Below are positions 1 through 64,000 of a stretch of 64,000 bases of DNA, piece after piece. This DNA comes from Malaciobacter molluscorum LMG 25693. GTDB taxonomy: Bacteria; Campylobacterota; Campylobacteria; Campylobacterales; Arcobacteraceae. A model generated the notes under the pieces. It was not told where the DNA came from, did not search any database, and saw nothing but the letters and a program-made list of their open reading frames with translations. Position 1 is the first letter of the stretch. Every line of letters begins with the position of its first letter. A program made the position numbers and the translations under genes. Location: NCBI RefSeq assembly GCF_003544935.1, contig NZ_CP032098.1:1922001-1986000 (forward strand), read 5' to 3'.

Positions 1-235
1 TTACTGCAATAGGTAAAAACCTGACAACTGCTTCTTTGCTGTTACCTTCACTTAAAAAACTAACTAGATTTACTACTAAAGTTGGTAATAATGTAAGAAG
101 TATTGCAGTTTGCATATCTGTAAAAATTGCAATTATTGGAGTTGGAATTAAAGCAAAACCAAAACCTATGCTTCCATGAACAAATGCTGCAAAAATAAGA
201 ACAATTAATATTAATATAAAAAATTCTAAATCCAA
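1..235 (-). CDS. TSUP (TauE/SafE) family permease, 3' part outside window
   Basis: Partial gene running off the left edge; only about 78 N-terminal residues are visible. The protein begins with a hydrophobic segment followed by HGSIGFGFALIPTP, which matches the first repeat of sulfite exporter TauE/SafE (TSUP) inner-membrane carriers. The substrate cannot be read from this fragment. I place the start at a TTG codon (235-233) because an AAGG lies just upstream and no ATG fits the conserved beginning. A sulfur anion substrate would suit an organism with a sulfite reductase, but TSUP proteins vary widely and this is only inference. Confidence 0.7.
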   Translation of the reverse strand, partial: MDLEFFILILIVLIFAAFVHGSIGFGFALIPTPIIAIFTDMQTAILLTLLPTLVVNLVSFLSEGNSKEAVVRFLPIAV

Positions 236-299
236 AATATACCTTATAATAAAGTATATTAATGATATATAATTGTTGCTTAAAGCCTTTTTTATTTAA

Positions 300-731
300 T
301 CATTTTTTCATCATGATATGAGGTATTCCATCTTCTAAAAACTCTTCAGAAAAAATAACAAAACCAAAGCATTCGTAAAAATTTTGTAAATATGTTTGTG
401 CTTCAATAACAATTGTTTTATTTTTATATGTTTTTTCAATAAAAACTAATACTTCTTCAATAATTTTTTTAGCATAACCTTTTCCTCTATTACTATTAGA
501 AACTAAAACTCTTCCAAAACTAACTTCATTTTGAGATTTTTGATAAACTCTTAAATATGCAACTATTTTAGAATTATCTTTTATTAGTAAATGGTAAGAA
601 TCAATATCTATACCATCTATATCATTATAAATGCAATTTTGTTCAACAACAAAAACTTCTATTCTTAATCTTAAAATTTCATATAACTCAATATTTGATA
701 ATTCATTAAACTTTTTTATTAAGATTTCCAT
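300..731 (-). CDS. GNAT family N-acetyltransferase, ElaA-like
   Basis: A 143-residue single-domain acetyltransferase. LRLRIEVFVVEQ near residue 22 is the ElaA-type start of the GNAT fold, and NRGKGYAKKIIEE near residue 81 is the acetyl-CoA pyrophosphate-binding loop (R/Q-x-x-G-x-G/A). The C-terminal YECFGFV motif closes the fold. The length is close to E. coli ElaA (about 150). The acceptor is not known for this family. It lies directly downstream of the tRNA-Asn array on the same strand, with no clear terminator between, so read-through transcription is possible. Confidence 0.8.
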   Translation of the reverse strand: MEILIKKFNELSNIELYEILRLRIEVFVVEQNCIYNDIDGIDIDSYHLLIKDNSKIVAYLRVYQKSQNEVSFGRVLVSNSNRGKGYAKKIIEEVLVFIEKTYKNKTIVIEAQTYLQNFYECFGFVIFSEEFLEDGIPHIMMKK

Positions 732-795
732 TAAGTATCTTTCTCATTTATTATAAAATAGGTTTTAATATTTATAAGGGGATTTTTAAATAAAG

Positions 796-870
796 TGGCT
801 CCGAATACTGGATTCGAACCAGTGGCCAAGTGATTAACAGTCACCTACTCTACCGCTGAGCTAATTCGGA
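796..870 (-). tRNA. tRNA-Asn (GUU), copy 3 of array
   Basis: 75-nt cloverleaf on the minus strand with acceptor TCCGAAT pairing ATTCGGA, anticodon loop CTGTTAA (anticodon GTT), T-arm GGTTCGAATCC and an encoded CCA end. It is the promoter-distal member of three tandem copies. Confidence 0.95.
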
Positions 871-886
871 ATAAAATATAATAAAG

Positions 887-961
887 TGGCTCCGAATACT
901 GGATTCGAACCAGTGGCCAAGTGATTAACAGTCACCTACTCTACCGCTGAGCTAATTCGGA
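887..961 (-). tRNA. tRNA-Asn (GUU), copy 2 of array
   Basis: 75-nt tRNA whose sequence is identical to the 796-870 copy, including anticodon GTT and encoded CCA. It is separated from that copy by 16 bases and from the next by 17, consistent with processing from one precursor. Confidence 0.95.
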
Positions 962-978
962 ACTTACATTTAAAGAAA

Positions 979-1053
979 TGGCTCCGGATACTGGATTCGA
1001 ACCAGTGGCCAAGTGATTAACAGTCACCTACTCTACCGCTGAGCTAATCCGGA
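979..1053 (-). tRNA. tRNA-Asn (GUU), promoter-proximal copy
   Basis: 75-nt tRNA with anticodon GTT and encoded CCA. It differs from the other two copies only in the acceptor stem, where TCCGGAT pairs ATCCGGA instead of TCCGAAT with ATTCGGA. The change is compensatory, so pairing is kept and the tRNA should be functional. Transcription starts about 20-25 bases upstream from a consensus promoter. Confidence 0.95.
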
Positions 1054-1081
1054 ATATATTATTTCCTTTAAATGGGGTGGA

Positions 1082-1110
1082 ATTATAGTAAAAAATAATC
1101 TTTTTGTCAA
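1082..1110 (-). promoter_or_regulatory. Consensus sigma-70 promoter of the tRNA-Asn array
   Basis: On the minus strand TTGACA (1110-1105), a 17-base spacer and TATAAT (1087-1082) form a perfect vegetative promoter. The discriminator that follows, TCCACCCC, is strikingly GC-rich for this genome, as in stringently controlled rRNA/tRNA promoters. A full -35 box is unusual in Campylobacterota, where the -35 element is usually poor. Confidence 0.9.
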
Positions 1111-1117
1111 GTATTTT

Positions 1118-2035
1118 TTATAAAATTTTATAAAAAATCAATCCACTACTATCAACCACAGATACTACACCTGATTTTACAAGATTTTCTAATATAATTT
1201 TAGATTTATCATCGAAAATATTTTCAATATCTTCTTTTGTTAAAGGTCTTCTTCTTAACATAGATATTATCTCATTTTCATCAAAATTTTGTGTTGATTT
1301 TGGTCTATTTTTAAAGGCAATATTTACATTTATTCCTGCAAAAGTATTTGCAACTTTTTCAAGTAATTCAAAATCAACTGGTTTTACTTTATATGCAGGA
1401 GGCCTATCTATTGTACCAATATCAACTCTATGAGGATTTATCTTTTTAATTGCATCGTATAAAGCTTCTATTTCATCTTCTTTATCATTTAAAGTTTTAA
1501 CAAATAAAACTTCTAATACAAATATGTTTTTAGTATCTTTTCTAAAACTAATCATACTTTTTATAATTTTATTTATATCAATACCTTCATGATTTCTATC
1601 AAGCTTTTTGAAACACTTTTGGCTTACACAATCAAGTGATAATTTAACAGTATCAATTTTTAATAGTGCATTATAGATTTTTTCATCATAAATTGTACTT
1701 CCATTTGACAAAATAAGTGTTTTTGTATCACCTTTTATTTTATCTATTTCATCAATTAATTCATTTAAATATGGATATAAAGTTGGTTCACCATTTGCAG
1801 TTAAAGTAATTACATCAATTTTTGAGTGCTTTTCAAAACTTCTTTTTATTTCTGAAATCACTTCGTTTACACTTGGATATTCTGTCATTTTATCAACTGT
1901 TTTTGCAGCTTCTAATTCACAATATAAACAGTCAAAATTGCACTGTTTTTTACTAGGAGACAAATCAATTCCTAAAGATATTCCAAACCTTCTTGAAGGT
2001 ATTGGACCAAAAATAATAGAATTTGAGTAAGACAT
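1118..2035 (-). CDS. Radical SAM protein (COG0731-like)
   Basis: 305-residue protein with the radical SAM cluster motif C32-x3-C36-x2-C39 (CNFDCLYC), which binds a [4Fe-4S] cluster and SAM. The opening IIFGPIPSRRFGISLGIDL and the following TANGEPTLYP match the small radical SAM family COG0731, widespread in bacteria and related to wybutosine-type enzymes; its bacterial substrate is not established. The C-terminal 60 residues look like a small helical add-on. An AAAGGG site precedes the ATG. It lies downstream of the hemE terminator, so it probably has its own promoter. Its stop is only 8 bases from the -35 of the tRNA promoter. Confidence 0.85.
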   Translation of the reverse strand: MSYSNSIIFGPIPSRRFGISLGIDLSPSKKQCNFDCLYCELEAAKTVDKMTEYPSVNEVISEIKRSFEKHSKIDVITLTANGEPTLYPYLNELIDEIDKIKGDTKTLILSNGSTIYDEKIYNALLKIDTVKLSLDCVSQKCFKKLDRNHEGIDINKIIKSMISFRKDTKNIFVLEVLFVKTLNDKEDEIEALYDAIKKINPHRVDIGTIDRPPAYKVKPVDFELLEKVANTFAGINVNIAFKNRPKSTQNFDENEIISMLRRRPLTKEDIENIFDDKSKIILENLVKSGVVSVVDSSGLIFYKIL

Positions 2036-2070
2036 TTATTCCCTTTTTATTATCTATTTTTAGAAATAAA

Positions 2071-2098
2071 AAAAGAGAAGCCCTAAAGCTTCTCTTTT
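2071..2098 (-). terminator. Intrinsic terminator after hemE
   Basis: An 11-bp perfect stem (2071-2081 with 2088-2098) and 6-base loop, followed on the minus strand by a T-tract. It lies 43 bases downstream of the hemE stop and should end the gyrA-asd-yqhA-hemE transcript. Confidence 0.85.
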
Positions 2099-2140
2099 AT
2101 TTTATAGTTATAAAAATCAAGTAAAGTAATTTACTTTTTC

Positions 2141-3187
2141 TTAAAATTTACGCTTTTTTGAAACTCTATGACACTCACTTACAAAGTGTATTGCATTTTC
2201 AACAGGTACATCAGGTAAAATTCCATGACCTAGATTAAAAATATGTCTTTTACCTTCCATGATTTTTTGAATACCTTCTACACACTCAGTAGTTTTTTCT
2301 TTTGAGTAAAGTCTTGTTGGTTCCATATTTCCTTGAAGGACATATTGACTCCCAAGTTTCTCTTTTGCCAATGCCATTGGAGTTCCCCAATCTACACCAA
2401 ATACGTCAAAGTTACCATAAACTAGTCCTCTTTCAATAAATGCTGCAACACCTTTAGGAAACATAATAATTGGAATTTCTGGATATTTTTCTTTTATATA
2501 TTCAGCAATTTCAACCATATACTTCCAAGAAAACTCATCATATTTTGATGGTTCAATAGCACTTGCCCAAGAATCAAATATTTGAACAACATCAGCTCCT
2601 GCTTCAATTTGTTTAATCATATAATATTTAACAACTTCAGTTACTTTTTTAAGAATACTATGTAAAAGTTCAGGATTTGAATACATCATCTTTTTACAAA
2701 TATTGTATGTTTTTGTACCTTGACCTTCAATCATATATGTAGCAAGCGTCCAAGGAGCTCCTGTAAAACCTATTAATGCTTTATCTTCAGGTAATTTTTG
2801 TTTTAAAAGTTTTATTGTTTCATATACGTAAGTTAACTTATTTGCTGCTTCTTCTCCACCTAATAGAGCATCAACATCTTCTTGTGTTTTAACTGGTGTA
2901 TCAAACTTAGGACCTTCACCTTTAATAAACTTTAATTCCATTCCCATTTCATTTGGTATAACTAAAATATCACTGAATAAAATAGCTGCATCAACACCAA
3001 CAATATCAAGAGGTTGAATTGTAACTTCACAAGCAAGTTCTGGATTATGACATAAAGATAAAAAATCACCTGCTTTTTTTCTTACTTCCATATATTCAGG
3101 AAGATATCTCCCTGCTTGCCTCATCATCCATACAGGAGTATAAGCTGTTTGTTTACCTAAACAAGCATCAACAAAAATCTTTGACAT
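2141..3187 (-). CDS. hemE: Uroporphyrinogen decarboxylase
   Basis: 348 residues, the normal length for HemE, the cytosolic enzyme that removes four carboxylates from uroporphyrinogen III to give coproporphyrinogen III in haem synthesis. Both family signatures are visible: [14 protein letters not shown] near residue 18, with the substrate-binding Arg residues, and [16 protein letters not shown] near residue 140. The ATG has an AAGGT site 6 bases upstream. It closes a same-strand run from gyrA. Haem supply matters here because the window also encodes an octahaem cytochrome, but that link is not regulatory evidence. Confidence 0.97.
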
Positions 3188-3199
3188 ATATAACCTTTT

Positions 3200-3712
3200 T
3201 TATTTTTTTCCAATTTTACCTAAAAAGAAGAGAGAAACAGCTAATGCAGTAACTGCTAGTGCAAAATAAAGCATTTCAAGTGCACTTGAGTATGTAGTAT
3301 GTAAAACTCTTTGAAAAAAATTAACTACCAATACCATAACAATTACTTTTGCAATTTTATCTTTCAATTGGTCTAAAGAAGTAATCGATAATATTTTTTG
3401 ATCTTCTTTTGCAGATTCAATATGATCAATTGGAGATATGAAAAGTTCATATACTCCAAAAGAAAAAATCAGTAATACAACAGCAATCAAATATAAATCA
3501 ATTGCACCAATAATACCACTTACAATATCTTCATGAAAATCTTTAGGGTGAACATGAGAAATCAACGAACTAAACGTATATTTTGCTACACCCCAAATAT
3601 CTAAACTTGCAACTACAAATAAAACTATTGCACCCACAAGTCCAAATATTACAGCAAACATAACTAAAAATCTAGTTTGCCACATTGCTTTTTCAAAAAG
3701 CTTCTCTATCAT
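3200..3712 (-). CDS. YqhA/UPF0114 family membrane protein
   Basis: 170 residues with three to four predicted membrane segments (about 15-38, 68-90, 120-137, 143-163). The layout and length match E. coli YqhA (UPF0114), an inner-membrane family with no established function. The start overlaps the asd stop by one base, so translation is likely coupled, and hemE follows after 12 bases. The soluble loop SPIDHIESAKEDQKILSITS lies on one face between membrane segments 2 and 3. Confidence 0.8.
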   Translation of the reverse strand: MIEKLFEKAMWQTRFLVMFAVIFGLVGAIVLFVVASLDIWGVAKYTFSSLISHVHPKDFHEDIVSGIIGAIDLYLIAVVLLIFSFGVYELFISPIDHIESAKEDQKILSITSLDQLKDKIAKVIVMVLVVNFFQRVLHTTYSSALEMLYFALAVTALAVSLFFLGKIGKK

Positions 3713-4749
3713 TAATTATCATTCTCCATTTCTATCCATTTCAATGCAATTCTAACAGAGTTTGTTGCAGCACCAACTCTTACTTGATCTGCAACATTAA
3801 AATAATGTAATACATTATCACAATAATTATCTTTTCTTATTCTACCAACAAATGTAGTATCTGTATCAGTTGAAATAATAGGCATTGGGTATTGATTATT
3901 TTCTAAATCATCAATAACTTCAACATTTTCAAAATTATTTAAAGCCTCTCTTGCTTTTTGTACATCAACTTCAATTCCATCTTCAAATGTTACTGTAATT
4001 GTTTCACTATGACTTCTTAATACAGGAACTCTTACACAAGTTGCAGCAATTTGCATCTGTTTGTGCATAATTTTTTGAGTTTCATTAATCATTTTCATTT
4101 CTTCTTTTGTGAAACCATTTGGTTGAGGAACATCAATTTGTGGAATTACATTAAGAGCGATTTGATGAGCAAATGCTTCTTTTTTTGTTTCATCAAGTTT
4201 AAAAGCAAAAAATGCTTGCATTTGTTTAACAAGTTCTTCCATTCCAGCTTTTCCAGCACCACTTACCGCTTGATAAGTTGAAACATCTACTCTTTTAATT
4301 CCATATAAATCATCAAGCGGTTTTAAAGATAAAACCATTTGAATAGTTGAACAGTTAGGGTTTGCAATAATTCCTGTTTCTTTCCATTTTGCAATATCTT
4401 GTGGATTTACTTCTGGTACTACTAAAGGAATATTTGGTTCCATTCTAAAATGACTTGTATTATCGATAACAACAGCACCTGCTTCAACTGCATATTTTGC
4501 AAATTTAGCAGAAATATTACCACCTGCACTAAAGAATGCTATTTCTACTTCATTTTCTTCAAAAACAGTCTGTGTTAATTCTAAAACAGTGTACTCTTTA
4601 TTTTTATATTCAACAGTAGTTCCTGCACTTTTAGCACTTGCTAATGGAACTAATTTATTTACTGGAAAGTCATATGCTTCCATAACTCTAAATAACTCTT
4701 CACCAACTGCCCCAGTTGCTCCTACAACAGCAACATTAAATTTTCTCAT
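3712..4749 (-). CDS. asd: Aspartate-semialdehyde dehydrogenase
   Basis: 345 residues. GATGAVGEE near residue 10 is the NADP-binding loop, NPNCSTIQ near residue 130 carries the catalytic Cys, and LRSHSETITV near residue 243 provides the substrate-binding Arg and general-base His. The enzyme reduces aspartyl phosphate to aspartate semialdehyde for lysine/diaminopimelate, threonine and methionine synthesis. It starts two bases after the gyrA stop and overlaps the downstream YqhA-like gene, so it is part of one transcript. Confidence 0.97.
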   Translation of the reverse strand: MRKFNVAVVGATGAVGEELFRVMEAYDFPVNKLVPLASAKSAGTTVEYKNKEYTVLELTQTVFEENEVEIAFFSAGGNISAKFAKYAVEAGAVVIDNTSHFRMEPNIPLVVPEVNPQDIAKWKETGIIANPNCSTIQMVLSLKPLDDLYGIKRVDVSTYQAVSGAGKAGMEELVKQMQAFFAFKLDETKKEAFAHQIALNVIPQIDVPQPNGFTKEEMKMINETQKIMHKQMQIAATCVRVPVLRSHSETITVTFEDGIEVDVQKAREALNNFENVEVIDDLENNQYPMPIISTDTDTTFVGRIRKDNYCDNVLHYFNVADQVRVGAATNSVRIALKWIEMENDN

Positions 4750-4751
4750 TT

Positions 4752-7319
4752 TTATTCTTCCTCTTTACTATCTATTAAATTATCATTTGTTTGATTATTT
4801 GAAGATTCATCATGTTCAACTAAATTTGAATCTTCAATTACACCTGCTAAATCAGTAGCAGACTCAATATCTAATTCATCATCCTCTTCTTTAGGACATT
4901 TTGCAATAGATACAACTCTATCTCCCTTATCAACATTAACAATAATAACACCAGAAGTATTTCTCCCTGCTTTTCTGATTGTTTGCATATCAACTCTAAT
5001 CATCTTACCAATAGATGTTAAGGCCATTAAATCTTGTTTTTCATCAACAAGTACAGAACCAATAACATTACCTGTTTTTTGATGTAATTTCATAGAAATA
5101 ACACCCGAACCAGCTCTATTTGTAAGTCTATACTCATCAACGGTTGTTCTTTTTCCTATACCTTTTTCAGATACAGTTAATAATTCTTGATCTTCACTAA
5201 TAATAACATCCGCATCAACAACAAAGTCTGAATCATGTTTAAATTTAATTCCTCTTACACCTCTTGTACTTCTTCCCTGTTCTCTTGTTTTCTCAATTTC
5301 AAATCTAATACATTGACCTAAACTTGTAAATATCATAAAATATTGAGATCCAGGAATTGTAATCTTAGCTGTAACAACTTCATCCGCATCATCCAATACA
5401 ATTGCTCTTACACCATTACTTCTGATATTTGCAAAATCAGTTAATGATGTTCTTTTTACAATACCATTTCTTGTAAAGAATGCTAAAGATTTAGACTCAT
5501 CAAAATCTGTAGTTGGTATAATTGCCATAATCTTTTCATCAGCTCTTAAGTTAATAAGATTAACTACAGCTTTACCTTTTGCTGTTCTACTACCTTCAGG
5601 AATTCTATATACTTTTAACCAATATAATTGTCCCATATTAGTAATAAACATTAATGTATCATGTGTATTTGTAACAAAAAATCTTTCAATAAAATCATCA
5701 TCATGAGTAGTAACTGCTACTTTACCTTTACCACCTCTTCTTTGTTTTTCATATGATTTAATTGGAACTCTTTTTACATATCCATTATGAGTAATAGTAA
5801 CAACCATAGGTTCATTTGGAATTAAATCTTCAATATCAATTTCATCATAAGAATCTTCTATTTCAGTTCTTCTATCATCAGAATATTTATCTTTAATTTC
5901 TGCTATTTCTTCTTTAATAATTTCATTTAATTTCTCTTCAGATTTTAAAATAGCTTCTAACTCTGCAATAAGAACTAATAACTCTTGATATTCTGCTTCA
6001 AGTTTATCTCTTTGAAGTCCCGTTAATCTTCCAAGTCTCATATCTAAAATTGCTTGAGATTGAATTACAGATAACTCAAATCTTTCTTGAAGTTTATCTT
6101 TTGCATCTGCATCATTTGAAGAAGATCTAATAATTTTTACAACTTCATCAATATTATCAACTGCAATTTTTAAACCTTCTAAAATATGTGCTCTTGCTTT
6201 TGCTTTTTCTAAATCAAAAATTGTTCTTCTAATAATTACAGTTTTTCTATGTGAAACAAATAGATTTAATAACTCTGGTAAAGTAAATACTTTTGGCTCT
6301 TTATTATGTACTGCTAAAAGAATAATTCCAAAAGTTGTTTCTAAAGGTGTTGATTTATAAAGATTATTTAAAACAATCTCACTCATTGCATCTTTTTTAA
6401 GTTCAATAACAACTCTAATACCTTCTCTATCAGACTCATCTCTAACTTCTGAAACACCTTCAATCTGTTTATCTTTTGCTAAAGTTGCAATTTGTTCAAT
6501 AAGTCTTGACTTATTTACTTGATATGGTAGTTCATCAAGTACAATTACCTCTTTTTTACCTTTTGTTTCAATATGATGTTTTGCTCTAATTTTTACTCTT
6601 CCACGTCCAGTATTATAAGCATCGATAATTCCTCTTCTTCCAAAGATTGTACCACCTGTTGGGAAATCTGGACCTTTAATAAATTCCATTAAATCATCAG
6701 CAGTTGCATCTGGATTATCAATTGTATATAAAACACCTTCTAAAAGTTCATTTAAGTTATGAGGTGGAATCTTAGTTGCCATACCAACAGCAATACCTTC
6801 ACTTCCATTTAATAAAAGTGTAGGAACTCTTGTAGGTAATATTGCAGGTTCTTTTAAAGTATCATCATAATTTGAAGTGAAATTAACAGTATCTTTATCA
6901 ATATCTCTTAATATCTCCTCTGATATTTTAGTCATTCTAGCTTCCGTATATCTCATTGCTGCTGCATTATCACCATCAACAGAACCAAAGTTACCTTGTC
7001 CATCAACTAGTGGAGCTCTCATTGAGAAATTTTGCGCCATTCTTACTAATGCATCATAAACAGAAGTATCTCCATGTGGGTGATACTTACCAATAACATC
7101 CCCTACAATCCTTGCAGACTTTTTATATGGAGATCTTGAACTCATATTTAAATCATGCATAGCATACAATATTCTTCTATGAACTGGTTTTAATCCATCT
7201 TTTGCATCAGGTAAAGCCCGTCCAATAATTACACTCATTGAGTAGTCCAAATAAGAAGCTTTAACACTATCTTCTATATTAATATCTATTATATCTTGAT
7301 CTTCGAAAAGGTTTTCCAT
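4752..7319 (-). CDS. gyrA: DNA gyrase subunit A
   Basis: 855 residues. The N-terminal breakage-reunion domain carries catalytic Tyr124 ([10 protein letters not shown]). [10 protein letters not shown] (80-89) is the quinolone-determining region, with Thr85 and Asp89 equivalent to the Campylobacter susceptible residues Thr86 and Asp90. The GyrA box QRRGGKG near residue 535 opens the DNA-wrapping beta-pinwheel, which is complete. The C-terminal 45 residues are acidic. Together with GyrB it introduces negative supercoils. It is the first gene of the gyrA-asd-yqhA-hemE run; an AAGG lies about 10 bases before the ATG. Confidence 0.98.
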
Positions 7320-7407
7320 AAAAAAACGCCTTTATTTTATATATTTCTTTTGATTTTATCTAAAAAGTACTTAGTGTAAGGTAATATGAGATTTTAAGGT
7401 AGAAATA

Positions 7408-7440
7408 AAAAAGAGATTAAATAAAATTTAATCTCTTTTT
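7408..7440 (-). terminator. Terminator of the YdcH-like gene
   Basis: A 15-bp A/T-rich stem with a 3-base loop, placed 6 bases past the stop of the small gene at 7447-7662. On the minus strand it ends in a T-run. It separates that gene from gyrA. Confidence 0.8.
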
Positions 7441-7446
7441 ATAAAT

Positions 7447-7662
7447 TTATCTTGCATTATTATAATCAACAATCATATTATGTACTTCATCTTTAATTTT
7501 AAGTTTCTCTTTTTTTAATTTTTCAATTTCAAATTGATTTGAAAAATCTTTTGATAGCTGAGATATTTTTTCATCAAGTTCATTATGTTTATCAAACAAA
7601 TCATGAAATCTAGCATTTTCTTGTTTTAGTTTTGCAATTGTATCTCTGTGTTCATGAAACAT
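7447..7662 (-). CDS. YdcH/DUF465 family small coiled-coil protein
   Basis: 71 residues that are almost entirely helical and charged, with heptad-like spacing of Leu and Ile. FHEHRDTIAKLKQENARFHDLFDKHNELDEKI (given here in parts: HRDTIAKLKQ, NARFHDLFDKHN, ELDEKI) matches the YdcH/DUF465 family, small cytoplasmic proteins of unknown function. An AAGGAT site precedes the ATG. It is a monocistronic gene with its own terminator. Confidence 0.8.
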   Translation of the reverse strand: MFHEHRDTIAKLKQENARFHDLFDKHNELDEKISQLSKDFSNQFEIEKLKKEKLKIKDEVHNMIVDYNNAR

Positions 7663-7748
7663 TGTACATCCTTTTAATTGATTTAGTACAATTATAACAA
7701 TAAAATTCTTAGAAGAAATTATACGATTTGTATATTTTAAATAAAGTA

Positions 7749-7775
7749 AGAAAAGTAACTTTTTGTTACTCTTCT
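7749..7775 (-). terminator. Terminator after argJ
   Basis: An 11-bp stem with one A-C mismatch and a 5-T loop, starting 8 bases beyond the argJ stop. The minus-strand continuation is T-rich. Confidence 0.7.
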
Positions 7776-7782
7776 ATATTAA

Positions 7783-8964
7783 TTAAGTTCTATAATCAGC
7801 ATTTATTTTAACATACTCATAACCTAAATCACATCCATAAGCTGTAAAAGAGTATTTCCCAACACCTAAATCACAAATAATTTTAAATTTATCATTTTTA
7901 AGCACTTTAGCTGCTTCTTGTTCTATTTGTTCATTAAATACAAATTCACCTTTATTATAAACAATTACATCATTATATGAAATAACTAATTTATTTTCAT
8001 CACTTACTACTCTACTTGCACCTATTGTTGAAGCAATTCTTCCAAAATTTGGATCTTCTCCAAAAAGTGCAGTTTTAACAAGTAATGAATTTGATAATGC
8101 TTTTGCAGCAATTTGTGCATCTTCATATGAAGCTGCATTTAATACTTCAAATGCAACTGCTTTTTTGGCACCTTCACCATCTGATACCATTAACATTGCC
8201 ATATCATGCATAACTAATCTTAATACTTCTTTGAAAGCATCCTTATCATATACATTAGATTTTTTATTTGATAAAAGTAATACTGTATCATTAGTTGAAG
8301 TATCTCCATCAACAGAAATAGCATTAAATGTTGTTTCACTATTTTCTAAAAGTGCTTCTTTCATATCTTCTTTTGGAATATTTGCATCTGTACAAATAAA
8401 GCAAAGCATTGTTGCTAAATTTGGATTTATCATTCCTGCACCTTTTGCAACTGCTCCTATTTTAAAACTACTTCCATCTTCAAGTTTAACTTCATACATT
8501 GTAGTTTTAGAATAAGCATCTGTTGTCATAATTGCTTTACTTAAATTATGCGCATTTTTTGAATTTAAATCAAATTTTTTTGCACCTGCAATAATCTTTT
8601 CAACAGGAAGATGATTTCCTATTACTCCTGTACTACTCATAATTGGATTTACAAGTTCAAAATCTAAAGAAGAAAAAATTGTATCAATATTTTCAATTCC
8701 TTTTTGTCCTGTTAAAGCATTAGCATTTTTTGAGTTTATTAAAACAAAATTTGTTTTAAAATTTTTATCATACATTTGATAATGTTTTAAAGGTGCAGCT
8801 TGGAATTTATTATTTGTAAATATTGCTTCAACTTCACATAAAGTATCACTATAAATAAAACCTAAGTCAAGTGCATTATTTGCTTTTAATCCTGCACTAA
8901 TTCCATCACAATAAAACCCTTCAATTTGGTCAAAAAGACCTTTAATTGGTAAAATAGTAAACAT
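7783..8964 (-). CDS. argJ: Bifunctional ornithine acetyltransferase / N-acetylglutamate synthase
   Basis: 393 residues. KGAGMINPNLATML (174-187) contains Thr185, the nucleophile created by autocleavage of ArgJ at the Ala-Thr bond into alpha and beta chains. SVDGDTSTNDT and SDGEGAKK are further family signatures. The enzyme moves the acetyl group from N-acetylornithine to glutamate, making the arginine pathway cyclic; many ArgJ also accept acetyl-CoA. It stands alone, not in an arginine operon, with a terminator behind it and an AAGGA site before the ATG. Confidence 0.97.
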   Translation of the reverse strand: MFTILPIKGLFDQIEGFYCDGISAGLKANNALDLGFIYSDTLCEVEAIFTNNKFQAAPLKHYQMYDKNFKTNFVLINSKNANALTGQKGIENIDTIFSSLDFELVNPIMSSTGVIGNHLPVEKIIAGAKKFDLNSKNAHNLSKAIMTTDAYSKTTMYEVKLEDGSSFKIGAVAKGAGMINPNLATMLCFICTDANIPKEDMKEALLENSETTFNAISVDGDTSTNDTVLLLSNKKSNVYDKDAFKEVLRLVMHDMAMLMVSDGEGAKKAVAFEVLNAASYEDAQIAAKALSNSLLVKTALFGEDPNFGRIASTIGASRVVSDENKLVISYNDVIVYNKGEFVFNEQIEQEAAKVLKNDKFKIICDLGVGKYSFTAYGCDLGYEYVKINADYRT

Positions 8965-8990
8965 TATATAATATCCTTAAAAATTATACT

Positions 8991-10118
8991 TTATAAATCT
9001 TTTGGTTTTTCACTATAAGATAAAAGTCTTTTTGATTTAGAAATTCCATTTTGACTTCCAACTAAAAGTAATTTACAATTTTGTGTAATTATAATAGTAC
9101 CTTTTGGCATCTGAATAAATCTTCCATTTGCTTCAGTAATACCAATAATAGAAACTTTCATCTTATCTCTTAATCTTAGATCTTGTATTTGTTTATTTAC
9201 AGCCCAAGACTCTTCACCTACAAAAGCTTCCTCCATATCAATAGGAGTATCAGGTTTATATAAAAACTCATCAAGCACATTTTCCATATCTGGTCTAATT
9301 GCCATAGCACTAACTCTTTTTGCCATTAAAGATGGTGGCGCAACAACTTTATCTGCACCTAATTTTTTTAATCTTACTTTATCATTTTGAGTTTCTGCAT
9401 TACAAATAACTAAAAAAGGACTTCTTCCAAGCTCTTTTTCATATAACCTAACTGATGCTATTAATGTAATATTATCAGAAATATTTTTTGATAAAGATAT
9501 AGCACCCTTTGCTGAACTTAAATGAGATTTTAAAAAAGCTATCTCTTTATACGGTTCTTCTTTAACAAAATATGGATAATTGTTATCTTTTGCAACTTGT
9601 TCCATATCTTCCCTTGAATCAACAACTACAAAAGGAACATGATTTTGTCTGAATTGTCTTGCTAATTGTGCTGTATATTCATTATGATAAAATATAACAA
9701 AATGCCTTCTTAATCTTGCTATTTTATAAAGCATACGTCTTTCCTTAATAAGTTTTAAAAGTGTACCATCTGATATTGTATTAATTAAAATACCTACAGA
9801 AAATGTAAGAACAGCAAATCCTGACAACATCAAAGTAACTGTAAAAACAATACCTTCATTACTAAAATTTCTCTCATTTAATGCACCAAAACCAGTAGTT
9901 GTAAATGTATATGCTGATTGAAAGATTGCATGCATTATTGAATAATCTTCAATATATACATATCCAAATGTACCAATCATTAAAATGATTTGAATTAATA
10001 TAAGAGGTAATCTAAAAGGTTTTAATTGAGAATAAATAAGAGGATTTAAGTCATACTCTGGTTTGCTTGACCGTATCTCCCAGCCAAGAGCTTTTTTTAT
10101 CTTTATAAAGAAGCTCAT
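8991..10118 (-). CDS. Two-TM potassium channel with RCK/TrkA-type domain
   Basis: 375 residues. Two membrane segments (about 36-56 and 92-112) flank a pore helix and filter TTTGFGA (73-79), a variant of the K+ signature TxGYG. Residues 135-275 form a Rossmann-like RCK (TrkA-N) domain and 285-365 a TrkA-C domain, both cytoplasmic. The nucleotide loop is odd: the expected GxGxxG after beta-1 reads FYHNEYTA (143-150), so classical NAD binding is doubtful, although Asp167 after beta-2 is kept. It is a K+ channel by family; its ligand is unknown. It lies 24 bases downstream of rpmB and may be co-transcribed. Confidence 0.85.
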   Translation of the reverse strand: MSFFIKIKKALGWEIRSSKPEYDLNPLIYSQLKPFRLPLILIQIILMIGTFGYVYIEDYSIMHAIFQSAYTFTTTGFGALNERNFSNEGIVFTVTLMLSGFAVLTFSVGILINTISDGTLLKLIKERRMLYKIARLRRHFVIFYHNEYTAQLARQFRQNHVPFVVVDSREDMEQVAKDNNYPYFVKEEPYKEIAFLKSHLSSAKGAISLSKNISDNITLIASVRLYEKELGRSPFLVICNAETQNDKVRLKKLGADKVVAPPSLMAKRVSAMAIRPDMENVLDEFLYKPDTPIDMEEAFVGEESWAVNKQIQDLRLRDKMKVSIIGITEANGRFIQMPKGTIIITQNCKLLLVGSQNGISKSKRLLSYSEKPKDL

Positions 10119-10142
10119 GAAAGCACTTTTCTAAGCGCCTTC

Positions 10143-10331
10143 TTATGAGTGTTTTTTAAGAGTTCTTAACTCTTTTGCAGAAATTCTGATTTTTTTAGTT
10201 GTACCATCTTCTAAAGTAACTCTAACTGTTCTTAAGTTTGGTAAAAATCTTTTTTTAGTTCTGTTTTTAGCGTGGCTCACGTTGTTTCCAACCATTGGCC
10301 CTTTTCCTGAAATTGCACATCTTCTTGCCAT
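10143..10331 (-). CDS. rpmB: 50S ribosomal protein L28
   Basis: 62 residues starting [12 protein letters not shown], the conserved L28 start, followed by [19 protein letters not shown], typical of this basic large-subunit protein. The length matches the short Campylobacterota form. AAGGAAAAA precedes the ATG, and a TATAAT sits about 42 bases upstream. The channel gene follows on the same strand. Confidence 0.97.
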
Positions 10332-10372
10332 ATTTTTTTCCTTCTTAATTTTATAGTGAAAAATATTCGCGT

Positions 10373-10378
10373 ATTATA
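10373..10378 (-). promoter_or_regulatory. -10 box of rpmB
   Basis: Minus-strand GATATAATACGCG contains a perfect TATAAT 42 bases before the rpmB start, in an A/T-rich spacer without a good -35 box, the usual Campylobacterota arrangement. Assignment is by position only. Confidence 0.6.
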
Positions 10379-10417
10379 TCTTAATATTCTTAACTTTTAT
10401 TTAAAATATCTTTTACT

Positions 10418-11278
10418 TTATACATTTTGTAAAATAGCCATAACTTTTGAATAATTATTACTTAGATTAAACTCTTTAGCAACATTAAAATTATCATTTT
10501 TAATTAATATCAAATCTTCATTTCTACCTAAAAGTGCATCTATTTTAAAAGGTGTACTACCATCATCATATCTATTCATAGTAGCAAAAATATCAACAAC
10601 TTCACTTGCACTATTAGTTCTAGGAATAAATACTGCACTTTTATAATACATCGCTTTTAAAATAGAAGTTGCAAAAGATTTTTGTTGTGTAGGCAAAACA
10701 AAAATATCACATATATAAAATAATAAATCAATATTACCAAAATCTTCTAAATAAATTACTTTATTTCCAAAATCATATTTTGAATTTAAAAGTTTCAAAT
10801 TTGAAATTTGTCTTTTTGTTCCAGCAATTATAAACTTTGTATATTTATAATTTATCTTTTTTATTAATTCTATAAACTCTTTTATTCCAGATTTTTTAAA
10901 ATCTTTTGCTGTAAAAAAGATAATTTTATGTTCATTTGATATTTGATATTTTTCAAAAAACTCATTTTTTTGTTTTTCTTCAAAGTTTTTTATAGAAACG
11001 CTAGGATAAATAACTTCAATTTTTGTTTTATCAAAATCAAACTTTTCAATTAATTTATTTTTTATTCTATTTGAATTAACTACTATTCTTTTTGCCTTGT
11101 AAAGTTTTTTTTCATCATCTTTTTGAAGGTTTCCACTAAAAAAATAAATATCTGCAAATTCTTGTTTTTTAAATATCAATTTATGTGAAAGTTTTCTTTT
11201 TTTAATTTTAGTTATATTTTCATTTTCTAAAAGTCTTTTTATTAATTTTGTTTCTATTTTATAATCTATTTTTATCAT
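10418..11278 (-). CDS. Glycosyltransferase, GT4-like, with short N-terminal domain
   Basis: 286 residues. IEVIYPSV near residue 88 followed by a Rossmann-like half with FFTAKDFKKSGI, FIIAGTKR and a DIFVLPTQQKSFATSILKAMYYKSAVF stretch (here in parts: DIFVLPT, SFATSILKAMYY) is the nucleotide-sugar-binding C-terminal domain of GT-B family 4 enzymes. The N-terminal domain has only about 85 residues, roughly half the usual size. I start at the ATG at 11278, not seven codons earlier, because GGAAAG lies five bases before it. It is divergent from gmhA and likely acts in LPS core synthesis; the sugar is unknown. Confidence 0.75.
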   Translation of the reverse strand: MIKIDYKIETKLIKRLLENENITKIKKRKLSHKLIFKKQEFADIYFFSGNLQKDDEKKLYKAKRIVVNSNRIKNKLIEKFDFDKTKIEVIYPSVSIKNFEEKQKNEFFEKYQISNEHKIIFFTAKDFKKSGIKEFIELIKKINYKYTKFIIAGTKRQISNLKLLNSKYDFGNKVIYLEDFGNIDLLFYICDIFVLPTQQKSFATSILKAMYYKSAVFIPRTNSASEVVDIFATMNRYDDGSTPFKIDALLGRNEDLILIKNDNFNVAKEFNLSNNYSKVMAILQNV

Positions 11279-11389
11279 CAATTCTTTCCATTTTGGCAAA
11301 TTCTATCAAATTAAAAATAAAAAGATTTAATAAATTTAAAATATTCTTATGATAAAATCCAAATTACAATAAAAAAAGGATCAGAAATA

Positions 11390-11956
11390 ATGAAAAAAGT
11401 GATTGCAGAAGAATTCCAAGCACACCTTGAAACAATAAATAATGTAATAAATAATATGCAAGAAAAAGTAGAAGCTGCATCACAACTTGCAGTAGATACT
11501 TTAAAAAATGGAAATAAAATTTTATTATGTGGAAATGGTGGAAGTGCAGCAGATGCACAACACATTGCAGCAGAATTAACAGGAAGATATAAAACAGAAA
11601 GAAGAGGACTTCCAGGAATTGCACTAACAACAGATACAAGTGCATTAACTGCAATTGGAAATGATTATGGATATGATAGAGTATTTGATAGACAAGTAGA
11701 AGCATTAGCAAATAAAGGTGACTTACTAATAGGAATTAGTACAAGTGGAAATAGTAAAAATGTATTAAGTGCTTTAAATCTAGCAAAAGAGCTTGGTTGT
11801 AAAACTGTTGGATTAACAGGAAGAGATGGTGGAGCTATGAATGAAGCTTGTGATGTAAATCTTGTAGTTCCTTCAAATGACACTCCAAGAATTCAAGAAA
11901 TGCATATTTTAATTGGTCATACTATTTGTCAAATTATAGATAATGAACTAAGTTAA
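11390..11956 (+). CDS. gmhA: Phosphoheptose isomerase
   Basis: 188 residues with a SIS-domain fold. [21 protein letters not shown] near residue 46 (parts: [20 protein letters not shown]) and [13 protein letters not shown] near the end match GmhA, which converts sedoheptulose 7-phosphate to D-glycero-heptose 7-phosphate, the first step to the ADP-heptose used by the WaaC and WaaF homologues in this window. The other heptose-synthesis genes (hldE, gmhB, hldD) are not here. It is divergent from the GT4 gene and its end overlaps the convergent waaF by 4 bases. Confidence 0.96.
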
Positions 11957-11966
11957 TTATCTATAA
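11934..11966. terminator. Hairpin spanning the convergent gmhA and waaF stops
   Basis: A perfect 11-bp inverted repeat (11934-11944 with 11956-11966) encloses a second 3-bp pairing (AAC/GTT) around a TAA loop. It lies inside the last codons of both genes and explains why both proteins end in similar residues (IIDN.., VIDN). Probably a bidirectional terminator. Confidence 0.65.
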
Positions 11967-12891
11967 CTTTTAAAACATCTTTAGCTGTTATTAACTTCAT
12001 ACAGTTATGATGTTTTAAAGGACATACCCTTTTCATACATGGAGCACAATCTAAATTTTTTGTAATAATATTCTCATTTGGATTATTCCATTGATTTGTC
12101 TCTTTAAATCTTGTAGGTCCAAAAATAGCAGCTGTTTTTACTTTAAATGCAGCTGCAACATGCATAGGTCCAGAATCATTTGTAATAAAAATATCAAGCC
12201 CAGCTATTTTTTCAATTAATTCAGGAATTGTTGTTTTTCCTGCTAAATTTTGATAATTTGTCACACCATTTGAAATAAGTTCTTTTTCTATATCTTTTGC
12301 AATATCTATTTCCCCTGGACCACCAAATATTACAATATCATGTGTTTTTGACATGTTTATTGCAACCTTTGCAAACTCATTTGGATACCATCTTTTAGCA
12401 CTTCCATATGTAGCACCAGGATTTATTCCAAGTGTATTTTTATCATATGCAAAAGGCTTAAAATGTAAAGATAAATCACCAGCTTTGTTATCTAAATTTA
12501 AAACATAATTTACAAAATTGTTATATCTTAAAACCTGATGTATTTGCTGTTTTTCTAATCTTCTATAATTATATTTTTTTTTAGCATTTACAAAAAACAT
12601 CATAAATTTAGAAGATAGACTTCTTCTAAATGAAATTGCTAAATCCACTTTTCCTATTTGTTTAGCTAAGTTATATAAATTTTTATATCTATTGCCTTGT
12701 TTTTTTGTATTATCAATTATTATTTTTTCTATATTTTTAAAATTTCCCAATGCTTGAGTTGAAACAAATGAACCCAAAAACGTTATCTTAGCATCTGGAT
12801 ATGTTTTAATTATATTCTCAATTGCAGGTGTTGTCATAATTGCATCACCTAGCCATGTAGGTATCTCTATAAATATCTTCTCAATTTTCAT
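11953..12891 (-). CDS. waaF: LPS heptosyltransferase II-like (GT9)
   Basis: 312 residues of GT-B family 9. [17 protein letters not shown] (11-27) is the WaaF-type start. [16 protein letters not shown] near residue 156 and [13 protein letters not shown] near residue 237 bind ADP-heptose. Near the C-terminus [17 protein letters not shown] is the cysteine-rich tail seen in heptosyltransferase II. It adds the second heptose to the inner core on the cytoplasmic face. It overlaps the upstream gene by 11 bases. Confidence 0.9.
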
Positions 12892-13939
12892 TTAACATCT
12901 CTTTAAATTTATAAAACTGTGGTAACTTTACTATTTTTCCATCTCTATTATCAACTAATCCATAACCTGGGGCTATTAATTGATGCCAATATACTCTTTT
13001 TATTTTTCTACTATTTTTAGCAATATTTATATATTCATTCATGTACTTTGTATAAAGCTCATTTGATACACACTCTTTTTCACTAGTTGGTGCATATGGA
13101 GCTGTATTTAAAATTGGCCAATTAACTTCTGTAATATAAATCTCATCGTTTACTTTAGAAGATAATTTACATAAAGAATATAATAAATCAATCTTATTTT
13201 TTGTATCAAAAAAACCATATTGTGTATTTGTAGGTTTTCCTCTTCTATCAACATAAAGTAATGCACTTAATTTATCATATTTAATATTATAAAAATTAAA
13301 CATTGCTCTTACGTTATAGTAATATTCAAAATCTATTACACTAGGCCCTAATAGTTTTAAATCTTTATATTTTTTATCTCTTAAATCTTGTGCAACTTTA
13401 TAAAAACCAAGATACTCTTGTACTGCAAAAAATCCCCATTTTGCTCTATTTATTGTAGTTGCAATTTGATACTCAAAAACAAAAGAAGAGAACTTTGAAA
13501 ATATCAAATCTAAATCTTTTTTTAAAAGTTCTTTATTTTCTATATGTTCTCTATCTTGCAAAATATTAAGCAAAATATTTTTATTTGAAGTTTTATTAAA
13601 ACTCTTTGCAAACTCAACATATAAATCAATATTTTCAATATCACTTAAAGGTAATCGAATTATTAGATTTTGAACATTTAGTTCATCAACTAACTTTTGC
13701 TGCATGTTTCCTTTGTCTAAATTAACGCCAATTCCAATAAAATCTTTATTAGTTATATTTTGATTTCCTTTAAAAAATTTCATCAAAATAATTGAAATAG
13801 GTAAAACAATAATAGAAGAAAAAAGCATAATTACATAATCAAATATGTATCTTTTCCTCATCTTTTTTTTGTAAGATTTATCTTTTATAACACTTGGTTG
13901 GTCTGAATACTTATCCCATACGAATGGTGATTTACTCAT
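12881..13939 (-). CDS. Membrane-anchored glycoside-hydrolase-like protein
   Basis: 352 residues. After a basic N-terminus comes one membrane segment (about 32-54), then a soluble region with the look of a (beta/alpha)8 barrel: GIGVNLDKG, LIIRLPLSD, LLNILQDRE, FVFEYQIATTINRAKWG, LGPSVIDFEYY, IYITEVNWP. Glu271 in ITEVNWP and Glu156 in FEYQ are placed like the nucleophile and acid/base of clan GH-A, and the C-terminus has VYWHQLIAPGYGLVD. I cannot name a family. Context, overlapping waaF downstream and close to the TMK-YrbL fusion upstream, suggests trimming or modifying LPS glycan in the periplasm, or a non-catalytic sugar-binding role. Confidence 0.5.
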   Translation of the reverse strand: MSKSPFVWDKYSDQPSVIKDKSYKKKMRKRYIFDYVIMLFSSIIVLPISIILMKFFKGNQNITNKDFIGIGVNLDKGNMQQKLVDELNVQNLIIRLPLSDIENIDLYVEFAKSFNKTSNKNILLNILQDREHIENKELLKKDLDLIFSKFSSFVFEYQIATTINRAKWGFFAVQEYLGFYKVAQDLRDKKYKDLKLLGPSVIDFEYYYNVRAMFNFYNIKYDKLSALLYVDRRGKPTNTQYGFFDTKNKIDLLYSLCKLSSKVNDEIYITEVNWPILNTAPYAPTSEKECVSNELYTKYMNEYINIAKNSRKIKRVYWHQLIAPGYGLVDNRDGKIVKLPQFYKFKEMLNEN

Positions 13940-13940
13940 A

Positions 13941-15491
13941 TTATAACCTTGTAAAAGGACGTTGCCCTAATTGGGCTCTTTTTACATCTTTTTTGTACAT
14001 CACCATAAATTTTTCCCATTGTCTTTTGATTTTATATTTTGTATATAGTTTTGAATTTCTATATAACCAAAATTTAAATCCCATTCTTTTTGCACCCAAT
14101 CCATCAACAATTATAATTTTATATTTTCCTTCTTGAACTTCAGGGCAAAAAAGATTTGTCAAACTTGTATCAACAAATAATATTTCATTATCTTCTAAAT
14201 ATTTTTTTAATTCATCCAATAAAACTTTTTGTTCATCAAGTGATAAAATTTTATTTGCAACCATATATCTAAAAGATTTTGCAGGAGTATTATCATAATT
14301 TAAAACTCTATCAAAAACAAGAGCTTTTCCTATATTTGTCTTTATATATCCATAACAATTAGTAAGATGAGATAAATCTTTTTGTCTATTCTTTAAATAA
14401 TTCATATAGATATATTCTAATTTATTTTGATCGTTATGTTCACCTTTTGAAAATACACTTTTAATAACTTTAGTATTATCTTCAGGATGCAAATAACATA
14501 CTCTTTCTCCACCTTTTGCAATCATTAAATCATCATTTATTTGATACAAAAACTCATCAAATAAAGCAATTCCAACTCTTCTTGATATTTTTAATAATAC
14601 ATTTTGACAAAAAGATAAATCAAGCCCTGTATTTACATAAGTATAAACTATTGAAGGCTTTTGCAAATATATTTTAAAATTTGCTTTTCTATATTTTTTT
14701 ATATCTCTTTTTTTTAGCTCATCTTTTCTTTCTAAAATTATTTTAGCTTTTGCATCTAAATGAACCATCCAATAAACAGTTGGTATATAATTTAAAATAT
14801 TTTTCCACTTGTCTCTTAATTTTGTTTTCTTATCTAAAAAAGAGATATTTTCTAATAAATAATCATTAAAAAATCTATCAATGAATACTATTTTTTTATT
14901 AACTAAAGTATTAAAAACCAAATATGGATAGTATAGTAAACCAGCTAGGATAACTAACATATAGTGAATATCATCATGTTGATCTTTTTCTGGCTTTTTA
15001 CCTAGCTTTTTCTTTAATAAATATTTATTTATTGGATAAGTTACATTATAAATAATTGATCTTCTTACTATTTTTTTAAATCGTTTAAACATTAAACTTT
15101 TTTCTTTTGGGTTAAATGTATTTGTAAGAAGAGTTGTCTTACCTACTCCATCAGGACCAATAATAGGAAAGATTTTATATTCTTTATATTTTAAAACTTT
15201 TTTTCTATATTGTAAAATAATCTTATCTTCTACATTTTCTAACAATATTTTTATTTTTTTATCTTCATTTTTAGAGTAAATTATCACTTCAATTTCATCA
15301 TACTCTTCTCTAATAATTGAAAAACAGTATAGATTTTTTGAACATAATTTAAAAACTATTTTTAATAAGTTATTTAATCTATCTTCTGTAATAGAAAATT
15401 TAACAGTATTATTTTCATATTTATAAATAGAAAAATTTTTCTTTGCAAGTTTAGTCAATAAATTTTGAGTAAATTCTTCAATATCAATCAT
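13941..15491 (-). CDS. Fusion: thymidylate-kinase-like P-loop domain plus YrbL-type kinase domain
   Basis: 516 residues in three parts. Residues 1-105 are unassigned alpha/beta. Residues 106-310 resemble a thymidylate-kinase-like NTPase: Walker A GPDGVGKTT (112-120), FIDRFF with DR at 205-206, and a LERKDEL lid-like stretch (253-259). Residues 320-516 match the YrbL (PhoP-network) family: KGGERVCYLHPED, candidate ATP Lys344, loop D441-TSLT-N446, and IIIVDG with Asp463. The start overlaps the upstream GT9 gene by 8 bases. Context says LPS, perhaps phosphorylation of a core sugar or lipid. Substrate unknown; the domain calls are by motif only. Confidence 0.65.
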   Translation of the reverse strand: MIDIEEFTQNLLTKLAKKNFSIYKYENNTVKFSITEDRLNNLLKIVFKLCSKNLYCFSIIREEYDEIEVIIYSKNEDKKIKILLENVEDKIILQYRKKVLKYKEYKIFPIIGPDGVGKTTLLTNTFNPKEKSLMFKRFKKIVRRSIIYNVTYPINKYLLKKKLGKKPEKDQHDDIHYMLVILAGLLYYPYLVFNTLVNKKIVFIDRFFNDYLLENISFLDKKTKLRDKWKNILNYIPTVYWMVHLDAKAKIILERKDELKKRDIKKYRKANFKIYLQKPSIVYTYVNTGLDLSFCQNVLLKISRRVGIALFDEFLYQINDDLMIAKGGERVCYLHPEDNTKVIKSVFSKGEHNDQNKLEYIYMNYLKNRQKDLSHLTNCYGYIKTNIGKALVFDRVLNYDNTPAKSFRYMVANKILSLDEQKVLLDELKKYLEDNEILFVDTSLTNLFCPEVQEGKYKIIIVDGLGAKRMGFKFWLYRNSKLYTKYKIKRQWEKFMVMYKKDVKRAQLGQRPFTRL

Positions 15492-16449
15492 TTATTATCT
15501 CTTTTAATCTATTTTCAATTTCTAAATATTTCTCTTTTGTATAATTTAATGAAAGCATAAAATTATTTTGATTTTTAGTTTCACTTACTGTTGCCCATCT
15601 TTTAGAACTTGCAAATAAATTATCACCAAAAAATGAAATTGTTTTTGTATTTACACAACCAGCTAAATGCATAGGTCCAGTTGAAGTACTTATAAAAAGT
15701 TCAAATTGACTTAATAATTTACAAAAATTAATAATTGAACCAACTGATTCATAAAAAACTACATCAAAATCTACTTTTGACATAATTTCATCTTTTACTT
15801 TTAAATCATCAGGTCCAAAGGTAAAAACAACTTGAATATTATCTTTTAAAGAAGCTATTTTTGCTAATTTAATATAATCATCAATTGTTAAATTACCCTC
15901 ACTACTTCCACCAAATCCAGGATGAAAAGCAACAATTTTTTTAGACTCATCAATATTAAATTCATTTCTGAATTTTTTGATTTGTTCGCTACCATCAATA
16001 TTTAAAACAGGTTTTGAAAACTCTAAATTAATATCTTTAAAAAGTTTTATTGCTAAGTCTAAATTATATTGCCATTCTGTTTTTAGAACTTGACTTCTTC
16101 TTTGTTTAACTTTTTTATTAAAAAAAAGTTGAGCTATTTTAGTTGCAGGAGCTACTCTTTTTTTTATTTTACTTTTAAATAAAAGTTTACCAAGTTTAGT
16201 ATCAATATAAGCACTAATACTTGCATCAAATCTTTTCTGTTTTATAATATTTAAAGTTGTTTTTAAATCATTTTTATCAAATAAAATAACATCATCAATA
16301 AAATCTATATTTTTTGCAAAATCAAAGTTTATTTTACTTACTAATGCAGTAATTTTTGTTTGGGGGTATTGCGTTTTAATAGCTTTAAAAAGAGGTAAAG
16401 TCACAACAAAATCCCCAATTTTGTCATGTCTTGAAATCAATAAATTCAT
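15484..16449 (-). CDS. Glycosyltransferase family 9 (heptosyltransferase-like)
   Basis: 321 residues. LISRHDKIGDFVVTLPLFKAI at the start (parts: SRHDKIGDFVVTLP) and FISTSTGPMHLAGCV near residue 255 are the two GT9 signatures, with FHPGFGGSSEGNL in the middle contacting the nucleotide. It differs from the WaaC and WaaF homologues here, so it probably adds a further heptose or related sugar. I use the ATG at 16449, which overlaps the upstream stop as TGATG and has AGAGG nine bases before it. Confidence 0.85.
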   Translation of the reverse strand: MNLLISRHDKIGDFVVTLPLFKAIKTQYPQTKITALVSKINFDFAKNIDFIDDVILFDKNDLKTTLNIIKQKRFDASISAYIDTKLGKLLFKSKIKKRVAPATKIAQLFFNKKVKQRRSQVLKTEWQYNLDLAIKLFKDINLEFSKPVLNIDGSEQIKKFRNEFNIDESKKIVAFHPGFGGSSEGNLTIDDYIKLAKIASLKDNIQVVFTFGPDDLKVKDEIMSKVDFDVVFYESVGSIINFCKLLSQFELFISTSTGPMHLAGCVNTKTISFFGDNLFASSKRWATVSETKNQNNFMLSLNYTKEKYLEIENRLKEIIND

Positions 16450-17195
16450 CAACTTTTACCTCTTATTTTTCGTTTAAACTCTACAAACCATTTTAATTTT
16501 TTATCACACTCTTTTAAAATATCAATAGCTTTATTTTCATCAACATTTGCAAGTTTGGCATACTCTTTTGCAATAAGTAATAAGCTATTTTCATCAAGCC
16601 AAAGTTTTGCAAAATTATCAAGACCTGTATATAAATCAATTGTTTTAAATTGCATTCTATTTATATCTACAACTGAAAATTCATATTTATTATTTTTAGA
16701 AGAAACTAAAATATTACCAGCAGAATAATCTTTGTGATATACACCATTTAAATGAAGATTATATGTAAATTTTACAAACCCTTTAATTATCTCTTCTCTA
16801 TTTTTAAAATCTAAATGTCTTAATGGTTCTCTTATTGTATATTCATAATTATATTTTTCACTTATAAAAAAACTTTTTTTAAATAAAAAGTTATGATAAA
16901 ACTCAATATAGCCAATTGGTTTTGGAGTATTTATTCCTAATTCTATTAATTTAACAGCATTTTCATAAGATTTTTTTGCTTTTGAATCTCTAAAATAAGC
17001 ATATGCAATTTGGTTTATTATATTAGGAACTTTAAAAGCTTTTACAACTGTTTTTATTCCCTTATATTCAATTACTTTAAGTTCGTTTCTTGCTTTATGA
17101 ATTGTATTTGAGTTCTCTTCAAAAAACTCTTTTATATTTATCAAAAATTCTTTTATATTATTATAATTACTATTTAGTTTATACTTAATACTCAA
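16449..17195 (-). CDS. LPS core kinase, WaaP/InaA-like
   Basis: 248 residues with a eukaryotic-like kinase fold. VVKAF has the ATP Lys52, Glu78 is the likely helix-C partner, HKDYSAGNIL (154-163) is a complete catalytic loop with Asp156 and Asn161, and VVDINRM has the metal Asp177. Its layout fits the WaaP/InaA/KdkA group, which phosphorylate LPS heptose or Kdo. All active residues are present, unlike two other kinase-fold genes nearby. The start is a TTG overlapping the upstream stop as TTGA, with AAGGGA in place; no ATG would keep the N-terminus. Confidence 0.75.
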   Translation of the reverse strand: MSIKYKLNSNYNNIKEFLINIKEFFEENSNTIHKARNELKVIEYKGIKTVVKAFKVPNIINQIAYAYFRDSKAKKSYENAVKLIELGINTPKPIGYIEFYHNFLFKKSFFISEKYNYEYTIREPLRHLDFKNREEIIKGFVKFTYNLHLNGVYHKDYSAGNILVSSKNNKYEFSVVDINRMQFKTIDLYTGLDNFAKLWLDENSLLLIAKEYAKLANVDENKAIDILKECDKKLKWFVEFKRKIRGKS

Positions 17196-18328
17196 TCTCT
17201 TCCCTTATTTTCTAAAACTTTTTTTAGATCTTTTATATAAGCTTCTTTTGAAAATCTTTCTTCATATAATTTGAAACCATTTTCTGAAACATTTTTTAAT
17301 TTAATTTTGTCTTTGGAAACTTCTACTATTTTATTTGCTAACGATTTTGGATTAGACTCACAAAAAAATATATTTTTATTATCAATAAAATATTCATCTA
17401 AAGCTTCAGTTTTTTGAGAAATAACAGGAATATATAAAGAAAGTGCTTCAACTATTTTATTAGGCATTACTACTTTAGCTTTTTCACTATTTCCAAAAAT
17501 TCCAAATGATATATCACAATTTTCTATTAAAAATTTATCTAAAGACTTATCTGAAAAACTTTTTGTATTATCTATTTCAATTACATCATTAAGAAATAAA
17601 TCATCAATTTTTTTTTGATGTTTAACTGCTCTACTATCAGACCTTCCAAATATATAAAATTTAAAATTAAGATTAAGTTCTTTTAAATATTTTGCTGATT
17701 GAATAATTTTATCTAGCCCATGCAAAGGAATATAACTTCCCCACCAACAAAGAATTAATTTTTCTTTTTCTGAATTCACATAATTTAAAAAAGCCTTTTG
17801 TTTAAATTCTGTTGCCAATGGTATAGTATATGTATTTGTTTTTGTATCTAATCTATCAATTACTGATAAATAATAATTTTTTTCTGAATTATTTAAAAAA
17901 ATCAAATCTGTACTATAATCAACAATATTTTGATCAAATCTTTTTAATTTAAAAGCTTTTTTTGTATTTTCCTTAACTCTTTTTTTATCATATACATGTG
18001 TATCATATTTTGAAATATAAAATTCAGATATTATTCTTTTCCCCATTTTATTTGCAATTTTTAATCGAAAAGAATCAATATTTCCCATTGGTAAAATAAA
18101 AATAATATCACTAATTAAAAATTTCAAGAAACTACTTATTTTATTAATTATACTAAAAATTAAAAGAAATATTTTATTAATTATATTTTTATTATTTATT
18201 TTAAAAAATCGTGTATCATCATATGTAAAACTATAAATATCAGAAGAAGTTATATAATCTAATAATAATCTACTCCTTGAAGAATCCATAAATTTCCCTA
18301 CTAAAAATACTCGTTTTCTATTTAACAT
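17192..18328 (-). CDS. Glycosyltransferase family 4
   Basis: 378 residues. LILCWWGSYIPLHGLDKIIQSAKYL near residue 195 (parts: WWGSYIPLHGLDKI) and the later SFGIFGNSEKAKVVMPNKIVEALSL stretch (parts: FGIFGNSEKA, PNKIVEALSL) are the nucleotide-sugar-binding region of GT-B family 4. The N-terminal half is hydrophobic around residues 50-75. An AAGGT site precedes the ATG. It is the first gene after a 118-base gap, so the genes down to waaF may be transcribed from here. Donor and acceptor unknown. Confidence 0.75.
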   Translation of the reverse strand: MLNRKRVFLVGKFMDSSRSRLLLDYITSSDIYSFTYDDTRFFKINNKNIINKIFLLIFSIINKISSFLKFLISDIIFILPMGNIDSFRLKIANKMGKRIISEFYISKYDTHVYDKKRVKENTKKAFKLKRFDQNIVDYSTDLIFLNNSEKNYYLSVIDRLDTKTNTYTIPLATEFKQKAFLNYVNSEKEKLILCWWGSYIPLHGLDKIIQSAKYLKELNLNFKFYIFGRSDSRAVKHQKKIDDLFLNDVIEIDNTKSFSDKSLDKFLIENCDISFGIFGNSEKAKVVMPNKIVEALSLYIPVISQKTEALDEYFIDNKNIFFCESNPKSLANKIVEVSKDKIKLKNVSENGFKLYEERFSKEAYIKDLKKVLENKGRD

Positions 18329-18446
18329 TTAATAATTACCTTTTTTATAATATATTTAATTTTATTATTATTCATTTTATATAAAACTATAATTCACTAT
18401 TTTATCTATACATTAACTTTATAATTAGCATTTCTTTTAATTCATT

Positions 18447-19334
18447 TTATAAATTTCCAATAGTTCTTTTTATTGCTTCTTCTAAAGTATATTTTTGTTT
18501 CCAATTAGGAATTGATTTACCTTTTGTATATGGAATCATCACTTCTCTGTGTCTATATTCACGTCCACCCCATACAATATTTAATTTTGTATGCGTAACT
18601 TTTTCAAATAATTTAGATAAATCTTTTAAACTCATTTTTTGAGAATTAGATATAACATACTCCTCTTCAATATCATTTTTTAAATCTTTTGAATTTAAAT
18701 TTAATGCAAGTATTTTATAGGCATTAATAATATCTTCGATATAAGAAATATCAATAATTTGTTCACCTTTTGACATTTTTAACACTTCACCACTTTTTGC
18801 TATTTTTGCCCAAAGGTTAAAAACTTTGTTCCTTGTATCATTTTTTCCAAAGGTATCATTTAATTTAATAGTTGTAAAAATTAAATCTGAAGTTTCTGTA
18901 TAATACTTTGCAATATTTTTAAATGCTTCTTTAGTACTTGCGTATAAATTTACAGGATTATACTGTTCATTTTGATAATTTTGCCAAAATGTACCAGTAT
19001 TTATAAACCATTTAACATTACTTAATTTACAAGCTTCAAGTAATGATGTTCCAAATAAAATATTTGAATTTACTAAATTATTAATATCTGTAGATATATG
19101 CTCTGATAAAACAGCTGAAGCTAGATGAATAACTCCATCAAATTTCTCTTTTTGAAAAAAATTTAATAATTTTTCAATATTTCCATCATATCTAAAAATC
19201 TTAGCTTTTTTATCAATTTTAGAAATATCACTGTCTTTTCTCACTATACAAAAAATATCAAAATTACTTGATACAAATTCTTTTACTAAATTTTGGCCTA
19301 TAAATCCAGTAGCACCAGTAACTAATATTTTCAA
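18447..19334 (-). CDS. NAD-dependent epimerase/reductase (extended SDR)
   Basis: 295 residues. TGATGFIGQ at residue 7 is the NAD(P)-binding loop and LYASTKE near residue 132 carries the catalytic Tyr and Lys of extended SDRs. Being last in the rfbF-rfbG-epimerase series, it is the candidate C4 ketoreductase that finishes a CDP-6-deoxyhexose. The start is TTG, overlapping the upstream stop as TTGA, with AGGAG seven bases before it. The exact sugar stereochemistry cannot be read from sequence. Confidence 0.8.
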   Translation of the reverse strand: MKILVTGATGFIGQNLVKEFVSSNFDIFCIVRKDSDISKIDKKAKIFRYDGNIEKLLNFFQKEKFDGVIHLASAVLSEHISTDINNLVNSNILFGTSLLEACKLSNVKWFINTGTFWQNYQNEQYNPVNLYASTKEAFKNIAKYYTETSDLIFTTIKLNDTFGKNDTRNKVFNLWAKIAKSGEVLKMSKGEQIIDISYIEDIINAYKILALNLNSKDLKNDIEEEYVISNSQKMSLKDLSKLFEKVTHTKLNIVWGGREYRHREVMIPYTKGKSIPNWKQKYTLEEAIKRTIGNL

Positions 19335-19882
19335 TTATATTCTCCTACAAAAGGAGTCTTAAAATCACCAAATAAAGAAAGTTGTTGATCTTTTTTTGAA
19401 ATTATTGGTTTTTCACAATCCCAATTAAAATTAAAAGAATCATATCTTATTCCAGAATCATTTTCAGGAGAATAACAACTTGTTTGCATACATATTACAT
19501 TTGTATTATCAACTAAAGATTTAAATCCATGAGCTAAACCTTCTGGGATAATTAAAACTTTTCTATTAATATTAGAAAGTTCTATTGAAAAGGATTCTCC
19601 ATAAGTAGGAGAATTTTTTCTAATATCTAATACAACATCCAATATTTTTCCAAATGAAACATAAACTACTTTTAAATGTTCATGTGGTGGTGTTTGAAAA
19701 TGCATACCACGAATAACATCTTTATGAGAAATTGAGCAATAAGTTTCTTTAATAGAAATGTTTAATCCATTTTTCTGAAAAAATTCATCATTAAAAGTTT
19801 TTATAAACGTTCCTCGTTCATCCTCAAAAATTTTAGGTTCAAAAATTTTTAAACCATCTATACTTGTATTAATAATATTCAT
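19331..19882 (-). CDS. dTDP-4-dehydrorhamnose 3,5-epimerase-family (RfbC-like) enzyme
   Basis: 183-residue cupin-type epimerase. FEDERGTFIKTF near residue 20 and RGMHFQTPPHEHLKVVYV near residue 58 contain the family's catalytic His and substrate-binding residues; IPEGLAHGF follows. Normally the family acts on dTDP sugars, but here it is sandwiched between a CDP-glucose dehydratase and an SDR, so it probably epimerises CDP-4-keto-6-deoxyglucose at C3 and/or C5. The ATG directly follows the rfbG stop, with GGAG upstream. Confidence 0.85.
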   Translation of the reverse strand: MNIINTSIDGLKIFEPKIFEDERGTFIKTFNDEFFQKNGLNISIKETYCSISHKDVIRGMHFQTPPHEHLKVVYVSFGKILDVVLDIRKNSPTYGESFSIELSNINRKVLIIPEGLAHGFKSLVDNTNVICMQTSCYSPENDSGIRYDSFNFNWDCEKPIISKKDQQLSLFGDFKTPFVGEYN

Positions 19883-20977
19883 TTATTTACTCCATACTAA
19901 ATTTTTTTTCTTCGCATCAGCTACATAAGAAAGTAAATCATCATCCGTTAATAAATAATCATTTTCATAAAAAGATTTATACCAAAGAACTGTTTTTTCA
20001 AAAGTTTTTTCACTATTCCATACATCATTCCACTTCAAAGATATATGAGCTTTTGAACAATCAAGTTTTAAAAGATTTGCCTCATGTAAATTATTAGTAT
20101 CTTTATTTATTTCATAATCGATTTTAGTCCAATATTTTTTTACATTTTCGACAACTTCTTTAACACTTATACTACCTTCATCACTTGGTCCAAAATTCCA
20201 AGCATCTGCAAATTCTTTATATTCTTCTAATAGTTTTTGCCCAATCATTAAATAACCACTTAAGGGTTCTAATACATGTTGCCAAGGTCTTGTTGCATAT
20301 GGATTTCTAATAGATACTTTATTACCTTTGCTAACTGAAATCATTATGTCAGTAATTAATCTATCTTTTGCCCAATCTCCACCACCAATTACATTACCTG
20401 CACGACAAGTTGCTAATAATGTATTATGCTTTGTTTTATAATCATTAATATTGAAATATGAATTTCTATATGAACTAGTAAGAATATCAGCACAAGCTTT
20501 TGAAGAACTATATGGGTCATAGCCACCCATTGGATCATTTTCTCTATATCCCCAAATCCATTCTTTATTTTCATAAGCTTTATCACTAGTTATATTAACT
20601 ATTGCTTTAACATCATGATTTCTACAAGCTTCGAAAACTTTCAATGTACCTATTACATTTGTTTCATATGTTTCAATTGGCATTTCATATGATAATCTTA
20701 CTAGAGCTTGTGCTGCCAAATGAAAAACTATATCGGGTTTATATTTAGTAAAAGTTTTATTTAATTTATCTATATCGCAAATATCGCCAATTATAGATAC
20801 AATATCCAAATCAAGAAGTTCAAAATGATTAGGATTTGTTGGTACTTCTAATGAATATCCAATAACATTGGCTCCCATTTTTTTCAACCAATAACATAAC
20901 CAAGAACCTTTAAAACCAGTATGTCCTGTAACTAAAACTGTTCTATTTTTATAGATTGAATTAAATAACTTTTCCAT
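19883..20977 (-). CDS. rfbG: CDP-glucose 4,6-dehydratase
   Basis: 364 residues from the chosen start. TGHTGFKGSWLCYWL near residue 18 is the signature of RfbG/DdhB, and YDPYSSSKACADIL near residue 154 carries the catalytic Tyr-Lys pair. The enzyme turns CDP-glucose into CDP-4-keto-6-deoxyglucose. I start at the ATG at 20977, which overlaps the rfbF stop as TAATG, since an upstream TTG would add five residues absent from the family start. It is next to its substrate-making partner rfbF. Confidence 0.93.
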   Translation of the reverse strand: MEKLFNSIYKNRTVLVTGHTGFKGSWLCYWLKKMGANVIGYSLEVPTNPNHFELLDLDIVSIIGDICDIDKLNKTFTKYKPDIVFHLAAQALVRLSYEMPIETYETNVIGTLKVFEACRNHDVKAIVNITSDKAYENKEWIWGYRENDPMGGYDPYSSSKACADILTSSYRNSYFNINDYKTKHNTLLATCRAGNVIGGGDWAKDRLITDIMISVSKGNKVSIRNPYATRPWQHVLEPLSGYLMIGQKLLEEYKEFADAWNFGPSDEGSISVKEVVENVKKYWTKIDYEINKDTNNLHEANLLKLDCSKAHISLKWNDVWNSEKTFEKTVLWYKSFYENDYLLTDDDLLSYVADAKKKNLVWSK

Positions 20978-21750
20978 TACCAAATTTTCCAAGGTGCTTT
21001 TTTACTTTCCCATAATTTCTGTAATTGTTGCTTATCTCTTAATGTATCCATAGGTTTCCAAAAACCATCGTGTTTATACGTGAAAATTTCACCATCTTTT
21101 GCCAAATTTTTCAATGGCTCTTGCTCAAAAATTGTACTATCTCCATCTGTGATATAATCAAATACTTTTGGTTCGCAAACAAAAAAACCTGCATTTATCC
21201 ATCCACCTTCACCTTTAGGCTTCTCTTTAAATTCAATTACTTGATTATTAGAAGAGATATCTAAAGCTCCAAATCTCGCATCTGGTTGCGCAGATGTCAT
21301 CGTCATTGCTTTTCCATGTTTTTTATGAAAATTCACTAAATCTTGTATATTTACATCACTAACACCATCACCATAAGTAAGCATAAAAGGTTCGTTACCA
21401 ATAAAATCTTGAGCTTTTTTTATTCTACCTCCTGTCATACTATCAATTCCTGTATCAAGTAAAGTTATTTTCCATGGTTCACTTGAATTATTTAATACTT
21501 CCATTTTACCTGTTTTTATGTTCAATGTAACATCACTTTGATGTAAAAAATAATTTGCAAAATATTCTTTTATATAATAACCTTTATATCCTAGTAAAAT
21601 AACAAATTCATGAAAACCATATGACGAATAAATTTTCATAATATGCCATAAAATAGGCTTTCCACCTATCTCAACCATAGGCTTAGGTCTTATATCTGTT
21701 TCTTCACTTAATCTTGTTCCAAATCCACCTGCAAGTAATAAAACTTTCAT
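20977..21750 (-). CDS. rfbF: Glucose-1-phosphate cytidylyltransferase
   Basis: 257 residues, the usual length. LLAGGFGTRLSEET near residue 5 is the nucleotidyltransferase signature, then PKPMVEIGGKPILWHIMK, and LTYGDGVSD near residue 124 gives metal-binding Asp. The enzyme joins CTP and glucose 1-phosphate into CDP-glucose, the entry step for CDP-6-deoxy sugars. AAGGT precedes the ATG. It leads the rfbF-rfbG-epimerase-SDR unit, in which all genes touch or overlap. Confidence 0.95.
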   Translation of the reverse strand: MKVLLLAGGFGTRLSEETDIRPKPMVEIGGKPILWHIMKIYSSYGFHEFVILLGYKGYYIKEYFANYFLHQSDVTLNIKTGKMEVLNNSSEPWKITLLDTGIDSMTGGRIKKAQDFIGNEPFMLTYGDGVSDVNIQDLVNFHKKHGKAMTMTSAQPDARFGALDISSNNQVIEFKEKPKGEGGWINAGFFVCEPKVFDYITDGDSTIFEQEPLKNLAKDGEIFTYKHDGFWKPMDTLRDKQQLQKLWESKKAPWKIW

Positions 21751-21825
21751 TATTTACCTTCTAAATCTAATTAAAAAATTTATTATATTATAGCTAAAAT
21801 TCCTAATATACAGATAATACACCCT

Positions 21826-22419
21826 CTAAATAAGATAGTTCGATAAAAAACTATTTTCTTTTATTATTTCTCTTTTTTTTAAAGAATTAATAAAACCATT
21901 CCAACTTTTATTAATTTTTTTATTTATAAAATAATCACATATATAAAAAAATGGATTATAATTACTATGAGATAATCCGTCAATTATTACTAGTCTACTT
22001 TTTTCACCATTTTGCTGATACATAATATTTACTGTGTTCAAATCTTTTACAAATATTTTATTTTTAAAAATGTATTTTTTCAACGATGGAACTAATTTTA
22101 ATAAGTTTTCAATTTCCTCAATATTATTACTATTCTTTAAATATTTATCTACTTCCATAGATATAGTTTCATCATTATCTCTAATTAATTCAAAAACTTC
22201 TGCTTTTCCTAAATTCGTTTGAACTTCACCATAATACTTTGAAAGAGAATCAAAAGGAATATTTTTTTTAATAAGTTGTTTATAATATTTCAATTCTCTT
22301 TTTGTCTCTTTACTATCTTTCAGATCTATTTTTAAACATTTAGTTTTATCATTTGGATGCACATAACAAACTCTATTTGTCCCTTTATTTATATATAAAC
22401 TCTCATCCAAAAAAATCAT
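21826..22419 (-). CDS. YrbL-type kinase-fold protein (copy 2)
   Basis: 197 residues spanning a single YrbL (PhoP-network) domain. KGTNRVCYVHPNDKTKCLKI gives candidate ATP Lys30; the loop KDLNTVNIM has Asp126 and Asn131; VIIDGL has Asp147. This copy therefore keeps the catalytic-loop Asp. AGGAG lies before the ATG. It has a 75-base gap to rfbF and is divergent from a GT9 gene. E. coli yrbL is a PhoP-regulated gene of uncertain function; here the LPS context suggests glycan or lipid phosphorylation. Confidence 0.75.
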   Translation of the reverse strand: MIFLDESLYINKGTNRVCYVHPNDKTKCLKIDLKDSKETKRELKYYKQLIKKNIPFDSLSKYYGEVQTNLGKAEVFELIRDNDETISMEVDKYLKNSNNIEEIENLLKLVPSLKKYIFKNKIFVKDLNTVNIMYQQNGEKSRLVIIDGLSHSNYNPFFYICDYFINKKINKSWNGFINSLKKREIIKENSFLSNYLI

Positions 22420-22530
22420 TTACACTCCTATGTATTGTCAAGTTGGTATTTTATCATAATAAATTTTAAGGATATAAACAGAACTATTTTTATAAAATTG
22501 CTAAATTATTAAAATAAAATTTAGGTAAAA

Positions 22531-23610
22531 ATGACTTTAAAACAAAAAATAAAAAACTATTTATTTAAGAAAATTGCACAAAAAAAGTATGATGAAAATA
22601 TAATCAATATAAAAATTAATAGAATACTATTAATTAGAGATGGTGGAATTGGAGATGCAATATTAAGTTATCCTTTAATAAGAGAATTGCATAAATTTTA
22701 TCCAGATGCTAAAATTGATATATATGCAAGTCTAAATAATCATTTTATGTATAAATATATTCCAGAAGTAAACAATGTATATTTAAAATATAAAAAGAGA
22801 AATTGGTTGAAATCATGGATAGAAATATTAAAAATGAAAAACAATCATTATGATTTAGCAATAGATGATACAGTAATAAGATTTCACAGAACTTTATATA
22901 CAATGATTATCAATCCCAAAATAATTTTAGCATCAAGTGCTTCTTCAAAAAGATACGGATTTGATAGAAGTGCCCTTAGCATTTATTATAAAACATATAA
23001 TGTAGAAAATGAAATTCCTCATATTGTTGATGATAGATTAAGAGTTTTAAAACTTTTAAATTTTACAAAATATAATAACAAAATGTATTTCCCTCTACCT
23101 AAAGAAAAAAATATAGAAATTCAAAACTATATAAAAAAATATAAAGATTATAAATTAGTAGGATTAAATACAGATGCTTCTCATAAAGATAGAACATTAA
23201 ATACTAAACAAATTATTGATTTATGTAATCTACTAAAAAATGAAAAGATAAAAATTATACCTTTTTGTGTTCCAAGTAAATTTGAATATTTTGAAAAATT
23301 AATTGATGAAAATGCATTAACAAATGTAGCAATACCATTTAAAACAAAAAGCATATATGACGCAGCTGAAGTTTTAAATGAACTTGATTTATTAATTACT
23401 CCAGATACAAGTTTTGTACATATTGCATCAGGATTAAATATTCCAACTATTGGACTTTTTTGGAATGATCCTATTAAATATATTTTATGTGCTCCAAAAG
23501 CGCAGAACTCAATTGCTTTAACACCAAAAGGTACTGAATCAAATTTACAAAATATCAACTTAAATGAAATTCAAGAAAATGCATTTAAAATATTAAATAT
23601 TAAAAAGTAA
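22531..23610 (+). CDS. Glycosyltransferase family 9
   Basis: 359 residues. ILLIRDGGIGDAILSYPLIREL (parts: RDGGIGDAILSYPL) near residue 32 and LLITPDTSFVHIASGLNIPTIGLFW (parts: TPDTSFVHIASGL) near residue 290 are the GT9 start and nucleotide-sugar signatures. GT9 proteins move heptose or similar sugars into LPS. An extra 25-residue basic stretch precedes the Rossmann start. It is a lone plus-strand gene; its end makes a hairpin with the next, convergent gene. Confidence 0.82.
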   Translation: MTLKQKIKNYLFKKIAQKKYDENIINIKINRILLIRDGGIGDAILSYPLIRELHKFYPDAKIDIYASLNNHFMYKYIPEVNNVYLKYKKRNWLKSWIEILKMKNNHYDLAIDDTVIRFHRTLYTMIINPKIILASSASSKRYGFDRSALSIYYKTYNVENEIPHIVDDRLRVLKLLNFTKYNNKMYFPLPKEKNIEIQNYIKKYKDYKLVGLNTDASHKDRTLNTKQIIDLCNLLKNEKIKIIPFCVPSKFEYFEKLIDENALTNVAIPFKTKSIYDAAEVLNELDLLITPDTSFVHIASGLNIPTIGLFWNDPIKYILCAPKAQNSIALTPKGTESNLQNINLNEIQENAFKILNIKK

Positions 23611-23628
23611 ATCTCTACTTTTTAATAT
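23597..23628. terminator. Hairpin spanning convergent GT9 and YrbL stops
   Basis: A perfect 13-bp inverted repeat (23597-23609 with 23616-23628) with a 6-base loop covers the stop codons of both genes. Each strand has a T-run within the 3' arm, as expected of a bidirectional terminator. Confidence 0.7.
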
Positions 23629-24178
23629 ATTTATTCACAAACTTATCCCATCTTCTTTTTATTCTTCTTCTAGCAAAATATGGGATTTTATTTGGTAATG
23701 TAAAATGAGAAACATCACCTAATCCATCAATTAGAACTAATTCAAATTTATCTTCACTTCTTTTTCTTAAAAGAATATTTTTAGGCATCATTCCATAATT
23801 AAAAATAATTTTATTTCTTAAAAAATAATCTTTATACTCTTCTAGCTCTTTTTTATAAAAGTCTACTCCATTCTCTTTTATATAATGAGCAAAGGTTTTA
23901 GAAACTTCTCCATCATAATCTCTAACAACTTCAATTATAAAACCTTCACCATGATTAGTCTGTATTTCTCCATAAAATTTAGGAAGATGTTGCCAATCAT
24001 TCATTCCTCTTTTTATTAACTCATTGTAATAATCAACCTCTTTTTGTGATTGTTTATTTTTCTCTCTTTTATTATTTTTATAAGTTACTTTTACTGCTTT
24101 ATTTTTATCTTCTGGATGTAAATAGCAAGCTCTCTCACTACCTTTTCCTATAAAGTCTTCTTCTTTTAAAATAAGCAC
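23615..24178 (-). CDS. YrbL-type kinase-fold protein (copy 3)
   Basis: 187 residues, one YrbL domain: GKGSERACYLHPEDKNKAVK with candidate Lys30, and VLIDGLG with Asp151. The catalytic loop reads NYGMMPKNIL, so the residue five before Asn134 is Gly129 where copies 1 and 2 have Asp. Either catalysis differs or the protein is a pseudokinase. The start is GTG directly after the upstream GT4 stop, with AGGAG five bases before it, implying coupled translation. Confidence 0.75.
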   Translation of the reverse strand: MLILKEEDFIGKGSERACYLHPEDKNKAVKVTYKNNKREKNKQSQKEVDYYNELIKRGMNDWQHLPKFYGEIQTNHGEGFIIEVVRDYDGEVSKTFAHYIKENGVDFYKKELEEYKDYFLRNKIIFNYGMMPKNILLRKRSEDKFELVLIDGLGDVSHFTLPNKIPYFARRRIKRRWDKFVNKYIKK

Positions 24179-25282
24179 TTATTCTCCTATTGTTTTAAAT
24201 ACTTTTATTAACTTTTCAAATTGTTTTTTGTTATCAAAATCTCTATCTGCTTTAGTTTTTCCAGCTTTTGCTAATTCATCTTTTAGTTTTTCATTGTTAT
24301 ACAATTTCTCAATTTTTTTTGCTAAATCATTTGCATTTTGATTTTCAAAAAGTAAACCACTCTTTTCATCTTCAATTATCTCTAAAACACCACCACTATT
24401 TGAAGCAATTACAGCCGTTTGATTTTTCATCGCTTCTATTGTAACCAAACCAAAAGTTTCATTTCTTGAAGTCATTAGAACTACATCACATGCTTGCATA
24501 AATTTATAGGGTTCTTTCGTAAAACCAACAAATTTTAAAACACTATTTAAATCATATAAATCAACTTTATGCTTTAATTTTTCTAAATAATCTTCACTCA
24601 TAGCAGAACCAACAATATAAGCTTTAATATCTAAATTCTTTTGTTTTAGCTCTTTTATTGCCTCAATCAAAAGATATTGACCTTTAAATTCATTTATTCT
24701 ACCAATTAATCCAACCATAAAAGAGTTTCCAACATCTAAACTATTTTTGAAACTATTTATCTCTTCATCAGTTAAAATTTCAGCTTCATTTGCACCTAAG
24801 TAAACTAATTCTAAATTAGGTCTAATATTACTAGGAATAAATTTTCTTATTTGTTCTTCTAAAGACTTTGTAACACAAATAATAGTATCAATATTTTTAT
24901 ATAAAAACTTATGATAAAAATCATTTTTAAATCTAGTCATATTCATATGTCTAGTCTGTACAATTTTAGGTTTTCTTTTTGAAAATAGTTTTGCTAATAC
25001 AATTATTGGAATATCTTTTGTCCAATGTAAATGAACAATATCAATATCTTTTTTATCAATTATTTTTGCTAATTTAAATGCATTAGAAATTGAAAAACTA
25101 CTCTTTCTATTTAATTCAAACTTTTCAATATTAGTAATATAATCTTTTAATTTTGAAACTTTTGCAACAACACAAGTTACATTAAACTCATTTGAAAATT
25201 GATTTGAACAATTAGCCATATAAAGTTCAAGACCTCCTAAATCAGGAGATAAACAAACTTCTAATATATTTCTATTTTTCAT
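24179..25282 (-). CDS. Glycosyltransferase family 4
   Basis: 367 residues. LSPDLGGLELYMANCS (12-27) is the GGxE-type acceptor-side loop of GT4. GLIGRINEFKGQYLLIEA near residue 190 and RNETFGLVTIEAMKNQTAVIAS (parts: RNETFGLVTIEAM) near residue 275 form the donor-binding region with the EX7E motif. It sits between a GT2 gene it overlaps by 11 bases and a YrbL gene. It is a cytoplasmic or peripheral retaining transferase for LPS or O-chain; sugar unknown. Confidence 0.83.
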   Translation of the reverse strand: MKNRNILEVCLSPDLGGLELYMANCSNQFSNEFNVTCVVAKVSKLKDYITNIEKFELNRKSSFSISNAFKLAKIIDKKDIDIVHLHWTKDIPIIVLAKLFSKRKPKIVQTRHMNMTRFKNDFYHKFLYKNIDTIICVTKSLEEQIRKFIPSNIRPNLELVYLGANEAEILTDEEINSFKNSLDVGNSFMVGLIGRINEFKGQYLLIEAIKELKQKNLDIKAYIVGSAMSEDYLEKLKHKVDLYDLNSVLKFVGFTKEPYKFMQACDVVLMTSRNETFGLVTIEAMKNQTAVIASNSGGVLEIIEDEKSGLLFENQNANDLAKKIEKLYNNEKLKDELAKAGKTKADRDFDNKKQFEKLIKVFKTIGE

Positions 25283-26015
25283 TCTTTTGCATCTCTAGCA
25301 TCAATGCATATTTCATATAAGAACTAAATGCAGATATTACTGCAACATTCAACCCATTAATACCGTGAAATATACCTTTTTTTAAAATCAATGTTTTAAA
25401 TAAAGCTCCTATTCCATGGATAAATGGATCAAAAATATTTGCGCGTTTTCCATCTTCATAGGCTAAAATTGCACCTCTTTTGATAAACTTTTCAGTAGTT
25501 CTTATCATATGAGCATAATCTTCATAAGAGTAATGTAACATATCTGCTTCTAAATCACAAACATTTTCTGTTTGAACTCTTGCGTGTCCTTTTGCAGTTG
25601 AATAAGCACATTTTCTTCTATTATATAATCTTGCCACTCTATCTGGATACCACAATTTTATAAAATTTTTACCTACATATGTTTTTCTTGCAAAAGAGAA
25701 TGCATCATAAGAGGTATTGTCTAAATCAAGTTTTTTAATCTCTTCAATTGCATTTAAATCTAATCTCTCATCTGCATCAATGCTTAATATCCAATCATTT
25801 TTTGCAAATGGTGCACCAAAAGCTTTTTGAGGTCCATCACCTAAATACTCTTGTTTTATAACTTTTGCACCTAATTTTTCTGCAATTTCACATGTTTTAT
25901 CACTACTTAATGAATCAATAACCAATACTTCATTACATACTTCTTGTACTGATTTTATAACTTCTTCTATATTTTTTTCTTCATTTAGTGTTATTATATT
26001 TGCTGTAATTTTCAA
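25272..26015 (-). CDS. Glycosyltransferase family 2, WaaE/LgtF-like
   Basis: 247 residues. ANIITLNEEKNIEEVI at the start, VIDSLSSDKT, and SIDADERLD near residue 79 (DxD) are the GT-A family 2 signature. YLGDGPQKAFGAPFAKNDW and the later WYPDRVARLYNRRKC match the WaaE/LgtF group, which add beta-glucose to inner-core heptose. The start is TTG with AAGG ten bases before it. The C-terminal half contains an amphipathic membrane-association segment (about 200-235). Confidence 0.82.
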   Translation of the reverse strand: MKITANIITLNEEKNIEEVIKSVQEVCNEVLVIDSLSSDKTCEIAEKLGAKVIKQEYLGDGPQKAFGAPFAKNDWILSIDADERLDLNAIEEIKKLDLDNTSYDAFSFARKTYVGKNFIKLWYPDRVARLYNRRKCAYSTAKGHARVQTENVCDLEADMLHYSYEDYAHMIRTTEKFIKRGAILAYEDGKRANIFDPFIHGIGALFKTLILKKGIFHGINGLNVAVISAFSSYMKYALMLEMQKNEK

Positions 26016-26077
26016 AATAAAAAAACCTTCAATTTTAAATAAGCTTATATTATATAATAAGTTTAATTTAAATTCGA

Positions 26078-26083
26078 TATAAT
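26078..26083 (+). promoter_or_regulatory. -10 box of the plus-strand GT4 gene
   Basis: CGATATAATGG with a perfect TATAAT 20 bases before the ATG at 26104. The AAAGG ribosome site lies between. No clear -35 box. Confidence 0.55.
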
Positions 26084-26103
26084 GGCACTTTTAAAGGCTT
26101 TAA

Positions 26104-27174
26104 ATGAAACAAAAAACTGCAATTATATGTTTATCAAGAGTAAATGGAGGAATGGAATTAGCCTCTGTAAAACTTGCAAGATTACTAAGTGAAGAAGTAG
26201 AAACTCACTTTATAGCAAGAGACAATAGCTACATTATAAACAAAAAAGAGCACTTTTTAGATTATAAAATAAATGTCCATGAAGTTAGTTTCAAAAGTAA
26301 TTTAAGCTTATCATTAATTAAAGCTGTTAGAGAAATACTTATAAAAAATAGTATTAAAAATATTATCTTCTTAGGTGCTTCAGAGATGAAGTCTTTGTAC
26401 TTTGCAACACTTGGATTAAATATAAATTTCATAATAAGACAAGGTTCAAAAAAAACCACTTCAAAAAAAGATATATTTCATAAACTTTTTTATTCACAAG
26501 TTAACTATTTTGTTGGAAATTGTGAATATATGAAAAAAAATATTATAGATATTTTACCAATACCTAAAAATGCGAAAGTAACAAGAATTTACTCATCATT
26601 AAAATTTGATGATAATATCAATTTTAATGTATTTGATGGAACAGTTAAAATTATTCATGTGGGTAGAGTTCATCCAGGTAAAGGACAATTTGAAGCAATA
26701 AAAACATGCGAAGTTTTATATAAAAACAATATTGATTTTAGTATTAAATTTTTAGGAGATATTCAAGATAAAGAATACTATTCTAAAATAGAAAACTACT
26801 TAGAAACTTGTGAATACAGTAAAAATATTGAATTTGTTGGATATACAAGTGAAGTAAAAAAATATTTACAAAAAGGTGATATTTTTCTTTTCCCAAGTTT
26901 AGGGGAAGGAATGAGTAATGCAATAATTGAATCTTTAGGATTTAGACTTATTCCAATTATTTATGATGATACATCTTCTCCTGAATTTAAAGATTTAGGA
27001 TTTCATATATATTTAACAAAAGATAATAATGTAAATAATTTAAAAGAGATTCTTTTAAATGTATCAAGTAATATAAAAGAAGAGAAAATTAAAGCAAAAG
27101 AAAATCATAAAAAAGCTTTAGAAATATTTGCTTTAAAAAGAGAACAAAAAGATTACTTAGAGCTTTTAGTTTAA
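26104..27174 (+). CDS. Glycosyltransferase family 4
   Basis: 356 residues. LSRVNGGMELASVKLARLL near residue 11 is the acceptor-side loop; HVGRVHPGKGQFEAI near residue 186 and FPSLGEGMSNAIIESLGF near residue 264 form the GT4 donor site with the EX7E motif. It belongs to the LPS gene set and is transcribed alone from its own promoter. Its final codons pair with those of the next gene in a hairpin. Confidence 0.83.
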   Translation: MKQKTAIICLSRVNGGMELASVKLARLLSEEVETHFIARDNSYIINKKEHFLDYKINVHEVSFKSNLSLSLIKAVREILIKNSIKNIIFLGASEMKSLYFATLGLNINFIIRQGSKKTTSKKDIFHKLFYSQVNYFVGNCEYMKKNIIDILPIPKNAKVTRIYSSLKFDDNINFNVFDGTVKIIHVGRVHPGKGQFEAIKTCEVLYKNNIDFSIKFLGDIQDKEYYSKIENYLETCEYSKNIEFVGYTSEVKKYLQKGDIFLFPSLGEGMSNAIIESLGFRLIPIIYDDTSSPEFKDLGFHIYLTKDNNVNNLKEILLNVSSNIKEEKIKAKENHKKALEIFALKREQKDYLELLV

Positions 27175-27181
27175 ACTCTAA
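27157..27181. terminator. Hairpin spanning two convergent GT4 stops
   Basis: TTAGAG (27157-27162) pairs with CTCTAA (27176-27181), and inside it TTTA pairs with TAAA around a 3-base loop, leaving a 2-base bulge. It covers both stop codons. Weaker than the other junction hairpins. Confidence 0.45.
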
Positions 27182-28311
27182 ATATTATTTGATTTACTTT
27201 GATCTATTGAATCTATAATCTTTTTAGCTCTTGCTTTCCATGTATGATATTTAATAAACTTTTCATAGGCATTTAAAGCTAGTTTTTCTCTTTTTTCTTT
27301 ATTAGAGATTAATTCATTTACTGCATTTTCCCAGGCAGTTATATCAGATGAATCCACAAGTAATGCACACTCATCATTTAGAGCTTCATATACAACTTTA
27401 AAATTAGAACAAACAATTGCTTTTTTTGAAGACATATATTCATAAAGTTTAATAGGAGACATATATTTACTAGAACGATTTCCCTCTTCATCACTTTGAT
27501 ATGGAGCTAATAATATATCGCACATATTTCTATATTTATATGTTTCTTTTGGTTCTACAAAACCATGAAATATAATATTAGACAATTTATTTTTATCTTT
27601 CCAGTAATCAATATCTTTTTGCTTGCCACCAATTATATGAAATATAGCATTTGGTATTTTTTGTGCTAATTGAATTATTATATCAATACCTCTACCCTTA
27701 AAAAGACTTCCAACATAACCAATTTGTATTTTTGTATTATCAATATTTATATTAGTTGATATATTTTCATTTGGTATTTTATTTGTTGCATTATTAGCTG
27801 CCAAAATTGAATTTAAAGATATATTACAGCTATTATTATACATTTTTCTTAATTCATTAGAATTTACTACAAGTTTTAAATTATTAACATTATTCTTCAT
27901 AAATTTATCAAAGAAAAAATTATTTACACCTTTTTCATTATAAGGTTCATGTTTTTCAAATAATGTAAAATAACCACTTTTTTGTGTTAAATAAAATGCA
28001 AACATATCATCTCTTCCATACACAATATCTGGATTTATTTTTTTTACAATATTTAAACATCTATAAGAATAAATTCTTTTCTTTAAATATTTAATATTTG
28101 GTGAAAAAACTTTTTTTAATTCAAAATTCTTTTCAACACCATAATATTCAAAAATATCACTTACATTTTTCTCTTCTAGCTTTTTAGTCCATGGGGCCAA
28201 AAGTATAACTTCATGACCTAAAGAGGCAAATGCATTACACATTTTCATTACATGAATACTATTTGCTGTTCTTGATGGAATAATTGATCTTGATATATAT
28301 GCTATTTTCAT
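27178..28311 (-). CDS. Glycosyltransferase family 4
   Basis: 377 residues. SRSIIPSRTANSIHVMKMCNAF near residue 7 (parts: SIIPSRTANSIHVMKM) is the N-terminal loop; IGYVGSLFKGRGIDIIIQLA near residue 196 (parts: GYVGSLFKGRGIDI) and LYEYMSSKKAIVCS near residue 287 make the donor site. It lies 7 bases downstream of the O-antigen ligase gene and is the last gene of the long minus-strand run from gltB. Donor sugar unknown. Confidence 0.83.
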   Translation of the reverse strand: MKIAYISRSIIPSRTANSIHVMKMCNAFASLGHEVILLAPWTKKLEEKNVSDIFEYYGVEKNFELKKVFSPNIKYLKKRIYSYRCLNIVKKINPDIVYGRDDMFAFYLTQKSGYFTLFEKHEPYNEKGVNNFFFDKFMKNNVNNLKLVVNSNELRKMYNNSCNISLNSILAANNATNKIPNENISTNINIDNTKIQIGYVGSLFKGRGIDIIIQLAQKIPNAIFHIIGGKQKDIDYWKDKNKLSNIIFHGFVEPKETYKYRNMCDILLAPYQSDEEGNRSSKYMSPIKLYEYMSSKKAIVCSNFKVVYEALNDECALLVDSSDITAWENAVNELISNKEKREKLALNAYEKFIKYHTWKARAKKIIDSIDQSKSNNI

Positions 28312-28318
28312 CTTTTCC

Positions 28319-29647
28319 CTATCTTGTAATTCCTATAATTAAAAATAAAATCACAAATATAATATATTTAAGAAGTAAATTTCCATTCATTTTATTATAT
28401 TTAATATTGTACTCTTTATTGGCAATCATTGCACTTATAAAAACGACAAACAAAGGTAGAGAAAATGTATCATACAACATACCAGGTAGCATAAAGACTA
28501 ACACTGCTAAAGTAAATATAATCATAATATCTTTCTTATCTTTTGTCGTATTTTTATAAGATAAAATTGAATATATTAAATAAATAAATCCAATCATTCC
28601 AACTAAACCAATTTGTAATAAAATCTGAGTATATACATTATGTGGTTTTGAAATTGAATCAATATATTTATGCTTTTCTGGTACAATTGCACGTACTTTA
28701 TCCATGTGATCACCTGTACCAACACCAAATAATAAATTTTCTTTTATAACATCTAAACTATATTTTGTAAAACCTATTCTTAATCCAACTGAAGTTTTGT
28801 AATTATCATCATTTATAATTTTTTCTATACTATTAATTGTTTGATTAACTCTATAATTTACAGTATTAGAATAATTATAAGTTAGAGTAGAAATAATACT
28901 TAAAATTATAATTGTTGAAGCCAATACTTTAACTATCTTTTTTCTAAAAGTTAACATTATTACAACTAAAATTATAAATATATATAAAACATAGCCTACT
29001 CTACTTGCAATAAAAGACATATTTATAGTTGCTGTTGTCATAAAAATTAAACTAAATATTTTAACTGCAGTTGAAACATGCTTTTTATTTAATAAATTAT
29101 AAAGTAATATTGCAATAACTAATGCTAATCCAACATTATGAGCTCCATGATTCATAAAAGGAGCAGGACTATAAGGAAAAGTTTTCCAAATTTCATATTT
29201 TCCAATATCAAATTCATAAGGCAATACACCAAAATGTATCAAATATGAAAAAATTTCTGCTGTAAACATACCAAAAACAAATGCAGCTACAATTCTCCAA
29301 ACATACCTAATATCAAGAAAAGATAAAAACATTAAAGGTAAAAGTAAATATTTAATTTTATCCATGTGTGATTTACCATATGCAATATTCTCAGTATATA
29401 ACATTCCAAAAGCATTTATTAAATAAAAGATCAAAAAAGCTTGAACTATTTTATTAGATAGTGCCTCTTTTAAATAAAACCAATAATCTCTTCTATACAA
29501 AAATAAAACAAGCATTGTAAAAAATAAAGAACTTTTTGCATTATTGTTAATTGGTATTAAAAAACTATAAATTACTAATAAATGATTTAACCAAAGGTTA
29601 ATTTTATTTTGTATCTCATCAGAAGGTGCTCTTAAAAATCTAAACAT
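28319..29647 (-). CDS. waaL: O-antigen ligase family protein
   Basis: 442 residues with about ten to twelve membrane segments. A large periplasmic loop (roughly 265-340) holds RIGFTKYSLDVIKENLLFGVGTGDH and KPHNVYTQILLQIGLVG (parts: LFGVGTGDH, PHNVYTQILLQIGL), the Wzy_C/WaaL signature with its conserved His. The enzyme joins O-chain from undecaprenyl diphosphate to lipid A-core. Polymerase (Wzy) activity cannot be excluded. I use the ATG at 29647, five bases after GAGGA, rather than a TTG four codons earlier. Confidence 0.82.
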   Translation of the reverse strand: MFRFLRAPSDEIQNKINLWLNHLLVIYSFLIPINNNAKSSLFFTMLVLFLYRRDYWFYLKEALSNKIVQAFLIFYLINAFGMLYTENIAYGKSHMDKIKYLLLPLMFLSFLDIRYVWRIVAAFVFGMFTAEIFSYLIHFGVLPYEFDIGKYEIWKTFPYSPAPFMNHGAHNVGLALVIAILLYNLLNKKHVSTAVKIFSLIFMTTATINMSFIASRVGYVLYIFIILVVIMLTFRKKIVKVLASTIIILSIISTLTYNYSNTVNYRVNQTINSIEKIINDDNYKTSVGLRIGFTKYSLDVIKENLLFGVGTGDHMDKVRAIVPEKHKYIDSISKPHNVYTQILLQIGLVGMIGFIYLIYSILSYKNTTKDKKDIMIIFTLAVLVFMLPGMLYDTFSLPLFVVFISAMIANKEYNIKYNKMNGNLLLKYIIFVILFLIIGITR

Positions 29648-30449
29648 TTTTATCCTCAAAATTTATGTTTTTATCTATTTTTAGATTATATAAACTATCA
29701 AATAGTATAAAAAATTTCTTAACATCTTTACCTAAAAACTTTTTAATGAAATTAATTTTACTTAATGCAATTAAAATAGATATTTTATTAGCAAGTTTTT
29801 GAAGTCTTTTTTTAAAATCATAATTTTTTGTATTTTCTATATATCTATTAATAAAAAGTTCATAATTTATTTCAACTTTAGCTCTAATTTTTGTTAAAGA
29901 TAATAAAAAAAGTAAAAAATCTCTAAATTGTAAAGTTTTTAAATCAATTGAATCATCAAAACTATCTTCTAAATCAATTGAATAAATTTTATCATCTTTA
30001 AAAGTTAAATTTCTTGCTTGTGCTCCACCATGATATTGTTTTTTATTATGTATCAAAGAAATTGCATCAATTGATTTTATAATATAAAAATCAATTTTCT
30101 CTTGCGCTGCATCTTTTTTTCGAATAAAAGAGTTTATATTTTTACCACTATCTTCTAAAACAAAAAAATTATTATTTTTAAAAACTACATTTGGAACAGG
30201 AATATTTAATTTTTTAAACTCTTCTAGTTTTGTACACTCAAACTCAAGAGCTTGTATTGCACTTTTTTCTTGAACTGGAGTAATAAGTTCTAAATTAAAT
30301 AATTTATAATAAATTTTATGAGATATTGAAGATTTGGTAGGTCTTGCTTTTTTTAACCAATATTTTTTTTCATTATAAAAAAAAGAAGTAATTTCAGAAG
30401 AGCTTTTTGTATATTCATTTAAAACAAAATCATTAAAATTTTCATGCAT
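29640..30449 (-). CDS. Kinase-fold protein with HGGAQxRN loop (LPS kinase-like)
   Basis: 269 residues. KYWLKKAR (29-36) carries the candidate ATP Lys; EFECTKLEEFKKLNIPVPNV is helix C; HGGAQARNL (140-148) replaces the usual HxDxxxxN loop, with Gly142 where Asp is expected; SIDLEDSF gives Asp159. This loop type recurs in bacterial BUD32/InaA-like proteins of surface-glycan loci. It overlaps dgkA at its start and waaL at its end, so function with LPS is likely, but catalysis is unproven. Confidence 0.6.
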   Translation of the reverse strand: MHENFNDFVLNEYTKSSSEITSFFYNEKKYWLKKARPTKSSISHKIYYKLFNLELITPVQEKSAIQALEFECTKLEEFKKLNIPVPNVVFKNNNFFVLEDSGKNINSFIRKKDAAQEKIDFYIIKSIDAISLIHNKKQYHGGAQARNLTFKDDKIYSIDLEDSFDDSIDLKTLQFRDFLLFLLSLTKIRAKVEINYELFINRYIENTKNYDFKKRLQKLANKISILIALSKINFIKKFLGKDVKKFFILFDSLYNLKIDKNINFEDKNV

Positions 30450-30813
30450 ATAAAATCACCATAATCCAACAAATTATATGTAAACTTATACAAAACATTA
30501 CAGCGGTTGAACCTATGTCTTTTGCAGTTTTAGCCAATGGTGCATACTCTTTTGTAACTAAATCAACAACATTTTCAATTGCTGAATTTAATAGTTCAAC
30601 TATTAAAACTAATACTCCTGTTACTAAAAGAATTAATTTATTAGTAAAAGATACATCAATTACAATAATACTAATAATTATAAAAATAGCAAACAAAAGT
30701 TCAAGCTTAAAAGAGTTCTCAGTTTTTAAAACATGAAATAACCCACTTAATGCATATTTAGTATTTTTAAAAAGATTATATTTTGGTTTATTATTCATAT
30801 TTATTTCTATCAT
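30442..30813 (-). CDS. dgkA: Diacylglycerol kinase
   Basis: 123-residue inner-membrane protein with three membrane segments. VELLNSAIENVVDLV near residue 72 and AKTAKDIGSTAVMF near residue 93 are the DgkA active-site signature. It rephosphorylates diacylglycerol, here a by-product of envelope synthesis. Two start codons are possible: the ATG used, or an ATG five codons later; neither has a strong ribosome site and the gene overlaps the upstream acyltransferase. Confidence 0.92.
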   Translation of the reverse strand: MIEINMNNKPKYNLFKNTKYALSGLFHVLKTENSFKLELLFAIFIIISIIVIDVSFTNKLILLVTGVLVLIVELLNSAIENVVDLVTKEYAPLAKTAKDIGSTAVMFCISLHIICWIMVILYA

Positions 30814-31708
30814 ACAAATTTTTATAATATTTTTTCCATCTTTTATGTTGCCAAAACCATAAATGAGGATATTCTAAAATCTGTTTTTCTATTAAATCTG
30901 ATTGCATTTGTGTTAACTCTTTAATATGATCTTCTGTTTTAAAATTTATATTTTTACAATCGATCATATCTCCAACTTTTAAAGTATAATCCCTAAAATC
31001 ATTCATCACACAAAATATTGGAATAATAACAGCATCAAATTTTAAGCCTAATCTAGCTGTAGCATCAGTTGCCATTACTTTTTTATCAAAAAATTGAATT
31101 TCTATACCATTTTTCATATGTTGATCTATAACTAAGGCAACTGCTTTTTTCTCTTTAAATGCTTTTAACATACCTTTTGCAGCAGATTTTTTTTCTAACA
31201 TTGTAATATTATTTCTATCTCTTGCTCTTTCGTACATATCATTAATATATGGATTATCCATTTTTCTATTTACTACTGCCAATTTTCCATACTTTAAAGC
31301 AACATAAGGTAAAGCTATTTCCCATCCACCATAATGAGCTGTTATGTAAATTATTTTTCGATTATCTTTAATTGCATTTAAAATAACTTCTTCATTTTCA
31401 ATATTGGCTTTACTAATTAACTTTTCTTTTGATATATGTTGATTTTCAACAAACTCATATAAATTAAAAAGTAAAGATTTATAAGAAGTAAAAATTATCT
31501 CATCTTTTTTCTCTTTACTTATAGAATCACCATAAACCAAATCCAAATTCACATTTGCAATATGTAAGTGCTCTTTATTAAATCTATTAGCCAAATATGC
31601 AATAAATATTAATATCTGTTTTGCAATAAATTTAGGAGTTATTAATATTATAAATTTAAAAATGTTATATAAAATATATCTATAATAATCCTTAATTTTT
31701 CTCTTCAT
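30791..31708 (-). CDS. Lipid A acyltransferase (LpxL/HtrB family)
   Basis: 305 residues with one N-terminal membrane segment (about 10-33). TAHYGGWEIALPY near residue 124 carries the HX4E catalytic dyad of late lipid A acyltransferases; VVNRKMDNPY and ALVIDQHMKNG are further family blocks. It transfers a secondary acyl chain to Kdo-lipid A. It overlaps waaC by 17 bases and dgkA by 23, so the three are one unit. Chain length specificity is not predictable. Confidence 0.88.
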   Translation of the reverse strand: MKRKIKDYYRYILYNIFKFIILITPKFIAKQILIFIAYLANRFNKEHLHIANVNLDLVYGDSISKEKKDEIIFTSYKSLLFNLYEFVENQHISKEKLISKANIENEEVILNAIKDNRKIIYITAHYGGWEIALPYVALKYGKLAVVNRKMDNPYINDMYERARDRNNITMLEKKSAAKGMLKAFKEKKAVALVIDQHMKNGIEIQFFDKKVMATDATARLGLKFDAVIIPIFCVMNDFRDYTLKVGDMIDCKNINFKTEDHIKELTQMQSDLIEKQILEYPHLWFWQHKRWKKYYKNLYDRNKYE

Positions 31709-32717
31709 AAAGAATTTCCTTTGCTACTTTGACAATACTACTTTCATCTATATCTTTAATTGAGAAATCATTCTTATCCAATTTATATGGATTTACTTTT
31801 GAATTTGACTCAATAATTTTATTAATTTTTGTTTCATATGTATTTCTATATCCGGGAGTATTCCCAAATAGAGTTATTGAAGGAATATTTAAAGCCCAAG
31901 CCATATGTGTAGGACCAGTGTCATTCCCTACTACTAAATCAACTTTAGAAATAAGCGCTTTTAAACTATTTAAATCTATTTTAGGAAGCATTTTAGCATT
32001 AGTAGTATTTTTTTCTAAATAATTTGCAATATCTTTTTCTACTTCACTTCCCCAAGCTATTAAAAATTTTTCATCTATAGAATTTATTATTTTAACAAAT
32101 TTTTCTTTAGAATACATCTTGCTAGGCCAACTTGCCCCAACTATTAATAGAATATTCTTTTTTGTATTACTTAAATAGTCATATATCTTTTTATCTTCAT
32201 CTTTAAAAAATAAAAAAGGCTCTTTATTTAAAATATCTTCTTTTCTAATATTAAAATCAAATGGTTCTGACATTATTTTTGCATTTCTATCTATTACATT
32301 TGAATCATAAGAGATTAAGACTTTTTGCTTATAAAAATTAACAGCAAATTTTTCTCTGATTGAATCTTTTGAAAAACCTACAACATTTTTACCTAAAAGT
32401 CTTGATACTATTGCTGATTTTATTAAACCCTGTGCATCAATAATTAAATCATAATTATGTTTTGAATAATTTTTAATTAATTTAAGTTGAGTAAAAATCT
32501 CTTTTTTATCTTTTTTTATACTTTTTAGATTTAATGTATATATATTATCAATATGAGGATTATTTTCTAAAACTTTAGAAAAAGCTTTTTCAACGAACCA
32601 ATCAATTTGAATATTTGGATAATGTTTTTTTATAAATTGTAAAGCGACCATCGAATGGATAATATCACCCATAGCAGATAGCTTAATAATAGCTATTTTA
32701 TTCATCTTCCCTATCAT
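31692..32717 (-). CDS. waaC: LPS heptosyltransferase I
   Basis: 341 residues, GT9. AIIKLSAMGDIIHSM near residue 8 is the WaaC-type start (SAMGDxxHxxP), IDAQGLIKSAIVSRLLG near residue 93 is typical of heptosyltransferase I, and VVGNDTGPTHMAWAL near residue 256 binds ADP-heptose. It adds the first heptose to Kdo. The first ATG overlaps the gppA stop (ATGA); an internal ATG four codons on is also possible. Confidence 0.92.
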   Translation of the reverse strand: MIGKMNKIAIIKLSAMGDIIHSMVALQFIKKHYPNIQIDWFVEKAFSKVLENNPHIDNIYTLNLKSIKKDKKEIFTQLKLIKNYSKHNYDLIIDAQGLIKSAIVSRLLGKNVVGFSKDSIREKFAVNFYKQKVLISYDSNVIDRNAKIMSEPFDFNIRKEDILNKEPFLFFKDEDKKIYDYLSNTKKNILLIVGASWPSKMYSKEKFVKIINSIDEKFLIAWGSEVEKDIANYLEKNTTNAKMLPKIDLNSLKALISKVDLVVGNDTGPTHMAWALNIPSITLFGNTPGYRNTYETKINKIIESNSKVNPYKLDKNDFSIKDIDESSIVKVAKEILYEEKN

Positions 32718-34183
32718 AAAATTTCTATATTTAAATTATTTGGTTTTTCTAACTTATCCAAAGAAGATTCAATTAAAAAAGAGTATTCTGGTAATTTAAT
32801 ATTCAATGTTTCACCATCTAACTCATATTCAACTTTTGGTTTAGAAAAATCTTGATTTATCATAAGATTTAAAGATATCATAAAAGACATCCACTGCATT
32901 GTTTCTAAACTTGGCAACAACTCTTTGTATTCAAATAAATCTTTTTTTGTTGGTAATGATTTTTTAGAAAATTTAATAGTATGAGCCACTATAACTCTTG
33001 AAGTATGTAGAAAGTCATAATTTAACCCATTTAAAATAAAATTAAATGCATTATCATTTACTTTATAAAAATTAAGTGTTGTTCCTATTGAATGTAATTT
33101 TGAAGCAACAATCAAAAATGTTTTAAATTTATCATCCAAATTATGTAAAGGTTTTAATACTTCAAATATTTTAGCAGCATTATTACCAAAATAAGCACTT
33201 TGATTACTATCAACTTCAAATCTATCTAGTAAAGAACGCACACTAACATTAAAATTTGAAGGAAATTTATGATTAGAATTTCTCAATAAATCACAAAGAT
33301 AAACACCTTCTCTTACACCAACTCCGGATGTAATTACTTTTTCTATTTTTAACTCTTCTAATATGGCATTAAAAATAAAAGTACCCTCTTTTATAGTATC
33401 AAATCTATCTTTTTTTATTCCCAACGCTTTTAATTCATCACTATTGTTCGCATTGATAATTCTACTTATTAAATCTTTTTGTTCTTGGACAGTATAAGTA
33501 TATCCATGAAGAACATCCAAATTATAAGATCTATTTTTCATTATTACTTTTGTAACAGCTCTAATACTTCCACCAATTCCAACGGCAACTTTTGGAATAT
33601 CAATACCTAATTCAAAAATTTTTTCAATATTCTTTTTTATATATTCTTTGGCTTCTTTAATATTACCTTTTCCAAAAAATATTTCATTTAATCGAACAGT
33701 TCCTATATCTAAAGATATTGTCTTTTGAATTACTGCATCTTTAATAAAGCAAAATTCAGTAGAACCTCCACCAATATCTATAGTTACAAATTCATTATTA
33801 TGAAGAAGATTTAATGCAGCAACACCGCCATAATAAGCCTCTTTTTCTCCATTAATAATTTTTATACTTAACCCTAACTCTTTTTTTACTCTCGTTAAAA
33901 AAACTTTTGAATTTGGTGCATCACGAAGTGCAGATGTAGCAACACAAATCACTTTTCTTGACTTAAGTGATTTTGAAATATTTAAAAAAGATTTTAATGA
34001 ATTAAAAGCTCTTTGCATTGGCAATTCCTGAAGGTTACCGTTATTTTCATAACAACCTTCAGAAATCTTAACTCTACTTTTTGTTTCATTTATTAAATGA
34101 AACGCAAATCTACTACTTTTTTGTAATACAACCATACGCATTGAGTTAGACCCAATGTCAATAATAGTTGTAATCTTTGCCAT
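32714..34183 (-). CDS. Ppx/GppA family phosphatase
   Basis: 489 residues. IDIGSNSMRMV (8-18) and TIDIGGGSTEF near residue 136 are the two phosphate-binding loops of the actin-like Ppx/GppA fold; GVREGVYLCDLL near residue 288 is also typical. The C-terminal 180 residues form the HD-like domain of longer GppA proteins. It hydrolyses polyphosphate or pppGpp; which one is not decidable. It lies one base after the ferredoxin gene and is coupled to waaC. Confidence 0.9.
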   Translation of the reverse strand: MAKITTIIDIGSNSMRMVVLQKSSRFAFHLINETKSRVKISEGCYENNGNLQELPMQRAFNSLKSFLNISKSLKSRKVICVATSALRDAPNSKVFLTRVKKELGLSIKIINGEKEAYYGGVAALNLLHNNEFVTIDIGGGSTEFCFIKDAVIQKTISLDIGTVRLNEIFFGKGNIKEAKEYIKKNIEKIFELGIDIPKVAVGIGGSIRAVTKVIMKNRSYNLDVLHGYTYTVQEQKDLISRIINANNSDELKALGIKKDRFDTIKEGTFIFNAILEELKIEKVITSGVGVREGVYLCDLLRNSNHKFPSNFNVSVRSLLDRFEVDSNQSAYFGNNAAKIFEVLKPLHNLDDKFKTFLIVASKLHSIGTTLNFYKVNDNAFNFILNGLNYDFLHTSRVIVAHTIKFSKKSLPTKKDLFEYKELLPSLETMQWMSFMISLNLMINQDFSKPKVEYELDGETLNIKLPEYSFLIESSLDKLEKPNNLNIEIL

Positions 34184-34184
34184 T

Positions 34185-34442
<258 letters not shown>

Positions 34443-34484
34443 CTACCTAATCCTAAGTTGAAATATTTATGTTGGATTTATAAC

Positions 34485-35213
34485 CTAAAGTTTATTAATA
34501 GTATCTTTAACTAGATTAAAAATATGGGTATTTTTAGCAACAATTAAGAATTCATCATTTTTATACACATTTAAATCACTACATATATATAAAGCTGCAG
34601 CAATATCAAACTCACGAATTTTACCTATAAATAGTACAAATTTATAATTTCTTGCATCACATAAACTTAATGCAATTGCACCTAAGCTTCTAAATTTTAT
34701 ATTATGTTTATACAATTGTTCGCAAATCTTAGGATTTGTATAAGCTCTTTCTATAACAGCAAATTTTGCACTATTAATAGTAAAAATATCAATCTCTTTG
34801 TTTGTTTTTAAATCAATTTTAGTTAATTTTTTATATTTAGTTTTATAAGTTAAAATTCCAGTTGAAAGATTACATACTACTCCCGCAATTACTTCATTAT
34901 TTTCTTGTAAAGCTACAGATGTACCAAAATATGGCAAGTCAGATGAAATATTATCACTTCCATCTATTGGATCAATTATTATTTTTTTATTTGTATTTGA
35001 AAAAATATATCCACTCTCCTCTGAATAAATAGAACCATACTTTTTTAAATGCAATATAAATATTTCTTCAGCCTTAAAATCAATATTTAGAGTTTTATCT
35101 CCTCCAAAACCAACTTTTCCACTATAATTTAAATCATCAGTTGATATATGAGTATTAATATACTCATATATCTGTTTATTTGCTTTAATACAATCACTAA
35201 TAAAATCAGTCAT
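34485..35213 (-). CDS. Inositol monophosphatase family protein
   Basis: 242 residues. YSEESGYIF near residue 78 supplies a metal-binding Glu, DPIDGSDNISSDLPYFGTSVAL near residue 97 (parts: DPIDGSDN, PYFGTSVAL) is the family metal site, and REFDIAAALYIC near residue 209 is the C-terminal signature. The substrate may be inositol phosphate, histidinol phosphate, PAP or fructose bisphosphate; the sequence does not tell. Its ATG overlaps the gltD stop (TAATG). Confidence 0.88.
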   Translation of the reverse strand: MTDFISDCIKANKQIYEYINTHISTDDLNYSGKVGFGGDKTLNIDFKAEEIFILHLKKYGSIYSEESGYIFSNTNKKIIIDPIDGSDNISSDLPYFGTSVALQENNEVIAGVVCNLSTGILTYKTKYKKLTKIDLKTNKEIDIFTINSAKFAVIERAYTNPKICEQLYKHNIKFRSLGAIALSLCDARNYKFVLFIGKIREFDIAAALYICSDLNVYKNDEFLIVAKNTHIFNLVKDTINKL

Positions 35214-36589
35214 TATGAAAGTGCTTTTATTATCTCTTTCGCTGCTTCTCTACCATCTGCAGCTGCTGTAACAGCAAGGTGAGCACCTCTTCTACAATCT
35301 CCACCTGCATAATATCTATCATTTGAAGTTTTAAAGTTATCATCAACAACAATTCCACCCCATGAATTTGTTTCTATATTCATCTGTTTTAAAAACGAAG
35401 GAACTTCAGGAGAAAAACCTAATGCCATAATAATTACATCAGCTTCTTCAAAATATTCACTTCCTTCTACTATTTCAACTCTTTGTCTTCCAGATTCATC
35501 TGGTTCACTTAAAGTTGTTTCTTGAAGTTCAATAGCCACTGCTTTTTTATTTTCAACTTTAATAGACTTTGGAGAAACATTAAAAATATATTCAACACCT
35601 TCTTCTTTAGCATTTATAACCTCTTTTTTACTTCCTGGCATATTTGCTTCATCTCTTCTATATAAGCATTTAACTGTTTTTGCTTTTTCTCTTACTGATG
35701 TTCGAACACAGTCCATAGCTGTATCTCCACCACCAATTACAATTACATTTTTATCTTTTACATCAATAAAATCTTCAACTTTTTGTCCAAAATTTCTTTT
35801 TTGAATTCTTTTCAAAAAGTCAATTGCTAAATGAACATTATCAGCATCTTCTCCAGGAACTTTTGCCTTTCTACCTAATGTTGCACCAATTCCTAAAAAT
35901 ACAGCATCAAACTCTTTTTCTAAATCTGAAATAGATTTATCTTTTCCAATTTCACAATTTACATGAAGTCTCATACCAGCTTCTAATAGCCAATTAATTC
36001 TTCTATCAACTACATTTTTGTCAAGTTTAAAACCTGGAATACCATATGTTAAAAGTCCACCAGCTTTATCATCTCTTTCAAACATTTCAACTGCAATACC
36101 TTTTCTTAGTAAAAATGTAGCAGCAGAAATTCCAGCAGGTCCAGAACCAATAATTGCAACTTTTTTATTTAAACTAATTGGAGCAAATTTAGGTTTTAAT
36201 CCTTGTTCAAAACCAATTTCATTAATATGAGTTTCAATAGCACCAATAGATACAGCACCATGTCCAGTATTTAAAGAACAATCACCTTCACATAATACAT
36301 CGTGAGGACAAATTTTTCCTAAGATTTCAGGAAATGGAGAAGTTTCATTTGATAAAGCAAATGCTAATTCTAAATTTTTTTCAGCAGTCTGTTTTAACCA
36401 TGCTGGAATAAAATTATGTAATGGACATTTAGAATGACAGTAAGGATCACCACACTGCATACATCTATCTGCTTGTTCTTTTGCTTTATTTTGTCCAAAT
36501 ACTTCATAAACTTCATTAAAATCTTTTAATCTTTGTAAAACATCTCTTTTATTTGGATTAACTCTTTCAAACTTTGTAAAATTTAACAT
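35213..36589 (-). CDS. gltD: Glutamate synthase small subunit
   Basis: 458 residues. The N-terminal CMQCGDPYCHSKCPLHN binds Fe-S clusters, IIGSGPAGISAA near residue 146 binds FAD and VIGGGDTAMDC near residue 284 binds NADPH. It passes electrons to GltB. I use the ATG at 36589 because the GGAG in the final gltB codons sits correctly before it and the protein then begins at the conserved start. It forms an operon with gltB. Confidence 0.96.
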   Translation of the reverse strand: MLNFTKFERVNPNKRDVLQRLKDFNEVYEVFGQNKAKEQADRCMQCGDPYCHSKCPLHNFIPAWLKQTAEKNLELAFALSNETSPFPEILGKICPHDVLCEGDCSLNTGHGAVSIGAIETHINEIGFEQGLKPKFAPISLNKKVAIIGSGPAGISAATFLLRKGIAVEMFERDDKAGGLLTYGIPGFKLDKNVVDRRINWLLEAGMRLHVNCEIGKDKSISDLEKEFDAVFLGIGATLGRKAKVPGEDADNVHLAIDFLKRIQKRNFGQKVEDFIDVKDKNVIVIGGGDTAMDCVRTSVREKAKTVKCLYRRDEANMPGSKKEVINAKEEGVEYIFNVSPKSIKVENKKAVAIELQETTLSEPDESGRQRVEIVEGSEYFEEADVIIMALGFSPEVPSFLKQMNIETNSWGGIVVDDNFKTSNDRYYAGGDCRRGAHLAVTAAADGREAAKEIIKALS

Positions 36590-36590
36590 T

Positions 36591-39500
36591 CTAATCTCCA
36601 TTCTCAGGGTCTAGAGGTAATACTTTCATATCTTTTGGTTTTACCATCCAGAAATTTCTAATTTCAGCTCTAAAATTATCTAAAATTGACTCAGCTTTTT
36701 CACTTCCAGTTTCATTTAAATAATTAACTAATAATCTTTTTAAATATAATCTTTCTCGTTCAGTATCATCTGTATCTATTCTTACAGCTTCGATTAATTC
36801 TTGGTTCATATTATCAACAAATGCTTTTTCATCATCATAAACAAATCCTAAACCACCTGTCATCCCTGCACCAAAGTTAATTCCCGTAGGACCTAAGATA
36901 ACAACAATTCCACCTGTCATATATTCACAAGCATTATCACCTGTTCCTTCTACAACTGCTGTACAACCAGAGTTTCTTACTGCAAATCTCTCACCTGCTG
37001 TTGCTTTAACATATAAAGAACCACCTGTTGCACCATATAAACAAGTATTACCAATACCAGCAAAATCTTTACCTTGGTTATATGGATTGATTATGATTTT
37101 ACCACCATTCATTCCTTTACCAACATAATCATTTGCAACACCTTCTAAGTTAAGAACCATACCTTTACTTAAAAATGCCCCAAAAGATTGACCAGCTACA
37201 CCTTTTAAATTTATAGATATAGTCTCATCAGGTAAGCCTTCGTCTCCATAAAATTTTGCAATTTCACCAGAAATAAGTGCACCAAAACTTCTATTTAAGT
37301 TGCATATTTCTTCATTTACTTTTACTTTTAACGATGGTTTTTCAATTGTTCTATATACTTTTTTAAGAATATCTTTTTCAAATTTATTTTTATCAAATGG
37401 TTCATTTGATTCTTTTTGGCAAGTATCCACTCCATCAATTCTTCTTAAAACATTTTGAAAATCGAATTTTTTAGCAAATTCATCATCAATTACTTTTAAT
37501 AAATCACTTCTTCCTACTATCTCTTCTATAGTTTTATAACCTAAGTTAGCTAGTATCTCTCTAACTTCTTCAGCTAGGAAAGTAAAATAAGAAATTAATC
37601 TTTCAACTGTACCATTAAATTGCTCTCTTAAATCCTCATCTTGAGTTGCAACACCAACAGAACATTTATTTGTATGACAGATTCTTAAAATTTTACATCC
37701 AAGAAGAGTTAAAGCTGCTGTACCAAATGCATACGATTCTGCACCTAACATTGCTGCTTTTACTATATCTAATCCTGTTTTTAATCCACCATCAGTTTGA
37801 ACATGGACAAACTCTCTTAAATGATTAGCTTTAAGTGCATTATGTGCTTCTGAAAGTCCAAGTTCCCATGAGTTACCTGCATGTTTAATTGATGTTAAAG
37901 GAGCAGCACCTGTACCACCATCTCCACCTGAAATAATAATTTTATCTGCATAAGCTTTTGCAACACCTGCTGCAATTGTTCCTACACCAATTGAAGATAC
38001 AAGTTTTACAGTGATTTTAGCATCTGGATTAACTTGTTTTAAATCAAAAATTAATTGTGCTAAATCTTCAATTGAATAAATATCATGGTGTGGTGGAGGT
38101 GAAATAAGTGTAACTCCAGCAACAGTATGTCTTAATGTTGCAATTAGAGGTGTTACTTTATGTCCAGGAAGTTGTCCACCTTCACCTGGTTTAGCACCTT
38201 GAGCAACTTTAATTTGTAATTCTTCAGCACTTCTTAAATATCCAGGAGTAACACCAAATCTACCCGATGCAACTTGTTTAATTTTAGAATTTTTTAATGT
38301 ATTAAATCTTGCTTTATCTTCCCCACCTTCACCCGAGTTAGAAGAACCACCAATTGTATTCATCGCAACAGCTAAAGCTTCATGAGCTTCAGGTGAAATA
38401 GAACCACAAGACATAGCTGCAGTTGCAAATCTTTTAAAAATACTCTCTTTTGATTCAACTTGAGAAATATCAATTGACTTTCTATCTGATTTAAATTCAA
38501 AGAAATCTCTAATAAATTTTTTATCTCTATTTTCAACTAATTTTCTTAATCCATCAAAATCAGAAATATCTTCTTTTTTACTTGCATTTTTATTATGCAT
38601 AGCATTTGTTGTTTGAGGACCATAATCATGATATTCACCACCATCAATATATTTATAAAAACCACCTAAATCAAGTGGGAACATATGATTATTGTCATAA
38701 AATGCATTATAATGAGATTTTTCGATTCTTTTTTCAATATCTAAATATCCAAGTCCAGATAGTTCACTATGTGCACCTTCAAAACACTCACTAACAATTT
38801 TATCTGATAATCCAATAATATCAAATAATCCAGAATTTCTATAACTAGCAACAGTTGAAATTCCCATTTTTGACATGATTTTTAATAATCCAGCATTTAA
38901 TGATTTTAATGTATTTTTTAAAAGTCTTTGCATCTCATATTTTGAGATACCTTTTCTTTCATATAATCCTACAATTGTGCCATACATTAAATAAGGATAA
39001 ATTGCCGTAACACCAAATGCTAAAAGAACAGCAGCCATATGAGCATCATAAACTTCACCAGTTACAGATACAAGACATGCACGATGTCTAATTCCTTCTT
39101 TTAGCAAAATATTATTAATATATCCAACTACCATTGCCATTGGAATTATTTTTCTTGACTTTGAAACTTTTCTATCATCTAATATAATAACTGTTACATC
39201 TTCATTTCTAACAGATTCAACTACATCTTTAGCTAATTGTTTTAAGCTACTTTCTAAATCTGTATCAAATGTAGTATAAAAAGTTTTATTTTTATAATAT
39301 GAATCATATCTTGGAGATTTACTATCACCAAAAGAGATTAATACATCATATTTTTCTTTCATTAAAATAGGACTTGCTACTTTTAATCTTTTTGAATAAT
39401 CTTCTTTTTCAAGTAAAATATTTTGTAATCTACCAAATCCAGTTTCTAGAGACATTACAACTTTTTCTCTATATGGATCAATTGGTGGATTTGTAACTTG

Positions 39501-41027
39501 TGCAAATTTTTGTCTAAAAAAATCTGTAAAATTTCTATTTACTTTTGAAAAAGCTGCTAATGGTGTATCATCTCCCATAGAACCTACGGGTTCTTTACCA
39601 TCTTTTGCCATTGGATCAATTACTTGATCAATTACTTCATAAGTAACATTAAAATATTTTTGTTTATTTTCTAATTCATCTATTTTATAATCATCAAATT
39701 CTAAAAATGATTCTTCAATATATTCTTGAAGATATTTCATTCCGTTATTTAACCATTTAGAATAGTTCTGAGAAGATTTCAAATAATCATTAATATCATC
39801 TTCTTTTAAAATTTTTCCATATTTTAAATCAAGTGCAATCATTTGCCCTGATTGTAATCTTCCTCTTTCTAATATATTATCTTCTTCAATAGGAAGAGTT
39901 CCATATTCAGATGTAATATAAATATTTTTATCTTTTGTAATAATATATTTAGATGGTCTTAACCCATTTCTATCAATTAAACATCCTATATGTCTTCCAT
40001 CTGTTAATGAAACTGCTGCTGGACCATCCCAAGCTTCCATACTTGCTGCTGTATATTCATAAAATGCTCTTAAATCAGAATCCATATGTGGAGCATTTTG
40101 CCAAGGTGCAGGGATTAGACTTCTTGCAGCTTTGAAAAAATCAACTCCATTTACTACCATAAATTCAAACATATTATCTAATGATGCAGAATCAGAGCTA
40201 CCTTCTTGTAAAATTGGTAAAATTCTTTTTAATTCATCATCTGTAAATATTTCAGATTCGATTTGTTCAGATTTTACTTCTACACTAAATCTATTAGCTT
40301 CAACAGAATTAATTTCTCCATTATGTGCAATTGCTCTAAATGGTTGAGCTAATTTCCATTTTGGAAGTGTATTAGTAGAAAATCTTTGATGAAATAATGA
40401 AAATGAGATTTGAAAATCTTCATCTCTTAGATCTAAATAAAAATGCTTAATATGCGTAGGCATAATAAGACCTTTATACGCAATTACTTTTGATGAAAAT
40501 GAAGGAATATAAAAATCGTGTTTATCTTCTAAGTGATGTTCACACTCTTTTCTTGTTAAATAAAGCATAGCATCAAATCTTTTTGATGACATTAAACTTC
40601 CAGGTGTTACAAAAACTTGTATAATATTTGGTAAAGTATCTAAAGCTTGTTTACCTAAAGCATTAGTATCTACAGGAACATCTCTTGTCATTAATACTTT
40701 TAAATCATTATTTTCACAATATTCTTTAAATACATCAATATCTTTTATATCTTTTGTGAAAATCATAGCTACTGCATATGTTTCAGGTAAATCAATACCC
40801 TTTTCAGCAGTAACTTTTCTCATAAAATAATCTGGCATTGATAATAACAACCCAGATCCATCCCCCGTTTTTCCATCCGCTGCAACTGCACCTCTGTGCA
40901 TCATTCTTTCCAGCGAAGTAATAGCATCTTCTAAGTTTTTATGACTTGGTTTATTTTTTAAATTTGCTAATAAACCAAAACCACAGTTATCTTTAAAAGA
41001 TGTTAATAAGTCTAAGTTAGAACCCAT
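36591..41027 (-). CDS. gltB: Glutamate synthase large subunit
   Basis: 1478 residues. After a short propeptide Cys15 (NCGFGLLAN) is the class-II amidotransferase nucleophile. The FMN-binding synthase domain follows (GGSSNSGEGGED, GGTGAAPLTS), then CKILRICHTNKC for the [3Fe-4S] cluster and a C-terminal GxxG beta-helix. It makes two glutamates from glutamine and 2-oxoglutarate. I start at the ATG at 41027 with AAGGAAAAT before it, rather than 22 codons upstream, since this leaves a normal propeptide. Confidence 0.97.
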   Translation of the reverse strand: MGSNLDLLTSFKDNCGFGLLANLKNKPSHKNLEDAITSLERMMHRGAVAADGKTGDGSGLLLSMPDYFMRKVTAEKGIDLPETYAVAMIFTKDIKDIDVFKEYCENNDLKVLMTRDVPVDTNALGKQALDTLPNIIQVFVTPGSLMSSKRFDAMLYLTRKECEHHLEDKHDFYIPSFSSKVIAYKGLIMPTHIKHFYLDLRDEDFQISFSLFHQRFSTNTLPKWKLAQPFRAIAHNGEINSVEANRFSVEVKSEQIESEIFTDDELKRILPILQEGSSDSASLDNMFEFMVVNGVDFFKAARSLIPAPWQNAPHMDSDLRAFYEYTAASMEAWDGPAAVSLTDGRHIGCLIDRNGLRPSKYIITKDKNIYITSEYGTLPIEEDNILERGRLQSGQMIALDLKYGKILKEDDINDYLKSSQNYSKWLNNGMKYLQEYIEESFLEFDDYKIDELENKQKYFNVTYEVIDQVIDPMAKDGKEPVGSMGDDTPLAAFSKVNRNFTDFFRQKFAQVTNPPIDPYREKVVMSLETGFGRLQNILLEKEDYSKRLKVASPILMKEKYDVLISFGDSKSPRYDSYYKNKTFYTTFDTDLESSLKQLAKDVVESVRNEDVTVIILDDRKVSKSRKIIPMAMVVGYINNILLKEGIRHRACLVSVTGEVYDAHMAAVLLAFGVTAIYPYLMYGTIVGLYERKGISKYEMQRLLKNTLKSLNAGLLKIMSKMGISTVASYRNSGLFDIIGLSDKIVSECFEGAHSELSGLGYLDIEKRIEKSHYNAFYDNNHMFPLDLGGFYKYIDGGEYHDYGPQTTNAMHNKNASKKEDISDFDGLRKLVENRDKKFIRDFFEFKSDRKSIDISQVESKESIFKRFATAAMSCGSISPEAHEALAVAMNTIGGSSNSGEGGEDKARFNTLKNSKIKQVASGRFGVTPGYLRSAEELQIKVAQGAKPGEGGQLPGHKVTPLIATLRHTVAGVTLISPPPHHDIYSIEDLAQLIFDLKQVNPDAKITVKLVSSIGVGTIAAGVAKAYADKIIISGGDGGTGAAPLTSIKHAGNSWELGLSEAHNALKANHLREFVHVQTDGGLKTGLDIVKAAMLGAESYAFGTAALTLLGCKILRICHTNKCSVGVATQDEDLREQFNGTVERLISYFTFLAEEVREILANLGYKTIEEIVGRSDLLKVIDDEFAKKFDFQNVLRRIDGVDTCQKESNEPFDKNKFEKDILKKVYRTIEKPSLKVKVNEEICNLNRSFGALISGEIAKFYGDEGLPDETISINLKGVAGQSFGAFLSKGMVLNLEGVANDYVGKGMNGGKIIINPYNQGKDFAGIGNTCLYGATGGSLYVKATAGERFAVRNSGCTAVVEGTGDNACEYMTGGIVVILGPTGINFGAGMTGGLGFVYDDEKAFVDNMNQELIEAVRIDTDDTERERLYLKRLLVNYLNETGSEKAESILDNFRAEIRNFWMVKPKDMKVLPLDPENGD

Positions 41028-41057
41028 TATTTTCCTTTTTGTTAATATAGTATAATT

Positions 41058-41063
41058 ATTATA
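41058..41063 (-). promoter_or_regulatory. -10 box of gltB
   Basis: Minus-strand GGGATATAATAATT gives a perfect TATAAT about 30 bases before the chosen gltB ATG, fitting a short leader. No convincing -35. Supports the downstream start. Confidence 0.6.
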
Positions 41064-41166
41064 TCCCTTAATAAAAGTATTACAATTTACCAAAACATTA
41101 ATTAAAAAATGTTTAATTTTATTTACATAAGCTACTACTAAGGTAAATTTTGTTTGAGAATATTGT

Positions 41167-41184
41167 GGTTACAAAGCGGTAACC
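41167..41184. promoter_or_regulatory. Inverted repeat in the gltB-dctP intergenic region
   Basis: GGTTAC (41167-41172), six bases, GTAACC (41179-41184). It is the most GC-rich element in the 490-base gene-free stretch 41028-41517. The rest of that stretch is T-rich with three CTATTTT copies (41335-41362) and the two promoters listed. It may be an operator for either divergent gene. Confidence 0.35.
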
Positions 41185-41481
41185 TAATATTTTATGATAT
41201 TATTTTATAAAGAAAAAATCTTATTAAAAAATTTTTTTAATAGCTTTTATTATTTATTTATATAATTATTTACAATTTTTATAGAAACTTAGTTTATAAA
41301 TTTAAGCACTGTTTTAGTTATCTTGCTTTTTTTACTATTTTTGCTATTTTAATGCTATTTTTACAAGAATAAACGATACTTAACATATGCTCAAATAATT
41401 ATAAAATGGTACTTTTGAAACATTTTAATAATAAATTTTTAAATTTATATTTTTTTACATAACATTTACATAATTTTAGAT

Positions 41482-41487
41482 TATAAT
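41482..41487 (+). promoter_or_regulatory. -10 box of dctPQM
   Basis: TATAAT 30 bases before the dctP ATG, with a T/A-rich upstream region and an AAGGAG site (41507-41512) between. No clear -35 element. Confidence 0.6.
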
Positions 41488-41517
41488 TTTCAAAGTATCA
41501 AAAAACAAGGAGTGAAA

Positions 41518-42576
41518 ATGACAAAAATTATGAAAGGTATAGTATCTAGTGCTGTAGTTGCTTCAGCATTATTTTTTACTGGTTGTGGTGACAATAAAGG
41601 TGACTCACAAGAAACTAAAGCTTCAGCTGACAATAGTAAAAAAACTTATGTACTTAAGTTTTCTCATGTTGTAAGTGCTAACACACCAAAAGGTAAAGCA
41701 GCAGATTATTTTGAAAAAAGATTAGAAGAACTTTCAAATGGACAAATTGATGTTCAAGTTTATCCTTCTTCTCAATTATATAAAGATAATGCTGTATTAA
41801 AAGCTTTAAAATTAGACTCAGTTCAAATGGCAGCACCAAGTTTTTCTAAATTTGGTAAGATTGTTCCTCAATTAGCTTTATTTGATCTTCCATTTTTATT
41901 TAAAGATATAGATCATTTACATAGAGTTCAAGATGGAGAAGTTGGTAAAGAATTAAAATCTATGGTAACAGAAAAAGGATATAAAGCCTTATCATTTTGG
42001 GATAATAACTTTAAACAATTTACATCATCAAAAAAACCTATCTTAATGCCTTCAGATGCAGAAGGTCAAAAATTTAGAATTATGTCATCAAAAGTACTTG
42101 AAGAGCAATTTAAAGCAGTAGGAGCAAGTCCACAAATGATGCCTTTCTCTGAGGTTTATTCTGCATTACAACAAGGTGTAATTGATGCAGCAGAAAATCC
42201 AATTTCAAATATTTATACTAAAAAATTCCATGAAGTACAAAAATATTTAACTATTTCAAATCATGGTTATTTAGGTTACTTAGTTGTAATGAGTGAAAAA
42301 TTCTGGAATTCTTTAACTCCTGAATTACAAAAAGATGTAGAACAAGCGATGAAAGAAGCTACTCAAAAAGAAAGAGAATATGCAAATGAATTAGATAAAG
42401 AGCAATTTGACTTAATCAAAAAATATGCAAAAGAGACTGGAAAATTAGAAATCTTTACACTTAATGATGAGCAAAGAAAAGCTTGGAAAGAAGCTACAAG
42501 TAAAATCTACCCAGACTTTTATGATAAAGATGTAATTGGTAAAGATTTAATTGAGAAAACTCTAGCAACGGAATAA
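41518..42576 (+). CDS. dctP: TRAP transporter substrate-binding protein (DctP family)
   Basis: 352 residues. The N-terminal segment ends in ALFFTGCGD, a lipobox-like sequence, so it may be a lipoprotein rather than a free periplasmic protein. The mature part is DctP-like: FSHVVSANTPKGKAA, FRIMSSKVLEEQF with the ligand-carboxylate Arg, and GVIDAAENPISNIY. It captures a carboxylate for the QM membrane part. I start at the ATG at 41518, five bases after AAGGAG; a GTG two codons before overlaps that site. Confidence 0.9.
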   Translation: MTKIMKGIVSSAVVASALFFTGCGDNKGDSQETKASADNSKKTYVLKFSHVVSANTPKGKAADYFEKRLEELSNGQIDVQVYPSSQLYKDNAVLKALKLDSVQMAAPSFSKFGKIVPQLALFDLPFLFKDIDHLHRVQDGEVGKELKSMVTEKGYKALSFWDNNFKQFTSSKKPILMPSDAEGQKFRIMSSKVLEEQFKAVGASPQMMPFSEVYSALQQGVIDAAENPISNIYTKKFHEVQKYLTISNHGYLGYLVVMSEKFWNSLTPELQKDVEQAMKEATQKEREYANELDKEQFDLIKKYAKETGKLEIFTLNDEQRKAWKEATSKIYPDFYDKDVIGKDLIEKTLATE

Positions 42577-42581
42577 TTATA

Positions 42582-43208
42582 ATGTCAATTTTCAGAATTA
42601 TAAGTAAAATAATTGGACATATAAATCAAAAAATCGCAGTAGTGGGAATCACTGCTGGGGTTGTTGTTGCTTTTGTAAATGTTGTAGCAAGGTATTTATT
42701 TGATGCATCATTTACATGGGCAAGTGAATTGTCTATATCTTTATTTTTATGGAGTGTTTTCTTTGCAGCAGCATATTGCTTTAAAAAAGATGCCCATATT
42801 GCAGTTACAATAGTGCTTGATGCAATGCCATCAAGAATAGCAAAAGTAATGTTAATTATATCTCATCTTGTAACTTTTATTTTTTTATGTGCAGTTGCAT
42901 TTTTTGGATATAAATACTTACTTTTAGTAATTGATTTAGATGAAAGGTCTATTGATCTTTGGAATATGCCAATGTGGATTATTTACTTAGTTATACCTAT
43001 TTCATTCTCTTTTGGAGCATACAGAGTTGCAGAAAGAATTCATGGTATTTTAAGTACAAGTCATGAAAAAATAGTAAAAGAGTCTGAAGCAGAACATGTT
43101 TTAGCAGAAATGGGAATGAATTCAAAAGAGTATAAGGATAATGAGAATTTGCAAAATTTAAGTAAAATGGTTAAAGAAGTAGAGAAAAAAACAGGAGGAA
43201 TGCTATGA
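42582..43208 (+). CDS. dctQ: TRAP transporter small membrane subunit
   Basis: 208 residues with four membrane segments (about 17-37, 48-68, 87-108, 127-147) and a charged C-terminal tail of about 50 residues, longer than usual. NVVARYLFDASFTWASELSISLFLW (parts: NVVARYLFDASFTWA) is the DctQ signature. It scaffolds DctM in the inner membrane. Begins 5 bases after dctP and overlaps dctM by 4 bases. Confidence 0.93.
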   Translation: MSIFRIISKIIGHINQKIAVVGITAGVVVAFVNVVARYLFDASFTWASELSISLFLWSVFFAAAYCFKKDAHIAVTIVLDAMPSRIAKVMLIISHLVTFIFLCAVAFFGYKYLLLVIDLDERSIDLWNMPMWIIYLVIPISFSFGAYRVAERIHGILSTSHEKIVKESEAEHVLAEMGMNSKEYKDNENLQNLSKMVKEVEKKTGGML

Positions 43209-44488
43209 GTATAGCAGTATTATTTGCAATATTTTTCCTTCTAGTTATTCTTGGAACACCTATTGCTATTTGTTTAGGTGGAGCAACATTTGTTACATTA
43301 TTATTATTTACATCAATTTCACCAATTGAAATATCTGCAATGATGTTTGAGAAAGTTGAGCATTATTCACTTATGGCTATTCCAATGTTTATTTTTGCGG
43401 GTAATTTACTAAGTAAAGGTAGTGCCGCACAAAGAATTATTGAATTTGCAAAATCAATAGTTGGACATCTGCCTGGGGGATTACCAATTTCAGCTATTTT
43501 TGCATCTATTATTTTTGCAGCAGTTTCAGGTAGTTCTCCAGCAACAGTTGTAGCTATTGGTTCTATTATGTTTGGTGCTATTATGCAAGCTGGCTATCCA
43601 AAGAAATATGCAGTTGGTACAATTGCAACAGCAGGTTCTTTAGGTATATTAATTCCACCTTCAATTGTATTAATTGTATATGGAGTTACAGCAGAAGTTT
43701 CTATTGGTAAACTATTTATGGCTGGTGTTGTACCTGGTATTATGCTTGGTATTATGTTAATTATTGTTACATATATTGGAGCAAGACGACTTGGTTTTGA
43801 AAAAATAGAGCCTCAACCATTTAAAGTAAGACTTAAGAAGATGAAAGATGCTGCATGGGGTCTTATGACAATTGTGATAGTAATTGGTGGTATTTATGGT
43901 TCAATATTTACACCAACTGAAGCTGCAGCTGCTGCTTGTATGTGGGCATTTTTTGTATCTGTATTTATTTATAGAGATATTAAATTCACTGAACTTTATG
44001 CAACAGCTTTAGAATCAGCAAAAACAACTGCTATGATTATGTTTATTATTGCAAATGCAATGTTATTTGCACACTTTTTAACAATTGAAAATATTCCACA
44101 AATGATTACACAAGCATTAGTGGATGCAAATGTTAATAAATATATGTTCTTATTAATGGTAAACTTGTTATTAATATTAGCAGGTTCATTTATGGAACCA
44201 AGTGCAATTATTATGATTTTAGTACCATTGTTACTTCCTGTTGCAGTAGCATTAGGAATTGATCCTATTCACTTTGGTATTGTAATTACAGTAAATATGG
44301 AATTAGGAATGGTTTCCCCACCTGTTGGGCTTAACCTTTTTGTAACTTCTGGACTTACAGGTATGAGTATAAAAGATGTTATTATTGCAACGTTCCCTTG
44401 GACAATGACAATTTTAGCTGGATTAATAGCTATTACGTATATTCCAGAGATCACGCTATTCCTACCAAACATTATGTATGGAAATTAA
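43205..44488 (+). CDS. dctM: TRAP transporter large membrane subunit
   Basis: 427 residues, 11-12 membrane segments. GTPIAICLGGA, SGSSPATVVAIGSIM, TAGSLGILIPPSIVLIVYG and ELGMVSPPVGLNLFV (the two repeated Na+/substrate elbow motifs) define DctM, the ion-coupled transport channel. With dctP and dctQ it makes a complete Na+-driven importer; C4-dicarboxylate is the default guess. A terminator follows at 44506. Confidence 0.95.
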   Translation: MSIAVLFAIFFLLVILGTPIAICLGGATFVTLLLFTSISPIEISAMMFEKVEHYSLMAIPMFIFAGNLLSKGSAAQRIIEFAKSIVGHLPGGLPISAIFASIIFAAVSGSSPATVVAIGSIMFGAIMQAGYPKKYAVGTIATAGSLGILIPPSIVLIVYGVTAEVSIGKLFMAGVVPGIMLGIMLIIVTYIGARRLGFEKIEPQPFKVRLKKMKDAAWGLMTIVIVIGGIYGSIFTPTEAAAAACMWAFFVSVFIYRDIKFTELYATALESAKTTAMIMFIIANAMLFAHFLTIENIPQMITQALVDANVNKYMFLLMVNLLLILAGSFMEPSAIIMILVPLLLPVAVALGIDPIHFGIVITVNMELGMVSPPVGLNLFVTSGLTGMSIKDVIIATFPWTMTILAGLIAITYIPEITLFLPNIMYGN

Positions 44489-44505
44489 TAAAATTTAAAC
44501 AATTA

Positions 44506-44529
44506 AAAATGGGGCTTCTGCCCTATTTT
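44506..44529. terminator. Bidirectional terminator between dctM and the sulfite cluster
   Basis: A 10-bp stem with one G-T pair and a TTCT loop, T-tracts on both sides. It ends dctPQM on the plus strand and, overlapping the stop of the NosL-like gene, the 16-kb minus-strand cluster. Confidence 0.85.
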
Positions 44530-45109
44530 ATCTTTTTTTTAGTAACTCTCTTTTTATCATAGGATTTAGTAAAGTTTCACCTCTTAAGGCAAACTGTTTA
44601 ATTTCCTCAAACTCATAAATTTGTTTTGTTTCTCTTTTGATTTTAAAATTACCTATTTGTTCTTCTATTGTAGATCTTGTCATCGCACTTGTTATTGCAC
44701 CAATTGAAGTCTCATAAGCTCCAAATCCATACCCTAAAGGTGTATTTGCATCTCTTATATACCAAGCAAGCTTTGCATCAATATAAGCGCCTGTATCTGT
44801 TGAATACACATACATTTTAGCTTTGTTTTTAAACTCTTGTCTATCAAGCCATCTTATCATACATCCAACATCATCAAAAAAATATACATTATGATTATAA
44901 ATAACTTGAGCAGAATTTAGATATTTTTTAATCATCATATCACAATCATTACAAATGTATCTATTTTTGTATGTTTCTAATACAACTCTATATGGTGCAT
45001 CTTGCATATAATTATGCTCTACTTTTATATCTTCTCTTGTATCTTTAGAGTAATTATATAAAAATAAAGAGATAATAATTAAAAAAATATATGGTAAAAC
45101 TCTTCTCAT
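44528..45109 (-). CDS. NosL-like copper-site protein, membrane-anchored
   Basis: 193 residues with an N-terminal membrane anchor (about 5-20). CNDCDMMI (53-60) is the CxxCxM copper(I) motif of NosL, Cys83 sits in VYFFDDVGCM, and TPLGYGFGAYE near residue 123 matches the second NosL block. NosL proteins are periplasmic Cu(I) chaperones. As the last gene of the mcc cluster, overlapping the multispan gene upstream, it probably serves copper delivery to MccA. Its role is inferred from family and place. Confidence 0.75.
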   Translation of the reverse strand: MRRVLPYIFLIIISLFLYNYSKDTREDIKVEHNYMQDAPYRVVLETYKNRYICNDCDMMIKKYLNSAQVIYNHNVYFFDDVGCMIRWLDRQEFKNKAKMYVYSTDTGAYIDAKLAWYIRDANTPLGYGFGAYETSIGAITSAMTRSTIEEQIGNFKIKRETKQIYEFEEIKQFALRGETLLNPMIKRELLKKR

Positions 45110-46059
45110 AAAAATACTCCATTTTTAATATAATAAATCACTACAAAATATGTACAAATCAGTGCAAATATGGTATTAAATAATATTGAGTATTTAAATA
45201 GATTAGTTATCTTTTTATTTATTAAAGACTCGATAATATAAGAAGAGATGCCAAAGAAAACTCCAAGAAATAGACTTATCCATATAAAATATCCAACATA
45301 AAAATACTCTTTTTGTAAAATACAAAATGGACATTGATGATTAGGCAAAATATAAATATAAATACTAAAAAAATATGTCACTGAAAAATATGATATAAAC
45401 AAAAAAAGGATATTAAAAAGAAAGCTCAATACAATTTTTTTCAAATATGAAAATATCAATGTAAAACTAAAGATTATATAAAAAGTTATTGCAAGATTAG
45501 ATTGTGTTAATCCAAAAGGTAAAGCATCAGCTTTAAATAGAGTTGAACAGCAAAAAACAGGAACTTTTAAAGGAACATTTACAAAATACAATACTTCAAA
45601 AAATATCTCAAAGAGAATAAGAAACAAAATGAAGTTAAAAAAAAAGTATTTAGATTTTATATATATAAATTTTTTTGATTTAATATCAACTCGATTAATA
45701 ATAAGCCATATTCCCAACATAAAAACTATAAATATTTTGAGTAATAACAAAGCTTCACCATAATCATTTGCACCAATTACACCAGCTATACACATAGCTC
45801 CAGGAACTACATTTGATAGTTCAGATAATGACTTTACAAAAAAGAAAAAGAGTATTATTTTGCAAATAATTGTGAAATTAATTATGGTATTTACTAAATA
45901 GTTTCTTTTTTCTAAAGAATACTGCAAAGAAGTAGTAATACTAAAATTCCAATTTTTTAATATTTTGATTACTGAATATTCACTAATTAGCATCAATATT
46001 ACTAATATTACTTCAATAAAAACAAATACAATAATATCATTTAATAAAAATATATTCAT
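45106..46059 (-). CDS. Polytopic membrane protein with CPFC and CC motifs, unknown
   Basis: 317 residues with about eight membrane segments. Cysteines are notable: Cys90 in GAMCIAG, Cys170-Cys171 in VFCCSTLF, and Cys243/Cys246 in HQCPFCILQ, a CxxC resembling the DsbB/VKOR redox pair. I cannot assign a family. Placed between an ABC ATPase gene (1-base overlap) and a NosL-like gene (4-base overlap), it may hold thiols reduced, pass electrons, or bind copper at the periplasmic face. Confidence 0.6.
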   Translation of the reverse strand: MNIFLLNDIIVFVFIEVILVILMLISEYSVIKILKNWNFSITTSLQYSLEKRNYLVNTIINFTIICKIILFFFFVKSLSELSNVVPGAMCIAGVIGANDYGEALLLLKIFIVFMLGIWLIINRVDIKSKKFIYIKSKYFFFNFILFLILFEIFFEVLYFVNVPLKVPVFCCSTLFKADALPFGLTQSNLAITFYIIFSFTLIFSYLKKIVLSFLFNILFLFISYFSVTYFFSIYIYILPNHQCPFCILQKEYFYVGYFIWISLFLGVFFGISSYIIESLINKKITNLFKYSILFNTIFALICTYFVVIYYIKNGVFL

Positions 46060-46727
46060 TACTCTATCTTTGCATCTTTTATATCTATATATCTATCAAC
46101 AAACTCAAGATTATCAAATAAGCAATCATGTGTTGCAACAATAACAGTCTTTTTAAGCTCTTTAAATTTCTTTAGCATTTCTATAAAAATCAATGAGTTT
46201 GCTTTATCTAAATTCGCAGTTGGTTCATCTGCTAAAATAATTGAGGGATTCATAACAAGTGCTCTTGCAATTGAACATCTTTGTTTCTCTCCTCCACTTA
46301 AGTTTTCTACTTTTTGCTCTTTTTTATGTTCTATATTTGCTATTTTTAAAGCTTGTGTTACTTGCTTTTCAAATTGATTTTTATCTATTTTTTTTAATAC
46401 CAAGGGAGCCATAACATTTTCAAAAGTATTTAATCCAGAAATTAAATTAAATGATTGAAAAATAAAGCCTATTTTTTCATTTCTAAAATTAGAAATATTA
46501 ATATCAGGTAACTTTGCAATATTTTCATTTTCAATTATAATATCACCACTTGTTGGCTTACAAAGTCCTGCAATAATTGATAATAAAGTACTTTTACCAC
46601 TTCCACTTTTCCCTCTTATAATTATAGTTTGAGCCTCTTGTATATCTAAATTGATATTATTTAAAGCAGTAAATTCATTTTGTTTATTTTCATTATATAT
46701 TTTATATAAATTAGTTATTTTTATCAT
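46059..46727 (-). CDS. ABC transporter ATP-binding protein (LolD/MacB type)
   Basis: 222 residues. Walker A GKSGSGKS (39-46), signature LSGGEKQR near residue 139, Walker B IILADEP near residue 159 and a switch His in ATHD. This short ATPase pairs with FtsX-like permeases, and the permease gene is directly upstream with a 4-base overlap. Energy use is probably mechanical, working on a periplasmic partner. In NosDFY systems an ABC module works with NosL; here a related logic is inferred. Confidence 0.9.
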   Translation of the reverse strand: MIKITNLYKIYNENKQNEFTALNNINLDIQEAQTIIIRGKSGSGKSTLLSIIAGLCKPTSGDIIIENENIAKLPDINISNFRNEKIGFIFQSFNLISGLNTFENVMAPLVLKKIDKNQFEKQVTQALKIANIEHKKEQKVENLSGGEKQRCSIARALVMNPSIILADEPTANLDKANSLIFIEMLKKFKELKKTVIVATHDCLFDNLEFVDRYIDIKDAKIE

Positions 46728-47824
46728 TTCATTATCTCACTTATATCTTCAATAGCAACTTTCCATGAGGGGATAATAATAAATGCTAAAAAAGGAATTA
46801 CTGTAAATAAAAAAATCAGAAATAACATTCTAAAATCAACAGTTGGTGTAAAAATTATATTTTCCATTTGTTCACCTAAAAAAATGTTTTTTACTATTGG
46901 TGCATCAAATATAAAAACAAAAATATAAGAAGCCAAAACTCCAATAAAATAAGAGCCTAAAGCAATTACACTATTTTGTATAAATTTTAAAGAGATAATA
47001 TCTTTAATTGAAAAGCCAATACTTCTTAAAATAGCTATTTGTTTTTTTTGCTCTGTTAATACTGAAGATACTTGATTTTTTAATAATATAAAAAATGCCA
47101 GCATCGCAACAATATACAAAATCATAAAGATTCCACCTTTATAATAAAAAATCTGTCGATAATCTGATTGAAGTTGAGATTTACTTATTGCTTTTGTATT
47201 TGGAAAAATATCCATTATTTTTCTTGCTAAAAACTCTACTTCATTATCATTTGGAACATAAACACTAAGATAAGAGTATTGTTCATCATTCATTTGCAAG
47301 ATTTCTCTTGTGACATCACTATTTGCAAAGATTGTATTACTTGAAAATATATTTGAATCAATAACACTTTTTATTTTTTTTGTTAAAGTTCCATCAAGTG
47401 TTAAAAAGTTAAATTCTTTATCATAATGAAATTTTTCAAACAACTGTTTTATATCTTTTGATACTATAATTTCATCATCACTTAGTGAATCATCTGCAAC
47501 TAAATGAATAAGTCTAGAACTTTGAGAAAAGTTATAATAACCATCAACTTTCCCTTGAACATTTTCAACTCCATTTAACTGCAATATTATATTTATGTGG
47601 TTTTCATTTAAAGGAAAGTATTTCCCTGATTTTGTATTTGTAACTATTATTTGGTCATGATTTCCTAAAGTAGATAATAAATCATACTTAATAGAATCAG
47701 ATATAAACAAAACAGCACTTAAAATAAATACAATAAAAGTAAATATTATAAAACTAAAAAAATATTCTGTTTTATCTTTCAATAAAAGCTTAATTGAGTA
47801 ATCAATAAAATTTCTACTTAACAT
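46724..47824 (-). CDS. ABC transporter permease, FtsX/MacB-like
   Basis: 366 residues. One membrane segment near the N-terminus (about 22-44), a periplasmic domain (45-225), then three C-terminal membrane segments, the FtsX/MacB plan. ILRSIGFSIKDIISLKFIQNS (parts: LRSIGFSIKDIISL) is the coupling-helix region. Works with the ATPase next to it. I start at the ATG at 47824, seven bases after AAAGAG; a TTG two codons earlier overlaps less well. The start overlaps the small gene upstream. Confidence 0.85.
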   Translation of the reverse strand: MLSRNFIDYSIKLLLKDKTEYFFSFIIFTFIVFILSAVLFISDSIKYDLLSTLGNHDQIIVTNTKSGKYFPLNENHINIILQLNGVENVQGKVDGYYNFSQSSRLIHLVADDSLSDDEIIVSKDIKQLFEKFHYDKEFNFLTLDGTLTKKIKSVIDSNIFSSNTIFANSDVTREILQMNDEQYSYLSVYVPNDNEVEFLARKIMDIFPNTKAISKSQLQSDYRQIFYYKGGIFMILYIVAMLAFFILLKNQVSSVLTEQKKQIAILRSIGFSIKDIISLKFIQNSVIALGSYFIGVLASYIFVFIFDAPIVKNIFLGEQMENIIFTPTVDFRMLFLIFLFTVIPFLAFIIIPSWKVAIEDISEIMK

Positions 47825-47999
47825 AAACAAACTCTTTATAATCTTTTGATTTAAATATAAAAGATTCTCTTACATATATTTTAGAAGAGTACTCTTTTAG
47901 GTTAGTAAATCTTTTTTCAAAATCAAAACTTTTATAATCTATAAAAGAAATAATAAACAATACAAAGATGATTAAACTCACTTTATAGATAAACCTCAT
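47814..47999 (-). CDS. Small single-span membrane protein, unknown
   Basis: 61 residues: one membrane segment (about 6-20) and a basic-aromatic periplasmic tail. No known family seen. It overlaps the NosL-like gene upstream by 4 bases and the permease by 11, so it is embedded in the operon and is likely expressed. It may be an accessory of the ABC module. Confidence 0.6.
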   Translation of the reverse strand: MRFIYKVSLIIFVLFIISFIDYKSFDFEKRFTNLKEYSSKIYVRESFIFKSKDYKEFVYVK

Positions 48000-49048
48000 T
48001 TTAAATACTCTAATACCTCATCAGTTATTTCACTAAAAAACATAACTTTTTTTCCAAAGTGGTCATTTTTAAAATTATATGCAGCTTGGTCTGATTCAAA
48101 GGCAACTAACTCTTTTCCCATTGGACCATAAACATCAGAACCAATAACATAAAATGCTTTTCTTCCATCAATCTTTTTTGTTGTAAAATAATCACTCACA
48201 TAAATTTCACCAATATTACTTTTGCCTTTTTCAAATACAAATTTCAACATATCTTTTGGCCCATCAAAATAATAATGTTTTTGTTTGTACTCTAACATTG
48301 TTGCCCATTTTGGATATTTATGTACAAACATTCCACAAATCACACATTTTGCATCTTTTGGTACATATATACTTTCTATTTTTCTAATTGTTTTATCTAA
48401 CTTCTTTGTATCCCATAAATAAACAGTCATTGATTGTAACTGTTTATCTTTATTTACTTTGCAAACTTCTTTAAGTTTAGTTTTTAAATCAGTTATAGTT
48501 TTGATATTTTCAATACTTATTTTATTACAATTAGATTCATAAAGTTTTTTTCCTACTTTATAAACTTTCTTTTTCTTTTTTGTATCTAACATAGATAAAT
48601 CTTTTGAAAAATCATTTCTAACTACAACTATCAAATCTTTAAACCTAACTAAATTTCCACCATTTTTACTTATAAAATCCATTGCATCTTTTTTTTGTTT
48701 GAAAGCGTATTTACTATGAAAACTCATTGTTGCTGGCTTATTACTTCCTATTACAAAGAAAGCTTTTTTTGCATCAATAAATTTTAAACTATTTGTATCT
48801 ACTACTTTTATTTCACTATCAAATTTACCTTTTGTTTGTTCATATAAACAATGAATAGAACAGTACTGTCTATTTTTATAAATATAGTTTGTTTTATAAT
48901 GTTTTGGTAAACTCATAGCACAAGAGCTACAATAGTATTTACTACTTCCTTCGTTTATAAAAGTTCCTTTATCTTTATTTATAAATTGAAAACTCTTTGC
49001 AAAAATCAAGCAAGAAAACATTGTAAGAAGTAGTAAATATTTTTTCAT
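47996..49048 (-). CDS. Double NosL-domain protein (MccL-like copper chaperone candidate)
   Basis: 350 residues with a signal peptide (1-17). The first NosL unit has C40-SSC-AM45 and Cys63/Cys67; the second has C235-VIC-GM240 and Met251, followed by YGPMGKELVAF, the NosL closing motif. Between lies a basic stretch (155-200) with Cys174 and Cys196. Thus a tandem duplication of Cu(I)-chaperone domains, periplasmic. Wolinella's mcc cluster includes a NosL-like MccL; this is the best match here. Overlaps its neighbours by 4 bases each. Confidence 0.75.
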   Translation of the reverse strand: MKKYLLLLTMFSCLIFAKSFQFINKDKGTFINEGSSKYYCSSCAMSLPKHYKTNYIYKNRQYCSIHCLYEQTKGKFDSEIKVVDTNSLKFIDAKKAFFVIGSNKPATMSFHSKYAFKQKKDAMDFISKNGGNLVRFKDLIVVVRNDFSKDLSMLDTKKKKKVYKVGKKLYESNCNKISIENIKTITDLKTKLKEVCKVNKDKQLQSMTVYLWDTKKLDKTIRKIESIYVPKDAKCVICGMFVHKYPKWATMLEYKQKHYYFDGPKDMLKFVFEKGKSNIGEIYVSDYFTTKKIDGRKAFYVIGSDVYGPMGKELVAFESDQAAYNFKNDHFGKKVMFFSEITDEVLEYLK

Positions 49049-49893
49049 TTTTCTGCCTTATAATTTTCTAATAATTTATAATTATCACAAGCTAGTTTCA
49101 ATCCTTTGTCACAAGATTTTTTAAATAAATCTTTTGCTTTTATAAAGTCTTGTTTTACACCTAATCCTTTTATATGAAGAACTGCAAGATTGTTACATCC
49201 TTTTAATCCATCTTTACTTTTACACGCTTTTTCATATAAAGAAGCAGCCTTTTTAAAATCTTGTTTTACACCTTTTTTATTTTCATACATATTTCCTAGG
49301 TTTTCACAAGCAATAGATACTCCTGCTTTACACGCTTTTGTGTATAGCTGTATTGCAACATTATAGTTTTGTGATGTACCTCTTGCACTTTCATACATAA
49401 AAGCCAAATTACTACATCCTAATTCATCATAACTATTACAAGACTTTTTATAAAAAGAAAATGCTTTTTTTGTATCTTCTTTTACACCATTTGCACTATC
49501 GTATATTCTTCCAAGGTTATTACAACTTGCTGCATGATTTTGCTTACAAGCTTTTTCATATAAAGTTATTGATTTCTTAATATCCTTTTTTACATCTTTA
49601 GCATTCATATAAATAACACCTAAGTTATAACAAGCTGAAACAAAGTTTTTATTACAAGCCATTTCATAATATTTTATAGCTTTCTTTGTATCTTTTTTTA
49701 TTCCTTTTGAACCCATATATAATACACCCAAGTTATAACAAGCAGAAGCTTTGTTATCTTTAATACAAGCATTTTCATAAATAGATGCAACTTTTTTATG
49801 ATCACCTTTTTTGTGAGCTTCCACACTCTCTTTTATATATCCTGCTTGTAACACAGAAAATAAAATTGTAAATAAAATTAAATATTTCTTCAT
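49045..49893 (-). CDS. Cysteine-rich Sel1-repeat protein (HCP-like), copy 2
   Basis: 282 residues: signal peptide (1-15) then about seven Sel1 repeats of 36 residues, each with a Cys pair (ACYNLGVLYMGSKG, ACNKNFVSACYNLG). The paired cysteines are those that form disulfides in Helicobacter Hcp proteins, secreted or periplasmic scaffolds. I start at the ATG at 49893, after AAGGAG, instead of nine codons earlier. Its neighbour is a paralogue. A role in assembling MccA or its partners is inferred. Confidence 0.8.
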   Translation of the reverse strand: MKKYLILFTILFSVLQAGYIKESVEAHKKGDHKKVASIYENACIKDNKASACYNLGVLYMGSKGIKKDTKKAIKYYEMACNKNFVSACYNLGVIYMNAKDVKKDIKKSITLYEKACKQNHAASCNNLGRIYDSANGVKEDTKKAFSFYKKSCNSYDELGCSNLAFMYESARGTSQNYNVAIQLYTKACKAGVSIACENLGNMYENKKGVKQDFKKAASLYEKACKSKDGLKGCNNLAVLHIKGLGVKQDFIKAKDLFKKSCDKGLKLACDNYKLLENYKAEK

Positions 49894-49903
49894 AATTTCT
49901 CCT

Positions 49904-50740
49904 TTAAAATCCCATATCATCTAACATCAAATACTCCAAACAACTTGCATTATCTCCAAGATTGCAGCCTCTTTCATAAATCTGTTTTGCTTTTATATAG
50001 TTTTGTCTTGTTCCTCTTCCAGTTGCGTGTAAAACTGCAAGTTTATAACACATTGCACTATCTTCTTTATCGCATCCTTCTTTATAAACTTTTAGTAGTT
50101 TTTTATATTCATCAGGATTTGTTGTTGCAATATCTTTAATATAAATATCTACTAATCTAAAGCATGATTCTGTATCTTCTTTATCACAACCTTTTTTATA
50201 CCAAGTTGCAGCACCTTTTGTATCTTTTTGTTTATTTAAAATATTTCCTACTTTATAACAACCTAATAAAAAGCCTTTTTCACATGCAGCTTTATACATA
50301 GTTAAACTTTTTTGTGCATTTTTTTTAGGCTCTAAATAGTATTGGTAAACAGAACCTAAATTGTAACAAGCAAGAGCAAAGCCTCTTTTACAAGATTTAA
50401 AATAATATTTCTCAGCTTTTTTATAATCAGTTTTAAGTTTTAATATTCCACCTTTGTCATAACAAACTCCAACTTTATAGCAAGCTCTTTCATTTCCTAA
50501 ACTACAAGCTTTATCATAAAACTCAAATGCTTTTTTAAAATCTTGTTTTACACTCTGTTTATTTTCATACATAAAACCAACTTTATAACACCCTTCACTA
50601 CTCTTATTTTTACAAGCTTTTTTATAAAATTCAAATGCTTTTTTATATTTTGCATTTGAATATAAACTATCAGCTGTATCAATAGTATTAGCATAAACAA
50701 ATATTGTCGATAATAATAAATATAGTAATAACTTTTTCAT
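49904..50740 (-). CDS. Cysteine-rich Sel1-repeat protein (HCP-like), copy 1
   Basis: 278 residues with a signal peptide (1-17) and about six to seven Sel1 units (YKKAFEFYKKACKN, GCYKVGFMYENKQ, ACYKVGVCYDKGG) each with a conserved Cys pair. Periplasmic, disulfide-linked solenoid by analogy with Hcp proteins. AGGAG precedes the ATG. It lies between the haem lyase gene and its own paralogue, 10 bases from the next start. Substrate or partner unknown. Confidence 0.8.
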   Translation of the reverse strand: MKKLLLYLLLSTIFVYANTIDTADSLYSNAKYKKAFEFYKKACKNKSSEGCYKVGFMYENKQSVKQDFKKAFEFYDKACSLGNERACYKVGVCYDKGGILKLKTDYKKAEKYYFKSCKRGFALACYNLGSVYQYYLEPKKNAQKSLTMYKAACEKGFLLGCYKVGNILNKQKDTKGAATWYKKGCDKEDTESCFRLVDIYIKDIATTNPDEYKKLLKVYKEGCDKEDSAMCYKLAVLHATGRGTRQNYIKAKQIYERGCNLGDNASCLEYLMLDDMGF

Positions 50741-50797
50741 AACTTCACTCCTAAGATTTTATTGTTTTTTTAATTACTATTTTTTATAAAAAACTTT

Positions 50798-53473
50798 CTA
50801 TTTAATAACCTTTACATCCTTTTTAAAGAATGCACTTATACTCACAACTAAAACTATTGCAATTACATAATATACAAAATTTGGCACGGGAACTTTATCT
50901 CCTGATGCATAAGAGTGCATTCCTGATAGATAAAAATTTACTCCAAAATATGTCATGATTATTGAAGAAAACGCAACAACTGATGAAATTAAAAATATAT
51001 AAATACTATTCATTTTTGGAATAAATCTTAAATGCAATACAATCGTATAAACAACAATTGAGATAAAAGACCATGTCTCTTTAGGATCCCAACCCCAATA
51101 TCGTCCCCAACTCTCATTTGCCCAAACTCCACCAACAAAATTTCCTACTGTTAAAAGTGAAATTCCTATAATCAAACTCATTTCTATAATTGCTGCTAAT
51201 TGTCTTATTTGTTGATTTATATCTTCTTCATTATTTTTTGATTTAAATATCATCAAAATTAAAGCAAGAAAAGCCAAAATTGCACCAAATCCTAAAAAAC
51301 CATAGCTTGCAGTAATTACAGATACATGTATACTTAACCAATAAGATTTTAAAACAGGAACCAAAGGTGTAATTTGTGGACTAATAAAATTTAGATGTGC
51401 AACTAACATAATAATTGCACCTAAAATTGAAGATGAAGCTAGGGATAACAAAGATTTACGAAATATAACTAAACCTGCTAAAATTGATGACCATCCAACA
51501 TAAACTAAAGATTCATAAGTATCACTCCAAGGTGCATGACCTGAAACATACCATCTCATCGCTAATCCCAAAGTATGAAAAACAAAACCTAAAAATAATA
51601 AAAGAAAAAACATTTTTTTGATTTTTGGAAAATCTTTTTTTGAAAAAATTGATACTATTGCAAAAAGTAAAGCTACAAAACCAACTAAAAAGTAAAATCC
51701 CATCAAGTTTGGGAATATTTTTAATTTATTAGATAATAATTCTATTTTTGTTTGATAAGTTGAAGGTAATATATCTGAATCAATCTCTCTTTGATTTATT
51801 TTTAATATATCTAAAGCTTCATTTGCTTCTTTCCAGTCATTATTTATAATTCCTTTTGATAAAGCACTTTTATATTTAAATAATGTACTTCTAATAGAAT
51901 CATCCAACCAATATTCATTTATTGCTTCTTGAGGACGGAACCATTTTTTTGAGTTATCAAAAGAGTTTGGAATTATTTTATAAAATATACCAATTGAAGC
52001 TAAATAGTAGATATTTAATCTCTCATCAAGTTTTATTAAATCTTTATCAAAAGTACCTCTTTTTGAAGGCATTTTTTCATTTGCTTCATCTATATATTTA
52101 TTTAATTTATATTTTCCATATTTATCAAATACAAAAGAGAAAGAGATATATTTTTTATCTTTTTTAAGTTTTAGAATATCTTTTATTTTACTATTTCTTA
52201 TTTTGATCAATTCTATATTTTCCCACTGTTTTGGGTCGCTAAATATTCCAAGCATTATTTGAGTTGCAGAAAGATTATACATTGAATCTTTTGATGATAT
52301 TTTATGTAAAACATCAATTGCTTCTGTACCCATTGGTTTTACACGCCCATTAAAATCTTGAACATAAATTTCTGCAAAAGATTTTGAGTGTTCTTTTGTA
52401 TTTTTTCTAAAATTATCTAAATAATCATTTGTTTGTGCATTTGCATAGGTATTAAATAAAAATAAAATTGGCAAAATAATACATAGATTATTTTTTATTA
52501 AAAAAACTCTAAGTCTTTCAAATCTACTTCTTTTAGTAAAAAAGTTTAATACAAATCCTAAAGATAAAAGAAAATAAGCAAAATATGTTGGCCATTTCCC
52601 TGGATCTTTATTTACTGAAAGAATTGTTCCCATTTCATCTCTATCATAAGAAGATTGGAAAAACTTAAATCCTTTGTATGTTAAAGGATTATTCATAAAA
52701 ATTCTATAATCAAAATTTGTATCGTCATCTAATAATGTAACTTCACTTGCATATGATGATGCACTTTTTGAACCTGGATATCTTTGTATTTGAAAATCTC
52801 TTAACTTTATAGAAAATGGAAGTTTTATTATCTTAGAACCCCAAGATAGTTTTATATCTTTTCCATCAACTGAAAAAATAGCTGGTGGCTCTAAATTACC
52901 GTGACCACCATTTATTTGTAAATCTTGTTTTTTATTATCATAACTTACTGTAACAAAAAGATTTTCTACATTTGTTGTTTTTTTAAATTTATAATCTTTA
53001 TATTCAACAACCAAATCTTTATTATCTATTTTATGTATATATTTAAAACTATTGTCACCTATTTTACCAAGGGCTAATGGATGCTCAAATGTTTTATTTT
53101 CAACTTCTATTTGAAAATAAGACTTTTCAGAAATCACTCTATTTTCACTCATATTTTCTCTTATATGAATTACACCTTCATATCCAAAATATCTAGTAAC
53201 TCCTGCTCCTATTAAAACAAATACAAATCCTAAATGAAACAAAAAAGCACCCATTTTTTTATACATTTTTTGTTTAATGATTATTCCAACTAAAGATATA
53301 GTTAATAAAACCATAACAACTTCATACCAAAGTGCATTATAAACTAAAACTTTTGCTGTTTGTGCATCATAATCATTTTCAATAAATGTAGCTACTGCTG
53401 CACCTAAAGCTAATAAAATCAACATTAATATAATAAATTTATATGAAAGAAACACTTTTTTAAAAATATACAT
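50798..53473 (-). CDS. ccsA1: Cytochrome c haem lyase, fused CcsB-CcsA (CcsA1-like)
   Basis: 891 residues: ResB/CcsB part (membrane segments about 14-34, 54-68, 77-95, large periplasmic domain 100-290, segment about 297-315), then a periplasmic linker of about 250 residues and the CcsA part with eight membrane segments from about 590. WANESWGRYWGWDPKETW (parts: WGRYWGWDPKETW) is the WWD haem-binding motif; His-bearing SGHAPWSD and SIHVSVITASYGF surround it. Fused system II lyases occur in Campylobacterota, and one Wolinella isoform is dedicated to the CX15CH haem of MccA. It sits with mccA, so that role is likely. Confidence 0.88.
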   Translation of the reverse strand: MYIFKKVFLSYKFIILMLILLALGAAVATFIENDYDAQTAKVLVYNALWYEVVMVLLTISLVGIIIKQKMYKKMGAFLFHLGFVFVLIGAGVTRYFGYEGVIHIRENMSENRVISEKSYFQIEVENKTFEHPLALGKIGDNSFKYIHKIDNKDLVVEYKDYKFKKTTNVENLFVTVSYDNKKQDLQINGGHGNLEPPAIFSVDGKDIKLSWGSKIIKLPFSIKLRDFQIQRYPGSKSASSYASEVTLLDDDTNFDYRIFMNNPLTYKGFKFFQSSYDRDEMGTILSVNKDPGKWPTYFAYFLLSLGFVLNFFTKRSRFERLRVFLIKNNLCIILPILFLFNTYANAQTNDYLDNFRKNTKEHSKSFAEIYVQDFNGRVKPMGTEAIDVLHKISSKDSMYNLSATQIMLGIFSDPKQWENIELIKIRNSKIKDILKLKKDKKYISFSFVFDKYGKYKLNKYIDEANEKMPSKRGTFDKDLIKLDERLNIYYLASIGIFYKIIPNSFDNSKKWFRPQEAINEYWLDDSIRSTLFKYKSALSKGIINNDWKEANEALDILKINQREIDSDILPSTYQTKIELLSNKLKIFPNLMGFYFLVGFVALLFAIVSIFSKKDFPKIKKMFFLLLFLGFVFHTLGLAMRWYVSGHAPWSDTYESLVYVGWSSILAGLVIFRKSLLSLASSSILGAIIMLVAHLNFISPQITPLVPVLKSYWLSIHVSVITASYGFLGFGAILAFLALILMIFKSKNNEEDINQQIRQLAAIIEMSLIIGISLLTVGNFVGGVWANESWGRYWGWDPKETWSFISIVVYTIVLHLRFIPKMNSIYIFLISSVVAFSSIIMTYFGVNFYLSGMHSYASGDKVPVPNFVYYVIAIVLVVSISAFFKKDVKVIK

Positions 53474-53502
53474 AATAACCCCTAAACAAAAATTGTATTT
53501 AC

Positions 53503-54441
53503 CTACACACTAAAAGTTTGACCTGCATAAATAATAAATAGCCGTAAACATAAAACTCCTACAATACTACACATTGCAGAGATATAAAATATGCTATTTG
53601 AATTCTCTTGTTCTTTTTGTGAAAAGTTTAAAATAATTGGTAATAAAAAACCTATACAAACTATTCCTACCCAAAAAACAGTAGACCATGAACCTTCATG
53701 AAATGCAGCTAATGCAATTTTTCCTGCTTCATTTCCTGTTGCAAGAGATATATATAACATTGCTAAAAAAAGTATCTCAATAGCCATAATTGGCCACTCA
53801 ATTTTATGTAAAATTTTCATATCACTTGAGTGTACATTTTCATTAAAAACTCTTTTTGCCATAATACAAAGAGCAGCTGTTCCAGCTGATAATCCTGAGA
53901 TTACAAAAAGTGCTGGCAAGATTGATGTATTTAGCAAGGGGAAACGTACTAAAACAGATATTAAAAAACCTGTATAAGCACAAATCACCACTGCAAATAG
54001 AAACAAAACCCCTTCTAAAACAACTCTAAATTTCAATAATAAATCAACTATTTTTGTCAAAAAAGAAAATCTTTCTTTTACAAAATCTGCAAATGCAAAA
54101 ACAACTGCAACAAAACTCAAAGGGATATAAATCATAAGTGCAGCTACACCAATTGACATTACTGAATTAAAATTGTAATTTATTAAGATTTGCCAGAAAT
54201 TTAAAGGTCTGGTCAAATCACCAACTAAACAAACCATTCCCAATAAAATAGTTACAAAAGCCACTAAAGAAGCAGATTTATATACAGCAGTATTTTCTAT
54301 TTGGTTTTTATAAAATCTAATTAATAAAGCTACAATAATAGCTCCACCTGAAATACCAGCTAAAAGTAAATATACTGATATTGGCCATTCCCAACCTATT
54401 TCTTCAGTAAAACCTGAGCTATAAGTGATTAATTCATTCAT
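53503..54441 (-). CDS. mccD: NrfD-type membrane quinol dehydrogenase subunit
   Basis: 312 residues with about eight membrane segments. EEIGWEWPISVYLLLAGISGGAIIVA (parts: EIGWEWPISVYLLLAGISGG) and LVGDLTRPLNFWQIL near residue 90 are the NrfD/PsrC signature. It takes electrons from menaquinol and passes them to the Fe-S protein. I start at the ATG at 54441, six bases after AGGAG, inside the last codons of mccC. Order mccB-C-D matches Wolinella. Confidence 0.88.
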   Translation of the reverse strand: MNELITYSSGFTEEIGWEWPISVYLLLAGISGGAIIVALLIRFYKNQIENTAVYKSASLVAFVTILLGMVCLVGDLTRPLNFWQILINYNFNSVMSIGVAALMIYIPLSFVAVVFAFADFVKERFSFLTKIVDLLLKFRVVLEGVLFLFAVVICAYTGFLISVLVRFPLLNTSILPALFVISGLSAGTAALCIMAKRVFNENVHSSDMKILHKIEWPIMAIEILFLAMLYISLATGNEAGKIALAAFHEGSWSTVFWVGIVCIGFLLPIILNFSQKEQENSNSIFYISAMCSIVGVLCLRLFIIYAGQTFSV

Positions 54442-55120
54442 CATAAACTCCTGTTTTAAGTTTAGGTATATATCTAAGACTTGGTTTTGTTCCAAATCCT
54501 GGTTTTAACCTAACTGCATCTTTAACATCCAAAATTTTATTTATATATGCTGTTTCATCATTTAAATCACCAAATACTAAAGCATCATATTTACATGACT
54601 CAACACATGCTGGATCTTTACCTTTTGCAAAATTTGTATTTAAACAAAAATTACAATTTTCTGCTGCATTTGTTCTTTCATTTATAAATCTAACATCATA
54701 AGGACAAGCAACAATACAATATTTACAACCTATACATTTATCTATATCCATTGTAACAATATCTGTTATTGAATCTTTATGACATGCACCAGTGGGACAA
54801 ACTTCGGTACATGGAGAATCAATACATTGTTGACAAGATACTCTCATATATTTTTTATGTTGTAAATCATCAGGTTTTGTCTGATCTTCTACATATAATC
54901 TATGTTGATTTTTAGGAACTAAATTTATCTCTTGACAAGCAATTTCACAATCGCTACATCCAACACATTTATTTTGGTCATATATCATTGCATAGTGAGG
55001 TTTTTTATTCTCTTTGTTTGTATTTGCATTAAGCCCATACTGTACACTTCCAAGAAATAAAGAACCTAATCCTATACCTTTAATAAAATTTCTTCTATTA
55101 TTCTCTTTACTACTACTCAT
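54434..55120 (-). CDS. mccC: Tat-exported tetra-Fe-S protein (NrfC/PsrB family)
   Basis: 228 residues. NNRRNFIKGIGLG is a twin-arginine signal. Four cluster motifs follow: CVGCSDCEIACQ, CQQCIDSPCTEVCP, CIGCKYCIVACPY, and CNFC...CVESC. The four-cluster electron-transfer layout fits NrfC/PsrB, linking NrfD-type quinol dehydrogenases to periplasmic enzymes, so it probably carries electrons from MccD to MccA. Start at ATG 55120, seven bases after AGAGGA. Confidence 0.9.
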   Translation of the reverse strand: MSSSKENNRRNFIKGIGLGSLFLGSVQYGLNANTNKENKKPHYAMIYDQNKCVGCSDCEIACQEINLVPKNQHRLYVEDQTKPDDLQHKKYMRVSCQQCIDSPCTEVCPTGACHKDSITDIVTMDIDKCIGCKYCIVACPYDVRFINERTNAAENCNFCLNTNFAKGKDPACVESCKYDALVFGDLNDETAYINKILDVKDAVRLKPGFGTKPSLRYIPKLKTGVYDE

Positions 55121-55137
55121 CACCGTATCCTCTTTTC

Positions 55138-55926
55138 TTATTTAGAAACTTGATTTCCTTGTTTTGTAGTACCATGACCTGACATATCTAAATTAGTTAT
55201 TGCTTTCATTTCACCTGGTTTTAAAACTTTTAGTAATTCAATCTCAAAAACTAAAGTTGAGTTAGGTGGAATATCTCGCATTTGAACATCTTTATATGCT
55301 AACTTACTTGGAATATAAAACTTATATTTTGAACCTGTATGCATTAGCATCAAACCCTCTTTTAACCCATCAATTAAATTAATCATAGATAAATGAGCTG
55401 GTGCTTTTCTAGCATATGTATCATCAAAAACATATCCATCAATTAAAGATGCTTTATAATTCATAATTACAATACTTTCAGGTTTTACACCTTTAGTTTT
55501 TGTATCTTTTAGCACTTCATATTGTAATCCTGATTTTGTAACTTTAACTGTCGATTTTTTTGCATTTTTACTAAGAAACTCTTTTTCTTTTTTTGCATTT
55601 GTCTCTTGCAGTTTTTTTATCTTCGCTTTTTGTGCTTTATTTAAAAGCTCTGCTCTTTTATTTAGATTATCGATAACTTCTGTTTCACTAATTTGTAATT
55701 TTTGTTTTAAAGCATCTTCAAAACCTTTTACAACTAATGCTACATCAACTTTTGCTCCTAATTGAAGCTGCCCATAAATTTGATTATTTATATAATTACC
55801 AGTAGATGCTCCCAAACTATAAGATTGCTTTTGAATATCAGTTTTCAACTCTGTTGAAAAACCTTGCACTGCAATACTTAATATAAGTGGAACAATATAA
55901 CTTAATTTTATTTTTGTTAAGTTCAT
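55138..55926 (-). CDS. mccB: Periplasmic FKBP-type peptidyl-prolyl isomerase
   Basis: 262 residues with a signal peptide (1-24), an FkpA-like N-terminal dimer domain (SYSLGASTGNYINNQ and helices to about 120), then a FKBP domain (VTKSGLQYEVLKDTKTKG, GYVFDDTY, LKEGLMLMHTGSKYKFYIPSKLAY, IPPNSTLVFEIELL, cited in parts). Presumed folding helper for MccA. Its ribosome site AAGGA (55934-55938) can pair with a copy of TCCTT in the preceding hairpin region. Confidence 0.9.
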   Translation of the reverse strand: MNLTKIKLSYIVPLILSIAVQGFSTELKTDIQKQSYSLGASTGNYINNQIYGQLQLGAKVDVALVVKGFEDALKQKLQISETEVIDNLNKRAELLNKAQKAKIKKLQETNAKKEKEFLSKNAKKSTVKVTKSGLQYEVLKDTKTKGVKPESIVIMNYKASLIDGYVFDDTYARKAPAHLSMINLIDGLKEGLMLMHTGSKYKFYIPSKLAYKDVQMRDIPPNSTLVFEIELLKVLKPGEMKAITNLDMSGHGTTKQGNQVSK

Positions 55927-55949
55927 TAATTAGTCCTTACTTTTTAAAT

Positions 55950-55975
55950 AAGGATTACACAAAAGTGTAATCCTT
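55950..55975 (-). promoter_or_regulatory. Intercistronic hairpin between mccA and mccB
   Basis: In mRNA sense a perfect 11-bp stem with a UUUU loop (55975-55965 with 55960-55950), starting 15 bases past the mccA stop, without a following U-tract. Its 3' arm overlaps bases that could instead pair with the mccB ribosome site. Likely a partial terminator, 3'-end stabiliser or translational control element. Confidence 0.65.
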
Positions 55976-55990
55976 TCTTTGATTCAAATA

Positions 55991-58102
55991 CTATTTAGAA
56001 GCTTTTGATAAAATATTTTGAGCTTCTTGAACATATGCTTGTGCAGCTTTTGCTCTTCTTTCTGTATATTTAAATCCATGAACTCCCCATGAACCATCTT
56101 TTTTGATTAAGTCCATAGCTTCTTGAGCTTTTTCAATTAATTCATTAACTCTTGATCTATCTTCAACACTTAATTTTGTTACTTCAAGCATTTCATAGAT
56201 ACCTTTAATAGCAACAGTAACTTCTGAATAGATTTTTTTGATTGGTTTTTGCCAACCTATAACCTCATCATAAATTCTACTTTGATCTTTAAAGTGTAAT
56301 GTTTTTTTCAATTTAGATTGAACGATACTATGACAACCTTTATTATCAATCATATCTTTATCTGCCCATGAAGTTTTACCACAAGCCCACATTAAGTCAA
56401 TATAGTTGTGACCTTCATCATTTTTAGCAATATACCAATCTTTGTATTTTTTAGGTACTGTTTGAACTCTTGGTTGACCTGGAGGTGGGTTAAGAGTTTT
56501 TTTATCAGGACTTACATTGATTTTCCAAATATGTGATCTTCTTTGTGTATCAAAACCAGCATGATCTTGATATTGAACTGCATAGAAATTTTCACAACTC
56601 ATTAAATAAGGCATATGACAACTAGCACAACTTACTTTGCTATGAGTATCTTTTGTATTTTTAACTATTTTTGCAGCTTCTTTGTGACAGCTTGCACATG
56701 ATTTTCTAATTGCAGGTTTTGTATAGAATGAACTTAAATAATCACCAGTATCTTCATATACACCACCTTTTTTAGCAGTAGTTGTAACAACATAACCACT
56801 TACGTCATGAGGGTCATGACAAGTTGTACATCTCATACCTGCTTCATAGTGTGCAGTAAAGTAAGATTGAGAACCTTCAGTACCACAACCAGGACCAGCT
56901 GATTTAAATTTTGAAGTTAATCCAAGTTCAGCAGCTCTTGCTTTTAAGTTTGGATCTTTAGAGTTTCTAAATTTTTCAGCTAAAAATGGTCTAAAACTAA
57001 ATCTTTGGTGACATCTTTCACAGTTAGAAGTTCTAAGCCCTTCTCCACCTTTTAAATGTCCGCCTGCACCGTGGCATTCTTCACATGAAATACCTTTTGA
57101 GATAGTATGTTTTTGTAATGATTTTGAGTTACCTAAATCAGCATAAAATTCTTTTTCTGTTTTATAATCAAATTTCCAAGGGTGACATACTTGACAGTAA
57201 GATGATGCAGCTTGAACAGCCATAGCTTTTTTATACCTTGCAGCATATGAAGCCAAACCTCTTACATAACCTGAGTTTTCACCATGTTCCTCTAATGTCA
57301 CAGGAAAATTAGGAATAAATTTTCTAATTTTTTTAGCAACTTCAGGTGTCAAATCATTTGCCCAAGTTCTTTGAAATTGATTTGAACCAGCAACAACTGT
57401 ACCTGTTCCATCTTTTAATAAACCACCAACAACATGATAAGTTCCTCTTAATAACCAAGCATCAAAATATCCCATTTTTGTTCTAAGATGACCTACGGTA
57501 CAATAGATAGAATCAGGAGTAATTCCTTTTGGTAAGATAGAAGCAGTATCTTTACCAAAAACTGATTTATTTAATTCATTATTTACTTCAGGGTGTTCTC
57601 CTGGGAAACGAATAGTTGAAGAGTGTCTTGATCTGCTCCATTTCTCATATTGTGCAGCATGACACTCTCCACATTTTTCTGGTCCTACAAATTTGTTAGG
57701 AAATACTAACGGATCAGTAGAAGGTAATCTATACATAGTAGAAGTAATTCCTTTTCTTTTACTATATTTTTGAAAATCATTACCATGACCTGCATGTACA
57801 AATTCTTCACCTCTATCAACAACATTCAACTTCCCAACAACTTTACCATTAGGTAAATACGTTGTAAAAATTGGATGATGTTTAAAAATCCAGTCATATC
57901 TTGCTTTTTCTTGGATAACATAGTCTCTTAGTGTAATAACACCACGAGTATCTTTGGTACCTTCGTTTTTAGCAATGATTTCTTGTGCATCTTTACTCAT
58001 TTGAGGTGAGTTGTTATTATGGCTAGATGCAAATGCAATATTAACCATAATGCCAATACATATAAACAAACAAACAAACAGTCTTTTATTTATACTTCTC
58101 AT
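55991..58102 (-). CDS. mccA: Octahaem c-type cytochrome sulfite reductase
   Basis: 703 residues with a signal peptide (cleavage near 25). Haem motifs: CXXCH at 144, 303, 340, 361, 425, 469 and 492, plus CX15CH from Cys574 to Cys590-His591, eight haems in all. Non-haem Cys406 (GPGCGTEG) and Cys503 (LMSCENF) are 97 residues apart, close to the Cys399/Cys495 pair that binds Cu(I) in Wolinella MccA. So the enzyme should reduce sulfite to sulfide in the periplasm. AAGGAG precedes the ATG; it leads the operon. Confidence 0.93.
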   Translation of the reverse strand: MRSINKRLFVCLFICIGIMVNIAFASSHNNNSPQMSKDAQEIIAKNEGTKDTRGVITLRDYVIQEKARYDWIFKHHPIFTTYLPNGKVVGKLNVVDRGEEFVHAGHGNDFQKYSKRKGITSTMYRLPSTDPLVFPNKFVGPEKCGECHAAQYEKWSRSRHSSTIRFPGEHPEVNNELNKSVFGKDTASILPKGITPDSIYCTVGHLRTKMGYFDAWLLRGTYHVVGGLLKDGTGTVVAGSNQFQRTWANDLTPEVAKKIRKFIPNFPVTLEEHGENSGYVRGLASYAARYKKAMAVQAASSYCQVCHPWKFDYKTEKEFYADLGNSKSLQKHTISKGISCEECHGAGGHLKGGEGLRTSNCERCHQRFSFRPFLAEKFRNSKDPNLKARAAELGLTSKFKSAGPGCGTEGSQSYFTAHYEAGMRCTTCHDPHDVSGYVVTTTAKKGGVYEDTGDYLSSFYTKPAIRKSCASCHKEAAKIVKNTKDTHSKVSCASCHMPYLMSCENFYAVQYQDHAGFDTQRRSHIWKINVSPDKKTLNPPPGQPRVQTVPKKYKDWYIAKNDEGHNYIDLMWACGKTSWADKDMIDNKGCHSIVQSKLKKTLHFKDQSRIYDEVIGWQKPIKKIYSEVTVAIKGIYEMLEVTKLSVEDRSRVNELIEKAQEAMDLIKKDGSWGVHGFKYTERRAKAAQAYVQEAQNILSKASK

Positions 58103-58159
58103 TACTTCTCCTTTCTTGTGTTGATATACTAATAATAAATTTTAATATATTTTAAAACT

Positions 58160-58172
58160 TATACTTCGTATA
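58160..58172. promoter_or_regulatory. Inverted repeat upstream of mccA
   Basis: TATAC, TTC, GTATA, a perfect 5-bp inverted repeat 58 bases before the mccA ATG in the 216-base gap between mccS and mccA. A candidate operator for MccR, which should act on this promoter. No strong -35 or -10 pair could be fixed. Confidence 0.4.
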
Positions 58173-58318
58173 CCAATCAAAATAGTAACAACAAAGAGGG
58201 TGAGAAAAGGGAGGAGAAAAATAAAATATTCAGTTAAATAATAAAAGAGCCAATTTTATGGGACATATTGTAATTAAATTTTTATAAAATTAATTAATAT
58301 TTTTTTTATAAAATATAT

Positions 58319-59749
58319 TTAAGATTTAAAAGTTATTTCAAAAATTACTCCATTTTCAAGATTTTTAGCTTGGATTGTTCCTTTATATCTTTGCACTATA
58401 ACTTTACAAATATATAAACCAATTCCAGTTGCTACACTTAAATCTTTTGTAGAGAAGTATGGTTTAAAAATTTTATCAAAAACTAAAGAGTTTATTTTAC
58501 CTGCATTATTTTGTATTGAAATAACTGTTTTATCAAAATGTTTAAAAGATTTTATACTAATTATTCTATTTTCAATATTATTTGAAATAAAAGCATCTTT
58601 TGCATTATTTATAATATTTACAAATACTTGAACAAACTCATTTCTAGAACCAACAAAAGTAAAATCATATTCAATATCTATTTTTACTTTAATACTATAT
58701 CTATCTAAAGAAGCTTGAAGTAATCTAATAGATTGGTTTACTATATCTGAAATTCTAAAGGAGTTATTATTATCTTTAGGAGAGAAGAAATTTTTAAAAT
58801 CATTAATTGTATTTGACATAAATGTAATCTGTGTATTTGCATCATTTACTTTTGAAACTACTTTATCATTTGTTAACTTTCCTCTTTCACTTAATAGTTC
58901 AATGTTAATTAAAATTGAAGATAAATGAGATAAAGGTTGTTTCCATTGATGAGAAATATTTCCTATCATACTTCCCATAACTGCAAGTCTATTTTGATGT
59001 TCAAAAAGTAATTCTTTTCTATCTTCTAATTTTTTATCTTTATTATAAATTATATAAATCAATATTATAAATAATATAAAAACAATAAACATAGCAATAC
59101 CACCAGTAACAAAAGAACTTTTATGATATGAAATAATATCAGCAATTGCTATTTTTAAATATATCATTGCTCTTAAATCACCAACTTTTTCAAAAAAACC
59201 ACTATGATTACCATATTGAGCTAATAATCTTTTTGGAGCATCTTGGGGATTTCCATGACACATCAAACAATTAGGTTTATTCCTTGCTATTGGTTTTGCT
59301 ATGAAAAAATATGATTTACCATTCTCCTCTAAAATAGAAAAATAATCTTTTATTTCATTGTTTCTAAATTTTTCTAAGATTTGTTTTTCAAATGCATTTG
59401 CTTTATGTATTGGATTTAAAGGATTTGTTGCTACTAATTTATATCTATATTTTAACTCTTTTTTTTCTAGTTGTTTTTCGTAAATATATTGAGAGATATA
59501 AGTTGAAGATAATATTTTAGAATTAAAATAGTTATCAAAAGTTTCTCTATCTTTCATTAGATTATAAATCATTGGTCGTTGAACTTCTTCAATATAAGTT
59601 CTAATTGCATTCATATTATTAAGCATTGAATTAGCCTCTTTTTTTGTATCTTTAATAGCTAACTCTTTATAAAAATTAAAAAATACTAATGTAATAATTG
59701 CATAAAGTAGAATAAAAACACTAATAATAAATCTAAAATTAAATTTCAC
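58319..59749 (-). CDS. mccS: Sensor histidine kinase with haem-c motif
   Basis: 476 residues. Two membrane segments (about 7-26 and 213-236) flank a periplasmic Tll0287/DUF3365-like domain with CLMCH (161-165), a c-type haem attachment site. The kinase part has H-box ISHQWKQPL with His267, N-box NIINNAKDAF and G2 ATGIGLYICK. The G1 box reads QNNAGKI rather than DNGxGI. It presumably senses sulfur oxyanion, redox state or gas via haem. It overlaps mccR by 11 bases. Confidence 0.85.
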   Translation of the reverse strand: MKFNFRFIISVFILLYAIITLVFFNFYKELAIKDTKKEANSMLNNMNAIRTYIEEVQRPMIYNLMKDRETFDNYFNSKILSSTYISQYIYEKQLEKKELKYRYKLVATNPLNPIHKANAFEKQILEKFRNNEIKDYFSILEENGKSYFFIAKPIARNKPNCLMCHGNPQDAPKRLLAQYGNHSGFFEKVGDLRAMIYLKIAIADIISYHKSSFVTGGIAMFIVFILFIILIYIIYNKDKKLEDRKELLFEHQNRLAVMGSMIGNISHQWKQPLSHLSSILINIELLSERGKLTNDKVVSKVNDANTQITFMSNTINDFKNFFSPKDNNNSFRISDIVNQSIRLLQASLDRYSIKVKIDIEYDFTFVGSRNEFVQVFVNIINNAKDAFISNNIENRIISIKSFKHFDKTVISIQNNAGKINSLVFDKIFKPYFSTKDLSVATGIGLYICKVIVQRYKGTIQAKNLENGVIFEITFKS

Positions 59750-60428
59750 ACTTATATCCTAATCCATAAACATTTTTTATTAAATCATTACCAATTTTTT
59801 TTCTCAACTCTTTAACAATTGCTTTTACTGCTTCTTTGCTTGGCTTATCAAAATCCCACATATAATCAAGTATTAAATCATAAGTTATTACTTTATTTAT
59901 ATTTTTTAAAAAATACTCAAGTAATCTACTTTCACTTTTTGATAGTTTTATATATTGATTTTTATTTTCTAGTTGTTTTGTATAATAATTATAAATAATC
60001 TCATCTTTTAATCTTATACTTGGATTATAATCAACCAATTCTAAAGCAACTTCTTCTAGTGCTTCAAACAGATCTTTTTTAACAAAAGGTTTAGTTAAAT
60101 ATTTAGTAATTTTTAAATCAATGGCCCTCCATAAATACTCTTGATCAGTATGAGCAGATATTATTATAATTGGTATTTTTTTATTTGTTTTTCGTATATG
60201 TTTTATAGCTTCTAATCCATCCATATTCGGCATTGAGATGTCAAAAAACAAAACATCATAATTATTTTGTTTTACTTCATCTAAAGCTTTTTCTCCATTA
60301 TTTACACCTAAAACTTCTAGAAAGAAAAGTTCTAAAGTTTCTTTAATCTCTTTTAAAATACCTTCATCATCATCTACACAAAGGGCTTTTTTATCTGTTA
60401 AAATATCAAGTTTAGAATAATTTTTCAT
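59739..60428 (-). CDS. mccR: OmpR-family response regulator of the mcc cluster
   Basis: 229 residues. Receiver domain with Asp19, Asp20, phosphate acceptor Asp63 (FFDISMP) and Lys113 (LTKPF). A C-terminal winged helix (about 150-229, DYMWDF, AIVKELRKKIG, YGLGYKCEI) binds DNA. Its partner is the overlapping haem-sensor gene, and its place upstream of mccA suggests it activates this operon. W. succinogenes also has an MccR needed for sulfite respiration. Confidence 0.87.
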   Translation of the reverse strand: MKNYSKLDILTDKKALCVDDDEGILKEIKETLELFFLEVLGVNNGEKALDEVKQNNYDVLFFDISMPNMDGLEAIKHIRKTNKKIPIIIISAHTDQEYLWRAIDLKITKYLTKPFVKKDLFEALEEVALELVDYNPSIRLKDEIIYNYYTKQLENKNQYIKLSKSESRLLEYFLKNINKVITYDLILDYMWDFDKPSKEAVKAIVKELRKKIGNDLIKNVYGLGYKCEI

Positions 60429-60560
60429 ATAAAATATCCATATAGTATTTTCAAATATAATATAATTTTTTTATTTAAATTTATATTTTATTCTTAATTT
60501 TATAAAAAATATACATATTAATTAAATTTTTTAATAAATTTTATATTATAATTGAACTGT

Positions 60561-60582
60561 AATTGTCATTATAATGTCAATT
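60561..60582 (+). promoter_or_regulatory. Palindromic promoter element before the small membrane gene
   Basis: A 22-base near-palindrome (20 of 22 positions symmetric) centred on TATAAT (60570-60575), 42 bases before the ATG at 60624. The -10 box lies inside the palindrome, so binding of a symmetric repressor would block RNA polymerase. Confidence 0.45.
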
Positions 60583-60623
60583 AGCCAAATATTTACATAA
60601 AAACTAACATAAAAGGAAAGATT

Positions 60624-60986
60624 ATGAGAATAGTATTAAAAGACAATAGTTTACTTGTAAGTCTATTCAGTGTAGTATTAATTGGCTTATATGCATTTGG
60701 AGTTTCAACCTCAAATCATATTTTAGATGATAATTTTAGAGTATTAGCTTTATTAATAATAGTAATGCTTTTTTATATTGTTTATACCAAAAAATCACCA
60801 CAAAGAGTATTTTTAACTAAATTATCAACAATAATACTGTTATTTATATTAGCACTATATTCATATTCAATTAACTATTATATTTTATTTTTTGCTTTAA
60901 TTTTAACAAGTTATTGGATAGGAAGATTTTTTCAGATAATTTTATTAAAAAAATATGATGAAAACTTAAACGAGATTTTATATTAG
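60624..60986 (+). CDS. Small multi-span membrane protein, unknown
   Basis: 120 residues with about four hydrophobic segments (11-29, 37-54, 65-83, 86-107). AAAGGAA precedes the ATG. No family recognised. It sits alone on the plus strand, divergent from mccR, and may share its transcript with the small protein at 61035. A role near the sulfite cluster is possible but not shown. Confidence 0.6.
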   Translation: MRIVLKDNSLLVSLFSVVLIGLYAFGVSTSNHILDDNFRVLALLIIVMLFYIVYTKKSPQRVFLTKLSTIILLFILALYSYSINYYILFFALILTSYWIGRFFQIILLKKYDENLNEILY

Positions 60987-61034
60987 TTTAATTAACTTTG
61001 ATTACAATTTCATCTTAATATAGGAATAAATAAG

Positions 61035-61154
61035 ATGATAAATCAAGATTTTTTAAATGAAATTATTAGTTTTTCAATAACTATATTAGTAGTTTTGTTT
61101 TTAGCTTTTTTAACAAAAAAGAAACAAGACCAATTCAAAAATAAAAAAGATTAA
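61035..61154 (+). CDS. Putative 39-residue single-span membrane protein
   Basis: 39 residues: an acidic N-terminus, one membrane helix (SFSITILVVLFLAFL) and a strongly basic tail (KKKQDQFKNKK). AGGA lies nine bases before the ATG. Support is the membrane-helix-plus-basic-tail pattern and a terminator hairpin that begins at its stop codon. It follows the gene ending at 60986 by 48 bases. Confidence 0.5.
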   Translation: MINQDFLNEIISFSITILVVLFLAFLTKKKQDQFKNKKD

Positions 61155-61186
61155 ATAGTTATTTTGGAATAACTATTTCAAATCTT
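61147..61186. terminator. Terminator spanning convergent small-ORF and kinase stops
   Basis: A perfect 11-bp stem (61153-61163 with 61168-61178) around TTGG, extended by six more pairs (61147-61152 with 61181-61186) after a 2-base bulge. It covers the stops of the small gene and of the convergent histidine kinase. Confidence 0.75.
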
Positions 61187-62712
61187 GCTCCATTATGAAT
61201 ATTTTCTACTTTTAATTGTCCCTTAATACTCTTTTCAACAATTATTTTTGACATATATAAACCAATACCTGTACCATCACTATCATTTTTTGTAGTAAAA
61301 TATGGTTCAAATATTTTTTCAATAGGTATAGCTTCAATTCCATTTCCATTATCTTCAATAAACAAACTTACACTCTCTTCATTATCTTTTGCATAAATTT
61401 TTATAAATGGATTTTTAATTTTGTTTATTATTAATACATCTCTTGCATTTGATATTATATTTAACACAACTTGTTCAAATTCATTTAAATAAGTATCAAC
61501 TTCAATACTCTCATCTATATCTATATCAATTTTAATAAAGTTATTTTTTAATGCACTTGATAATATAGTCATTACAGATTCTATTGCTTGATTTAAATAA
61601 AATTTTTCTTTATCTTTTTTAGGTAAAAAGAAATTCCTAAAATCATCAATTGTATGAGACATATACTCTAAAACTCTTTCTGCCTCTTTTGCTTTTTCTT
61701 CCATTATATTTTCATTTAAAGCATTTAGACTATATTTAAATTTTATAAACATAAAAATCGATGATAACTCAGATAATGGTTGTCTCCATTGATGAGCAAT
61801 ATTAGAAATCATTTCACCCAATGCAATAAACCTTGATTTTTGAACTAAAAGCTGCTCTTGTTCTCTATTTTTTTCAATCTCCAAAGATACTCTTTTTTCT
61901 AAATTTTCATTTAATTGCATTAATTCATCTGATTTTGCTTTTATTTTCAATTTATAATTTTCTAAAACAGCATCAATTTTTTCAGAAATTAAAATCGAAA
62001 TTACAATTGCAATTGTTAAAAATAATAAAAATAATAAAATATTTTGTATTACTTGTTGTTTAACTCTTTGTTTTAAGATCTCTTTTTTTAAAGCAATTTG
62101 TTTATCAATATCATCAGTATAAACACCAATTGCTATTACCCAATTCCATTGCTTATAATATTTAAAAAATGATAGTTTTTGTTTTACCTCATTTGAGTTT
62201 GGTTTTATATAAGAATAAAGACTAAAAGATTCACCTTTTTTTCTTATATCTTTCATAAACTCTTCACGAAACTTTTTTCCATCTTGGTCTTTATAATTTG
62301 TAGAAATAAGTTTTCCTAATAAATCAGGTCTATTAGGATTTACAATTAATTTAGCAAAATCATCTCCACCTTGCATTTTTTTTATATCATATACAAAGAA
62401 ATAATCACTTTTTTTAGCCTGAAAAGATATATTATTTAAAAGTCTTATAGTATCTTCTTTTAAATCTTCTTCTGTAACATTCTCTTTTGTTAGATTATAA
62501 TTTAGTATATCAATAACGGTATCAACTTCTTTTTTTAAAATTTCTTTTTGATTATTGTAATATTCATGTATATATTTTTGCATCTCTTTTTCAAAATTGT
62601 TATTGGTATTTTTAACATAAAAATAAGAAATCATAAAAATCATTGAAGACATAATTATGATAAAAATATAAATAATCATTTTTGATATATTTTTTTCTGT
62701 AATTAATTGCAA
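61159..62712 (-). CDS. Cache-domain sensor histidine kinase
   Basis: 517 residues. Two membrane segments (about 12-33 and 223-243) bracket a periplasmic single Cache domain with DYFFVYDI, NPNRPDLLGKL and WNWVIAIGVYTDDI. A coiled coil leads to H-box SNIAHQWRQPL, N-box NIISNARDVL, G1 EDNGNGI and G2 GTGIGLYMSK, all intact. It likely senses a small organic acid or amine and signals to the divergent regulator at 62797. Kinase and regulator share an intergenic operator. Confidence 0.9.
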   Translation of the reverse strand: MQLITEKNISKMIIYIFIIIMSSMIFMISYFYVKNTNNNFEKEMQKYIHEYYNNQKEILKKEVDTVIDILNYNLTKENVTEEDLKEDTIRLLNNISFQAKKSDYFFVYDIKKMQGGDDFAKLIVNPNRPDLLGKLISTNYKDQDGKKFREEFMKDIRKKGESFSLYSYIKPNSNEVKQKLSFFKYYKQWNWVIAIGVYTDDIDKQIALKKEILKQRVKQQVIQNILLFLLFLTIAIVISILISEKIDAVLENYKLKIKAKSDELMQLNENLEKRVSLEIEKNREQEQLLVQKSRFIALGEMISNIAHQWRQPLSELSSIFMFIKFKYSLNALNENIMEEKAKEAERVLEYMSHTIDDFRNFFLPKKDKEKFYLNQAIESVMTILSSALKNNFIKIDIDIDESIEVDTYLNEFEQVVLNIISNARDVLIINKIKNPFIKIYAKDNEESVSLFIEDNGNGIEAIPIEKIFEPYFTTKNDSDGTGIGLYMSKIIVEKSIKGQLKVENIHNGARFEIVIPK

Positions 62713-62758
62713 GAAAATCCCTACCTTTTTTTATTTATGCTGTGCTTAGGCTTTTTTT

Positions 62759-62776
62759 AGATATGATACCATATCT
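62759..62776. promoter_or_regulatory. Inverted repeat in the divergent kinase-regulator promoter
   Basis: AGATATG, ATAC, CATATCT, a perfect 7-bp inverted repeat 20 bases before the regulator ATG and 46 bases from the kinase start. Suggests autoregulation of both genes. Confidence 0.5.
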
Positions 62777-62796
62777 TTTCTAATAAGGATTTTACT

Positions 62797-63480
62797 ATGA
62801 ATCAAGACTTAATTAAACAATTAAGTAGTTTTAATTTATTATATGTTGAAGATGAAGATGGTATTAGAAATAATATCTATGAAATATTGAGACATATGTT
62901 TAAAAATTTATATTTAGCAAAAAACGCTAAAGATGCATATAAAATTTATCAAGAAAAAAAACCTGATTTAATTATTACAGATATTAGAATGCCAAAAGAG
63001 ACAGGTATAGATTTAATAAAAAAAATAAGGAAAACCGACTCAAAAATAAGAGTAATAATAACTTCTGCACATACAGATTTAGAGTATATGTTAGAAGCAA
63101 CAGAACTTCATTTAGTTAAATATATTATAAAACCTATAACTGAAGCTAAACTAACTGAAGCATTAGAGGCATTTATTAAAAGTTATGCAACTGCACCTGT
63201 TTATAATTTAATTCCTAAATGGATTTATGATGAGAGTAAATCTTGTGTAATTGGTCCAGATATTGAATATATATTAACAAAAAAAGAAAATGCATTTTTA
63301 AAACTACTTATAAATAAAAATAGAATCATTACGTATCAAGAGTTAGAGACTCAAATCTGGGATGATACAAATATTATGACTCCAAATGCAATGAGACTAT
63401 TTATTAAAAATTTCAGAAAAAAACTTCCTGATGGTATATTAAAAAACATCCAAGGAACAGGCTATAGATTAGTTATTTAA
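62797..63480 (+). CDS. OmpR-family response regulator
   Basis: 227 residues. Receiver with Glu18-Asp19-Glu20, phospho-acceptor Asp62 (ITDIRMP) and Lys112 (IIKPI); winged-helix C-terminus (about 150-227) ending GTGYRLVI. It is similar in plan to MccR, hence probably a paralogue. It is divergent from the Cache-domain kinase, its presumed partner. An AAGGA site lies before the ATG. Confidence 0.9.
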   Translation: MNQDLIKQLSSFNLLYVEDEDGIRNNIYEILRHMFKNLYLAKNAKDAYKIYQEKKPDLIITDIRMPKETGIDLIKKIRKTDSKIRVIITSAHTDLEYMLEATELHLVKYIIKPITEAKLTEALEAFIKSYATAPVYNLIPKWIYDESKSCVIGPDIEYILTKKENAFLKLLINKNRIITYQELETQIWDDTNIMTPNAMRLFIKNFRKKLPDGILKNIQGTGYRLVI

Positions 63481-63502
63481 GTTCTAAAAACTTATCTATA
63501 GC
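63461..63502. terminator. Nested hairpin over regulator and EI24-like gene ends
   Basis: TAAGTT/AACTTA with a 5-base loop (63478-63494) inside GCTATAGA/TCTATAGC (63461-63468 with 63495-63502), with a 9-base bulge on one side. It spans both stops of the 8-base overlapping convergent pair. Confidence 0.5.
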
Positions 63503-64000
63503 ATTTGCTTCACCATCTTTTAATTTTCTTAATTCTATAAAATAACCATGTCCTAAATATATTATAAAAAATACAGCTGAAAACAGTGTAATAAAAGGAA
63601 CCATTGATAACATATAAAGTAAAAAAGTTCTAATTCTAAAACTATTTTTTTGTTTTTTATGAATTATCATATAATCTTGCTCATTTAAAATTGTAGAAGC
63701 AACATCATGATTTAATAATTTATGAAAAAAATAATAAAAAGGCAGATTAAATGCAATTATATTTATTATTGGAATAAAATATAATGGAATAAATACAAAA
63801 AATAAGATTATCATAATAATTGTACTTTTTATAAGTACAATAAGAGGTGAAATAAAATTACCATGACCATCTAATGGCAAATCATTATAATGCCTTTTAT
63901 GTAAAGTATTTAAAATAAATGGTGTTAAAAAACCAATTATTGCAAGAGTTATAAAAACAGAAAACATCATTACAAAAAGTATTCCAATTGTATAAACTAA
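63473..64000 (-). CDS. EI24/CysZ-like membrane protein, 5' end outside window
   Basis: At least 175 residues are visible and the frame stays open to the right edge, so the true start lies beyond it. Three to four membrane segments, with FNLPFYYFFHKLLNHDVAS in the middle (part: FYYFFHKLLNHD), typical of the EI24 (CysZ-like) family in Campylobacterota. CysZ proteins are linked to sulfate transport in some bacteria; that is not established for this group. Confidence 0.6.
   Translation of the reverse strand, partial: LVYTIGILFVMMFSVFITLAIIGFLTPFILNTLHKRHYNDLPLDGHGNFISPLIVLIKSTIIMIILFFVFIPLYFIPIINIIAFNLPFYYFFHKLLNHDVASTILNEQDYMIIHKKQKNSFRIRTFLLYMLSMVPFITLFSAVFFIIYLGHGYFIELRKLKDGEANAIDKFLELK

Follow-up and report, generated by a model that had tools for sequence, protein, structure and literature searches.

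A NosL and ABC-transporter gene block closing the mcc operon of Malaciobacter molluscorum, a candidate copper-site maturation module

The window analysed here is a stretch of 64,000 nucleotides from Malaciobacter molluscorum LMG 25693, and its minus strand carries, at 44528-49048, a block of six genes encoding in this order a double NosL-domain protein, a 61-aa membrane protein, an FtsX-type permease, a LolD-like ATPase, a Cys-rich 8-TM protein and a second NosL protein (Table 1). Open reading frames and Pfam matches bore out the set, order, direction and coordinates of all six genes as given in a preliminary description, together with its overlaps of 1 to 11 bases: 4 between the double NosL and 61-aa genes, 11 between the 61-aa and permease genes with the ATG at 47824 as start (17 with the TTG at 47830), 4 between permease and ATPase, 1 between ATPase and multispan and 4 between multispan and second NosL. 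The placement downstream of mccA and in its direction also held, but the block does not directly adjoin mccA: six genes of the same orientation intervene (mccB, mccC, mccD, ccsA1 and two Sel1-repeat genes), and the block forms the 3' end of an mcc operon. We take its genes to be mccG-mccL.

Table 1. Features of the mcc operon and its surroundings, in window coordinates
Feature	Position	Strand	Basis
Terminator-like hairpin, directly 3' of last gene	44506..44529	.	Pattern scan; alone no evidence of function
Terminal NosL, 193 aa, N-terminal membrane anchor, probably MccL	44528..45109	-	Pfam NosL 29.1 bits (E 1.4e-6)
8-TM Cys-rich protein, 317 aa, probably MccK	45106..46059	-	Alignment, AF2 model
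LolD-like ABC ATPase, probably MccJ	46059..46727	-	Pfam ABC_tran E 5.5e-36
FtsX/LolC/MacB-type ABC permease, probably MccI	46724..47824	-	Pfam FtsX C-terminal domain 9e-11; ATG start, TTG 47830 possible
Single-span membrane protein, 61 aa, probably MccH	47814..47999	-	ORF
Double NosL-domain protein, 350 aa, probably MccG	47996..49048	-	Pfam NosL E 9e-42 (142.9 bits), two stretches
Sel1-repeat protein; gene overlaps double NosL gene by 4 bases	49045..49920	-	Pfam Sel1, 6 stretches
Sel1-repeat protein, paralogue of neighbour	49904..50740	-	Pfam Sel1, 4 stretches
CcsA1-type cytochrome c haem lyase (CcsB/CcsA fusion)	50798..53473	-	NCBIfam TIGR03144 175 bits, cut-off 188
mccD, NrfD-like quinol dehydrogenase subunit	53503..54495	-	NCBIfam TIGR03148 E 1.5e-75, below cut-off
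mccC, ferredoxin-like Fe-S protein	54434..55123	-	ORF with 4Fe-4S cysteine motifs; synteny
mccB, FKBP-type peptidyl-prolyl isomerase	55138..55926	-	Pfam FKBP_C and FKBP_N
mccA, octahaem haem-copper sulfite reductase	55991..58102	-	phmmer to 4rkm MccA
Two-component pair: histidine kinase 58319-59749, response regulator 59739-60428	58319..60428	-	ORFs

The MccA encoded in the window aligns over its full length with the W. succinogenes MccA structure 4rkm (1045 bits in phmmer), has seven CXXCH haem sites and one C-X15-CH site, and conserves the cysteines equivalent to C411 and C507 of the W. succinogenes ORF; the copper ligands of MccA are presumably Cys399/Cys495. MccA is a haem-copper enzyme (PMC7558416), and an octahaem MccA with the CX15CH site and two copper-ligand cysteines, followed 3' by mccB, mccC, mccD and ccsA1 in the same direction, identifies a respiratory sulfite reductase operon. 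In the mcc clusters that were read, ccsA1 is always kept and a two-component pair stands 5' of mccA in most; a search for MccA on plasmids gave no match. A Wolinella-like genome (G167/L067), the MccA of which matches the 4rkm numbering, carries mccA, mccC, mccD, ccsA1, Sel1, double NosL, 62-aa protein, permease, ATPase, 317-aa multispan and NosL genes in the order of the window. Since the same block order closes that mcc cluster, the operon in the window is the known mcc operon, and the view that the set had not been described in this form is not supported, the mcc cluster having been in print since 2011 (Kern, Klotz and Simon, as cited in PMC6976685). Unlike the Wolinella-like cluster, the window has two Sel1 genes, no HemJ-like (UPF0093) gene and a terminal NosL with CXXCXM. 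The complete gene order is kept across genera and families, which excludes a chance arrangement of the block.

Both NosL proteins exceed the Pfam NosL cut-off of 24 bits, and phmmer matched the double NosL to the NosL structures 7og7 and 7osf-7osj. The double NosL contains two CXXCXM sites (CSSCAM at residue 40 and CVICGM at 235) and the terminal NosL one (CNDCDM at residue 53), so that three copper motifs of the kind expected of Cu(I)-binding NosL chaperones lie within the window. Inspected by eye, the N-terminus of the double NosL is signal-like and that of the second NosL resembles a membrane anchor, with no evident lipobox in either. The NosL-like MccL has reportedly been proposed as a copper chaperone already. 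NosL proteins are established Cu(I) chaperones, those of clade II having CXXCXM (PMC6530538). The double NosL has one or two CXXCXM sites in 28/28 mcc-type blocks counted, and the terminal NosL has lost its CXM/copper motif in most mcc clusters; because it is lost in Wolinella-like organisms, MccL would be an unlikely copper carrier there.

The AF2 model of the permease (pLDDT 84) matched LolE, LolC, MacB and HrtB in Foldseek (best E 4.7e-14) and its profile matched LolC; with an FtsX domain, a long first helix, a periplasmic domain and three further TM helices, it belongs to the type VII ABC permeases, in agreement with the MacB/Lol-type transporter first described. The block shares this permease fold and a LolD-like ATPase with LolCDE, MacB, HrtBA and FtsEX, but it falls under the Lol equivalog cut-offs (205 of 308 bits for the ATPase, with LolD as its best NCBIfam family, and 22 of 362 for the permease), has a single permease gene and is linked to genes for NosL proteins and copper enzymes. 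Neither the 61-aa nor the 317-aa protein had a Pfam or PHROG match. Homologues of the former, of 61-65 aa, are found at the corresponding position of most mcc clusters and of the block in one nos cluster (L048); in other blocks the small membrane protein is longer, about 80-105 aa.

In a 26-sequence alignment the 317-aa protein, MccK, has five invariant cysteines and one invariant histidine (C90, C170, C171, H241, C243 and C246), among them a CC and a CPxC, in loops that their charges predict to be periplasmic. Its AF2 model (pLDDT 88) found no PDB match at E<=0.001 in Foldseek, and VIA-align gave helical-bundle matches alone, over residues 1-165; the modelled MccK thus appears to lack a known fold match, the fold being not proven new. 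The best 80 of 362 MccK loci found in a contig scan were examined, and these were all, or nearly all, from Campylobacterota, judged by title or block similarity. The mcc-type MccK sequences form one clade (33 rows, 98/96), with four nos-embedded blocks as sister.

Among 249 Campylobacteria genomes, a close, mcc-type permease is present in 41/41 with a Wolinella-type mccA and in 2/208 others (p 6e-45), namely an mcc cluster without mccAB that adjoins transposase-like ORFs (L047) and the mcc-type block inside the L048 nos cluster. The mcc-type blocks are a single clade of single origin. A divergent version occurs in 44 further genomes without Wolinella-type mccA, 24 with nosZ and 20 with neither. 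The anticipated co-occurrence with mccA consequently stands for the mcc-type block and fails for the set as a kind, and an mccA-only block was likewise rejected for the broad family and kept for the mcc clade. Frequent occurrence apart from both mccA and nosZ, which the preliminary description would have counted against its proposal, is seen for the broad set in those 20 genomes, not for the mcc clade. The window genome (G000) itself has a second, non-mcc module despite having no nosZ match.

The block lies within 25 kb of nosZ in 12 genomes, against 0.8 expected, which links a second cuproenzyme, NosZ, to the module. In Sulfurospirillum it stands inside the nos operon beside a complete NosFY; in L188 the genes for the small membrane protein, permease, ATPase and MccK lie between nosL and nosY of the nos operon; and in G206 paralogous modules are dedicated to different loci of one genome. 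In the nos cluster of Sulfurospirillum cavolei five genes are inserted, those of an ABC permease and an ATPase among them, to which the authors assign no function and no mcc link (PMC4794192); the insertion lies between nosL and nosY, the place of the paralogous module in G206, but is nos-linked and a more distant paralogue. Aliarcobacter-like genomes have permease, ATPase and MccK without an adjoining NosL, and a DsbD_2-family gene neighbours many non-mcc copies. Shorter MccA homologues were found in 36 genomes, 32 of them without a detectable relative of the double NosL; loss of the copper cysteines was considered as a reason for the missing block and rejected, both ligands being conserved in the 5 sequences read.

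The block had been compared with NosDFYL, with which it shares a NosL-family copper protein and an ABC ATPase and permease adjoining a periplasmic copper enzyme, but the likeness stops at NosL. No gene for a NosD beta-helix protein occurs in 44528-58102, the permease has an FtsX domain and LolE/MacB fold and is not of NosY type, and a multispan Cys protein is added; true NosY is present separately, in complete NosDFYL systems alongside the module in nos loci, and we rejected the block as a NosDFYL variant. As its divergent version occurs without Wolinella-type mccA and near or inside nos loci, the module is general, neither a NosDFYL variant nor mccA-specific.

We consider that the block is probably the copper-site maturation module of the mcc operon, loading copper into MccA. 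This reading draws on the tie of the mcc-type permease to Wolinella-type mccA, the single mcc clade of MccK, the recurrence of the module near nosZ, the copper motifs of the double NosL, the permease fold and the invariant Cys and His of MccK. MccA would first be exported and receive its haems, with CcsA1 serving the special CX15CH site; next to the haem bound there, two cysteines would then take up Cu(I) between them. The double NosL, itself exported, would bind Cu(I) at CXXCXM and hand it over at the membrane, where permease, ATPase, small membrane protein and 8-TM MccK would form a complex; the periplasmic Cys/His residues of MccK may serve as a Cu(I) docking or relay site or keep ligands reduced; ATP hydrolysis would drive, through the LolC/MacB-type permease, a periplasmic mechanical stroke that transfers copper into apo-MccA. 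The double NosL as carrier and MccK as membrane partner are thus candidates for placing a single Cu(I) beside a covalently bound haem. Against a copper role stand the CXM loss in the terminal NosL, the 20 genomes with neither enzyme and the Aliarcobacter-like copies; and since the short MccA sequences read keep the ligand cysteines although the double NosL is mostly missing from such genomes, a site of this kind may be able to do without the module, provided that the short proteins bind copper at all.

The same cysteines could instead point to thiol chemistry, the transporter and MccK exporting or handling a reductant, or reducing disulfides, so that the cysteines of the haem and copper sites in MccA (and those in NosZ) stay reduced, with the NosL proteins as partners. 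The CC and CPxC among the invariant MccK residues, the CXXC pairs of the double NosL, the DsbD_2-family neighbour and the cysteine-rich metal sites of both MccA and NosZ fit such a role, which we nevertheless regard as unlikely: no DsbD_2 gene stands in the mcc clusters read, VKOR-, DsbB- or DsbD-like matches for MccK were looked for and not found, and the motifs are specifically the clade II NosL copper motif. A haem-handling module, supplying or clearing haem for the CX15CH site with CcsA1, would explain why HrtBA is among the permease fold matches (TM up to 0.59) and why the block closes an operon holding ccsA1. LolE and MacB are, however, better matches by E-value than HrtB, a ccsA-type haem lyase and a C-X15-CH site occur in the short-type MccA clusters, which lack the block, and the factor common to the mcc blocks and those accompanying nosZ and NosL is copper, which makes this reading very improbable.

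We give equally little credence to a LolCDE-like complex freeing lipoproteins, of NosL type or other, from the inner membrane. In favour of this reading, the ATPase scores best against LolD and the permease is closest in fold to LolE/LolC; yet no lipobox is evident by eye in either NosL protein of the window, the scores of ATPase and permease are far below the Lol equivalog cut-offs and there is one permease gene. General periplasmic copper homeostasis or detoxification, with mcc and nos co-location merely reflecting joint induction, would account for the 20 genomes with neither Wolinella-type mccA nor nosZ and for the second module of the window genome, but hardly for an mcc-type clade tied to mccA or for G206 paralogues each dedicated to its own locus, and its probability is slighter still.

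Since sister copies stand next to or within the nitrous-oxide reductase genes of related bacteria, the gene set looks like a reusable copper-loading kit. It is possible, although we hold it only tentatively, that Campylobacterota have a further copper-site assembly machine of a second, general kind, made of a double NosL, a LolC/MacB-type ABC transporter and the new 8-TM MccK family with its periplasmic Cys/His cluster, with paralogues per enzyme (MccA, NosZ and others), working beside NosDFYL and not replacing it, and using ATP-driven periplasmic force for metal insertion. Many Campylobacterota nos loci would then hold a second assembly module that has been overlooked and that bears on nitrous oxide removal. 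S. arcachonense, the block of which is the second closest to that of the window, encodes mccA yet is reported to be unable to use sulfite (PMC4794192).

The six open reading frames that the preliminary description placed downstream of mccA were confirmed on the minus strand, with overlaps of 4, 11, 4, 1 and 4 bases between successive genes if the permease begins at its ATG, and with Pfam matches to NosL in two proteins, to FtsX and to ABC_tran. The 61-aa and 317-aa proteins matched no family in Pfam or PHROGs. The block closes the mcc operon, which opens with a two-component pair and mccA, whose product is an octahaem cytochrome matching the solved MccA over its full length; mccB, mccC, mccD, ccsA1 and two Sel1 genes lie between. 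The mccA-mccB gap holds a strong stem-loop of 11 pairs, and the gaps of the mcc loci L068-L079 and L081, where long enough to fold, all have one at the same place with differing sequence. It perhaps stabilises or attenuates the transcript, so that MccA is made in excess of the maturation proteins. Converging on the operon end is a TRAP-type transporter set, made up of a binding protein and a small and a large membrane subunit.

Coordinates of the features discussed
Feature	Location	Position	Strand
Six-gene block	window	44528-49048	minus
mccA-mccB stem-loop	window	55950-55975	
TRAP-type transporter set	window	41512-44488	plus
Second, non-mcc block (L050)	G000, the window genome	C1:1551000-1570999	
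Second double NosL gene (L049)	G000	about 817.6-818.6 kb	
HemJ-like gene (PF03653)	L067	9024-9557	
HemJ-sized and radical-SAM genes	L068	9370-11165	

The set had been proposed as undescribed in this form, but the arrangement is not new and mcc is a known operon, because the Wolinella-like locus L067, whose MccA agrees with the numbering of structure 4rkm, has the block genes in the same order at its cluster end: mccA, mccC, mccD, ccsA1, HemJ-like, Sel1, double NosL, 62-aa, permease, ATPase, 317-aa and NosL, a putative mccB being hidden by a competing ORF call. Continuing the lettering after ccsA1, we infer that these correspond to MccG (double NosL), MccH, MccI (permease), MccJ (ATPase), MccK (multispan) and MccL (terminal NosL). 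MccL of W. succinogenes was reportedly examined in 2019 as a putative copper chaperone.

The suggested co-occurrence with mccA was surveyed in 249 Campylobacteria genomes, and it held for one of two types. Long-type mccA (about 985 bits or more) occurred in 41 genomes and short-type (≤660 bits, one fragmentary case excepted) in 36. A close permease (E ≤ 1e-100; next best match 4e-63) was found in 43 genomes, comprising 41/41 long-type genomes, G056 and G217, but in none of the 36 short-type ones (Fisher p 6e-45 for the long type, which overstates independence as the genomes are related). In the Sulfurospirillum-like G056 the mcc cluster lacks mccA and mccB, its mccC ORF is shortened, and transposase-like ORFs adjoin it; G217 has the block within a nos cluster, after nosF.

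Short-type mccA neighbours a rhodanese/multihaem/cytochrome b561 gene and a haem lyase; both copper-ligand cysteine columns are kept in the five sequences read, and no double NosL relative was detected in 32/36 of these genomes. At L082-L086 (G046, G214, G175, G016, G172) the NosL/ABC block is absent and the shorter homologue, with copper cysteines and CX15CH conserved, adjoins a rhodanese-multihaem-cytochrome b561 fusion and a CcsA-type haem lyase; it is possibly a different sulfur-oxyanion reductase.

New here is the placing of the mcc block in a wider module family. MccK was found in 87 genomes, 44 of which carry the divergent type alone, 24 with nosZ and 20 with neither nosZ nor long-type mccA, so that the set in the broad sense, though not the mcc clade, lacks specificity for mccA. 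A block lies ≤25 kb from nosZ in 12/31 genomes (0.8 expected), and L188 reads nosF-nosL-tm-permease-ATPase-MccK-nosY-nosL. A five-gene insertion with ABC permease and ATPase, given no function, occupies the corresponding nos position in S. cavolei (PMC4794192). In further genomes the block has a DsbD_2 gene linked to it or is surrounded by housekeeping genes; Aliarcobacter-like genomes have permease-ATPase-MccK without NosL. The window genome, in which nosZ had no match, carries a second block, permease-ATPase-MccK-NosL-DsbD_2, next to cobalamin-type genes; a second double NosL gene lies apart from it. The mcc blocks group as a single clade in the MccK tree (33 rows, support 98/96; the two rows under the label 'other' stem from truncated contigs whose neighbours are mcc genes), with four nos-embedded blocks as sister.

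CXXCXM is the Cu(I)-binding motif of clade II NosL proteins (PMC6530538), and it occurs three times in the window, at C40 and C235 in the double NosL and at C53 in the terminal one. Among mcc-type blocks the double NosL retains one or two of these sites in 28/28, whereas the terminal NosL lacks the motif in 22/27 (Wolinella-like, Campylobacter and most Sulfurospirillum), a loss not described before, and still has it in Arcobacter, S. arcachonense and relatives; aligned non-mcc terminal NosLs all have at least CXM. The double NosL is therefore likely the copper carrier in most mcc systems.

Also new is the recognition of MccK as an unassigned Cys-rich family; its model (8 predicted TM helices, pLDDT 88) had no PDB match at E≤0.001. 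Its invariant residues (C90, C170, C171, H241, C243, C246) lie in three loops alternating with loops of net positive charge, a modest signal that would put them on the periplasmic side by the positive-inside rule. The permease model (pLDDT 84) matches LolE, LolC, MacB and HrtB. From NosL homology and association with two copper enzymes we infer copper as the substrate. In the favoured reading the double NosL would carry Cu(I) and pass it on to apo-MccA where permease, ATPase and MccK would form a membrane complex, accompanied by ATP-driven periplasmic motion; cysteine conservation and fold class suggest a relay function for MccK and a mechanical step. The copper-module interpretation is partly supported: mcc-type co-occurrence and the CXXCXM sites bear it out, but the novelty of arrangement does not hold. 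That the block is instead a thiol/redox module seems unlikely; a haem-handling module or a lipoprotein system would each be distinctly improbable, and general copper homeostasis a shade more so.

Some mcc clusters differ in single genes. The HemJ-like gene of L067 is absent from the window, as are the HemJ-sized and radical-SAM genes found between ccsA1 and the Sel1 genes in L068. In the Campylobacter concisus-like loci L079 and L081 a pair of ORFs, of about 190 aa and 152 aa, takes the place of the double NosL gene, with NosL recognisable in the second only.
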